Assembly: GCA_018823705.1 (NCBI GenBank)
Contig: JAHJHP010000039.1
Coordinates: 1 to 40,202 of the forward strand
Source of the DNA: Candidatus Omnitrophota bacterium
GTDB lineage: Bacteria > Omnitrophota > Gorgyraeia > 2-01-FULL-45-10
Length of the DNA: 40,202 nucleotides
Reading direction: 5' to 3'
Shown here: positions 1-40,202 of the stretch, piece by piece
Position numbering within the stretch: the stretch's first letter is position 1
Layout of the letters: the number at the start of each line of letters is the position of its first letter
The notes under the pieces: generated by a model
What the model saw: only the letters and a program-made list of their open reading frames with translations
Databases searched by the model: none
What the model was told of the DNA's origin: nothing
Program-made: the position numbers and the translations under genes

Positions 1-44
1 ATTATTACAGATACGTCGAAACGCATAGAATAGTTATCCACATT

Positions 45-72
45 AGTAGCGCACCCTTAAGGGTGCGCTACT
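45..72. repeat. Family B palindrome, copy 1
   Basis: A perfect 28-nt palindrome with 14-bp arms (left arm AGTAGCGCACCCTT) centred between 58 and 59, ending 22 nt before the accD start codon. It resembles the palindromes at 956-981 and 10933-10956, which share the GTAGSGCA start. No T-run follows, so a Rho-independent terminator is not supported. The rest of 1-94 shows no gene end, promoter or other feature that I can support. Confidence 0.85.
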
Positions 73-94
73 GGAGAAACTGAGATGATATAAG

Positions 95-940
95 ATGCAT
101 CTATTCCCGAGAAAGCCCAAATATACCATAGTAAAAGTCGCGAAGAAGAGGGGCGACATCCCCGAAAACCTATGGGCAAAATGCGAAGAATGCGGCGAGC
201 TGATATATAAGAAGAAGCTTGATGGAAATATGAAGGTTTGCCATAAGTGCAACTATCACTTTACGCTCGGCGCCCATGAAAGAGTGAAGCTTCTTATAGA
301 TGAAGGCACGTTCAAAGAGATGGATGCCGATATGGAGGCGCTTGATCCGCTCTCGTTCGAAGGGCCCAAGACTTATAAGGAAAAATTAAAGGCGGACCAG
401 GGGCTTACAGGGTTAAAGGACGCGGTGATAACCGGTGAAGGTAAGCTTGGCGGCAGGGCCATTGTGCTGGGCGTTACCGACTCGAGATTTATAATGGGTT
501 CGATGGGTTCTGTCGTGGGTGAGAAGCTTACCAGGGCGATCGAGAAAGCCACTGAGGATAAATGTCCTCTCGTCATAGTTTCAGGTTCCGGCGGCGGCGC
601 CAGGATGTATGAGGGGATGTTTTCGCTGATGCAGATGGCGAAGACATCGGCAGCTCTAAGCCGTCTCGACCGCGCAGGCGGCCTCTTTATATCGATATTG
701 ACCAATCCTACGATGGCAGGGATAATGGCGAGCTTTGCTTCACTGGGCGATTTTATCATAGCTGAGCCTAAAGCATTGATAGGGTTTACGGGTCCGCGAG
801 TCATAGAACAGACTATAAGGCAGAAACTTCCGGCGGGTTTCCAGAAGTCGGAGTTCCTGTTGAGGCACGGCCTGATAGATATGATAATCCATAGGAAGAA
901 CATGAAAGAGACCCTGGCCAGGATGTTGAGCTACTTCTGA
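95..940 (+). CDS. accD: Acetyl-CoA carboxylase carboxyltransferase subunit beta
   Basis: AccD forms the carboxyltransferase with AccA and moves CO2 from carboxybiotin to acetyl-CoA, giving malonyl-CoA for fatty acid synthesis in the cytosol. The 281-residue product has the N-terminal zinc ribbon (C30, C33, C49, C52 in the family spacing C-x2-C-x15-C-x2-C) and the crotonase-like core with SLMQMAKTSAA, NPTMAGIMASFASLGD, AEPKALIGFTGPRVIEQT and a closing HGLIDMI. Length is normal. The oxyanion-loop stretch reads SGSGGGARMYEG, about one glycine longer than the usual SASGGARMQEG. No accA is in the window. The Shine-Dalgarno is weak; a family B palindrome lies just upstream and another just downstream. 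Identity is secure. Confidence 0.97.
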   Translation: MHLFPRKPKYTIVKVAKKRGDIPENLWAKCEECGELIYKKKLDGNMKVCHKCNYHFTLGAHERVKLLIDEGTFKEMDADMEALDPLSFEGPKTYKEKLKADQGLTGLKDAVITGEGKLGGRAIVLGVTDSRFIMGSMGSVVGEKLTRAIEKATEDKCPLVIVSGSGGGARMYEGMFSLMQMAKTSAALSRLDRAGGLFISILTNPTMAGIMASFASLGDFIIAEPKALIGFTGPRVIEQTIRQKLPAGFQKSEFLLRHGLIDMIIHRKNMKETLARMLSYF

Positions 941-997
941 TTTTGATTACTCTATGTAGGGCACCTTTAAAGGTGCCCTACGGTCGATTTTGATTAC
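939..997. repeat. Family B palindrome, copy 2, flanked by 12-bp direct repeats
   Basis: Positions 956-981 are a perfect palindrome with 13-bp arms (left arm GTAGGGCACCTTT). It sits in a 35-nt segment (951-985) bracketed by two identical copies of GATTTTGATTAC at 939-950 and 986-997. The left copy includes the last two bases of the accD stop codon. This looks like an inserted element with target-site duplication, although a local duplication event is possible. The palindrome could form an RNA hairpin between accD and the ABC gene; the T-run after it is poor, so terminator activity is uncertain. Confidence 0.8.
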
Positions 998-1030
998 GGA
1001 TTATAGAGAGACATGATAAGATAGGATGCT

Positions 1031-2134
1031 ATGGCACAAGTAAGCTTGAATAATGTATCGAAGTGTTACCCCGGGAACATATGGGCAATCAGAGATATAA
1101 ACCTGGGTATCGAGAATAAAGAGTTCGTAGTGCTTGTCGGTCCGTCCGGATGCGGTAAATCCACCACCCTGAGGATAATCGCGGGCCTCGAGGAGGCCAC
1201 CGGCGGGAAAGTATATATCGGCAACCAGCTCGTCAACGACACCCCTCCCAAAGACAGAAACATCGCGATGGTATTCCAGAATTATGCTCTGTATCCGCAC
1301 ATGAGCGTTCATGACAACATGGCTTTCGGATTGAAGCTCAGAAAGTATCCCCATCTTGAAATCGAGGCGCGGGTCAAGGAAGCGGCCACGATGCTCGGCA
1401 TAGAGCAGCTCCTGCACAGGAAACCCAGGGAACTTTCCGGCGGACAGCGCCAGCGTGTAGCTGTCGGGCGCGCGATAGTGAGGAAGCCCCTGGTCTTTCT
1501 ATTCGATGAACCTCTCTCCAACCTTGATGCCAAGCTGAGAGTCCAGATGAGGACCGAGATAAAGAAACTGCACATCAGGCTGCAGACTACGATGATATAC
1601 GTGACGCACGACCAGACTGAGGCGATGACGATGGGCGACAGGATCGTCGTCATGAAAGACGGTGATATTCAGCAGATAGCGGATCCGATATCCCTTTACG
1701 ATAAGCCGGTGAATAAGTTTGTGGCGGGTTTTATAGGCACACCTCCGATGAACTTCGTAAAAGGAACGATAATAATGAAGGAAGGCAGGCTCTATTTTAA
1801 CGAAGGTAAATTCGTAGTCAGAGTGGTGGACGCGATGTTCAAAGGCCTTGAGGGTTATGTCGGAAAGGAACTGACCTTCGGGATAAGGCCCGAAGATATA
1901 TACGATAAATTGTTTGTCTCGGAAGCCCCTTCGGAAAATACGATAAAAGCAGCATGCGAGATCATTGAACCGATGGGCTCGGAAGCCTATCTCTATCTTA
2001 ATACCGGCAAGAACCAGCTGATCGCCAAGGTCGGCGGCCATGACAAGCCGGCCATAAACTCTGACATGGACCTGGTATTTGATATGTCGAAAGTCCACTT
2101 TTTCGATAAAGAGACAGAAAAGACCATAGTCTAA
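1031..2134 (+). CDS. ugpC: Sugar-type ABC transporter ATP-binding protein (MalK/UgpC family)
   Basis: This is the ATPase subunit of a CUT1-type ABC importer for sugars or glycerol-3-phosphate. The 367-residue protein has Walker A GPSGCGKST (37-45), a Q-loop VFQNYALYP (81-89), signature LSGGQ (135-139), Walker B ending LFDEP (about 157-161) and switch His193 in THDQ. A C-terminal TOBE/MOP region (about 240-367) is typical of MalK/UgpC/MsmK proteins. No permease or binding protein is nearby, so it is an orphan ATPase that could serve transporters encoded elsewhere, as MsmK-type ATPases do. The exact substrate and symbol are family-level guesses. It starts with ATG 91 nt after accD, behind the family B element. 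Confidence 0.9.
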   Translation: MAQVSLNNVSKCYPGNIWAIRDINLGIENKEFVVLVGPSGCGKSTTLRIIAGLEEATGGKVYIGNQLVNDTPPKDRNIAMVFQNYALYPHMSVHDNMAFGLKLRKYPHLEIEARVKEAATMLGIEQLLHRKPRELSGGQRQRVAVGRAIVRKPLVFLFDEPLSNLDAKLRVQMRTEIKKLHIRLQTTMIYVTHDQTEAMTMGDRIVVMKDGDIQQIADPISLYDKPVNKFVAGFIGTPPMNFVKGTIIMKEGRLYFNEGKFVVRVVDAMFKGLEGYVGKELTFGIRPEDIYDKLFVSEAPSENTIKAACEIIEPMGSEAYLYLNTGKNQLIAKVGGHDKPAINSDMDLVFDMSKVHFFDKETEKTIV

Positions 2135-2163
2135 CGAAGTATCCATATACTAACCCGAACGGC

Positions 2164-3600
2164 ATGATGAAATCTTCCCGCGCCAGATCCATATTCTCAG
2201 TAATAGCTATAATCTCTTTTCTCATATCAGTTTATATCTGCTGGACACTGACCGCCAAAACTACAGAACATTCATCGCTTCATACTACGCTCGTTATTAC
2301 CGCCGTCTCCAGTTTTAATATCGCTATCCTGTCAGGATGGATCGGGTTCGGGATGATGGGGGGAAGCCTCATCACCGCATGCGCTTCTTTATTTGTGCTT
2401 TTGCTGGGCTTCCGGATGGGATGTTATGGCCACAATGTGCTCATATTGACGTACTTTGTGACCGCTTGGATAGGGTACCTTTTCACCAATTCCAAAAACA
2501 GGCTGGATCAGCTATATGTCTTGCGATCGGAAAGGGTCGAGGAGGAGATAAATATACTCGCCAACGAGGTAAAAGAGAAGAATAAAGGAATAAAAGTTTT
2601 CGAAGAGAAACTGATGAGGTATTCCACCCTTAAAAATGTAGCCGAAAGCCTGAGCGCGGCGTTATCTCTGGATGGCATATCGGATCTGATAGTGGATAAG
2701 ACGCGGAAGATCCTGGGGAAGAGCGGCAGGATACTCCTGTTTCTGGTCAACCCGGATGCTCAGGAGCTTATGCTGTCGTCCTCAAGCGCCAGGAACTACC
2801 CGGTTATAAAGACGAAGAAGGGGGACGTATTCGACAACTGGGCTTTAAGGAACAGGAAGCCGCTGATGATAGAAGATGTGGCCAAGGACTTTCGATTTCC
2901 CGCCAACAGTATTGATAAGGCCGCGGATGTTTTCCGTTCACTGATAGAGGTGCCGCTTGTGAGTGAAAATAAGGTCATAGGCGTCCTGAGGATGGACAGT
3001 CAGCAGGAATTCGCATATACGCAGGATGATCTCAGGCTTCTGGACATAATCGCAAATCTAGGGGCGGTAGCTATACAGAATTCCGTCTTATATTCGAGGA
3101 CTCAGGAGCTTGCCATCAGGGACGGCCTTACAGGCCTGAAGGTGCGCCGCTTCTTCATGGAGAGCTTTCACAGGGAAGTGAAGAGGGCATCCAGAAAAAG
3201 AGAACAACTATCCTTTTTAATACTGGATATAGACCACTTTAAGGACTATAACGACAAGTACGGGCACGCGTCGGGCGACCTGATCCTGAAATTTATAGCT
3301 AAGACCATAAGTGATCAGTTGGAGGGGCCGGATGTCGCGAGCCGTTATGGCGGTGAAGAACTGGCGCTGCTTTTATGGAAAAAGAGCAAGAAAGAAGCGC
3401 GCCTTAAGGCCGATAAGATCCGGCAGCTGGTGAAAAAGCGGCCGCTGACACTGAGGAAGCATGAGGCCAATGTCACGGTATCTATAGGAGTGTCGACATT
3501 TCCTGAAGATGGCGCTACCGAGGAGGAATTGATCAGGGCCGCCGATCTCAGGCTTTATAGGGCGAAAGCTGCAGGGAGGGACAGAGTTTGCTCCGACTGA
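2164..3600 (+). CDS. Membrane GAF-GGDEF diguanylate cyclase
   Basis: Predicted inner-membrane diguanylate cyclase making c-di-GMP from two GTP. The 478-residue product has about three to four membrane segments (residues 9-105), a charged coiled-coil-like linker (about 120-155), a GAF domain (about 155-305) and a GGDEF domain (about 318-478) with LILDIDHFKDYND and the active-site motif GGEEL at 396-400, compatible with activity. Five residues before the motif the inhibitory I-site RxxD is replaced by EGPD (387-390), so product feedback may be lost. Its 3' end overlaps the next GGDEF gene by 13 nt. What the GAF domain senses cannot be read from the sequence. Confidence 0.92.
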   Translation: MMKSSRARSIFSVIAIISFLISVYICWTLTAKTTEHSSLHTTLVITAVSSFNIAILSGWIGFGMMGGSLITACASLFVLLLGFRMGCYGHNVLILTYFVTAWIGYLFTNSKNRLDQLYVLRSERVEEEINILANEVKEKNKGIKVFEEKLMRYSTLKNVAESLSAALSLDGISDLIVDKTRKILGKSGRILLFLVNPDAQELMLSSSSARNYPVIKTKKGDVFDNWALRNRKPLMIEDVAKDFRFPANSIDKAADVFRSLIEVPLVSENKVIGVLRMDSQQEFAYTQDDLRLLDIIANLGAVAIQNSVLYSRTQELAIRDGLTGLKVRRFFMESFHREVKRASRKREQLSFLILDIDHFKDYNDKYGHASGDLILKFIAKTISDQLEGPDVASRYGGEELALLLWKKSKKEARLKADKIRQLVKKRPLTLRKHEANVTVSIGVSTFPEDGATEEELIRAADLRLYRAKAAGRDRVCSD

Positions 3601-4925
3601 AAACCATATATGCGCTGTTCATCCTGATAACGCTGGCCGCCCCGGCGGGCTATCTGTATTCCGAATTAGTTACATACATTTTAGTATCGGCTTCCTGGCT
3701 GATAGCGTATCCCGCGCTGATATTTATATTCAGAGCGGATCCGGTCAACGCGCTCGCCCCGATATTATTCTTCAATCTGCTCATATCCGCCTACTTCTGG
3801 TACAGAAATATTACTAAAAATGAAAGGACCCTGAGGCATCACGCTCTCAACGATAATGATGCCGATAAACTTAAGTTAGCCGAGGAGCGTGATCGCGCCG
3901 CCAGGTTCGAAGCCGGCATAAAAGGCAAAGAGACCGAGATAGTAAACCTATACGAGATAACCAGGAAGATGTCCGAGCATCTGAAATTTGAAGAGATGTT
4001 CCGCGTCTTCAGCCTCTTTCTGAAAGAATACTTCACCTTCAGAAGGTGCGATCTCCTGATCCTGGACCGAGTAGACGATATTCCGCGCGTTGACAGGGTT
4101 TATAGCGTACGGTATGAAGACCCTGCTGATGGCGCGGCGCCGGCGCCTGATCCGGTAAATGGTGAAAAACTGATGGGGCTATTTGCCGATGGATTCAGGG
4201 ATATATTGCTGACAAAAGAGGAAGACGCCCCCGCGATCAAATCGCTCGGCATAGACGATCGCGGCATAGAGACTTTTGTAGCCCTGCCGCTCCTGAGCGA
4301 GCGCAAGATGGTCGGTATCCTGGCGGTGGAGAACCTCATGAAGGATGACCTTGAGAGGTTCGTTATAGTCGCCATGCAGTTCGCGCTTGAGATAAAGAAG
4401 GTGCTGTTATACGAGATGGTCGAGAAACTGTCCGTTACCGATTCCCTGACCGGCCTTTACGTCAGGCGTTATCTTTACGAAAGGCTGGACGAGGAACTGC
4501 AGCGCTCCAGGAGGTACAACTTTGAATTCGCGTTCATCATGGTGGACATAGATGACTTCAAGAATTGCAACGATACCTACGGGCATATGGTCGGCGATGT
4601 GGTGATAAAAGATATTGCCCGGATAATAAAGGAGAGCGTCAGGGAAATAGATATCGTCGGACGCTACGGAGGAGAGGAGTTTGCCATAGGCCTGCCGGAA
4701 ACCGGGATAGAGAGCGCTCTCCATGTAGCCGAGAGGCTGCGCAAGAAGACTGAGGATAACGTCTTTAAGGCATTCGATGAGAAGCTGAAGCTCACGATAA
4801 GCGTGGGAGTAGCGATGTTCCCCAGGGACGCGGCCGAATTGAACGACGTAATGGACAATGCAGACCAGGCGCTATATGATGCAAAAAGATCAGGTAAAAA
4901 TGTTGTGCGCGAATATAAAAGATAG
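3588..4925 (+). CDS. Membrane GAF-like GGDEF diguanylate cyclase
   Basis: A second predicted diguanylate cyclase (445 residues), translationally coupled to the first. It starts at a TTG inside the end of the previous gene; a strong ribosome binding site GGGAGGG (3574-3580) seven bases upstream supports that start. Residues 5-72 hold two to three membrane segments, 90-120 a charged helix, about 122-275 a diverged GAF-like sensor region, and about 280-445 the GGDEF domain with MVDIDDFKNCNDTYGH and GGEEF at 361-365. Unlike its neighbour it keeps an I-site, REID (352-355), with correct spacing, so it should be feedback-inhibited by c-di-GMP. Being next to lptD and sugar genes fits control of envelope or exopolysaccharide synthesis, but that is inference. 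Confidence 0.92.
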   Translation: MLRLKTIYALFILITLAAPAGYLYSELVTYILVSASWLIAYPALIFIFRADPVNALAPILFFNLLISAYFWYRNITKNERTLRHHALNDNDADKLKLAEERDRAARFEAGIKGKETEIVNLYEITRKMSEHLKFEEMFRVFSLFLKEYFTFRRCDLLILDRVDDIPRVDRVYSVRYEDPADGAAPAPDPVNGEKLMGLFADGFRDILLTKEEDAPAIKSLGIDDRGIETFVALPLLSERKMVGILAVENLMKDDLERFVIVAMQFALEIKKVLLYEMVEKLSVTDSLTGLYVRRYLYERLDEELQRSRRYNFEFAFIMVDIDDFKNCNDTYGHMVGDVVIKDIARIIKESVREIDIVGRYGGEEFAIGLPETGIESALHVAERLRKKTEDNVFKAFDEKLKLTISVGVAMFPRDAAELNDVMDNADQALYDAKRSGKNVVREYKR

Positions 4926-4931
4926 TATAAT
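4903..4931 (+). promoter_or_regulatory. Possible sigma70-type promoter for lptD
   Basis: TTGTGC (4903-4908), a 17-nt spacer and TATAAT (4926-4931) lie inside the end of the second GGDEF gene. A transcript starting about 7 nt after the -10 box would begin almost at the lptD ATG (4940), giving a leaderless or near-leaderless mRNA. The -10 is perfect, the -35 matches only 3 of 6. No clear Shine-Dalgarno precedes lptD, which is consistent. Confidence 0.35.
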
Positions 4932-4939
4932 GATACACT

Positions 4940-7111
4940 ATGAAATTATCGTATAAATATATCCTCTGTGCGGCGGCGGCCTGGCTTAGCGCTTTTCCGT
5001 TCTTCGTGGAAAACTCATATGCCGAAACGCTTTCTTCCAAAGAGCCGGTAGTAGTTAATGGCGACCATGTCGAGTACCTGCAGAACGAAAAGCAGGTGAT
5101 CGGCACCGGCAATGTCTCGATAACCTACAAAGATATCGTCCTCACCTGCGACAGGATAGAGGTAAACCTGGCTACGCATGACACCAGGGCGGAAGGGAAT
5201 GTCAACATAACGCAGAAGGGCGCGTACTTTATCGGTGATAAGATAGACTATAATTTTGAGACGCGCGCGGCGGTCATCGACTACGGCTATATTAACGCCA
5301 GGCCGTTTTACTTTAGAGCGGAGAGCCTGAGCAAGATCGCCGGTAAAGACGAATTCGGATTGACCAACGGAAATCTGACCACTTGCGACCTGGATAGGCC
5401 GCATTACCGCATTCAGGCCGAGAGGGTCAAGATATACCTCGACGATAAGGTAGTGGCAAATAATGTGGTATTCTACGTAGGGGACCTGCCGATATTCATG
5501 CTTCCTTACTATGTCCAGCCTCTCGGCGATGATAAGAAGAGCCATATCACCGTGATCCCCGGCGAGAGCAAGGACTGGGGGTATTACGCTTTAACGGCCT
5601 ACAGGTACTATTTCGATGATAAATTCCGCGGCGATGTCCTGATGGACTACAGGTCCAAGCTCGGCCTTGGCGTCGGCGTCAACCATTACATGGATACTAA
5701 AGTCGGCGATGGCGCGTTCAAAGTCTACTACACTCAGGAGAATAATAACCTGGCTTTCGAGAAGACAGGCGCGGTCGAGACGCGGTACCGTTATCAGTAC
5801 AGGCACAAGTGGGACATTAAGGATACGGACACCACCGCTATAGTGGAGTTTAACTACCTGAGTGATCCCGATATCATCAGGGAGTATTTCTATCGTGAGT
5901 ATGAAGAGCTTGGAGCCAATCCCGATTCGTACGTATCGCTCATCACGGCGAAGCCCGACTACACCACCGAATTTTTAATAAGGAAGCGTTTCAATAATTT
6001 CTACACCGTGGTCGAGCGCCTGCCGGAATACAAGATAGATATACTCAACTACAGGATAGGCGATACGCAGTTTTATTATTCAGGGAACGCGAGCGCCGTC
6101 TATCTGAACCAGACCTACGCGACGTCACCCACGCCGCAGAAAGACGTAAACACCGCGAGGTTCGACATATATAACCAGATCTCGTATGCGGCGAGATTCT
6201 TCAAGTCTTTGAGCGTCATGCCTTACGCCGGAATACGGGAGACGTACTATTCCAGGAATAAGTGGGGCAATACAAACCAGATCAGAACGATATTCAATCA
6301 AGGTGTTGATCTCTCCACGAAGTTTTATAAGGTATATGAGTTCAATACCGACTATCTCGGCCTCGATATAAATAAGCTGAGGCATATCATAACGCCGACG
6401 GCAGGTTACCGTCACGTGCACCAGCCGACCATATCGCCCGATAACCTTACTCAATACGATGGCATAGACTCACTCGATACGGAGAATGGCGTCACTTTGT
6501 CGCTGGAGAATAAACTGCAGACCAAGAGGAAGAGCGGCGAGCAGATGACGTCCGTGGATCTCCTGAGGTTCATAGTCAGCACCGATTACTTGTTCAGGCT
6601 CGAAAAGAGGTCGATCGATTTGAAGAGCAACAAATTTAATGGCATCGATTTTAAATTGGAGCTCATCCCTTACTCCTGGCTTTATATCAGTTCCGATATG
6701 CATGTCAATACCAAGACATCTTTGGTCGAGACGATGAACGTTGACTTTGTAGCCGGCGACAGCGATAAATGGTCGCTATCCGCGGGGCAGAGGTATTACA
6801 GCCTACCTGACAGCAAGAGTTATCTGGTAACGATGGAAGGAAAATATAAGATAAACGATAAGTGGAAGATCAGGTTTTATGAGAGGTTTGACCTCGAGTC
6901 AAAGAAGTTTGAGCAGCAAGAGTATACTATATCCAGGGATCTGCACTGCTGGATCCTGGACTTCACTTATAGTATCAATACGCTTGATGATAACAATACC
7001 TTCTGGATTATATTAACCCTGAAGGCTTTCCCGACCTATCCTATAGGGTTAAAGCAGACATATTCGACGCCGCGCTTTGGCTCTACAGGTTCCACGGCGG
7101 GACCCAACTAG
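4940..7111 (+). CDS. lptD: LPS-assembly protein LptD / OstA-like outer membrane protein
   Basis: LptD is the outer-membrane barrel that, with LptE, inserts LPS into the outer leaflet. The 723-residue product begins with a signal peptide (MKLSYKYILC..., probable cleavage after about residue 28 at SYA-E). It continues with an OstA/LptA-like periplasmic beta-taco region (about 37-130: repeats such as VIGTGNVSITYKDI, DTRAEGNVNIT) and a long C-terminal part rich in alternating aromatic beta strands, including LPIFMLPYYVQPLG and RGDVLMDYRSKLGLGVG. Length is near the family norm of 750-800. It shows the organism has an LPS-like outer membrane. It is followed by ugd after 14 nt. The conserved LptD cysteines are not obvious here, so disulfide-controlled maturation as in E. 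coli is doubtful. Confidence 0.88.
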   Translation: MKLSYKYILCAAAAWLSAFPFFVENSYAETLSSKEPVVVNGDHVEYLQNEKQVIGTGNVSITYKDIVLTCDRIEVNLATHDTRAEGNVNITQKGAYFIGDKIDYNFETRAAVIDYGYINARPFYFRAESLSKIAGKDEFGLTNGNLTTCDLDRPHYRIQAERVKIYLDDKVVANNVVFYVGDLPIFMLPYYVQPLGDDKKSHITVIPGESKDWGYYALTAYRYYFDDKFRGDVLMDYRSKLGLGVGVNHYMDTKVGDGAFKVYYTQENNNLAFEKTGAVETRYRYQYRHKWDIKDTDTTAIVEFNYLSDPDIIREYFYREYEELGANPDSYVSLITAKPDYTTEFLIRKRFNNFYTVVERLPEYKIDILNYRIGDTQFYYSGNASAVYLNQTYATSPTPQKDVNTARFDIYNQISYAARFFKSLSVMPYAGIRETYYSRNKWGNTNQIRTIFNQGVDLSTKFYKVYEFNTDYLGLDINKLRHIITPTAGYRHVHQPTISPDNLTQYDGIDSLDTENGVTLSLENKLQTKRKSGEQMTSVDLLRFIVSTDYLFRLEKRSIDLKSNKFNGIDFKLELIPYSWLYISSDMHVNTKTSLVETMNVDFVAGDSDKWSLSAGQRYYSLPDSKSYLVTMEGKYKINDKWKIRFYERFDLESKKFEQQEYTISRDLHCWILDFTYSINTLDDNNTFWIILTLKAFPTYPIGLKQTYSTPRFGSTGSTAGPN

Positions 7112-7125
7112 AGGTAAAACATAGC

Positions 7126-8421
7126 GTGAATATATCCGTGGTAGGTTCAGGGTATGTAGGGCTTGTGACGGGTGCCTGCTTTGCCGAGCTCGGTAATAAT
7201 GTCATATGTGTGGATAATGACCGGGCCAAGATCAAGAAGCTGAGGGCCGGCATCATGCCCATATACGAGCCGGGCCTGGCTGAGCTCGTGAAGCGCAACG
7301 TCAAACAGCTCAGGCTATCTTTCACTACGGACATTAAGGCCGCCATAAAAGCCTCCGAGACAATATTCATAGCGGTCGGCACTCCTCCTAAAGATAACGG
7401 TGAGGCGGATCTTACGGCCGTAGAGCATGTGGCTAAAGAGATAGCTCTCTCCATGAGAAGCTATAAGCTTATAGTGGAGAAGTCCACAGTCCCGGTGAAT
7501 ACAGGAGAATGGGTCGAACATACGGTCAGGACGTTTTCGAAGCGTGGCGTAAAGTTCGATGTGGCGTCGAACCCTGAATTCCTGAGGGAAGGCACCGCGA
7601 TAGAAGATTTTATGAACCCCGACCGCATTGTGCTGGGAGTTAAGTCCAAAAAAGCCGCGGAATGCTTAAGCGCGCTATATAGGCCTCTGAATGCTCCGAT
7701 AGTCGTTACGGATATAAAATCGGCCGAGATAATAAAACACGCTGCCAATTCGTTCCTCGCGATGAAGATATCATTCATAAATGCCATTTCTAACGTGTGT
7801 GACGCTCTTAATGCAGATGTCGTCGAGGTGGCAAGAGGTATCGGCCTGGATAAGAGGATAGGCGATAAGTTTCTGAATGCCGGCCTCGGGTTCGGGGGTT
7901 TCTGTTTTCCAAAAGATTTATCCGCTTTTATCAGGATCTCTGAAAAAGCCGGTTATGATTTCGGCCTCTTAAGAGAGGTCGAGAAGATAAATGACGGCCA
8001 GAAGATGGCGCTGATGAAGAAGATAGAGAGCATCATCTGGAACCTGCGCGGTAAGACGGTCAGTGTGCTCGGGCTATCGTTTAAACCCGATACCGACGAC
8101 CTGCGTTATGCGCCGGCGCTCGATATCGTTGAGATGCTTATCAGACACGGCGTAAAGGTGAAGGTCTATGACCCGATATCGATGGTTAAAGCCAGGCTTA
8201 TATTGAAGAAGAGTGTCCAGTTCTGTAAGGACGCGTACGATGCCGTAAAGAAGAGCGATTGCCTGGTCATAGCGACCGAGTGGAGCGAATTCAAGGAGCT
8301 TGACCTTAAGAAGGTGAAGAAGCTCATGTATCAGGCAGTTATCGTCGATGGCAGGAATATTTACGACCCTGCCGCAGTCCGCAAACTCGGCTTCACGTAC
8401 GTTGGCATGGGAAGGAAATAA
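7126..8421 (+). CDS. ugd: UDP-glucose 6-dehydrogenase
   Basis: Oxidises UDP-glucose to UDP-glucuronate with two NAD+ in the cytosol. The 431-residue product has an N-terminal Rossmann GSGYVGLVTG (7-16), the substrate loop around SNPEFLREGTAIEDF and the catalytic cysteine C260 in GFGGFCFPKD. The family usually has Ser before this Cys (GFGGSC), here Phe. The C-terminal UDP-binding domain begins near KTVSVLGLSFKPDTDDLR. It starts with GTG behind AGAGGTAAAA. The product would feed the UDP-xylose synthase at 15372-16316 and uronate-containing glycans. The closest alternative is a UDP-ManNAc/GlcNAc dehydrogenase, but the GGFCFPKD-type motif and MNISVVGSGYVGL start favour Ugd. Confidence 0.93.
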   Translation: MNISVVGSGYVGLVTGACFAELGNNVICVDNDRAKIKKLRAGIMPIYEPGLAELVKRNVKQLRLSFTTDIKAAIKASETIFIAVGTPPKDNGEADLTAVEHVAKEIALSMRSYKLIVEKSTVPVNTGEWVEHTVRTFSKRGVKFDVASNPEFLREGTAIEDFMNPDRIVLGVKSKKAAECLSALYRPLNAPIVVTDIKSAEIIKHAANSFLAMKISFINAISNVCDALNADVVEVARGIGLDKRIGDKFLNAGLGFGGFCFPKDLSAFIRISEKAGYDFGLLREVEKINDGQKMALMKKIESIIWNLRGKTVSVLGLSFKPDTDDLRYAPALDIVEMLIRHGVKVKVYDPISMVKARLILKKSVQFCKDAYDAVKKSDCLVIATEWSEFKELDLKKVKKLMYQAVIVDGRNIYDPAAVRKLGFTYVGMGRK

Positions 8422-8442
8422 TACAAGGAGAAGGGGTTACTC

Positions 8443-8493
8443 CGTCATTGCGAGGAAGCTGTAGCTGGCTTCTATGCTGACGAAGCAATCTCG
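8443..8493 (+). repeat. Family A palindromic repeat, copy 1 (long core)
   Basis: Begins CGTCATTGCGAG and ends GAAGCAATCTCG, with a 27-nt core that can fold on itself (GAAGC ... GCTTC). ATTGC near the left end pairs with GCAAT near the right end. It lies between ugd and the rmlC-like gene and ends 13 nt before the latter's ATG, just upstream of its AGGAG. A second AGGAG-like run precedes the element at about 8426-8436, possibly a displaced older ribosome binding site. Confidence 0.85.
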
Positions 8494-8506
8494 TTTCAGG
8501 AGTCAC

Positions 8507-8953
8507 ATGATACACGGTGTAAAAGTCAAAAAACTCAAAATAATCCCCGATGACCGCGGTCGTCTCATGGAGATACTGCGGTGCGACGATCCGATCTTCG
8601 AAAAGTTCGGCCAGGTATACATGACGACCGCTTTCCCCGGAGTCGTCAAGGCGTGGCATTTTCACAAGAAACAGGATGATAATTTCACATGTATTTCCGG
8701 CAAGATGCGCCTCGCGCTCTACGACGCCAGGAAGAGTTCCCCGACGTACGGTGAGGTGAATGACTTTATCATAAGCCTCGAGGATCCCATGCTTGTCCAT
8801 ATTCCCAGGGAAGTCTATCACGGTTTTAAATGCGTCAGCGATACTGAGGCCGTTGTCATAAATAACGTCACCATACCGTATAATCAAAAAGAAGCCGATG
8901 AATTCAGAGTGGACGCTTATGATAACGACATACCGTATGATTGGAGGAAATAA
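8507..8953 (+). CDS. rmlC: dTDP-4-dehydrorhamnose 3,5-epimerase family protein
   Basis: A 148-residue cupin of the RmlC type; RmlC epimerises dTDP-4-keto-6-deoxyglucose at C3 and C5. It has VVKAWHFHKKQDDNFTCISG, matching the family's V-x-R-G-x-H-x-Q ... G region, then RLALYDARKSSPTYGE and VHIPREVYHGFKC. Canonical RmlC is about 180 residues, so this is the short form; RGLH is replaced by KAWH, so the epimerase activity or substrate may differ. I chose ATG 8507 with AGGAG at 8498-8502; the open frame extends 11 codons further up, but that part is only the family A repeat. Genes rmlA, rmlB and rmlD follow, which supports a role in dTDP-rhamnose synthesis. Confidence 0.8.
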   Translation: MIHGVKVKKLKIIPDDRGRLMEILRCDDPIFEKFGQVYMTTAFPGVVKAWHFHKKQDDNFTCISGKMRLALYDARKSSPTYGEVNDFIISLEDPMLVHIPREVYHGFKCVSDTEAVVINNVTIPYNQKEADEFRVDAYDNDIPYDWRK

Positions 8954-8956
8954 CTT

Positions 8957-9688
8957 ATGTCACTAAAAGGCGTTATCCTGGCGGGCGGTCTCGGCAGCAG
9001 ACTTGCTCCGCTCACAAAAATTACGAATAAGCATCTCTTGCCGATCTATTGTAAGCCTATGATTTATTACCCTATCCAAACGCTTGTCGATGCCGGCATA
9101 ACGGACATACTTATAGTTACCGGCGGGACTCACGCGGGGGAATTCCTGCGTCTTCTGGGTAACGGAGCGAAGTTCGGGCTTACGCATATAAACTATACGT
9201 ATCAGGAAGGCGAGGGCGGTATTGCGGAAGCCCTGAGACTGGCAAAGCATTTTGCCGATGATGATAAGATAGTAGTTATCCTCGGTGATAACATCATAGA
9301 GAAGAGCATAAAGAAACAGGTCGATGCGTTCAGAAGACAGTCGAGCGGCGCCAGAATATTGCTGAAGAAAGTCAACGACCCTGACCGGTTCGGCGTTGTA
9401 AGTTTTGAGGGCGGCAAGATAGCTTCGATCATAGAGAAGCCCAAGAAGCCGAGATCAAATTACGCGGTCACGGGCATATACATGTATGACTCTCAAGTCT
9501 TCGATATTATAAAGACCCTTAAGCCATCCCGCAGGGGGGAGCTTGAGATAACGGACGTGAATAACGCTTATCTGAAGAGAGGCCAGCTCGAACACAGCAT
9601 CTTAAGCGGATGGTGGACGGATGCGGGCACTTTCGACTCACTCTTAAGGGCCACAAACCTCGTGGCCAAGAAGGAAGCGAAGGTATAG
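8957..9688 (+). CDS. rmlA: Glucose-1-phosphate thymidylyltransferase (short form)
   Basis: Makes dTDP-glucose from dTTP and glucose-1-phosphate, the first step of dTDP-rhamnose. The 243-residue product has the nucleotidyltransferase signature GVILAGGLGSRLAPLT (about 5-20), KHLLPIYCKPMIYYP, the metal-binding ILGDN and a GYRFGV-like DRFGVVSFEGGKI with IIEKP. It lacks the about 50-residue C-terminal extension of RmlA/RffH of enterics, so allosteric control by dTDP-rhamnose may differ. It follows the rmlC-like gene after 3 nt with a strong GGAGGAAA site. Specificity for dTTP versus UTP cannot be proven, but the rml neighbours support dTTP. Confidence 0.9.
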   Translation: MSLKGVILAGGLGSRLAPLTKITNKHLLPIYCKPMIYYPIQTLVDAGITDILIVTGGTHAGEFLRLLGNGAKFGLTHINYTYQEGEGGIAEALRLAKHFADDDKIVVILGDNIIEKSIKKQVDAFRRQSSGARILLKKVNDPDRFGVVSFEGGKIASIIEKPKKPRSNYAVTGIYMYDSQVFDIIKTLKPSRRGELEITDVNNAYLKRGQLEHSILSGWWTDAGTFDSLLRATNLVAKKEAKV

Positions 9689-9713
9689 TAATAATTTAAT
9701 TATAAAATAATTT

Positions 9714-9763
9714 GTCATTGCGAGAAGGATGTTATTTTCGCGTAGTCCGACGAAGCAATCTCG
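9714..9763 (+). repeat. Family A palindromic repeat, copy 2 (long core)
   Basis: Starts GTCATTGCGAG, ends GAAGCAATCTCG, with a long core containing GGA ... TCC arms. It fills the middle of the 110-nt gap between rmlA and rmlB; the 25 nt before it are almost pure A/T. The rmlB ribosome binding site AGGAGGT (9784-9790) follows 20 nt downstream. The open frame of rmlB runs back through the repeat, a trap for start prediction. Confidence 0.85.
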
Positions 9764-9798
9764 TTGGTCATAATGGGAGCTATAGGAGGTCTAACGGG

Positions 9799-10764
9799 GT
9801 GAAGAAACTGCTCATCACTGGCGGAGCCGGATTCATAGGCTCCAATTTCATCAGGCATATGGTAAACAAATATCCGGATTACCGGATAGTGAACCTCGAT
9901 AAGCTCACGTATTGCGGCAACCTGGAGAACCTCAAGGATATCGAGAAGCACAAGAACTACAAGTTTGTAAAAGGCGACATCACCGATGCAAAGTTGGTGA
10001 ATAAGCTTGTCGGGGAATCGGACATCGTCATCAACTTTGCCGCCGAGAGCCATGTCGACAGGTCTATTACAGATCCGGGCGTATTTGTCAGGACCAATGT
10101 TTTAGGGACTTACACGCTCCTGGAGGCCGCGAGGAAGGCGGGCGTAGAGCTATTTTGTCAGATCTCAACTGATGAAGTATATGGCAGCGTCGGGAAGGGA
10201 TTTTCCAAAGAAATCGATGTTCTGGATCCGCGCAGTCCTTATTCGGCCTCAAAGGCCGGCGCCGACTTATTGGTGAGGTCTTATTTTGTAACTTTCAAAT
10301 TGCCGGTTGCAATCACGCGCAGTTCAAATAATTTCGGGCCATACCAATACCCTGAGAAGATCATACCGCTCTTTATAACCAATCTTATGGCCGGAAAGAA
10401 GGTGCCGGTTTATGCCGATGGAATGAATATGAGAGATTGGTTGTATGTCGTTGATAATTGCGAAGCGATCGATGTGGTATTGCATAGAGGAAGCGCGGGA
10501 GAAATATATAATATCGGTATCGGCGGTGAGACGACTAACCTGGCGCTTACGAAGATGCTCTTAGATATTCTCGGCAAGGATGAGAGCTCTATAGAATTTG
10601 TGAAGGACAGACCCGGACACGATAAGCGCTACGCCCTTGATGTGAGTAAGCTTAAGGCGCTCGACTGGAAGCCGCGGCATGAATTTAAGGCCGCTCTCGA
10701 AGAGACCGTCGCATGGTATAAAGATAATGAGGCCTGGTGGCGCAGGCTTGTGAAGTCTCAATGA
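9799..10764 (+). CDS. rmlB: dTDP-glucose 4,6-dehydratase
   Basis: Converts dTDP-glucose to dTDP-4-keto-6-deoxyglucose with bound NAD+. The 321-residue SDR-extended protein starts [17 protein letters not shown] (TGxxGxxG), then the family markers AAESHVDRSI, ISTDEVYGS and catalytic YSASK, then NNFGPYQYPEK and RDWLYVVDNC. Length is near the usual 320-360. The start is GTG 9799: a perfect AGGAGGT ends 8 nt before it and the next residues begin the Rossmann strand. The longer frame from 9712 adds 29 residues encoded by the family A repeat and should not be annotated. Part of the rmlCABD set; order C-A-B-D. Confidence 0.96.
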   Translation: MKKLLITGGAGFIGSNFIRHMVNKYPDYRIVNLDKLTYCGNLENLKDIEKHKNYKFVKGDITDAKLVNKLVGESDIVINFAAESHVDRSITDPGVFVRTNVLGTYTLLEAARKAGVELFCQISTDEVYGSVGKGFSKEIDVLDPRSPYSASKAGADLLVRSYFVTFKLPVAITRSSNNFGPYQYPEKIIPLFITNLMAGKKVPVYADGMNMRDWLYVVDNCEAIDVVLHRGSAGEIYNIGIGGETTNLALTKMLLDILGKDESSIEFVKDRPGHDKRYALDVSKLKALDWKPRHEFKAALEETVAWYKDNEAWWRRLVKSQ

Positions 10765-10770
10765 AAACGT

Positions 10771-10810
10771 CGTCATTGCGAGGCCGCAGAGCGGCCGAAG
10801 CAATCTCGTT
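10771..10810 (+). repeat. Family A palindromic repeat, copy 3 (short GC core)
   Basis: Left end CGTCATTGCGAG, core GCCGCAGAGCGGCC, right end GAAGCAATCTCGTT. The inner arms GGCCGC and GCGGCC pair, as do ATTGC and GCAAT. Located between rmlB and rmlD; the conserved CTC ends 15 nt before the chosen rmlD ATG. Confidence 0.9.
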
Positions 10811-10822
10811 CATGGGATGTGC

Positions 10823-11704
10823 ATGAAACAACGAGTACTGATCACCGGCTCGAGCGGAATGCTTGGGATCGATCTTTGTCAGGAGCTTAAGTCAGACTAC
10901 GATATCATTGGACTGGATATATCCAAGAGTAGTAGGGCAGGCTTTAGCCTGCCCTATATCACGGGAGATATTACAAATAGAAAGTCCGTACAGGTAATAG
11001 TCGCAAAGGTTCGGCCGGACATTGTAATACACTGCGCCGCCTGGACAGATGTCGACGGATGCGAGCTCAATAGCAAGAAAGCGTATAAGGTCAATTCTGA
11101 GGGAGCCAGAAATATCGCTCTCGCCTGTAAAGAAGCCGGCGCGATTCTCGTATACATAAGCACGGACTTTGTCTTCGACGGAAAAAAGAGAAGGCCGTTC
11201 AGAGAAGAGGATAAGACAAACCCTTTAAGCGTATACGGTGATTCGAAGCTGAAAGGCGAGAAGTTCATAAAGAAGATATTGCGCGAGCATTATATACTGC
11301 GCACAAGCTGGCTCTACGGAAAGTTCGGAAAGAATTTTGTCGATACGATTGCTGCTAAGGGAAAGAACGACGGCATCCTAAGGGTTGTTAAGGACCAGGT
11401 CGGTTCTCCGACCTATACAAAAGATCTGGCTAGAGCGATCCATAGGTTGCTTGATAAGTCAGCGCCGAAGTACGGCATATATCACGTATCCAATTCCGGT
11501 AGTGTTTCATGGTATGATTATGCGCGGGAGATACTGAAGCTTGCCAGGTGCAAAGCGAAAGTGCTCGCGATCACGTCATCCGAGCTAAGTAGGCCAGCAA
11601 AGCGGCCGGCGATGTCGGTAATGGACAATTCGAAATTCATTAAATTCACAGGCTACAGGATGCCGCACTGGAAAAAAGCGTTGAAAGAATATCTATTAAA
11701 TTAA
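10823..11704 (+). CDS. rmlD: dTDP-4-dehydrorhamnose reductase, with in-frame palindrome insertion
   Basis: Reduces dTDP-4-keto-L-rhamnose to dTDP-L-rhamnose with NAD(P)H. The 293-residue SDR protein has VLITGSSGMLG near the start, HCAAWTDVDGCE, STDFVFDG, the catalytic YGDSK and SWLYGKFGKNFV. All catalytic elements are present. About residues 36-45, between strand beta-2 (IIGLDIS) and GDITN, a segment SSRAGFSLPY is encoded by a family B palindrome (10933-10956); removing 27 nt (10931-10957) would restore a normal-looking LDISKSITGDITN. Thus the gene carries an in-frame repeat insertion that keeps the frame. ATG 10823 is preferred because MKQRVLITG is the usual start; ATG 10817 in the same frame is an alternative. 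Confidence 0.93.
   Translation: MKQRVLITGSSGMLGIDLCQELKSDYDIIGLDISKSSRAGFSLPYITGDITNRKSVQVIVAKVRPDIVIHCAAWTDVDGCELNSKKAYKVNSEGARNIALACKEAGAILVYISTDFVFDGKKRRPFREEDKTNPLSVYGDSKLKGEKFIKKILREHYILRTSWLYGKFGKNFVDTIAAKGKNDGILRVVKDQVGSPTYTKDLARAIHRLLDKSAPKYGIYHVSNSGSVSWYDYAREILKLARCKAKVLAITSSELSRPAKRPAMSVMDNSKFIKFTGYRMPHWKKALKEYLLN
10933..10956. repeat. Family B palindrome, copy 3, inside rmlD
   Basis: Arms TAGGGCAGGCT and AGCCTGCCCTA (11 bp, perfect) separated by TT. The preceding AG and the GTAGGGCA start match copy 2. It is translated as part of RmlD (frame ... AGG GCA GGC TTT AGC CTG CCC TAT). A short TATATC occurs on both sides (10918-10923 and 10955-10960) but may be chance. Confidence 0.8.
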
Positions 11705-11772
11705 CCGTCATTGCAATAACCGTCATTACAATAAACGTCATTGCGAGGCCGCAAAGCGGCCGAAGCAATCTC
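11705..11772 (+). repeat. Family A repeat, copy 4, with two decayed tandem heads
   Basis: The full copy is 11736-11772 (CGTCATTGCGAG, core GCCGCAAAGCGGCC, GAAGCAATCTC) and is base-for-base identical to copy 5 at 13197-13233. In front of it lie two 15-16-nt partial heads, CCGTCATTGCAATAA (11705-11719) and CCGTCATTACAATAAA (11720-11735), so the left end is present three times in tandem. The CTC end lies 13 nt before the wbpA-like ATG, just upstream of its GAGGG site. Confidence 0.9.
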
Positions 11773-11785
11773 AAAAGAGGGTAAC

Positions 11786-13090
11786 ATGCTAAACGAACTG
11801 AAGAAGAAGATACTGAGCAAAAAAGCCAAAATCGGCATAATAGGCCTCGGCTACGTCGGCCTGCCGCTATGCGTGACGTTCGCTAGGGCCGGCTTTAAGA
11901 TTCACGGCATCGATATCGATAAAGACAGGGTCGAGAAGGTAAAGAAGGGCGAGAGCTATATCCTCGATGTGCCGCAGCCTGAGCTCGCCGCAGTTACGCG
12001 TAATAAGTCACTCGCTGTCACGACCGATTTCAGCGTGATAAAGAAATTGGATGCTGTCATAATCTGCGTCCCAACGCCTCTATATAAGACGAAAGAACCG
12101 GATGTCTCATACATAGTCGCGGCGGTCCGGAATATCAAACGATATATGAAGAGCGGGCAGATCATCGTGCTTGAGTCTACGACCTATCCGGGCACTACCG
12201 AAGAGGTGATGCTGCCGATACTGGAAGAGGACGGCCTTAAAGAAGGTAAGGACTTCTACCTTGCTTTCTCGCCCGAGCGTGTCGATCCCGGTAACGCGAA
12301 GTATGATACGAAGAACACTCCGAAGATAATAGGCGGTATATCCAAGCACTCTACGGAAATCGCTGCTTTACTGTATGAGCAGGCGCTCGAGACTATCGTG
12401 CCTGTGTCTTCCGCCAAAGTCGCGGAGATGGTGAAGTTACTGGAAAATACCTTCAGGATCGTTAACATAGGACTCGTGAACGAGATACTGCTCATGTGCG
12501 ACAAATTGAAGATAGACGCGTGGGAAGTGATAGACGCCGCGAAGACGAAGCCGTACGGTTTTATGCCGTTCTATCCGGGTCCCGGCGTTGGCGGACACTG
12601 CATTCCAATTGATCCGATATACCTGTCGTGGAAGGCAAGGATGCATGGATTTGAAGCGCGCTTCATCGATCTGGCATCCCAGGTCAATTCTGAGATGCCG
12701 CATTATGTCGTCTCTAAAGCGGCTGAGGCCTTGAATGAGCACAGGAAGTCGCTGAAGGGCTCTAAAGTACTTATAGTCGGGGTCGCGTATAAGAAGGATG
12801 TCAAAGATCTTCGCGAATCGCCGGCATTGGAGATAATAGAGACGTTCATGAAGAAGGGCGCGAATGTGTTGTACTATGACCCTCTATTCCCGTATCTTAA
12901 GATAGACGGGATAAATTTATCCTGCGCGACGTTCTCGAAAGAGACTTTCAAGTCCGCGGACTGCGTAGTAATAATCACCGACCACACAAAGGTCAACTAT
13001 GGCTTTATCGTTAAGAACTCAAAACTGATAGTGGACACAAGGAATATTCTGAAGAGTGTTGAAGATAGGAGCAATATCATTAAGCTATGA
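11786..13090 (+). CDS. wbpA: UDP-N-acetylhexosamine 6-dehydrogenase (WbpA-like)
   Basis: Nucleotide-sugar dehydrogenase of the WbpA/WecC/TviB group, oxidising C6 of UDP-GlcNAc or a related UDP-HexNAc to the uronate with NAD+. The 434-residue product has IGIIGLGYVGLPL (about 16-28), LESTTYPGTTEE, FSPERVDPGN and the catalytic C272 in GPGVGGHCIPIDP, which separates it from Ugd-type GFGGxCFPKD. The C-terminal UDP-binding domain starts near KVLIVGVAYKKDVKDLRESP. ATG 11786 has AGAGGG upstream; the frame reaching back to 11741 is repeat sequence. It overlaps the next gene by 4 nt (ATGA), so the pair likely makes a UDP-GalNAcA- or GlcNAcA-type precursor. Exact substrate is uncertain. Confidence 0.9.
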   Translation: MLNELKKKILSKKAKIGIIGLGYVGLPLCVTFARAGFKIHGIDIDKDRVEKVKKGESYILDVPQPELAAVTRNKSLAVTTDFSVIKKLDAVIICVPTPLYKTKEPDVSYIVAAVRNIKRYMKSGQIIVLESTTYPGTTEEVMLPILEEDGLKEGKDFYLAFSPERVDPGNAKYDTKNTPKIIGGISKHSTEIAALLYEQALETIVPVSSAKVAEMVKLLENTFRIVNIGLVNEILLMCDKLKIDAWEVIDAAKTKPYGFMPFYPGPGVGGHCIPIDPIYLSWKARMHGFEARFIDLASQVNSEMPHYVVSKAAEALNEHRKSLKGSKVLIVGVAYKKDVKDLRESPALEIIETFMKKGANVLYYDPLFPYLKIDGINLSCATFSKETFKSADCVVIITDHTKVNYGFIVKNSKLIVDTRNILKSVEDRSNIIKL

Positions 13091-14109
13091 GTAAATATCT
13101 CGTCACAGGCGGCGCAGGGTTTATAGGTTCAAATATCGTCGAGGAACTGGTTTGCAGAATGAAAGTGGGACAGGGACTATCCCCGAAAGCATACTCCGTC
13201 ATTGCGAGGCCGCAAAGCGGCCGAAGCAATCTCGTTTCTAAAGTTAGCGGCATAACAGTCCTCGACAACTTTATCACCGGCAAACTCGAGAATCTAAAGC
13301 CCTTCCTACCCAACATCACACTCGTCAAGGGCGACATCCGTAACAGGAGAGACCTCGATAAGGCTTTAAAGGGCGTGGACTACGTCATCCACCAGGCGGC
13401 TCTGCGATCCGTCCCGAAATCGGTCGACGATCCATTCACGACAAATGACATAAATGTCCACGGTACACTGAATCTACTCGTTGCCGCGCGCGACCATAAG
13501 GTCAAGAGGCTAGTCTATGCTTCATCGAGCTCCGCTTACGGAGACGCTAAGCATTTCCCGCAACGCGAGACGGATGTGCCGGCGCCTATCTCACCTTACG
13601 GCGTAGCGAAATTAGCTGCTGAGCATTATTGCGTTACATTCGCGAAGACATTCGGACTTGAGACGGTCTCCTTAAGGTATTTCAATGTCTTCGGTTCCCG
13701 ACAGAACCCGGATTCGAAATATTCTGCTGTTATACCAGCCTTCTTATTCACGATGGCCAAAGGCGGCTCGCCTGTCGTGGAGTGGGATGGGAAACAGTCA
13801 CGGGACTTCACCTATGTTGGCAATGTGGTTGAGGCTAACTTGAAGGCATGCGTTGTTCCCGGCATCTCCGGAGAGGTATTAAATGTCGCTTGCGGCACCA
13901 CGACATCCATAATAGCCATCGTGAACGAGCTTAATAAACTATTGGGAACGAAGATAAAACCTAAGCATGCGCCAAAAAGGAATGGAGATGTCCGTAAGAC
14001 ATACGCCGATATCAGTAAGATGAAGCGTCTTTTAAAGATAAAGAAGATCACCGGATTCGAAGAAGGCCTCCGGCGTACGGTAGAGTGGTTCGGCGAGAAT
14101 AAGAGATAG
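13087..14109 (+). CDS. wbpP: UDP-N-acetylglucosamine 4-epimerase-like (WbpP/TviC), with in-frame repeat insertion
   Basis: An extended SDR of the WbpP/TviC type, interconverting UDP-GlcNAc(A) and UDP-GalNAc(A). It has [18 protein letters not shown] (4-21), QAALRSVPKSVDDP, ASSSSAYGD, catalytic YGVAK, and RYFNVFGSRQNPDSKYSAVIP, all close to WbpP. Between CRMKV (23-27) and ITVLDNF (56-62), where the family has only a few residues, lie about 28 extra ones including VIARPQSGRSNLV, translated from a family A repeat (13197-13233). AAAGT occurs at both edges (13162-13166 and 13240-13244), 78 nt apart; its removal restores a normal protein in frame. At 340 residues no stop or frame loss is seen, so the enzyme may still work. 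Start by ATGA overlap with wbpA. Confidence 0.88.
   Translation: MSKYLVTGGAGFIGSNIVEELVCRMKVGQGLSPKAYSVIARPQSGRSNLVSKVSGITVLDNFITGKLENLKPFLPNITLVKGDIRNRRDLDKALKGVDYVIHQAALRSVPKSVDDPFTTNDINVHGTLNLLVAARDHKVKRLVYASSSSAYGDAKHFPQRETDVPAPISPYGVAKLAAEHYCVTFAKTFGLETVSLRYFNVFGSRQNPDSKYSAVIPAFLFTMAKGGSPVVEWDGKQSRDFTYVGNVVEANLKACVVPGISGEVLNVACGTTTSIIAIVNELNKLLGTKIKPKHAPKRNGDVRKTYADISKMKRLLKIKKITGFEEGLRRTVEWFGENKR
13197..13233 (+). repeat. Family A palindromic repeat, copy 5, inside the wbpP-like gene
   Basis: Identical over 37 nt to copy 4 (11736-11772) and translated in frame within the epimerase gene. Just upstream, GGGACTATCCCC (13173-13184) may be part of another inserted unit. Reading this 37-mer in six frames shows stops only in one minus-strand frame, so five frames are open. 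Confidence 0.92.
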
Positions 14110-14114
14110 TACGA

Positions 14115-15182
14115 TTATTGTTTGGTAAGAAGCTTATTGATCTCAGCGGCTATTTTGTACTGACCGCCTGGCTTGAGGTGCCCGTCCACTCTGTAATAAT
14201 CGTCATGCGCGAGACCACCCTTAAGACTGATGAGCTGTAAGCGCGATCTATCAAATATCCTGGTTACTTCTGATAATACAGTATCCTCGTAATCATCACC
14301 GAACTTAGCGGCATTATCTTCAAAGCTGTTGATTGACGGTATCCATAAAAAAATAGCTTTAATCTTATTCTCCGAACAAAAATCTTTTATCTTATCGAGC
14401 ACTAACCCGAAAATCTCGTATTTTAAGTGTGGGTCTACGGTATTTGCCTTGGTGGTTTCCGTCTTTTTCTTATTACGGAGTTTGTTCTTCAGCTGTTTTT
14501 GGGCATTTTTTAAAATATACATCATGTATGATGTACGGTAGATCCCCCGATAAGACCTGGTCCTATACAGCTCCATCAGTTCATTAAAAGCATCTTTGCT
14601 GAATACCGAATAATTTAAAGAATTATTCTCTATTTTGATCGAGCCTGAACCAAAGCCCATCGTATCTGCGACATCGTTAAAACATAGCAGGAATATAACG
14701 GTCTTGCCTTTAATATCGTATTTTTCGCCGAATCTTTTTAAGGCGAGGAGCTCCTGCAGAGGGCCATAACCCGGTACGGACATATTCAGTACGCGTGTCC
14801 CACATAGATCTTCCAATGCCTTATCGCACGAGGCGGGCCAATTTACGCCCCAGCCAAACCCGAGTGAATCTCCCAGAATGAATATCGATGGGTTCCTCAG
14901 GGAATCTTCGTTATCCCTGAAGCCCATAGAATTTGTTGTGACGACGGTGCGGAACTCTTCGTTATTGAAAGGAACCTTAAGATTGGGCTTTATCGAGTAC
15001 CCAAGCTCCTCGTCAAACAGGACGTTGCGTTCGTCAAACTGAAAGATGTTCCTGACAGCCACATATCGATCGCGGTTCTTATTGAGAGGCATTACGAGCC
15101 TGCAAAATACCTCGCCAATAATAGCGAGAGACAGTATAATCACGGACAAGAAAATTGCGGCCATCAATATGCGCTTTAACAC
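14115..15182 (-). CDS. Membrane-anchored SGNH/GDSL hydrolase-like protein
   Basis: Predicted periplasm-facing esterase or acyltransferase-like protein, with an N-terminal membrane anchor (about residues 3-26) and an SGNH fold. Visible blocks are FILGDSLGFGWG (GDS, Ser near residue 106), LNMSVPGYGP (Gly block), LLCFNDV (Asn block) and VDGHLKPGGQ (Asp-His near 333-335). Such proteins in glycan loci often add or remove O-acyl groups. GTG 15182 is chosen because AAAGGA lies 5 nt upstream; the frame opens six codons earlier at ATG 15200, which has no Shine-Dalgarno. It is the only minus-strand gene, stops 5 nt from the wbpP end, looks AT-richer than its neighbours and has its own promoter, suggesting separate acquisition. 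Confidence 0.8.
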   Translation of the reverse strand: MLKRILMAAIFLSVIILSLAIIGEVFCRLVMPLNKNRDRYVAVRNIFQFDERNVLFDEELGYSIKPNLKVPFNNEEFRTVVTTNSMGFRDNEDSLRNPSIFILGDSLGFGWGVNWPASCDKALEDLCGTRVLNMSVPGYGPLQELLALKRFGEKYDIKGKTVIFLLCFNDVADTMGFGSGSIKIENNSLNYSVFSKDAFNELMELYRTRSYRGIYRTSYMMYILKNAQKQLKNKLRNKKKTETTKANTVDPHLKYEIFGLVLDKIKDFCSENKIKAIFLWIPSINSFEDNAAKFGDDYEDTVLSEVTRIFDRSRLQLISLKGGLAHDDYYRVDGHLKPGGQYKIAAEINKLLTKQ

Positions 15183-15217
15183 GCTAGTCCTTTCGATCAT
15201 TCATTACGAGCGAGTTT

Positions 15218-15246
15218 ATTCTATTTGATTGCTCATTGCTTGTCAA
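15218..15246 (-). promoter_or_regulatory. Near-consensus sigma70-type promoter for the SGNH gene
   Basis: Read on the minus strand: TTGACA (15246-15241, perfect), a 17-nt spacer, and TAGAAT (15223-15218, 5 of 6). A start near 15211 gives a leader of about 28 nt to GTG 15182 with an AAAGGA site between. The best promoter match in the window. Confidence 0.7.
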
Positions 15247-15276
15247 GTATTGGTAGCCGCTTAATTGCTAATTGTC

Positions 15277-15305
15277 TTGCGTATATCCGGGGCATTCGGT
15301 AAAAT
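15277..15305 (+). promoter_or_regulatory. Likely promoter for the UDP-xylose synthase unit
   Basis: TTGCGT (15277-15282), a 17-nt spacer and TAAAAT (15300-15305). It is divergent from the SGNH promoter in a 189-nt gap and should start near 15312, about 60 nt before the uxs ATG. The -10 matches 5 of 6, the -35 only 3 of 6. Confidence 0.5.
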
Positions 15306-15316
15306 ATTGTCACGTA

Positions 15317-15385
15317 ATGGACGACGTAACAGAGAACCTGCAACTAAAATCACGAATGAAAGAGCGTATTAATGTCGAATGCTAA
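15317..15385 (+). other. Possible 22-codon leader ORF overlapping uxs
   Basis: ATG 15317 opens a 22-residue frame (begins MDDVTENLQLK, ends RINVEC) that stops at TAA 15383-15385, 14 nt inside uxs in another frame. It would begin about 5 nt after the predicted transcription start, with no clear ribosome binding site. It could couple translation to uxs or simply be chance. No homology recognised. Confidence 0.2.
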
Positions 15386-16316
15386 AAGGGTGCTTATTAC
15401 GGGCGGCGCGGGGTTCATCGGTTCACATCTATGCGACCTGTTTCTGGCGAAAGATCACCGCGTTATCTGCATGGATAACCTTATTACCGGAAAGATCGAG
15501 AATATCAGGCATCACCTGAAGAATAAGAACTTCAAGTTCGTTAAACATAATGTCTCCGAATACATAGATGTCAGGGGCAAGATAGACTACATACTGCATT
15601 TTGCCTCACCGGCCAGTCCCATAGATTACCTGAAATATCCGATACCGACGCTGAAAGTCGGCTCTCTCGGCACTCATAACGCGCTTGGCTTGGCTATGGC
15701 GAAAGGCGCCAGGTTCTTACTGGCCTCCACGAGCGAAGTCTACGGAGATCCTCTCGTTAATCCGCAGCCTGAGAGCTACTGGGGCAACGTTAATCCTGTC
15801 GGCCCGCGTGGTGTCTACGACGAAGCGAAGCGTTTCGCCGAGGCTATAACGATGGCGTATCATAGATATCATAAGCTCGATACCAGAATAGTGCGCATAT
15901 TCAATACTTACGGCGAACGGATGAGGGAAGAGGACGGCCGCGCAATCCCTAATTTTATCTCTCAGGCGCTCAATGATAGGCCGATAACCGTTTACGGCAG
16001 CGGTAAGCAGACGAGAAGCTTCTGTTATGTCTCTGACCTGGTCGATGGCTTGTATAAACTTCTGATGTCTAAAGAGAATGACCCGACTAATATCGGTAAT
16101 CCCAACGAGATGTCGCTCTTAGCACTAGCCGGGACGATAATAAAGCTTATGGGCTCGAAAAGTAAGATTGTATATAGGCCGCTTCCCGTCGATGACCCGA
16201 AAGTCAGGCGCCCAAATATAGCGAAAGCCAGGAAGATACTGAAGTGGGAGCCAAAGATCCGCCTTGAAGAAGGGTTGTCGAAGACGATAGAGTATTTCAA
16301 ATCTATTAAGGAATAA
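15372..16316 (+). CDS. uxs: UDP-glucuronate decarboxylase (UDP-xylose synthase)
   Basis: Converts UDP-glucuronate to UDP-xylose with tightly bound NAD+. The 314-residue extended SDR has [16 protein letters not shown] (about 7-22), [11 protein letters not shown], the UXS-typical [26 protein letters not shown], catalytic [15 protein letters not shown] and [16 protein letters not shown]. These match UXS rather than ArnA or 4-epimerases, and length is the soluble-bacterial norm. It uses the product of ugd at 7126-8421. First gene after a divergent promoter region and followed closely by the peptidase gene (5 nt), so it probably heads an operon. Confidence 0.94.
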
Positions 16317-16321
16317 AGATC

Positions 16322-17122
16322 GTGCCGATGAAATCGTACTCCTTAGGCTGCCTCAAAGACAAGAAAGACCTGCGCGATATTCCTATGGGCTTAATTCTTC
16401 CGCCAATAAAGGTGCCGGGTCGGATCGATTATACCGCAGAGATGACAGCCGTTAAGGACCAGGGCGATGAGGGCACTTGCGTCGCGTTCGCGAGCGTCGT
16501 AGGCGTAAAAGAGTATCAGGATACTAAAGAATACTGTAAGCAGGTAGAGCTCTCTCCCCGATATATTTACAGCCTATGTAAAGCCAATGACGGCATACCC
16601 GATGAGGAGGGGACATATCCACGTGTCGCGATGAAGATGCTCCTGAAGCATGGCGTCTCTCCCGAATCCTATTGGCCATACCGGCCGCATCAAAAAGATA
16701 CGCATAAGCCCGGCGCCGATAAGGCCGCCAAGGCCTATATTATAAAGGCATACGCCAGATTAAGCTCTGTTCCGGAGATGAAGAGAAGCCTTCTTGTCAA
16801 TGGGCCGTTTCTTGCCGGGGTGGAGGTATTCGCGTCCTGGTTTACGGGCCGTGTTTCGAAGATAGGGGTGATACCTCTTCCGAAGGCCCAAGACGCAATT
16901 CAGGGTGGCCACGCTATATGTATCATAGGATACGACGACACGAAGATGATTTTCAAATTCAAGAATTCATGGAGCCGGGCCTGGGGAGACAAAGGCTACG
17001 GATATATCAAATATGAATATATCCAGCGGTATTGTTCCGACGCCTGGAGCGGCACCGACCTGATAGAAAATCCGGGCATACTTGTGAAGAAGAGAGAAGA
17101 GCTGCTTAGCCGGTATGCGTAA
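16322..17122 (+). CDS. Papain-like C1 family cysteine peptidase, apparently cytosolic
   Basis: A 266-residue protein with all papain-family catalytic elements: oxyanion Gln47 and nucleophile Cys53 in VKDQGDEGTCVAFA, His197 in GGHAICIIGYDD and Asn215 in FKFKNSWSRAWGDKGYGYI. There is no signal peptide and no long inhibitory propeptide (about 35 residues precede the catalytic domain), so it may act in the cytosol or be exported another way. It starts at GTG 16322, 8 nt after an AAGGAA site (ATG 16328 possible), and overlaps the next gene by 8 nt. Its role between UDP-xylose synthase and a membrane glycosyltransferase is unknown; processing of a local protein is possible. Confidence 0.88.
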   Translation: MPMKSYSLGCLKDKKDLRDIPMGLILPPIKVPGRIDYTAEMTAVKDQGDEGTCVAFASVVGVKEYQDTKEYCKQVELSPRYIYSLCKANDGIPDEEGTYPRVAMKMLLKHGVSPESYWPYRPHQKDTHKPGADKAAKAYIIKAYARLSSVPEMKRSLLVNGPFLAGVEVFASWFTGRVSKIGVIPLPKAQDAIQGGHAICIIGYDDTKMIFKFKNSWSRAWGDKGYGYIKYEYIQRYCSDAWSGTDLIENPGILVKKREELLSRYA

Positions 17123-18389
17123 GAAGTACGCGCTGATATATGATCTTTTGAATTTTTGCTCAACGAAACGCGCCGGTACCATCCTCGCCATATCTTTTGT
17201 TGCGGTCTTCTTTATTCTATCCTTGACGCGAAACTACGACTTTAAAACCTTTGAAAGCATCCTTAACGCTACCGGTGACGATTGGGGTATATACGCGAGT
17301 CATGCTCTGGATATAAAGCATAACGGCATGCTCATGCCCGAAGCAAAGACAGCCTATTGCAGCCCCGCGGGTTTCCTGTACAATTATTTTATCGCGCTAT
17401 GCCTCGTAATATTCGGAGAGAGAAGCTTTCCGATATTTGTCGTACAGCATCTTATGCTCGGGTTCTCGATAGCGCTAATCTACTGGGCCTTCAGGGATAA
17501 GATGAGAGGTTTTACGGGCCTGGTCTTTCTAGTCACCTTATTTATCTTTGCTTTAAAAGATGTCTACAAGAATTACGCGCCTCTCTTATTGAGTGAAAAT
17601 TTAGGCCTCTTCTTAATGGCGATCTTTTTCTTCTGTTTCGTCAAAGGCTTTGAGAAAGACAAGCCCTTGCTGCAATTTACCTCCGCGTTTGTGCTGGGAT
17701 TAGCTATCCTGACCCGGCCGAATATATTTGTGTATGGAATTGCGCTGGTACCCATAGTGGCGTTTTACTATATCAAAAAAGGGACGGCAGGTTACCGGAA
17801 TCTATTGATATTTGTTGTGGCGCTCATAGCGGGGGCGTCATTTTTAGGAATTCGAAATTACCTGCTCGTTAAGCAGTTTATGCTTCTGCCGGGTAATATG
17901 ATGTCTATAGATGGCCTGAGAAATTTTCATCCCATACCGCCGTCCGTTGATCTATCCAGAGTAGCCACTAATTTATTGTACGCAAAACTGCATATTGATA
18001 TATTGATAGTCAACTATGTGGAGTATATAATGCAGGAGCCGGGACTCTTCTTCCATTTTTACTTTAAAAAGATCCTGTTTTGCCTTGGCTACCTGCCAAG
18101 CCTCTTGGCGGGATCACAAGCGCCGCGTCTGCGCTGGATGATCATGTGGGCGGGTTACTTTACATATCTATTTTTACACATCAAGAACCGTGAGAAATGG
18201 GAGATGTGGGAAATAGCGCTGAACCTCTATATTTTATGTTATTATGGGACATTGGTCATGACCACGTATGTCCATAACTACGGTTACAGGATGCTCCTCC
18301 CGGGAATTTTTTTTGTATTGGTATTTACTCTTATAGCGATAGACAGATTATGGACGATGGCCATGCCTGTTCATAATGAGGCCTTATGA
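17115..18389 (+). CDS. Polytopic GT39/ArnT-like membrane glycosyltransferase
   Basis: A 424-residue protein with about ten hydrophobic segments and an acidic pair in the first periplasmic loop (GDDWGIYASHAL, 54-65), the layout of GT-C enzymes that use polyprenyl-phosphate sugars (PMT/ArnT/GT39 family). Also typical is ALKDVYKNYAPLLLSENLGLFLMAIF, with the charged pair following the third or fourth segment, and AILTRPN. It would transfer a sugar to a lipid, protein or glycan at the outer face of the inner membrane. Donor and acceptor cannot be told. It overlaps the peptidase gene by 8 nt and the next ORF by 4 nt (ATGA), so the set is co-translated. Confidence 0.8.
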   Translation: MRKKYALIYDLLNFCSTKRAGTILAISFVAVFFILSLTRNYDFKTFESILNATGDDWGIYASHALDIKHNGMLMPEAKTAYCSPAGFLYNYFIALCLVIFGERSFPIFVVQHLMLGFSIALIYWAFRDKMRGFTGLVFLVTLFIFALKDVYKNYAPLLLSENLGLFLMAIFFFCFVKGFEKDKPLLQFTSAFVLGLAILTRPNIFVYGIALVPIVAFYYIKKGTAGYRNLLIFVVALIAGASFLGIRNYLLVKQFMLLPGNMMSIDGLRNFHPIPPSVDLSRVATNLLYAKLHIDILIVNYVEYIMQEPGLFFHFYFKKILFCLGYLPSLLAGSQAPRLRWMIMWAGYFTYLFLHIKNREKWEMWEIALNLYILCYYGTLVMTTYVHNYGYRMLLPGIFFVLVFTLIAIDRLWTMAMPVHNEAL

Positions 18390-18943
18390 AGAACGCATTC
18401 CGTTACATCTCTATTGCGCTGGTCGTATTGTTCATAGGTTTTGCGCTATCGTCCGGACTGTTGCATGATTCTTTGACAAAAGTCACTGCCGGCGTAACGG
18501 CAGAATTTACAAATGATATCACCCGCCATTGTAAAACTCTCTGGGTTTATTCTTTCCAGAAGAGCAGGTGGCATTATTTTCTGCTTCCGGAAGGCGCTTA
18601 TACATCGGCATTTTACACAACACAGCTCTCTTTATCAACCGTAGTTAACATAATATCAAATTCCATGTTTAATGCTTTATTCCAACCCTTGTTCTTCTGC
18701 GCCTTTACGCCGCAGACGGTATTTAACTGTCTCCTTTTTCCGTTTTTTTTGTACGGCGCCATAATATATTTTAAAAAGGTCCCTATAATGGTATTGGTAT
18801 GCCTGGGACTATACGCGTATATAGGCATTTACAGTTCCGTAGTAGAACCGATCATAAGGCACAGGATGTCATGCGAGCTGATTTATCTCTTAATAGGACT
18901 GGCTGGCTTTATAAACTTGATTACAGAAAGATCATCCTCATAG
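18386..18943 (+). CDS. Membrane protein resembling the C-terminal half of a GT39/polymerase-like protein
   Basis: A 185-residue protein with about four to five membrane segments and no known catalytic motif. Its second half (INISNSMFNALF-like stretch, CAFTPQTVFNCLLFPFF, then EPIIRHRMSCELIYLLIG) lines up by eye with the C-terminal part of the protein at 37436-38773 (FKNVVYFMLTPFPW ... PERLLSFPQMMLWY ... GSALRHRDIFTPFF), including the Arg-His-Arg near the last segment. It therefore looks like the tail of such a protein with its own N-terminal segment. ATGA overlap with the gene before implies translation. It could be a functional small subunit or a remnant. Confidence 0.6.
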   Translation: MKNAFRYISIALVVLFIGFALSSGLLHDSLTKVTAGVTAEFTNDITRHCKTLWVYSFQKSRWHYFLLPEGAYTSAFYTTQLSLSTVVNIISNSMFNALFQPLFFCAFTPQTVFNCLLFPFFLYGAIIYFKKVPIMVLVCLGLYAYIGIYSSVVEPIIRHRMSCELIYLLIGLAGFINLITERSSS

Positions 18944-19467
18944 CGTTTTTGGCGAGATTCATTTTTGCCGCTATGTACGATAGTTATGTTTCTGTGACCA
19001 GGAATGAAGCGTTGGCGCCCGATGGTACGTTTTATTCGGTAAGGGGCAGGTATATAGCGCTTCTTTTGAACGGATATGATCCGAAGTCGTTTACAAAGGA
19101 TATGGTGCCGCCTGACTGGCACAGCCAGTATATACTTCAGGATGCTATTAAAACCGAAGGTGGCCGCATTCCGCTCCGCCGTGACGAAAGCACGATCTTC
19201 ACCTACATAATAGGCGCCATATATTTCATATTCGGGTATTTTCCGCTTGGGGTCAGGGTCTTTAATATTGTTTTGAGTATAGGCAGTACATATCTCCTGT
19301 TTCTGGTAGCAAGGCGGCATTTCGGGGACCTGGTCGCTAATCTTTTTTTATTGATTGCGCTATTTTTGCCGAGTCAATTCGTCTATTCCCTTACCCTGAC
19401 GAGGGATTTCATAAGAATGTTTGTGGTTAGTCTAACATTATGGGTGATATATGGAAAAAAAAGCTAG
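18871..19467 (+). CDS. Membrane protein resembling the N-terminal half of a GT39/polymerase-like protein
   Basis: About 198 residues with four hydrophobic segments. DYRKIILIAFLARFIFAAMY, APDGTFYSVRGRYIALLL, FTYIIGAIYFIFGYFPLGVRV and LPSQFVYSLTLTRDFIRMF align by eye with the first half of the protein at 37436-38773 (FIIKVLIAGFLLRVLFAV, SGDDLLYTVKSWALVF, FTYLMAIFYKIFGFHPVEV, WPSLIRWSIANLKDPLII). It ends right after that, so the C-terminal half is missing. The first-loop Asp-Asp is Asp-Gly here. ATG 18871 with AGGA upstream is a reasonable start; the frame is open from 18799. It overlaps the previous ORF by 73 nt in another frame. Probably a truncated gene, though expression is possible. Confidence 0.55.
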   Translation: MRADLSLNRTGWLYKLDYRKIILIAFLARFIFAAMYDSYVSVTRNEALAPDGTFYSVRGRYIALLLNGYDPKSFTKDMVPPDWHSQYILQDAIKTEGGRIPLRRDESTIFTYIIGAIYFIFGYFPLGVRVFNIVLSIGSTYLLFLVARRHFGDLVANLFLLIALFLPSQFVYSLTLTRDFIRMFVVSLTLWVIYGKKS

Positions 19468-19762
19468 AAGCGTAGTTTTAGTTTTAGTGTTATATGTTGT
19501 GATATTTATAGTGGGCTTTCGAGCCGGCGAGATTTACAATAGGATGAAAAAGGGCTATAAGGCGGAGAAGGTGGTTGTGCCAATATCGGATGTTTATTAT
19601 GTGGTGGAAGATCGTGATTACGGGACATACCGCTATACGGATGTCCGTGCATGCGGTGACGGTGACCCGCTCATTCAATTGCTGAACAACAAAAAACTGA
19701 AGCCTATTTTAGAACAGAAGAAGGTGCAGATATATAAGTCAAGTGGAGACCGAGTTTACTAA
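19451..19762 (+). CDS. Small single-pass membrane protein of unknown function
   Basis: A 103-residue protein with one N-terminal membrane segment (about 7-25, VVLVLVLYVVIFIVGFRAG) and a hydrophilic C-terminal domain with several Tyr and charged residues. GGTGA lies 4-5 nt before the ATG and the start overlaps the end of the previous fragment by 17 nt. No family recognised. It may be a natural small protein or the result of the rearrangement that truncated its neighbour. Confidence 0.5.
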   Translation: MEKKARSVVLVLVLYVVIFIVGFRAGEIYNRMKKGYKAEKVVVPISDVYYVVEDRDYGTYRYTDVRACGDGDPLIQLLNNKKLKPILEQKKVQIYKSSGDRVY

Positions 19763-19793
19763 GATTGTAACAGTTCAGTTTTGGAAGAACCAT

Positions 19794-19875
19794 GTCATTG
19801 CGAGAAGGATGTCGACAGACTCTTTCCGACGAAGCAATCCCAAAAACGAGATTGCTTCGCTTCGCTCGCAATGAC
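19794..19875. repeat. Family A repeats, copies 6 and 7, facing each other
   Basis: Copy 6 (19794-19840, plus orientation, long core) and copy 7 (19848-19875, minus orientation, minimal core) are separated by 7 nt. The outer ends GTCATTGCGAG (19794-19804) and CTCGCAATGAC (19865-19875) pair perfectly, as do CGAAGCAATC (19830-19839) and GATTGCTTCG (19850-19859) around a 10-nt loop, giving a large composite hairpin. It lies 34 nt before the oxidase start codon. The oxidase frame is open through it, so automatic annotation may extend the protein by 43 residues. Confidence 0.88.
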
Positions 19876-19909
19876 ACTTATTGTGTCTGTGCTAATATTA
19901 AGCGGCATT

Positions 19910-21037
19910 ATGTATAAAACAGATATTTTAATAATAGGAGCCGGTGTAATAGGCCTTGCTGTCGCCGAAGAGCTTAGCGCTTTATCTAAGAGTATAATAG
20001 TCGTAGAGAAGAACGAAAGTTTTGGCCGGGAGACGAGCTCGCGAAATAGCGAGGTTATACACGGCGGTATATACTATCCGCACGATAGCCTTAAAACCAG
20101 GATGTGCGTGAAGGGTAGGGAGCTTCTATACGAATTCTGCGAGAAGAATAATATAGCTCACAAGAAGACAGGCAAGCTTATAGTCGCTACGGAGAAAGAG
20201 GAGATCGGAGCTATCGAGTCGCTTTTTAGCAATGCCTGTAAGAATGGCGTACCGGGTTTAAAGATCATGGACCGGGAAGAGATAAAGAAGATGGAGCCGG
20301 ACATCTTTGGTATTACCGCCCTGCACTCCCCGGAAACAGGGATTGTAGATTCGCATAGCCTTATGCAGCGGTTGATCGGTAAGGCAAAAGCTAACGGCGT
20401 GACTATGGCCTATAACTCCGAGGTTATGGCCATAGAAAAAGATAAAGATATTTATAATGTGAAAGTAAGGGATGCAAACGAAACGACAACCCTGGCGGCC
20501 AGAGTAGTTATTAATTGCGCAGGCCTGGATTCGGACACAATAGCGGAGATGGTGGGAATCGACATAAGAGAGTGTAAGTACGAGCTTCAATACTGTAAGG
20601 GGCAGTATTTTCGGGTCAATCAAAGAAAGGCCGGTCGCGTCAAAAGATTAATTTATCCGGTGCCTCATCCTAAAGCTGGCGGCTTGGGCATACACGCCAC
20701 TCCGGACCTCGGTGGGGGCTTGAGGCTTGGGCCCGATCACGAATATCTGAAAAACCGCATTAAAGATTATTCGGTAGACGAATCCAGGAAGAAAGAGTTT
20801 TGCGCGTCGGTCAAAAGATTTATGCCCTCTATAGAGGAGGGCGATATCTTTACCGATACCGCAGGCATAAGGCCGAAACTGCGTGATTACGGCAGCGATT
20901 TTTCCGATTTTATCATTAAAGAAGAAACGGCAAGCGGATTTCCCGGTTTAATTAACCTGATAGGCATAGAATCACCCGGCCTGACCGCTTCACTAGCGAT
21001 AGCGGAGCATGTCAGGCAAATAGCATTTCCTGCCTGA
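19910..21037 (+). CDS. lhgO: FAD-dependent oxidoreductase, L-2-hydroxyglutarate oxidase (LhgO) family
   Basis: A 375-residue DAO-fold flavoprotein. The N-terminal Rossmann is DILIIGAGVIGLAVAEEL (5-22), followed by VVEKNESFGRETSSRNSEVIHGGIYYP, the LhgO hallmark, then ALHSPETGIVDSHSLMQ, YCKGQYFRV and GGGLRLGPDHEYL near the C-terminal part, and IRPKLRDYG ... NLIGIESPGLTASLAIA. LhgO oxidises L-2-hydroxyglutarate; relatives act on other 2-hydroxy acids or related substrates, so the substrate in this glycan-rich context is open. ATG 19910 is chosen since MYKTDILIIGAG is the usual start; the upstream 43 codons are repeat. Ribosome binding site is weak. A promoter region follows. Confidence 0.85.
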   Translation: MYKTDILIIGAGVIGLAVAEELSALSKSIIVVEKNESFGRETSSRNSEVIHGGIYYPHDSLKTRMCVKGRELLYEFCEKNNIAHKKTGKLIVATEKEEIGAIESLFSNACKNGVPGLKIMDREEIKKMEPDIFGITALHSPETGIVDSHSLMQRLIGKAKANGVTMAYNSEVMAIEKDKDIYNVKVRDANETTTLAARVVINCAGLDSDTIAEMVGIDIRECKYELQYCKGQYFRVNQRKAGRVKRLIYPVPHPKAGGLGIHATPDLGGGLRLGPDHEYLKNRIKDYSVDESRKKEFCASVKRFMPSIEEGDIFTDTAGIRPKLRDYGSDFSDFIIKEETASGFPGLINLIGIESPGLTASLAIAEHVRQIAFPA

Positions 21038-21074
21038 AGAGAAAAAACCCCATGTAAACATACGCAATCGCCTA

Positions 21075-21103
21075 TTGTATTATATTAGGCTATATAATAT
21101 AAT
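21075..21103 (+). promoter_or_regulatory. Likely promoter of the large glycan operon
   Basis: TTGTAT (21075-21080), a 17-nt spacer and TATAAT (21098-21103) in an AT-rich stretch of the 146-nt gap. An overlapping TATAAT is at 21093-21098. Expected start near 21110, leaving a 74-nt leader before the wbpE-like GTG. This is the only gap over 100 nt from here to the end of the window, so it may drive the whole 19-kb set. Confidence 0.6.
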
Positions 21104-21120
21104 ATTACGCTAGAGGACGC

Positions 21121-21168
21121 ATGAAAATGACGGGTTTCTCTCACATAGTTCATTCAAATCATTCATAA
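21121..21168 (+). other. Possible 15-codon leader peptide
   Basis: ATG 21121 to TAA 21166-21168 encodes MKMTGFSHIVHSNHS. It follows the predicted transcription start and AGAGGA (21112-21117), which is rather close to the ATG. Three of fifteen residues are His. It may be a leader peptide or chance; no attenuator hairpin is evident before 21184. Confidence 0.2.
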
Positions 21169-21183
21169 AAAGGAGAAGATAGA

Positions 21184-22290
21184 GTGCATATATCGTTGTT
21201 GGATCTTAAGGGACAATACAGATCTATCAAACCGGAGATAGACGAAACTTTAAGGAAGGTCATAGAAAGACAGGACTTTATACTGGGTGAGGAGTGTCGA
21301 CTGTTTGAGGAGGAGATTACCCGGTATTGTGGTTCAAAATACGCTGTTGGCGTGGCATCCGGAACAGATGCGCTGATACTCGCTCTTAGAGCGTTAAATA
21401 TTGGACCGGGCGATGAAGTTATAACCACGTCATTTACGTTTTTTGCGACAGCTGAAGCGGTCTCCCTGGTTGGCGCAAAGCCGGTATTTGTCGATATTGA
21501 GCCGAAAACCTATAATATAGATACCGGATCGATAGAGAAGGCCATCACTCCTCGCACAAAGGCGATCATACCGGTCCATCTTTACGGGCAATGCGCGGAT
21601 ATGGATCCCATAATAGCCATTGCCAGGAAGCGTAAATTGAGGATCATTGAAGATACCGCGCAGGCCATAGGAGCTACGTATAAGGGCAGAAAGGCCGGTT
21701 CTATGGGGGATATAGGGACGCTCAGTTTCTTCCCCAGCAAGAATCTTGGCGCATTCGGTGACGCAGGCATGATAATCACCAATGATAAGGAGATCGCGGA
21801 TAAGATCAGGATGCTCAGAGTGCATGGCAGCACCCGGAGGTATATCCATTCAGAGATAGGAATGAACTCCCGTCTCGACAATCTGCAGGCGGCCGTATTG
21901 AGGGTAAAACTTAAGTATCTTGATAGCTGGCTGGAATCCAGGAGAAGACACGCGAAGTATTACTGTGAAAAATTAAAGGACTTACCACTGATCCTCCCGT
22001 ACGTGCCGGATCATAATGTGCATACTTATCACCAGTATGTGCTGCGTATTAAAGGCGATCTTGATACATTCATGAAATTCCTGGCCGATAGTGAAATCGA
22101 GGCGAGGACGTACTATCCGGTTCCTCTGCATCTCCAGGAATGCTACAGGCATTTGGGTTACAGGGATGGGAGTCTTAAAGAGGCCGAGCGGGCCGCCGGA
22201 GAGACATTGGCAATAGCCGTATATCCAGAGCTTACCATTGAAGAGCTCGATTATGTGATCAACAGGATCAATGCCTTTTTCGAAAGATAG
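21184..22290 (+). CDS. wbpE: DegT/DnrJ/EryC1/StrS aminotransferase (WbpE-like)
   Basis: PLP-dependent sugar aminotransferase transferring an amino group from glutamate to a 3- or 4-keto nucleotide sugar. The 368-residue product matches WbpE closely by eye: ISLLDLKGQYRSIKPEID, YAVGVASGTDALILAL, GDEVITTSFTFFATAEAVSLVGAKPVFVDI, PVHLYGQCADMDPI, and the catalytic Lys186 in SFFPSKNLGAFGDAG. WbpE makes the 3-amino group of UDP-Man(2NAc3NAc)A-type sugars, which fits the wbpA-like gene upstream, but WbpB and WbpD homologues are not in the window. It starts at GTG with AAAAGGAGA upstream and heads the operon after the promoter at 21075-21103. Confidence 0.9.
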   Translation: MHISLLDLKGQYRSIKPEIDETLRKVIERQDFILGEECRLFEEEITRYCGSKYAVGVASGTDALILALRALNIGPGDEVITTSFTFFATAEAVSLVGAKPVFVDIEPKTYNIDTGSIEKAITPRTKAIIPVHLYGQCADMDPIIAIARKRKLRIIEDTAQAIGATYKGRKAGSMGDIGTLSFFPSKNLGAFGDAGMIITNDKEIADKIRMLRVHGSTRRYIHSEIGMNSRLDNLQAAVLRVKLKYLDSWLESRRRHAKYYCEKLKDLPLILPYVPDHNVHTYHQYVLRIKGDLDTFMKFLADSEIEARTYYPVPLHLQECYRHLGYRDGSLKEAERAAGETLAIAVYPELTIEELDYVINRINAFFER

Positions 22291-22301
22291 GATGATATAA
22301 A

Positions 22302-22979
22302 ATGATGGCGCCCGGCAAACAAACCAAGAAAAGCCTCGCGATGAGAAGACTATGGAGCCACCATTTTATGCCGATCTATTTCCAGGACCGGTTTATGAAG
22401 GAAAATCTATCTTTTATAAAAGGCGAGCTGCTCGATATAGGCTGCGGGGATAAGCCGTACGAGGATCTCTTCAGGCCATTTGTTAAGAGCCATGTGGGAG
22501 CGGACTCATGCGATGAGGCGGACGTGAAGATGGACGCGCACAGCATCAAGTTCGCCGCTGAGGCCTTTGATACGGTACTTGCGACCTCTGTCATAGAACA
22601 TTGCGAGGAGCCCGCGAAGGTCATATCGGAGATGCGCAGGGTCCTCAAAAAGGGCGGCCATCTTGTTCTTACGGTGCCATACATAATGTTCATACATCTG
22701 GAGCCGAGAGATTTTTACCGGCTTACGAAATACGGCCTTCAATATCTACTAAGGGATTTTGATATAGTAAAGATGGAGACTATAGGAGGCTATTGGACTT
22801 CGACCGGATATCTGGGCCTGCAATATCTTGCCAGGTTTTTCGATAAATTGAAGATCAGGTTTCTGTTAGGGGTGTTTTGCGTATTTTTACAGCCGGTATT
22901 TCTTTTTCTTGATCACCTGGACCGGAAGAGCAGCGAAGTAATGACACAGGGCTACATGGCCATAGCAAGAAAGCGTTGA
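22302..22979 (+). CDS. Class I SAM-dependent methyltransferase
   Basis: A 225-residue methyltransferase with motif I LLDIGCGDKPYEDLF (about 45-59), FDTVLATSVIEHCEEPAKVISEMRRVLKKGGHLVLTVPY, as in the Methyltransf_11 family. A hydrophobic stretch near 190-210 (FLLGVFCVFLQPVFLFL) suggests membrane association. Similar proteins sit in polysaccharide loci as O- or N-methyltransferases of sugars or lipid intermediates. Substrate unknown. ATG 22302 follows AGGATG; ATG 22305 is equally possible. It ends 14 nt before the asparagine synthase start. Confidence 0.85.
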   Translation: MMAPGKQTKKSLAMRRLWSHHFMPIYFQDRFMKENLSFIKGELLDIGCGDKPYEDLFRPFVKSHVGADSCDEADVKMDAHSIKFAAEAFDTVLATSVIEHCEEPAKVISEMRRVLKKGGHLVLTVPYIMFIHLEPRDFYRLTKYGLQYLLRDFDIVKMETIGGYWTSTGYLGLQYLARFFDKLKIRFLLGVFCVFLQPVFLFLDHLDRKSSEVMTQGYMAIARKR

Positions 22980-22993
22980 AAGGTAAGCATATT

Positions 22994-24886
22994 ATGTGCG
23001 GCATAGCGGGTATCGTAAATCTGGATAAAGCGCCCATTCAGAAGGATGTTCTCGAAGCCATGGTGCGCTCCGAGCGTCATCGTGGCCCTGACGATAGCGG
23101 CTATTATGTGAACGGTAATGTCGGGCTCGGGCACGCGCGCCTTTCGATCATCGATCTTTCTAAGGACGCCAGCCAGCCGATGTGTAATGAAGGCTCGCGC
23201 CTCTTCATTGTCCATAACGGTGAGATATACAACTATATTGAGCTCCGGAAAGAGCTTGCCGGTCTTGGCCATGTCTTTAAGTCCAGAAGCGACACGGAAG
23301 TGATCCTCCATGCCTACGAAGAATGGGGAGAGGGCTGCCTTACGCGATTTAACGGTATGTGGGCCTTTGCCATTCTCGACCTGAATAAGAGAAAACTATT
23401 TTGCGCCAGAGACAGGTTCGGCGTAAAACCGTTTTACTACCATCATGATAACGGCGCGTTCGTATTTGCGTCGGAGATAAAGTCGTTATTATGCCATCCC
23501 AGGATAAGGCGCGAGCCAAACGATAACGCCGTATATAACTATCTGGCCTCCGGATATGGCTACATGGATATATCGGATGAGACGTTCTTTGAAGGTATCA
23601 GGCAGCTTAAGCCGGCGCACTATATGATAGTATCCTTAGCCGATGGGCGGATGACTCAAAAGAGGTATTGGGATCTCGATCCGCGCAATAAGGCGCGCGT
23701 TATTGACGAGGAATCGGTATATCGTAAGTTTTATGATCTCTTTGAAGATTCGATACGTCTGCGGCTGCGCAGTGACGTCCCCCTTGGCGTTTCCTTGAGC
23801 GGCGGGCTTGACTCTTCTTCGGTTGCATGCGTTGCCGTCCGTCTTATAAAGGGAAATACCCTGCAGACATTTTCGTCATGTTTCGACGAAGCGGAGTATG
23901 ATGAGAGAAAGTATATAGCGCAAGTTCTGGACATGACAAAAGCGGGCGCTAATTTCATATTTACCTCCCCGGAGAAACTGTTCGATGAGCTTGGACAGAT
24001 AGTGTGGCATCAGGAAGAGCCCTACAGCACTTTGAGTATATTTCCCCAGTGGTATGTGATGAAGCTTGCGCGTGAAAAAGGGGTTAAAGTCCTTTTGACC
24101 GGCCAGGGCGGAGATGAGGCTCTGGGAGGGTACCATAAGTATTATTTCTACCTCTTTGCGGACCTCTTATATTCAGGTAAATTTGGCGAAGCCGGCAATG
24201 AAATAAAACGATACGGAGAATTACAGGGTGACAGGACTCCGGTGGCAGGCAAAGTCCTGAAGATCATGGCATCCCATCTGGCGGGGCAGGGAGTTAAGAA
24301 TATGCTTAAGCGCGTCAGCCGACAAGCGGCGCCATCGTATCTGTCCAGGGAATTCGTCGGCCAAAACACGAACAGGGTATTTACGGAAAAGCGGTTTGGC
24401 AGCATACTGAACAATGATCTTTATAATGCGCTGAAGATATCGCCGCTGCCGTCGCTCCTGCATATCGATGACCGTTCAAGCATGGCCCATTCTGTCGAGA
24501 GCCGCGCGCCGCTCCTGGATTACCGTCTTATCGAATACGTCTTCTCACTCGGGCCGGAGTACAAGATACGGGACGGGATAACCAAATATCTTCTCAGGCG
24601 GTCGATGAAAGGAGTCCTTCCCGAAGACGTGAGGACGCGTACCGACAAGATGGGCTTCGCGACGCCGCTTGAAAGATGGTTCAGGACGAGACTGGAAGGG
24701 AAGGTTCGCGACATTATAAACTCAGATTCATTCCGGAAACGCTCCTATTTTGATCAGGCGGAGGTTGAGAAGAAATTGAATACTTTTATGCGCGGAAAAG
24801 GCAACCCGGGTGACAATAGCCATTTCACGATCTGGAGCTGGGTCAATCTCGAGCTCTGGATGAGAAAATTTATAGATGAAAACTGA
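22994..24886 (+). CDS. asnB: Asparagine synthase (glutamine-hydrolysing)-type amidotransferase
   Basis: A 630-residue AsnB-family protein. The N-terminal glutaminase domain starts MCGIAGIVNL with Cys2 as the Ntn nucleophile, HRGPDDSGYY, LSIIDLS and FIVHNGEIYNY. The synthase domain has the ATP pyrophosphatase loop SLSGGLDSSS (267-276), TGQGGDEALGGYHKY and DDRSSMAHSVESRAPLLDY. The start is ATG 22994, because Cys must be residue 2; the frame reaches back six codons. In O-antigen loci AsnB homologues such as WbpS amidate uronic acids; with ugd- and wbpA-type genes present that is a likely role here, though plain asparagine synthesis cannot be excluded. Overlaps the next gene by 11 nt. Confidence 0.93.
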   Translation: MCGIAGIVNLDKAPIQKDVLEAMVRSERHRGPDDSGYYVNGNVGLGHARLSIIDLSKDASQPMCNEGSRLFIVHNGEIYNYIELRKELAGLGHVFKSRSDTEVILHAYEEWGEGCLTRFNGMWAFAILDLNKRKLFCARDRFGVKPFYYHHDNGAFVFASEIKSLLCHPRIRREPNDNAVYNYLASGYGYMDISDETFFEGIRQLKPAHYMIVSLADGRMTQKRYWDLDPRNKARVIDEESVYRKFYDLFEDSIRLRLRSDVPLGVSLSGGLDSSSVACVAVRLIKGNTLQTFSSCFDEAEYDERKYIAQVLDMTKAGANFIFTSPEKLFDELGQIVWHQEEPYSTLSIFPQWYVMKLAREKGVKVLLTGQGGDEALGGYHKYYFYLFADLLYSGKFGEAGNEIKRYGELQGDRTPVAGKVLKIMASHLAGQGVKNMLKRVSRQAAPSYLSREFVGQNTNRVFTEKRFGSILNNDLYNALKISPLPSLLHIDDRSSMAHSVESRAPLLDYRLIEYVFSLGPEYKIRDGITKYLLRRSMKGVLPEDVRTRTDKMGFATPLERWFRTRLEGKVRDIINSDSFRKRSYFDQAEVEKKLNTFMRGKGNPGDNSHFTIWSWVNLELWMRKFIDEN

Positions 24887-25688
24887 TATCTATAGTCAAA
24901 AGGCATGGGTGGACAAATTCATAAGCCGTTGTCCGGCGGATGATTCCGACGCGGAGAGAGTCAGAAAGATAGTCGAAATGATCCCCGTGGACGTGTCGAC
25001 CGTGCTGGATGTCGGCATCGGAGGAGGGTATATCTACAAGGAACTCAGGAAAAAGAAAAGCTTGAGGTGCGCCGGTATAGATCTATCCCTTGAACTTGTA
25101 AAAAGGCTCGATGAGCCGGCCATATGTGTCGGGGATGCCGGGGAGATCCCTTTCAGAAGCGAACAGTTCGACCTTGTGCTGGCGGCCGATCTGCTGGAGC
25201 ATATAAAAGACGAATTTTTTAGGCAGACTGTTTCTGAGATCAAGAGGGTGTCCAGGAAGTACATACTGATCAACAGCCCCTATAAAGACGCCATTGACTG
25301 GCCGGTTGCCCTTTGCGATAGATGCAACGGAGAATTCAACGTTTACGGCCATATGCAGGTGATCGATACAGGCCTGATAAGGCGCGCGTTTCCGAAAGAG
25401 GAATTTGATGTTGTGATATCAGAGATCTTCGGAAGAAAGCGTAGCACGAGGCCGGCGCCGCTGGTATACATCGCGAGGAGATTCGGCAAAGTGTACAGCG
25501 AGGAAGGGGCCGTGTGCCCTTATTGCTTTAACATATCGATCAGGCCCCCGGACAGAAATTTCGCCGAAGTATTGATCGGACGGATGATGGCGGCGACATT
25601 CTTTTTTATGGATAGGGCCGTCCCATCGTTATTAAAACAGGGCAGCGAAATACGCGTTCTGTTGAGGAAAAAAGATGCGATTCAATAG
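24876..25688 (+). CDS. SAM methyltransferase with two CxxC pairs
   Basis: A 270-residue class I methyltransferase: VLDVGIGGGYIY (about 43-54) is motif I, VGDAGEIPFRSEQFDLVLAADLLEHI gives motifs II-III. Unlike its relatives here it has two cysteine pairs, CDRC (147-150, followed by a His at 159) and CPYC (214-217), a possible zinc-binding insertion in the second half. No known substrate. Start ATG overlaps asnB by 11 nt and the end overlaps the radical SAM gene by 14 nt, so all three are likely translated together, suggesting linked steps. Confidence 0.82.
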   Translation: MKTDIYSQKAWVDKFISRCPADDSDAERVRKIVEMIPVDVSTVLDVGIGGGYIYKELRKKKSLRCAGIDLSLELVKRLDEPAICVGDAGEIPFRSEQFDLVLAADLLEHIKDEFFRQTVSEIKRVSRKYILINSPYKDAIDWPVALCDRCNGEFNVYGHMQVIDTGLIRRAFPKEEFDVVISEIFGRKRSTRPAPLVYIARRFGKVYSEEGAVCPYCFNISIRPPDRNFAEVLIGRMMAATFFFMDRAVPSLLKQGSEIRVLLRKKDAIQ

Positions 25689-27156
25689 GGTATTACTGGT
25701 CCAGGCTAAATATGATTCGGCGTTTTCGAACGTTTTCCCTGCCGGCATAGGGTCTCTCTCCGAGACCCTGGATCACGAGGGCTTAACAAATGATGTTTTT
25801 GACCTGAACGTCAAAAGGAATACCGAAGGTATGCTTCACGACAAGATAAGGCATTTCAAGCCGGATCTCATCGGTTTCAGCATGATGAGCCTCAATTATA
25901 AGTATAACTATGGTGTGATAGAACGGCTTAAAGCTATCTTCAAAGATGTGAAGGTTGTGGTGGGCGGCGCTCACCTTTCCACAATAAGAAAAGAGGTCCT
26001 TGAGAATTGCAAGGCGATAGATTACGGCGTGACCCTGGAAGGAGAACATACGCTTTTGGAGCTCATGAAAGGCGACGAAGATGAGCCGGATATAAAGGGG
26101 TTGCTATACAGGGACGCCGGCAGAATAATCTATAACGGCGACAGGCCGTTTATCCAGGATCTCGACAGCCTGCCATATCCTCGATACAAGAAATTTAACA
26201 AGAGCGATTATTCGACCCTTGTGTCGCTCTTCTCTTCAAGGGGGTGCCCTTTTGAATGCACCTTCTGCCCTACAAAGCTTGCTATAGGGCGCAGGTTCTT
26301 TACTCGTTCCGCGAAAAGCGTAGTCGACGAAATGCAATACCACTACGATCTGGGCTACCGGGATTTCACTTTCAGGGATGATAACTTCACCCTTGTCCGT
26401 GACAGGGTTTATGAGATCTGCGATGAGATAGAGAAGAGGAGTTTTAGGGACATCTATCTTATGTGTGATGCAGGTGTGAGGGCGGATAAAGTTGACCGCG
26501 ATATCCTGAAAAGGATGAAAGATGTAGGGTTCAAAATGGTAGCCATAGGCGTAGAGGCGGGAAACGACAGGGTATTGAAGATTATAAAGAAGAGTGAGAC
26601 GATAGCCGAAATAGACAGGGCGATAAAGACAGCCTGCGAGCTGGACTATATAGTGGAGTTATTTCTTCTTATAGGCGCGCCCGGGGAGACCTGGAAAGAC
26701 TTTGAGGACACATTGAGCATCGCTACGCGCTACCCGGTAATGATAACCAGTTTCTATCATATACTCCCTTATCCGAACACAGAGCTGTTTGACTTCGTTA
26801 AAAGCAATAATTATCTCCTGAGAAGCTATGAGGAGTATCTTAACGATGGTTCGCAGAGAGTCAATACGCCCTTTTTCGCTACGCCCGAATTTTCTTACGA
26901 GCTTAGAAAGAAAGCGTTTAATTACGCGTACAAGGTGACATCGAAACACGTTAAAAAGGCCAAAATAGCTTATTCCAGGAAAAATGTGCATAAAAAATTG
27001 AGAGCGATGGGGATGGGCGACAAACTGGCATCCTTTTTTGCGAGGATATATACGGCGGATCTTCTCTTTGATCTGCTTTCCAGCAATAAGCTGCTGGCCA
27101 TATTGAAGAAAAATATGAAAAGGCGTGCCGCAGTAAAGAGCGCCGGGATTCAATAA
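25675..27156 (+). CDS. Cobalamin-type (B12-binding domain) radical SAM enzyme
   Basis: A 493-residue protein of the BchE/HpnP-like architecture: an N-terminal B12-binding-like Rossmann domain (about 1-155, with FPAGIGSLSETL and VVGGAHLS at 95-102) and a radical SAM TIM barrel with the cluster motif C191-P-F-E-C195-T-F-C198, FRDDNFTL and VAIGVEAGNDRVLK. The DxHxxG lower-ligand motif is missing, as in many class-B type enzymes where cobalamin binds His-off or not at all. The family does methyl transfers to unactivated carbon, ring formation and more. Located between methyltransferase and another radical SAM gene. Function in the glycan locus is unknown. Confidence 0.88.
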   Translation: MRFNRVLLVQAKYDSAFSNVFPAGIGSLSETLDHEGLTNDVFDLNVKRNTEGMLHDKIRHFKPDLIGFSMMSLNYKYNYGVIERLKAIFKDVKVVVGGAHLSTIRKEVLENCKAIDYGVTLEGEHTLLELMKGDEDEPDIKGLLYRDAGRIIYNGDRPFIQDLDSLPYPRYKKFNKSDYSTLVSLFSSRGCPFECTFCPTKLAIGRRFFTRSAKSVVDEMQYHYDLGYRDFTFRDDNFTLVRDRVYEICDEIEKRSFRDIYLMCDAGVRADKVDRDILKRMKDVGFKMVAIGVEAGNDRVLKIIKKSETIAEIDRAIKTACELDYIVELFLLIGAPGETWKDFEDTLSIATRYPVMITSFYHILPYPNTELFDFVKSNNYLLRSYEEYLNDGSQRVNTPFFATPEFSYELRKKAFNYAYKVTSKHVKKAKIAYSRKNVHKKLRAMGMGDKLASFFARIYTADLLFDLLSSNKLLAILKKNMKRRAAVKSAGIQ

Positions 27157-27158
27157 CC

Positions 27159-28232
27159 ATGAATATGAAAGCCCTGAAAGAGCTGTCGGGAATAATTTTA
27201 CAGGACCATACATTCGGCCAAAAGCTGAATTATTGCAAGTATCTCTTTTTCCCCAAAAAGGAAGTATTGGATTACGACCCCGTTACGATATCGATAGTGG
27301 CGACCGGCCGTTGTACTCTGTCATGCGATATGTGTCCGACTCACTCGCGCCTGACGTCAAAAGAGTATGAGCATGCTCAGGCCATTGTCAGGGACGTTGA
27401 CCTCGATACATTTAAAAAAATGATCGACAGGTTCGGCAGGGCGACCACCATCCACATAATAGGCTCAGGCGAACCGCTTCTGAATAAGGATTTATTTGAA
27501 ATGGTCGAATACGCGGCCGGCAAGCGGATAACGGTGAAGATGTTCTCGAACGGGACGACCATAGAGCAGAATATCGACAAGCTGCTTGCCTCGAGGCTGG
27601 ACGGGATAACGGTAAGCCTGAACGGCCAGAATGCCGGGGAGTTCTCGAGGATGACAGGCATGCCGGCGGAGGCGTATCGCGGAATTTATGATGCTACAAA
27701 GCGGCTCATCGATAAGAGAAATAAGATAGGAGCCAGGCTTAAGGTGAAGTTGTCGTTTATAATAGACAGGTTTAATTACAGGTCCATGCCCGAAATGATA
27801 GAAGTTGGCCTGGCCCTCGGCGCGGACCATATATTTTTATGTAATTTTTTACACTCGCCGTATGACGGCCTTCGCGCGCATGAGCGTGTGCTTATGATAG
27901 AAGGGGAAGTGGCCCGGGAACTAAAAACCATCATCGGCAAGTATTCGGCGGCAGTATCCAGGAAAGTGACATGGCCTGTGCCGGTCGACTCTCGGCAGCG
28001 CTTCAATAAGTGCTCGACGCATTTTTCGCAGATCCGGTTTGACGGCGATGGCAATGTCTCAAGTTGTTCGATGATGCTCCTTAATATGGCCGGCCATGGC
28101 CATTATGAAGAAGAGGATGTCTGGAATAACGATTTCTTCAGAAAGATGAGAAGAACGTTCCTCGATGGCAGCGGAAAGGATATCCCGGAGCCGTGTAAAG
28201 CATGTCCTGATAATAAAGGCGTTTCCATATAA
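27159..28232 (+). CDS. Radical SAM enzyme with SPASM-like C-terminal cysteines
   Basis: A 357-residue radical SAM protein with no B12 domain. The 4Fe-4S motif is C52-T-L-S-C56-D-M-C59 in VATGRCTLSCDMCPTHSRL, followed by HIIGSGEPLLNKDLF (the GGEP-like motif). C285, C303, C346 and C349 (NVSSCSMMLLN, CKACPDN) near the C terminus look like a SPASM/twitch auxiliary cluster. Such enzymes modify peptides, or sugars as in aminoglycoside dehydrogenation. It starts 2 nt after the previous gene; ATG 27165 is an alternative start. The substrate is unknown; the co-transcribed glycan genes suggest a sugar or lipid-linked intermediate. Confidence 0.86.
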   Translation: MNMKALKELSGIILQDHTFGQKLNYCKYLFFPKKEVLDYDPVTISIVATGRCTLSCDMCPTHSRLTSKEYEHAQAIVRDVDLDTFKKMIDRFGRATTIHIIGSGEPLLNKDLFEMVEYAAGKRITVKMFSNGTTIEQNIDKLLASRLDGITVSLNGQNAGEFSRMTGMPAEAYRGIYDATKRLIDKRNKIGARLKVKLSFIIDRFNYRSMPEMIEVGLALGADHIFLCNFLHSPYDGLRAHERVLMIEGEVARELKTIIGKYSAAVSRKVTWPVPVDSRQRFNKCSTHFSQIRFDGDGNVSSCSMMLLNMAGHGHYEEEDVWNNDFFRKMRRTFLDGSGKDIPEPCKACPDNKGVSI

Positions 28233-28243
28233 AAGAGAGGGTT

Positions 28244-29713
28244 ATGATGTCCGCACCTGATAAGAATAAAAGAGTGATCATTGTGAGGGTCGAGAGCGAT
28301 ATTGTGCTCCATCCACTGGGGACGCTCTATATGGGTAACGAGCTCAAGAAGGCCGGTTACGATGTCAGGGTCTATAATATATTCAAACATGAGATAGCCC
28401 GGACCGTAGAGGCGATCGTGGAAGCTAAGCCGCTTTTTGCCGGTTTTTCCACTATGACGGGATTGCAGACGAAATACACCCATCAGATGTCGGAGGCTGT
28501 AAGGGCCCGCGACAAAGATATTAAGATCGTATGGGGCGGCGTCCATCCGACCCTGCTTCCGGAAGATTGCCTGAAGGAAAATTGCGTCGATATTGTGGTA
28601 ATGGGCGAAGGAGAGGAGATCATCGTCGCGTTGGCGGATTGTCTTTTAAGCGGCGGTGACCTGAAAGGCGTCAGAGGGATAGGATACAAAAGCGCGGGCA
28701 AGCTCGTTATCGACTCACAGCGCCAGTTTATTAAGGATCTCGATAAATATGAGCCCGACTGGAGCCTTCTGGACGATTTTGAGAAATGCGTGACGACGCT
28801 TCCGGATGGTATGCGGCAGATGGATTTCGTCGCTTCAAGAGGGTGTCCTTATAATTGCGCTTTCTGTTATAACCTCAAGTTCAACGATAGGCGCTGGCGC
28901 AAGCATTCTTTCGAATACGTGATAAACAAGATAGGGTATCTCAGGCGCGAGCATAATATACGGGCGATCCATTTTCACGATGACAACTTCTTTGTGGATA
29001 TGGAACGGGCGTTCCGCATCCTGGAAGCGTTAAAGAATATGGACGTTATAGCCACCTCATGCATGATACGCCTTGAGGTTATAAGCGATGATATAGTTAA
29101 TCGGCTAAGGGCGCTCGGTGTCAGGCGGATATTTGTAGGTGTCGAATCGGGTTCGGACAGGGTATTGAAGATGATTAACAAGGAGTTGACGCGTGAGACG
29201 ATACTTGAGAAATTCAGGCTCCTGTCGAAGTTCAGGGATATCTCCGTAACCGCGGCATGTATCATAGGATTTCCTACGGAGACCTGGAATGACATCTATA
29301 AGACGATAGACCTCGGGGTAACGATCTCCGAAATATTCCCTGATGTCGTGGTAACTTTCCAGACTTTTATACCGTATCCCGGCTCGCGACTCTACGAGGT
29401 CGCCCTCGAGAACGGTTTTTCACTCCCCCGGCATATGTCAGAGTATGACACGTTCGATACCTATAAGGGCGAGATGAATCTGACGTGGCTGCCATGGGCC
29501 GATGAGAAGACCAAGACCATATTCTATAGAATCGATAAGTACGGGAAGCTCCTGACCCACTCGAAGGGCTCCAGCCCGTTGAGAACGGCCGGCAAGGAGC
29601 TCTTCTACAGGCTGAGTAAGGCGCGCCTCAGAAACAGGTTCTTCGCCTTCCCTTGGGAGATATCCGTACTGCATAAGTTTAACAGATACTATAATCCGAA
29701 ATGCCCGATATGA
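28244..29713 (+). CDS. Cobalamin-type radical SAM enzyme, second
   Basis: A 489-residue B12-domain radical SAM protein, paralogous to the product of 25675-27156. The B12-like domain (about 10-150) has HPLGTLYMGNELKKAGYD and VWGGVHPTLLPEDC (97-109); the cluster motif is C201-P-Y-N-C205-A-F-C208, then FHDDNFFVD and IFVGVESGSDRVLKMI. DxHxxG is absent. Shared FxDDNF and VxxGVExGxDRVLK stretches show the relationship, but the N-terminal domains differ, so they may act on different substrates. The gene ends in a 4-nt ATGA overlap with the glycosyltransferase. Putative C- or P-methylation or rearrangement chemistry. Confidence 0.88.
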   Translation: MMSAPDKNKRVIIVRVESDIVLHPLGTLYMGNELKKAGYDVRVYNIFKHEIARTVEAIVEAKPLFAGFSTMTGLQTKYTHQMSEAVRARDKDIKIVWGGVHPTLLPEDCLKENCVDIVVMGEGEEIIVALADCLLSGGDLKGVRGIGYKSAGKLVIDSQRQFIKDLDKYEPDWSLLDDFEKCVTTLPDGMRQMDFVASRGCPYNCAFCYNLKFNDRRWRKHSFEYVINKIGYLRREHNIRAIHFHDDNFFVDMERAFRILEALKNMDVIATSCMIRLEVISDDIVNRLRALGVRRIFVGVESGSDRVLKMINKELTRETILEKFRLLSKFRDISVTAACIIGFPTETWNDIYKTIDLGVTISEIFPDVVVTFQTFIPYPGSRLYEVALENGFSLPRHMSEYDTFDTYKGEMNLTWLPWADEKTKTIFYRIDKYGKLLTHSKGSSPLRTAGKELFYRLSKARLRNRFFAFPWEISVLHKFNRYYNPKCPI

Positions 29714-31068
29714 GTTACGGTAAAAGAAAGGTCCTGATCATTTCTTATGTCTGGCCGCCGATGGAGGGCGTAGGCCTGATGAGGGCGATGAAGTTTGTCA
29801 AATATCTCCCTGAAAACGGCTGGGAGCCTATAGTATTGACGATAAAAGCTGAAAAGTCTGCCGCGCAGGCAGGATCGATCCCATCGTGCGATACGAAGGT
29901 ATTCAGAAGCGATTACAGGGATGTAGCGGGTGAAATCAAGAGATTATTCTCTGTAAAAAGAGCGCGGTGCGGGAACGATGGTCATAATGAAGCCGCGCGA
30001 AAAGGATGTGAAAAGAGCAGGCGATCTCCATCGTTTATTCGTGAAATGGTCCTGATCCCCGATGATCAGATAGGGTGGTACAAGTTCGCGGTAGATGAGG
30101 GCAGGAAGATCGTAGGGAGAGAGGGCGTAGACCTGATAATAAGTACCTCTCCTCCGGAGACGGCCCATTTAATCGGGCGTGCCTTAAAAAAGGCATTCAA
30201 TATACCGTGGGTAGCGGATCTCAGAGACCTATGGTCCGAAGATCATTTCAGGGAGAGGCCTTTTATTAAAAAGTTAGTGCTGCGTCGCATCGAAAAGACG
30301 GTGCTTAAAGACGCGGACAGGGTGGTGACCGTTTCGGAGCCGTGGGCAGAGACGCTGAGGCTTTCATTAGGCGCCGGCAAGAATAAGGTCGAGGTTATTG
30401 AGAATGGTTTTGACGAGGAAGATTTCGGTAAAGCCGTTTATGGCGGAAATAAGAAATTTACGATATCGTATACAGGAAAATTGCATGCCGACAAACAGCC
30501 GGTGGCCGGCCTATTTAAAATTTTAAAAGACCTCATAGGTGAAGGGCGGATAGACCGGGACAGAATACAGGTTGATTTTTATGTGATGGGATATGCCAAA
30601 CCGGATATCAGTGAGATGGCCCGATCTTATGGTTTAAACGGAGTCGTTTTTGAGCATGGCATGGTCGATTATAAGAGATCCCTGGAGATCCAGAGAGTAT
30701 CCGACGTATTGCTTTTTATACAATGGCAGGGCAGAGGCGGCGATGGATGGTATTCGGCGAAGATTTACGATTATATCGGCTCGGGAAGGCCTATTCTGGC
30801 GTTGGCCGGGAAAAGAGGCATCGTCGCGGACCTTATATCGGAAACATCCAGCGGGATCATGGCGGAGGATGAGGTCAGCCTCCGGGAAGCCCTGCTGAAG
30901 TTATACTGTGAACATGTTGAAAATGGTTTTGTTAAATATGCCGGGAACGAAGCCAATATTGCCAACCATTCACGGAAGATGAGGGCCAGAAAACTGGCCG
31001 CGCTCCTGGATTCGGTCATAACGAAGGGCTTAGGTGACGGCTCCGTCCGGAAGGTGAAAGATGAATGA
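29710..31068 (+). CDS. GT4-like glycosyltransferase
   Basis: A GT-B fold glycosyltransferase of about 452 residues. It starts KRKVLIISYVWPPMEGVGLMRAMKFVKYLPENGWEPIVLT, the typical N-domain of GT4 enzymes, with LIISTSPPETAHLIG, WVADLRDLWSE and VTVSEPWAETL in the middle and VEVIENGFDEEDF followed by FTISYTGKLHADKQP at the start of the C-domain. ATG 29710 gives the 4-nt ATGA overlap seen at other junctions; ATG 29701 is three codons earlier in the same frame. It would add a sugar to the lipid-linked repeat unit at the cytosolic face. Donor and linkage unknown. Overlaps the next gene by 8 nt. Confidence 0.85.
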   Translation: MSYGKRKVLIISYVWPPMEGVGLMRAMKFVKYLPENGWEPIVLTIKAEKSAAQAGSIPSCDTKVFRSDYRDVAGEIKRLFSVKRARCGNDGHNEAARKGCEKSRRSPSFIREMVLIPDDQIGWYKFAVDEGRKIVGREGVDLIISTSPPETAHLIGRALKKAFNIPWVADLRDLWSEDHFRERPFIKKLVLRRIEKTVLKDADRVVTVSEPWAETLRLSLGAGKNKVEVIENGFDEEDFGKAVYGGNKKFTISYTGKLHADKQPVAGLFKILKDLIGEGRIDRDRIQVDFYVMGYAKPDISEMARSYGLNGVVFEHGMVDYKRSLEIQRVSDVLLFIQWQGRGGDGWYSAKIYDYIGSGRPILALAGKRGIVADLISETSSGIMAEDEVSLREALLKLYCEHVENGFVKYAGNEANIANHSRKMRARKLAALLDSVITKGLGDGSVRKVKDE

Positions 31069-31768
31069 CTTGTTGTGGAGATTAATAAAGAGCTTTTCCT
31101 ATCGCACCGCTGAAGCGGCTTACAGGATATTTCCAAAAAAAGCGACGCTGACGTTTTATTGTTACATGACATATATTATGCGCGCCCTGACATGGAGACT
31201 CGCATGCAAATATTATGGGCGATCGATGGCAGAGTACCGGGGCGATGTACCGGATTTTGTTCTATCGCACATTATGCCGGGTGATATCGTGATCGATGTG
31301 GGCTGCGCGGAAGGCAACTTGACGCGTCTGGTGGCAAAAAAAGCGAAAAAAGTGGTCGCTGTAGATATAGACAAGGATTATCTGACAGCCATAGATAAGA
31401 CCGAGGAAGGGTTGCGGAACGCGACATTTATTTATGGCGATATTGCAGGCCTGAAGTTCGACGAGACCTTCGACGTCGCTATCCTTGTTCACACTATAGA
31501 GCATATGGATAACGCGAATACTATATTGAATAAGATCTCCGGGATTGCCCGGAAGATCATAGTCGAAACGCCGGATCAGGAGTCGGATTGGCTGACCAAG
31601 ACGCTTCTGGACCTTGGGATAGAGGAGCGCGGCGACGATAAGCATGTTAAGTTATACGACGGAGCCTCTTTGAAGGAATCTCTTGAGCAGAACGGCTGGT
31701 CGGACGTAGTTATTTCTAAAGGTGTCGGCGCGGTGCGCGCTGTGGCGGCTTCGAAATCGTTCAAATGA
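31061..31768 (+). CDS. Class I SAM-dependent methyltransferase
   Basis: A 235-residue methyltransferase with VIDVGCAEGNLTRLVAKKAKKVVAVDID (motif I and the acidic ribose-binding residue), DIAGLKFDETFDVAILVHTIEHMDN and IVETPDQESDWLT. An N-terminal stretch with hydrophobic residues may interact with membrane. It starts 8 nt inside the end of the GT4 gene behind GGAAGGTG and ends in an ATGA overlap with the deacetylase-like gene. Probably decorates a sugar or carrier; specificity not visible. Confidence 0.85.
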   Translation: MNDLLWRLIKSFSYRTAEAAYRIFPKKATLTFYCYMTYIMRALTWRLACKYYGRSMAEYRGDVPDFVLSHIMPGDIVIDVGCAEGNLTRLVAKKAKKVVAVDIDKDYLTAIDKTEEGLRNATFIYGDIAGLKFDETFDVAILVHTIEHMDNANTILNKISGIARKIIVETPDQESDWLTKTLLDLGIEERGDDKHVKLYDGASLKESLEQNGWSDVVISKGVGAVRAVAASKSFK

Positions 31769-32658
31769 AGTATAAACACAGGTTGAGGGATATGCTCTCG
31801 GAAAAACTTATCAGGATAGCGTGGTATTTGACGAATATGAACTTGCCGGAAAGGCGCGCCCTTTCATACGTAAATTTCTGCATACATACGGAAGTCATAT
31901 ACGAAGACGGGACATATCGGGCGCTTTTGAAATTCTCCAGGGATTTTAAAGAGCTTACCGGCAAGAAGATCACCGTGTGCGTCAGCACCCCCATCTGTCC
32001 TCTGGTGAGAAAAGGCCTTGTCGATAACGGGTTGTCCGAGAAGGCATTCAGCGAGAGGGTTTCGGAGATGGCCAGGCATGCCGACGTCGGTTACCACGGC
32101 CATTATTATCCGGAAGGGACGACGACATTTGACCATATGCGCAGATCCGACTATAACAAAGATCTTGTGGTAAAGCAGATCACCAGGGAGATGACATGGT
32201 TCAGGAATATAGGGATATCCCCTAAGACATATATAGCCGGATGCTGGTTCATGATGAAAGAGATGGTGCTGGAACTGGAACGATGCGGCATAGAAGTGGA
32301 TGCGTCCATAAGGAGAGGCAAGGGCGATACCTTTGGAGGAGTTTATCTGGATATTTCCAGGGTGCCGCAATATGGCAGGCCTTTTATACTACCCCCCTCA
32401 AAGAATATAGTCGAGATACAGAGTATATTCGGGCCGGTAATGGCTCCCGCGATCATGAAGGGCCACCTATCACGATATATGAGGTCCGATATAGGGTCTG
32501 TCCAGTCGTTCATATTTCCGCTTCACGACTGGGATATACCGCGCTACTACCGCAATATATGGGCAAACGTCAGGGAGCTGCAGCGGCATAAAGACAAGAT
32601 AGCGTGGGCTAACGTCAATGAGATGCGTGGTATGTACCTGAATGGCAAGATCGTATGA
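31765..32658 (+). CDS. Polysaccharide deacetylase-like (NodB-fold) protein
   Basis: A 297-residue protein with features of the CE4/NodB family: FCIHTEVIYEDGTY near the N terminus (where the family has the catalytic DxD or similar), ARHADVGYHGHYYPEG resembling the His-rich zinc motif, CGIEVDASIRRG and a closing SFIFPLHDWDIPRYY with His and Asp. The canonical first Asp pair is not clear (HTE instead), so the catalytic centre is diverged and it may act on unusual substrates or not be a hydrolase. No signal peptide, so a cytosolic role, for instance deacetylating a lipid-linked or nucleotide-linked HexNAc. Coupled by ATGA overlaps on both sides. Confidence 0.65.
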   Translation: MKYKHRLRDMLSEKLIRIAWYLTNMNLPERRALSYVNFCIHTEVIYEDGTYRALLKFSRDFKELTGKKITVCVSTPICPLVRKGLVDNGLSEKAFSERVSEMARHADVGYHGHYYPEGTTTFDHMRRSDYNKDLVVKQITREMTWFRNIGISPKTYIAGCWFMMKEMVLELERCGIEVDASIRRGKGDTFGGVYLDISRVPQYGRPFILPPSKNIVEIQSIFGPVMAPAIMKGHLSRYMRSDIGSVQSFIFPLHDWDIPRYYRNIWANVRELQRHKDKIAWANVNEMRGMYLNGKIV

Positions 32659-33584
32659 GCGTAAAGAAGAGCGGTTGGATCGATGAGGCCCTGCGCGAGA
32701 CGGAGACGGTCGCGCCGGATCTCCAGCCCTGGCCTGACTATTTTAAATTTAAGGCGGAGGAGCTGAGAACGATATTGAATTTCTGCGAATTCAGCGATGC
32801 CGGTTCGATCTTAGAGGTAGGCTGCGGAAATGGGTTTACTTCATATCTTTTGTCAAAAAAGGCCGGTCGAGTGGAAGCTTTCGATCTGCCTCGCCAGGAC
32901 TCCGCAAGCCACTCCGTGGGCATACGCATGGCCGGAAGACTTGCAGTCAGGATGAGAGCCGGGAACATGAATGTCACGGGTGGATCCGTTACCGATATGC
33001 CCTATAGAGACGGTTCGTTCGACGTAGTATTCTCGCAATATATGCTTCATTACGTTAAGGACAAAAAGAGGGCATTGGGTGAGATGCGGAGAGTTTTGAC
33101 CGACAAAGGTGTCATGGTGACCATTGTGCCGAATTTCACGGAGCGGATTTTTGTTCCACTCATAAAATATGAATATATTATCAGCAGACTTATAGCTAAG
33201 ATGACAGGCCAGGGAGCTTTCGCGGCAGCCGGTGAAGCCACGGGCCACTCGGCCGATACCTCGACCCCCTGGCAATCCCGTAAAATATCCCGGATATTGA
33301 ACGACTATATTTTATTAAGGCCGGACGGCGCCTACCGCAATTATTTTGAAGAGATGATTAGCCATTGGCCGGGTACATGGATACGATTACTCGAGGAGAG
33401 CGGATTCAAAGTGCGAGGTGTATTCTCAACACAGATGATGCCCCTGGGTCTTTTCGCATTCTTAGGAAGCTCCGGGACAAGATTATTATCCGGAAAGATC
33501 CATAGCCTGACAAGAGCCATCGGCGGACTGCCGATACTTAACAGTATGGGTTATTCACTCGGTATTATTGCGGTCAAGAATTAA
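32655..33584 (+). CDS. Class I SAM-dependent methyltransferase
   Basis: A 309-residue methyltransferase: ILEVGCGNGFTSYLLSKKAGRVEAFDLPRQ is motif I, then GGSVTDMPYRDGSFDVVFSQYMLHYVKDKKRALGEMRRVL, a Methyltransf_11-type pattern. A C-terminal hydrophobic region (GLFAFLGSSGTRLL ... GLPILNSMGYSLGIIAV) may touch the membrane. Start by ATGA overlap with the deacetylase-like gene. Fourth methyltransferase of the operon, so the final glycan is probably multiply methylated. Confidence 0.85.
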   Translation: MSVKKSGWIDEALRETETVAPDLQPWPDYFKFKAEELRTILNFCEFSDAGSILEVGCGNGFTSYLLSKKAGRVEAFDLPRQDSASHSVGIRMAGRLAVRMRAGNMNVTGGSVTDMPYRDGSFDVVFSQYMLHYVKDKKRALGEMRRVLTDKGVMVTIVPNFTERIFVPLIKYEYIISRLIAKMTGQGAFAAAGEATGHSADTSTPWQSRKISRILNDYILLRPDGAYRNYFEEMISHWPGTWIRLLEESGFKVRGVFSTQMMPLGLFAFLGSSGTRLLSGKIHSLTRAIGGLPILNSMGYSLGIIAVKN

Positions 33585-33589
33585 AACGC

Positions 33590-34897
33590 ATGAAGACACT
33601 GATAAAGATCCTGGATATTTTGGGGTTCCTGTTTTTTGGGGCCGTATTCGCTTGTCCGATAATTTGCGCGGCCATAATCTCGTCATGCATTACCAGAAGA
33701 CGCCGCGCCGGAAACGGAGTACGTGAGCTTTCCTTTGCCGTATTCGATCTCATAAGCAATAAGTACCCCAGCATGCTTGAGGATGCGCTCCTGGACGGTT
33801 ATTTAGATAGGCACTATTATATCTATCTTGATTTTAGCCATTCAAACGACAGATTCGAAAATATCGGGGATGATATTTTTTTTTACAGCATAGCTGCTCA
33901 TCCCGGAAACTGCATATATAAGGCAGGTTTCCATAAAGTGAGCATGCTTATAACGGAAGCAAGGGCCCTTTTAAGGGGCTATCTGCTGGCATTGAGGAAT
34001 GATATTGATCTGATAAAGGCTCACGATCCCCATCTTTTAGGATTAAACGGCTTGATAATTTCCAGGCTGCTCGGGTTACCCTGCGTTTTGCATCTGAATT
34101 CGGACTTTGATATGAAATACCGCGGCACCGGGAAGATATCATCTCCGATCCTGATCTCAAGAGGGGTGGAACGGCTCTTCGAATCGACGATCATGCGTTT
34201 TTACGACCTTATAGTGGCAGACAGAAAATTTTACAGCCGATCCAGGCATTTTTCCAGGGACAGTATAAAAAAGTACAGGGCCTTCGGAGTGCGCGTCGAT
34301 AGACTGCACTATGCCGATCCTGCTTCGAGGACAGATCTAAGGGCAAGCCTTGGATTGGACGGCGCCAGGATCATCTTGTATGTGGGGCGGCTTCATCCCG
34401 TCAAGTATCCCGAGGATGCTGTAAAAGCCTTCAGCATAATAAAAAAGAGCGTTCCTAACGCGTACTTGCTTATAGCCGGCGCGGGCGTTTTGCGGGATAC
34501 CCTGGAACGGATGGCAGGTGAGTACGGGCTAAAAGACAGCGTCCGGTTTCTCGGACAAAAAAAATATGAAGAGCTGGTAGATCTATTATATACCGCGGAT
34601 GTGTTACTGGCTCCCCACGGTGGTGTCACGCTGGTCGAAGCGGCCCTTGCCTCAACGCCGGCCGTGACCTATGATTTCGACTGGCATTCCGAATTTCTGA
34701 AGGATGGAGAGATGGGCTATATAGCGCCGTTCCGTGATTTCAAGAGCATGGCGCAAAGAGCGATCGATATATTGACCGATGAAGCGGTGAGGGTCAGGAT
34801 GAGCGAGCTGTGCAGGAAGGTCGCGGTTTCCGGCTGCTCGAGAGAAAGATCTATGGAAAACGAGAAGAAAATATACAGGGAGCTTATCGGGGCATGA
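33590..34897 (+). CDS. GT4 family glycosyltransferase with N-terminal membrane segment
   Basis: A 435-residue GT-B glycosyltransferase. The N-terminal segment (about 10-33, ILGFLFFGAVFACPIICAAIISS) is hydrophobic and followed by RRRR, so a membrane anchor is likely. The C-domain has IILYVGRLHPVKYPEDAVKAF, LLIAGAGVLRDTL, VRFLGQKKYEELVDLLYTADVLLAP and the nucleotide-contacting Glu in HGGVTLVEAALASTPAV. This is the usual signature of GT4 enzymes. A sugar-transfer step in the repeat unit is inferred. 5 nt from the previous gene and 4 nt overlap with the flippase. Confidence 0.88.
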   Translation: MKTLIKILDILGFLFFGAVFACPIICAAIISSCITRRRRAGNGVRELSFAVFDLISNKYPSMLEDALLDGYLDRHYYIYLDFSHSNDRFENIGDDIFFYSIAAHPGNCIYKAGFHKVSMLITEARALLRGYLLALRNDIDLIKAHDPHLLGLNGLIISRLLGLPCVLHLNSDFDMKYRGTGKISSPILISRGVERLFESTIMRFYDLIVADRKFYSRSRHFSRDSIKKYRAFGVRVDRLHYADPASRTDLRASLGLDGARIILYVGRLHPVKYPEDAVKAFSIIKKSVPNAYLLIAGAGVLRDTLERMAGEYGLKDSVRFLGQKKYEELVDLLYTADVLLAPHGGVTLVEAALASTPAVTYDFDWHSEFLKDGEMGYIAPFRDFKSMAQRAIDILTDEAVRVRMSELCRKVAVSGCSRERSMENEKKIYRELIGA

Positions 34898-36381
34898 AGA
34901 AGATACTGAAGGTCATGTCCATATTGGGTATCGCTACATGCGTCAAGCTCATCCTGGGATTTGTTCGAGCCAAATTTCTTGCCTGTCAGCTTGGGCCTGC
35001 AGGTATGGGGCTTGTGGGGCAGGCGACGATGTATTGGGTATTTGCCATACAGATCTGCTCGCTGAATATAGGCATAGGTATTACCAAGGAGATATCGGAA
35101 GGCATCGCGCGCAACGATAAAGAGCGGATCCGTCACACCATCAATACGGCGTGGACACTCCAGCTTCTTGCCTCGATCATCTTCATCGCGGCGGTCCTTC
35201 CGTTCTCGGCTTATCTGTCGAAGTTCGTCTTTGCGGATCAGAAGTATTGGCTGTATTTTGCCGGCATTACCGTAGTAACGCCGTTTGCTGTCTACCTGAC
35301 CGGGGCGGCAGATCCGGTATTGTACGGGTTCAGAAAAGTTGCGGATGTTTCAAGGCTGATTATCATGTATACGCTGATCGGTATATGCCTTCTTCTGGTG
35401 CTCGTCTATTTTTACAAAATCGAAGGAATGATGATACAGATCATGGTCATTTCGGTCGTCGGTTTCATCCTGTCGTACCATTATATCCGGAAGTGCACGA
35501 CGATCAACCCGCGGCCTGATCCGGGCCTTTTCAGGAAGCCTCAGACCCGCGCGATCGCCTCAAACTTATTTCAGTATGGTTTCATATCGTTTATCCCGGC
35601 CAATATCGGCATGTTCACTATGATTTATATACGCGGACTCTTTATGAGGCAATTTGGGGTCGAAGCGAACGGGTATTTTCAGGTCGCTTACGCGGTCAGC
35701 GCGTATTATCTGCCGTTTGTGACGAACGCCCTCTGGGGCCATTTCTATCCGGAGATGTGTTCCCTGAAAACAAATGAGGATATTAACCGCGAGCTGAACC
35801 AGTTTATACGATTCGCTATCCTTGTTTCGACGGCTATCGCGGCAGGCTCTATAATATTCAGGAAATACCTTATCCTGATATTGTTCTCCAGTAAATTTAT
35901 GGACGCCTACGACCTGCTGGGAATCCAGGCTGTCGGTGATATCTTTCTTGTGCTCTTCTCCACGTTCAGCACGGCGCTTATGGCAAGACGGAAATTTGCG
36001 GGGGTTATCGGGATATCAGCGATCGGATATAATGCGTTGTTACTGGCGATTTACTTCGTCGTGAGGGGCATGCCTGGCATCGACTACCGTAGCCTTAATG
36101 TGGCCCTGGTGCTCGCGAACGTTGTGATCGTAGCGGCGCACATGCTCTACGCGCGTTTTGATACGGGGTTCCTTCTGACAGGAAAGAACGTTTCGCTTAT
36201 AGTTAAGACAGGTATATTTGTCACTATAATATTTTTATTACCGGACGGCAGCCTGGCGCTCGTGGCTGGTAAGATCGCCCTGTCAGCTGTATGGCTCGCG
36301 CTCTCTATCACGAAAAATGAGGCGCAGCGCGGCCTGGATATAATCCGTTCTTTTATCCGGAGGAAACAAGCTCATGCATAA
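34894..36381 (+). CDS. Wzx-type polysaccharide flippase (MOP superfamily)
   Basis: A 495-residue polytopic protein with 12-14 hydrophobic segments. The start KVMSILGIATCVKLILGFVRAKFLACQLGPAGMGLVGQA is the classic RfbX/Wzx beginning and TAADPVLYG-like AADPVLYGFRKV, QYGFISFIPANIG and YFQVAYAVSAYYLPFVTNAL follow. It should flip undecaprenyl-linked repeat units across the inner membrane, which places the locus in the Wzx/Wzy class. The start is ATG 34894 in the ATGA overlap; the frame is open 28 codons further up, where it lies in the GT4 gene. After it comes an 84-nt gap. Confidence 0.9.
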   Translation: MKKILKVMSILGIATCVKLILGFVRAKFLACQLGPAGMGLVGQATMYWVFAIQICSLNIGIGITKEISEGIARNDKERIRHTINTAWTLQLLASIIFIAAVLPFSAYLSKFVFADQKYWLYFAGITVVTPFAVYLTGAADPVLYGFRKVADVSRLIIMYTLIGICLLLVLVYFYKIEGMMIQIMVISVVGFILSYHYIRKCTTINPRPDPGLFRKPQTRAIASNLFQYGFISFIPANIGMFTMIYIRGLFMRQFGVEANGYFQVAYAVSAYYLPFVTNALWGHFYPEMCSLKTNEDINRELNQFIRFAILVSTAIAAGSIIFRKYLILILFSSKFMDAYDLLGIQAVGDIFLVLFSTFSTALMARRKFAGVIGISAIGYNALLLAIYFVVRGMPGIDYRSLNVALVLANVVIVAAHMLYARFDTGFLLTGKNVSLIVKTGIFVTIIFLLPDGSLALVAGKIALSAVWLALSITKNEAQRGLDIIRSFIRRKQAHA

Positions 36382-36391
36382 CAGGGAGCGC

Positions 36392-36460
36392 ATGAACGAC
36401 GATGGCAAAGTCATTATCTTTTCAAAAATATACATGTTTTTTTGCGTAAATAAGGGGTAG
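36392..36460 (+). other. Short ORF in the gap between flippase and GT2
   Basis: The gap 36382-36465 contains a 22-codon ORF (MNDDGKVIIFSKIYMFF..., stop TAG 36458-36460). AGGGAG precedes it closely and GGGGTAGACGGG, the GT2 gene's ribosome binding region, follows. It may be the start of a deleted gene or chance; no homology recognised. No palindrome or promoter is evident. Confidence 0.2.
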
Positions 36461-36465
36461 ACGGG

Positions 36466-37446
36466 ATGAAGATATCTCTTGTCATACCGGTAAGAGACGA
36501 GGCCTGTAGTATCGGGAGACTACTCGGCTCTATCTCCGGCCAGACGAGGCTTCCGGATGAAGTTATATTTGTTGACGCCGGATCGGTCGATAAGACGGTC
36601 GACATAATCATGCAATACAAGGACGATAGAGTCCGGTTAAAGCATATATCTATAGGTGTCGCTTATCCCGGCACTGCCAGAAATGCCGGAGTAAGAGAGG
36701 CCGGCCATGAGCTTATAGCATTTACCGATGGAGGAATAGAGCTCGATAAAGATTGGCTTAAGGAGCTTAGCTTGGTAATAGCGAAGGATTCGGCCGCGGA
36801 TGTCGTCTACGGAAACTATGCGCCCAGGGCAGATACATTTTTTAAACAGTGCCTTTCCATGGCAATTGTCCCACCGCCTGTCAATAAGGGCAGCGGTAAA
36901 ACGCGGCCCAGGTTTATAGCTTCATCGCTTTTGAAAAAGACGGTATGGGCTGCGGTTGGGGGGTTTCCGGACCTGAGGGCCGCTGAAGACAGGATATTCA
37001 TGGAACGGATAGAAAAGAGAGGCTATGTCTCGAAATACAGCCCGAATGCCCATGTAATATGGAATGTGCCGGGGGATTTGAAGAGCGCATTCAGGAGATT
37101 TTGCAGTTATTCATATCACGACCTATTAGCCGCCCGCACGACCGATTGGCACATCCCTGTTTTGAAGATGTACGCGGCGGCCTTGCTCTTTATTATGTTA
37201 GGGATTTTCGTTTCGCCGTTTTTTATTCTATTACCGTTTATCGGTTTCATGCTCAGAGTGATCCGGAAGATGACCGTCAACAGAAATGAGCCATATTTCA
37301 GGACGCTTTACGTACCCGCATATTTTATTATTACGGGTTTCTTGATATTTTTAGTGGATATTGCAATGTTTACGGGCTGGGTTAAGCATATTAAGCATAT
37401 ATTGAAGCATCCTGAATGCCGAGGACAGAAACGCCATGAAGACTGA
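36466..37446 (+). CDS. GT2 family glycosyltransferase with C-terminal membrane segments
   Basis: A 326-residue GT-A fold enzyme. ISLVIPVRDEACSIGRLLGSISGQTRLPDEVIFVDAGSVDKTVDII is the family start (VDAGS where most have VDDGS), then AYPGTARNAGVREA and IAFTDGGIELDKDWL, where DGG replaces the usual DxD metal motif. The acceptor region has GGFPDLRAAEDRIFMERI (the family's ED pair). Two membrane segments lie at about 225-260 and 280-305. It would act at the membrane on a lipid-linked sugar. Its 3' end overlaps the next gene by 11 nt. The altered DxD suggests tolerance of different metal binding or weak activity. Confidence 0.87.
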   Translation: MKISLVIPVRDEACSIGRLLGSISGQTRLPDEVIFVDAGSVDKTVDIIMQYKDDRVRLKHISIGVAYPGTARNAGVREAGHELIAFTDGGIELDKDWLKELSLVIAKDSAADVVYGNYAPRADTFFKQCLSMAIVPPPVNKGSGKTRPRFIASSLLKKTVWAAVGGFPDLRAAEDRIFMERIEKRGYVSKYSPNAHVIWNVPGDLKSAFRRFCSYSYHDLLAARTTDWHIPVLKMYAAALLFIMLGIFVSPFFILLPFIGFMLRVIRKMTVNRNEPYFRTLYVPAYFIITGFLIFLVDIAMFTGWVKHIKHILKHPECRGQKRHED

Positions 37447-38773
37447 TCACAATATCCTGCCCATAGCTATCGCGCTCGGAATAATAAGTTATTTCCTGGG
37501 TGGGACCGTCTTTCTATTCTTTGTTTTTGGCTCCATCGGCTATTGTATCTATACAAGATCAAGCCTTGAGGACAGGGCCTTCATCATAAAAGTCCTTATA
37601 GCCGGTTTCCTGTTGAGGGTACTCTTTGCTGTGGTATTTCATGGGGCGAACTTTGCCAAGGGGTATCATGGCATTTCAGGAGATGACCTTCTTTATACCG
37701 TAAAGAGCTGGGCTCTCGTATTCAAATGGGAAGGTAAGCCCGACAGATGGGCGGATATAATTACGAGCGCATCGAGTAGATTTGGCCTCAATCCTTTTAC
37801 GTATCTCATGGCGATCTTTTATAAGATCTTTGGTTTTCATCCGGTAGAGGTCAAGGTGATAAATTGTATCCTGGGGAGCCTGATAGGGTGGGTCACATAT
37901 TTGACTGCGGCGGAGATATTTGACAAGCGCGCGGCAAAGATCTCGATGTGCATAGTTATGTTCTGGCCATCACTTATCAGATGGTCGATAGCTAATCTTA
38001 AGGACCCGCTCATAATTCTGTCATTCATGGTATGCATATACATTTTGATATCGGCCCTGCAGCGTAAGATAGAGATATGGCGATACATCATCTTTCTTCT
38101 ATCGGCGACTATCATATTTTTCTTTACGCCGCAATTATACTTTATACTTATTGCCGGAGGCGCCGGCCTTTTAATAATGTTCCGGGCCTTGCGATCGATG
38201 CGCAGCAAGAGAATAATATATTTATTGGTTGCGGCGGCTGCGCTTCTTGTCGTAGCGGGGGTCTACTATTTTTCATATGTAAAACCGCATGCGTTTGTGC
38301 AGTTGATATACAAGTGTGAATTGAACCAGTATACGATTTCCGGGTCGGATTTCGCGGGGTACTATTTTTATCCCGGTACGTTCGTCGATAATCTTAGCAG
38401 GGAGATCGTTTCATTGCCGGTTTTTGCCGATATAATATTCAAGAACGTCGTATATTTTATGCTTACACCATTTCCATGGCAGATCACTTCGCCGGAACGC
38501 CTCCTTTCATTTCCGCAGATGATGTTATGGTATGTTTTACTGATCCTGTCCTTTTTTGGGATTGCCAGGCTATTCACCCGCAGGGGCCCAACGGCTTTCT
38601 TTATAAGCATTCTGCTGGGTGTCGGTGTTATAGTCAGCGCGCTTGCGGAGGGAAACATAGGTTCGGCGCTCAGGCACAGGGATATATTTACCCCGTTCTT
38701 TGTGATATTGGCCTCGACGATAATAAGCGACATGATCTTTGACAAGAGATTATCGAAGGAAGGTGCCGAGTGA
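37436..38773 (+). CDS. Large polytopic GT39/polymerase-like membrane protein
   Basis: A 445-residue protein with about 11-12 membrane segments. An acidic pair lies in the first large periplasmic loop (HGISGDDLLY, 78-87), as in GT-C glycosyltransferases, followed by FTYLMAIFYKIFGFHPVEVKVIN and FWPSLIRWSIANLKDPLII. A final periplasmic loop and ALRHRD motif near 415-421 recall Wzy-type or GT39 enzymes. It is the full-length relative of the two fragments at 18386-18943 and 18871-19467. Likely a lipid-carrier-using glycosyltransferase or oligosaccharide polymerase; without a clear Wzy motif I leave this open. Start overlaps GT2 by 11 nt. Confidence 0.75.
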   Translation: MKTDHNILPIAIALGIISYFLGGTVFLFFVFGSIGYCIYTRSSLEDRAFIIKVLIAGFLLRVLFAVVFHGANFAKGYHGISGDDLLYTVKSWALVFKWEGKPDRWADIITSASSRFGLNPFTYLMAIFYKIFGFHPVEVKVINCILGSLIGWVTYLTAAEIFDKRAAKISMCIVMFWPSLIRWSIANLKDPLIILSFMVCIYILISALQRKIEIWRYIIFLLSATIIFFFTPQLYFILIAGGAGLLIMFRALRSMRSKRIIYLLVAAAALLVVAGVYYFSYVKPHAFVQLIYKCELNQYTISGSDFAGYYFYPGTFVDNLSREIVSLPVFADIIFKNVVYFMLTPFPWQITSPERLLSFPQMMLWYVLLILSFFGIARLFTRRGPTAFFISILLGVGVIVSALAEGNIGSALRHRDIFTPFFVILASTIISDMIFDKRLSKEGAE

Positions 38774-40202
38774 ACGTAGCGCTGATATATCCGCTCCTTT
38801 CGAGAAAGAGGAGCCGGATAGACGAGAATAAGCAGTTCTGGCCGCCGCTCGGGCTTGCGTATATAGCGGCTGTCCTTGAAAAAGAAGGCCACAGGGTCAG
38901 GATACTAGACAGGGACGCGCTGTTGCGCAAGAACGATATGGATTTCGAAAGAGTTGACGCGATCACCATCGATGAGGTGAAGTCGCTCAAGGCCGACATT
39001 GTCGGAATAAGCGCTACTACGCCGAACATGTCCGATGTTGGTTACGTATCCCGGCATATAAAGAACGCTTACAGTGGCGCAGGCCTAGTGCTGGGCGGCC
39101 CTCATCCATCGGGAGAACCTATCCTCAGCCTCAATGATAATCCGAGCGTCGATATGGTTGTGAAGGGCGAAGGAGAATTCACACTGCTCGATATTGCCCG
39201 GGGATTACCCCAGGAAAAGATCAGAGGTATATATTACCGAAAGAGCGGTGGCGTTTGTTCGACAGAGCCGCGCGACCCGATCAAGGATATCGATGAACTG
39301 CCAATGCCGGCCCGCCACCTGCTCGATATGAAGTTCTACACGCGGCCGAGCAGATTTACATCGAGGAACCTGAATCTCAGGACAACGTCGATATTTACGG
39401 CGAGAGGATGCCCTTATAGGTGCAACTTCTGCGCCGGGCCGCTCGTATTCAGTGGTAAAGTGCGGTTTCATTCTCCGGAGCGTGTGATAAAGGAGATAGA
39501 AGAGCTCATCTCGAAATATGGCATCGAGGCGCTCTATTTCGCGGAAGACATGTTTCTGAGCTCAAGAGAGAGAGCGGAGGAGCTCCTGGGGCTTTTTATA
39601 GAGAAAGGCATCAATAAGAAGATAAGGTGGATGGCGCAGGCAAAGGCCAGTATAATAACGAAAGAACTTCTCGGCCTTATGAAAGATGCGGGATGTGTCG
39701 GCATAGAGTATGGATTCGAGTCCGGTTCGCAGAGGGTGCTCGATCTCATGAATAAGCGCCTTAAGATCGGGGAGAGTTTGAAGGCGGCGGAACTTGCGCG
39801 AAGGGCGCGGATGAGGTTTCAGGCGAATATCATCGTGGGGTATCCGGGCGAACAGGAAGAGGATTTTAAAAAGACGATAGCATTTATAAAAAAGGTAAGG
39901 CCTAACATGGTAGGTTTCAATATCTTCATGCCGCTCCCCGGAACGCCAAGCTACGACGAGTTGAAACGCGAGGGTAGGGCGTTACCGAAGTGGGACGATA
40001 TAGGCGACCCGGAGGCGTCTCAGACAAATTACGCGGATATGCCGCCTGCGACATTCGAAAAGCTTTATCTGGAGGCGCGGCTCAAGGTGATACTCCCGAT
40101 GAACTTAAAGTCATTTCTAGCCGATAATATCCGGAATCCTGTGCGGCTGGTCCGTATCGCGTTCACTCAGTTCAGGGGCGTTCTTATCAAGACGTACCGG
40201 TC
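38770..40202 (+). CDS. Cobalamin-type radical SAM enzyme, third (3' end outside window)
   Basis: Open from GTG 38770 to the window edge (477 codons, no stop). GTG overlaps the previous stop as GTGA. N-terminal B12-binding-like domain: PPLGLAYIAAVLEKEGHRVRILD (25-47) and LVLGGPHPSGEP; radical SAM motif C214-P-Y-R-C218-N-F-C221, then YFAEDMFL, GIEYGFESGSQRVLDLM and IIVGYPGEQEEDF. DxHxxG is absent (LDRDALL). Among the three it is closest to the common B12-radical SAM family found with lipid and glycan loci. It is still in the operon register, which probably continues beyond the window. Confidence 0.88.
   Translation, partial: MNVALIYPLLSRKRSRIDENKQFWPPLGLAYIAAVLEKEGHRVRILDRDALLRKNDMDFERVDAITIDEVKSLKADIVGISATTPNMSDVGYVSRHIKNAYSGAGLVLGGPHPSGEPILSLNDNPSVDMVVKGEGEFTLLDIARGLPQEKIRGIYYRKSGGVCSTEPRDPIKDIDELPMPARHLLDMKFYTRPSRFTSRNLNLRTTSIFTARGCPYRCNFCAGPLVFSGKVRFHSPERVIKEIEELISKYGIEALYFAEDMFLSSRERAEELLGLFIEKGINKKIRWMAQAKASIITKELLGLMKDAGCVGIEYGFESGSQRVLDLMNKRLKIGESLKAAELARRARMRFQANIIVGYPGEQEEDFKKTIAFIKKVRPNMVGFNIFMPLPGTPSYDELKREGRALPKWDDIGDPEASQTNYADMPPATFEKLYLEARLKVILPMNLKSFLADNIRNPVRLVRIAFTQFRGVLIKTYR

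Follow-up and report, generated by a model that had tools for sequence, protein, structure and literature searches.

The gene block at positions 24876 to 29713 of a Candidatus Omnitrophota MAG probably belongs to a Wzx-dependent locus for a surface polysaccharide and forms its sugar-tailoring part, in which oxygen-sensitive radical enzymes would modify the sugars. Glycan tailoring as the role of the block was well supported. Within the whole stretch of DNA that was analysed (the window, 40,202 nucleotides), the block comprises a four-cysteine class I methyltransferase (MT270), two B12-binding radical SAM proteins (RS1 and RS3) and one radical SAM protein with an auxiliary-cluster domain (RS2), and all four open reading frames claimed in the original prediction were present (Table 1). 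The genes overlap or nearly touch, as had been described, with junctions of −14 bp (MT270/RS1), +2 bp (RS1/RS2) and +11 bp (RS2/RS3). The methyltransferase indeed contains CxxC motifs, two pairs that were invariant in three orthologues and would probably form a zinc knuckle. RS1 and RS3, called B12-type beforehand, carry Radical_SAM and N-terminal B12-binding domains above the Pfam cut-offs. The third B12-type protein, predicted at 38770 (RS4), also has an N-terminal B12-binding domain above the cut-off plus Radical_SAM, in a gene without a stop before the contig end. The CxxxCxxC motif was intact in all four radical SAM proteins. Recent tandem duplication was rejected as the source of RS1, RS3 and RS4, which share only 26–29% identity with one another. 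The coding fraction of 21184–40202 was 99.4%, and a search of the window for Rfam RNAs found none.

Table 1. Features of the locus in the window
Feature	Position	Strand	Evidence or remark
UGD1, UDP-glucose/GDP-mannose dehydrogenase family	7126..8421	+	Pfam; conserved in G007, G019
RmlC, RmlA, RmlB, RmlD, dTDP-rhamnose-type nucleotide-sugar genes	8474..11704	+	Pfam; conserved in G007, G019
UGD2, UDP-ManNAc/GalNAc-type 6-dehydrogenase	11741..13090	+	Closest solved chains: UDP-ManNAcA dehydrogenase, Cap5O, NDP-GalNAcA dehydrogenase
SDR_A, WbpP/WbgU-type UDP-sugar 4-epimerase	13087..14109	+	Closest solved chains include WbgU, WbpP (E about 1e-65)
SDR_B, UDP-glucuronate decarboxylase (UDP-xylose synthase)	15372..16316	+	UXS1 (E about 1e-104)
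Papain-family protease	16322		
DegT aminotransferase, scyllo-inosose/QdtB/WbpE type	21184..22290	+	
MT225, class I methyltransferase	22302..22979	+	
AsnB-type glutamine-dependent amidotransferase	22976..24886	+	N-terminal Cys (MCGIAG)
MT270, class I SAM methyltransferase	24876..25688	+	Two invariant CxxC pairs
RS1, B12-binding radical SAM	25675..27156	+	
RS2, Twitch-type radical SAM	27159..28232	+	Core gene of the block
RS3, B12-binding radical SAM	28244..29713	+	
GT4a glycosyltransferase	29701..31068	+	3' of RS2 in every locus
MT235, class I methyltransferase	31061..31768	+	
x297	31765..32658	+	No Pfam match; relative in Nitrospinae locus
MT309, class I methyltransferase	32655..33584	+	
GT4b glycosyltransferase	33590..34897	+	
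Wzx-type flippase	34810..36381	+	Polysacc_synt above cut-off; WzxE model 97 bits
GT2 glycosyltransferase	36466..37446	+	
PMT_C, GT-C-type membrane glycosyltransferase	37436..38773	+	
RS4, B12-binding radical SAM	38770..40202	+	Cut off by contig end

The host genome (1.7 Mb) contains 41 radical SAM genes, and random placement of 41 such genes put three in a row in 2.5% of cases. The run of three is statistically weak, so the argument rests on the conservation of the block and its gene order. The order AsnB, RS2, GT4a was directly observed in all eight loci with readable flanks, seven in Omnitrophota genomes and one in a Nitrospinae genome. The original prediction had proposed a comparison of neighbourhoods to tell random passengers from genes linked with Wzx and asnB; the placement was not random, with synteny to AsnB, DegT, GT4a, GT4b, Wzx and GT2 kept across genera and families, and that to AsnB, GT4a, GT4b and Wzx also seen in the second phylum. 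RS1 and RS3 were present or absent together among the loci, and across the sampled genomes of the phylum RS2 co-occurred with RS3 and RS4 (Fisher p about 1e-5, uncorrected for kinship). In G007, G022, G023 and G271, DegT lies directly 5' of AsnB, and in G019 and L070 it lies close by; no match to MT225 was found between the two genes in the orthologous loci. In G026, RS3 stands directly 3' of DegT in the series UGD2, SDR_A, SDR_B, DegT, and a homologue of MT309 follows directly 3' of RS3 in both G026 and G038. The locus is unlikely to be mainly a product of wrong binning, since several independent assemblies show the same gene order within single contigs.

In G007, a sister species with a contiguous genome, the block was located within a glycan locus of about 106 kb on one strand. 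This locus contains 17 of the 33 radical SAM genes of the genome (hypergeometric p about 1e-15), 14 of the 17 being of B12-type, and among the 79 genes tested from 71 to 164 kb the 17 are accompanied by 13 methyltransferases and many glycosyltransferases. Contig C94 matched the far end of the locus at about 67–89% and diverged in the middle, indicating conserved ends and a variable middle; the end of the window was likewise conserved between relatives. The window brings together a Wzx flippase, glycosyltransferases and nucleotide-sugar genes, the combination that marks a Wzx-dependent polysaccharide locus, and neither an initiating sugar transferase nor a Wzy polymerase was identified in it. 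The Nitrospinae locus has two PF02397 transferases upstream of AsnB. Wzx/Wzy-type O-antigen or capsule loci with WbpO/WbpP-type genes and AsnB-like amidotransferases share the nucleotide-sugar genes, the glycosyltransferases, Wzx and the layout of conserved ends around a variable middle, whereas the locus of the sister species differs by its 17 radical SAM genes, and relatives by a fusion of a radical SAM protein with a GT4 glycosyltransferase.

The fusion involves RS4, which adjoins one GT4 glycosyltransferase in all five genomes with a readable downstream side. The two are adjacent genes in G007, G017 and G112 and are fused, without an internal stop, in G019 and G023, providing a direct, testable link between a B12-binding radical SAM enzyme and a glycosyltransferase. 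A search of the host's own assembly did not find the partner, which is probably lost to a gap in that assembly. PMT_C lies upstream of RS4 in the window and in G007, G019, G017 and G112, and was not found there in G023.

RS2 had been described as a radical SAM protein with SPASM-like cysteines. The auxiliary-cluster domain was present, but of the seven SPASM cysteines only the initial four are there (C285, C303, C346 and C349, invariant in eight homologues), and SPASM was therefore replaced by Twitch as its class, with a single auxiliary cluster predicted on four cysteines. The Radical_SAM domain scored above the Pfam cut-off and SPASM just under it (20.5 versus 21.5 bits); the seven-cysteine motif for two auxiliary clusters was not found in RS2. 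The spacing, C-X12-G-X4-C...CxxC, corresponds to the first four cysteines of the SPASM motif (PMC6231123) and to the four-ligand Twitch pattern of BtrN (PMC9012708, PMC6231123). BtrN (PDB 4m7t), a Twitch radical SAM dehydrogenase, resembles RS2 in its one auxiliary cluster with four cysteines (predicted in RS2) and in its association with a DegT-type aminotransferase, whereas RS2 is about 100 residues longer and matched BtrN only marginally (E 0.37), in the C-terminal region with the last cysteine pair only. The best fold matches of RS2 included BlsE (rank 1), SuiB (rank 2) and DesII (rank 4), with TM-scores of only about 0.6, and BlsE and DesII were also among its weak PDB profile matches. 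BlsE, a cytosylglucuronate decarboxylase, and DesII, a TDP-sugar deaminase, act on sugar-bearing substrates, but share ≤20% identity with RS2, and their reactions are not transferable. The peptide enzymes SuiB, with similar scores, and EpeE were in the same fold list, and the predicted model of RS2 had low confidence in the cluster-binding loop.

No radical SAM protein of the window reached the curated cut-off of any characterised family, so the reactions are unreadable from homology. The RS3 model resembled the cobalamin radical SAM methyltransferases MgmA, TsrM, CysS and TokK, and also OxsB and AprD4. AprD4 (PDB 6fd2), a radical SAM diol dehydratase acting on an aminoglycoside sugar, was the top or second PDB profile match for RS3 and RS1; with RS3 as query, no other structure reached its TM-scores to the query (0.63–0.64). 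These matches favour a variant of the sugar-tailoring reading, overlapping with it in confidence, in which AprD4-like dehydration or deoxygenation would replace C-methylation and the B12 domain would be vestigial. We regard this variant as unlikely: scores to the AprD4 model NF033070 were 64–101 bits (RS1 79, RS3 64) against a cut-off of 500, the neighbours of RS1 and RS3 are MT270, RS2 and GT4a with no AprD3-like reductase beside them, the B12-binding domains scored above the Pfam cut-off in RS1, RS3 and RS4, and a cobalamin riboswitch is present in the host genome. Lipid tailoring is less probable still; here the targets of the B12-binding enzymes would be lipid chains of hopanoid, acyl or polyprenyl kind (HpnJ, HpnR or ladderane-type), among them the polyprenyl that carries the glycan, and lipid carriers had been named in the original prediction. 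Of the NCBIfam models, the hopanoid model HpnJ (TIGR03471) scored best for RS1 (161 bits) and was among the top for RS3 and RS4, but 132–169 bits for the three proteins against a cut-off of 578 reflect a shared superfamily only, and the genes are surrounded by sugar genes, with RS4 fused to a glycosyltransferase.

It is quite improbable that the genes serve RiPP-like maturation, with a radical SAM/SPASM enzyme, a lasso-cyclase-like AsnB and a papain-type protease acting on a small peptide. In favour of it, AsnB scored 418 bits to the lasso-peptide cyclase model (below the cut-off of 525), the window contains a papain-family protease, and SuiB ranked second among the fold matches of RS2. Against it, AsnB retains the glutaminase cysteine expected of an amidotransferase and not of a lasso cyclase; of the other RS2 loci with a readable upstream part, that of G007 alone has the protease; the SPASM motif of RS2 is incomplete; and the constant neighbours are glycosyltransferases and Wzx. 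The dense coding left no space for a precursor peptide, which together with the glutaminase cysteine led us to reject a RiPP cluster. AsnB also scored 470 bits to the XrtA/PEP-CTERM EPS amidotransferase model TIGR03108 (cut-off 817). That conserved but functionally separate genes were gathered in glycan loci by chance is the least credible explanation, consistent with the many radical SAM genes of the host, their random runs and RS1-like proteins (E ≤ 1e-80) at varied locations in 21 of 285 genomes, but contradicted by the common order across families and phyla, the co-variation of RS1 and RS3, the co-occurrence of RS2 with RS3 and RS4 and the two genomes in which RS4 is fused to GT4.

Under the preferred reading of sugar tailoring, we infer the substrates and reactions as follows. 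The nucleotide-sugar genes would supply sugars of the rhamnose, xylose, amino-sugar and uronic-acid types; DegT would place an amino group on a sugar, and AsnB would probably convert the carboxyl of a uronic acid to an amide. RS2 may abstract hydrogen from a sugar carbon, leaving the carbinol oxidised or inverted (epimerised). RS1, RS3 and RS4, with cobalamin and SAM, may add methyl groups to unactivated carbons of the sugars or remodel these carbons in other ways, and MT270, MT235 and MT309 would add O- or N-methyl groups. RS4 and its partner glycosyltransferase would act on the same glycan, probably lipid-linked, before export by Wzx. Of the new chemistry on sugars or lipid carriers that had been predicted, sugars as substrates drew support from the fusion to a glycosyltransferase, from the nucleotide-sugar genes alongside and from the fold matches of RS2; C-methylation, epimerisation and deoxygenation are candidate reactions.

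GenK and GenD1, from the gentamicin pathway, are radical SAM C-methyltransferases of the cobalamin-dependent class B. Their targets are carbons in the sugars of a glycosylated compound, and aminotransferases and an N-methyltransferase take part in the same pathway (PMC5461906). They were likened to the enzymes of the block by class and pathway, and their antibiotic pathway differs in having no surface-polysaccharide genes. The NCBIfam family TIGR04295 (B12_rSAM_oligo) is a B12-binding radical SAM family whose short name suggests an oligosaccharide link; RS3 and RS4 scored 69 and 100 bits against its cut-off of 400.

Radical SAM chemistry on sugars has been characterised mainly in antibiotic pathways, and to our knowledge no surface glycan made by such radical remodelling has been described. 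We tentatively propose, at somewhat less than even confidence, that Omnitrophota and a few bacteria of other phyla extensively remodel their surface polysaccharides with loci of about 100 kb and some 17 mostly cobalamin-dependent radical SAM enzymes, some joined to glycosyltransferases, by C-methylation, epimerisation or deoxygenation during chain building. If true, a surface-glycan locus built on radical chemistry and conserved across phyla would widen the known chemistry of the bacterial envelope, offer numerous new candidates for C-methylases, epimerases and dehydrogenases of sugars, and link cobalamin use in an uncultured phylum with the cell surface. The block had been put forward as an undescribed biosynthetic system. 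This view was only partly supported: no description was found in the literature for the radical SAM-rich surface-glycan locus or the radical SAM-glycosyltransferase fusion, and the view was narrowed by the known antibiotic sugar enzymes and TIGR04295; that literature on radical SAM enzymes with O-antigen, exopolysaccharide or Omnitrophota yielded no such loci is weak evidence.

Several gene models may be refined. The real start of AsnB is probably an internal ATG, given the N-terminal cysteine, and the true start of Wzx probably lies downstream of 34810. The product of x297 is perhaps a divergent deacetylase.

Both MT270, a class I methyltransferase with two CxxC pairs, and the three consecutive radical SAM (rSAM) genes RS1, RS2 and RS3, which the original prediction had placed in a Wzx-type glycan operon, were real open reading frames with intact motifs. 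The host genome measured 1.70 Mb and was 99% complete, and the window formed its whole contig (G000:C32). From the aminotransferase gene DegT to the contig end, the DNA was 99.4% coding on a single strand, with genes overlapping or almost touching and only one gap longer than 30 bp (84 bp, after the flippase gene Wzx). RS1, RS3 and RS4 are B12-binding rSAM proteins sharing 26-29% pairwise identity, and RS2 is of a different type. Upstream of the block were RmlABCD, the nucleotide-sugar dehydrogenase UGD1, a UDP-HexNAc-type 6-dehydrogenase, a WbpP/WbgU-type epimerase, UDP-xylose synthase and a QdtB/WbpE-type aminotransferase. Homologues of the amidotransferase AsnB amidate uronic acids in O-antigen loci, and the window AsnB retained its glutaminase cysteine. 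Most likely, the block tailors nucleotide- or lipid-linked sugars ahead of Wzx export, a reading we favor with reasonable confidence. Further upstream, the 723-residue protein adjoining UGD1 was conserved in the sister species G007 and in G019. The papain-family protease gene within the sugar operon was shared with G007 and not detected in the other readable loci. Three short ORFs had no match at the same place in G007; the same three were present in G023 and are therefore likely to be genuine genes rather than the product of a frameshift error.

Coordinates of the features described (window unless a locus or contig is named)
Feature	Position	Strand
723-residue protein, weak LptC/LptD_N similarity	4940-7111	
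Papain-family cysteine protease	16322-17122	
Three short ORFs, one PMT_2-like	18386-19762	
DegT	from 21184	
RS1	25675-27156	
RS2	27159-28232	
RS3	28244-29713	
RS4	38770-40202	
Second RS2 paralogue, Nitrospinae	L071:16753-17254	
One-strand locus, G007 (L116-L118, L076, L051)	C6:71-164 kb	
rSAM-rich part of this locus	C6:78.6-162.9 kb	
Cytidylyltransferase-methyltransferase fusion, G007	L076:9445-10797	-
Transglutaminase-like protein, G007	L076:12924-13667	-

By its sequence, RS2 is a Twitch enzyme. Eight RS2 homologues had CxxxCxxC plus C285, C303, C346 and C349 in common. The SPASM-like cysteines first reported were borne out in part: the first auxiliary pair of the window protein is spaced C-X12-G-X4-C, which fits CX9-15GX4C of the SPASM motif, whereas the cysteines that come later in that motif were absent. 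A truncated domain of this sort is named Twitch, and that of BtrN binds a single, fully ligated cluster presumed to take an electron during a two-electron oxidation (PMC6231123, PMC9012708). The AlphaFold model (pLDDT 78, poor near the SAM-cluster loop) matched the fold of BlsE first, with SuiB and DesII next, which favors a sugar or sugar-nucleoside substrate while leaving some room for a peptide. On a sugar, RS2 would perform oxidation or epimerisation.

RS1, RS3 and RS4 matched many B12-rSAM models, every score being far under the cut-off. The predicted RS3 model (pLDDT 75) resembled MgmA, TsrM, OxsB, CysS, AprD4 and TokK. Most of these are C-methyltransferases, yet OxsB catalyzes ring contraction and AprD4 dehydration, and methylation is therefore a first guess only. 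The B12 enzymes may C-methylate sugars, which we consider likelier than dehydration. A cobalamin riboswitch was present in the host genome.

The order DegT-AsnB-[MT270]-RS1-RS2-RS3-...-GT4a (GT4a being a glycosyltransferase) was maintained in G007 of the same genus and in two genomes of another family (G022 and G271). G019 and G023 carried DegT, AsnB, RS2, GT4a, GT4b, Wzx, GT2 and RS4, with RS1 and RS3 orthologues absent. Another Omnitrophota locus (L070, RS2 identity 47%) read DegT-x-AsnB-MT270-RS2-GT4a-...-GT4b-Wzx-GT2-PMT_C, plus an RS4-like protein (29%); a Nitrospinae locus (L071) held two initiating sugar transferases, AsnB-RS2-GT4a, a B12-rSAM, a methyltransferase, GT4b and Wzx, and a fragment was found in Candidatus Thiomargarita nelsonii. 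AsnB lay upstream and GT4a downstream of RS2 in all eight loci with flanks, four having both RS1 and RS3 orthologues and four neither. RS2 was found in 4/285 sampled genomes of the phylum and 7/384 of the class, and was absent from two genomes of the same genus; this patchy distribution is as expected for polysaccharide types. It co-occurred with RS3 (p = 2e-5) and RS4 (p = 1e-5; Fisher, uncorrected for kinship). The enzyme classes and radical chemistry on sugars are already known; no description of a conserved rSAM-rich surface-glycan locus was found in the literature searched. The Nitrospinae locus also contained a second RS2 paralogue, shortened and in two pieces, perhaps a decaying duplicate. 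G023 carried two distinct RS2 loci (L055 and L056) on separate contigs of one MAG, 54% and about 50% identical to the window; the MAG may encode two polysaccharide types or may be a mixed bin.

RS4 of G019 and G023 was fused in frame to a GT4 glycosyltransferase, with no intervening stop (total about 900 residues), and the same GT4 was the next gene after RS4 in G007, G017 and G112; no description of such a fusion was found in the literature searched. In four of the five genomes, RS4 was preceded by the membrane glycosyltransferase gene PMT_C; the exception was G023, which had GT2 in that position and yielded no PMT_C match. An RS1 relative in G093 likewise had genes of these two types, PMT_C and GT4, on either side. 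The window contig ends within or just past RS4, and the GT4 partner was not found in the remainder of the host assembly.

The G007 locus spanned ~100 kb on one strand; its 79 tested genes included 17 rSAM (14 B12-binding), 13 methyltransferase, 9 GT2, several GT4, 4 cytidylyltransferase and 4 PMT genes. Part of it held 17 of the genome's 33 rSAMs (clustering p about 1e-15). Host contig C94, with 9 rSAMs, matched the far end of this locus at about 67-89% and then diverged; thus the window and C94, two unjoined contigs, are probably parts of a single locus whose ends are conserved and whose middle varies. The G007 locus also encoded a fusion of a cytidylyltransferase domain with a class I methyltransferase, and a transglutaminase-like protein whose gene was flanked by those for a B12-rSAM and for RS4's GT4 partner.
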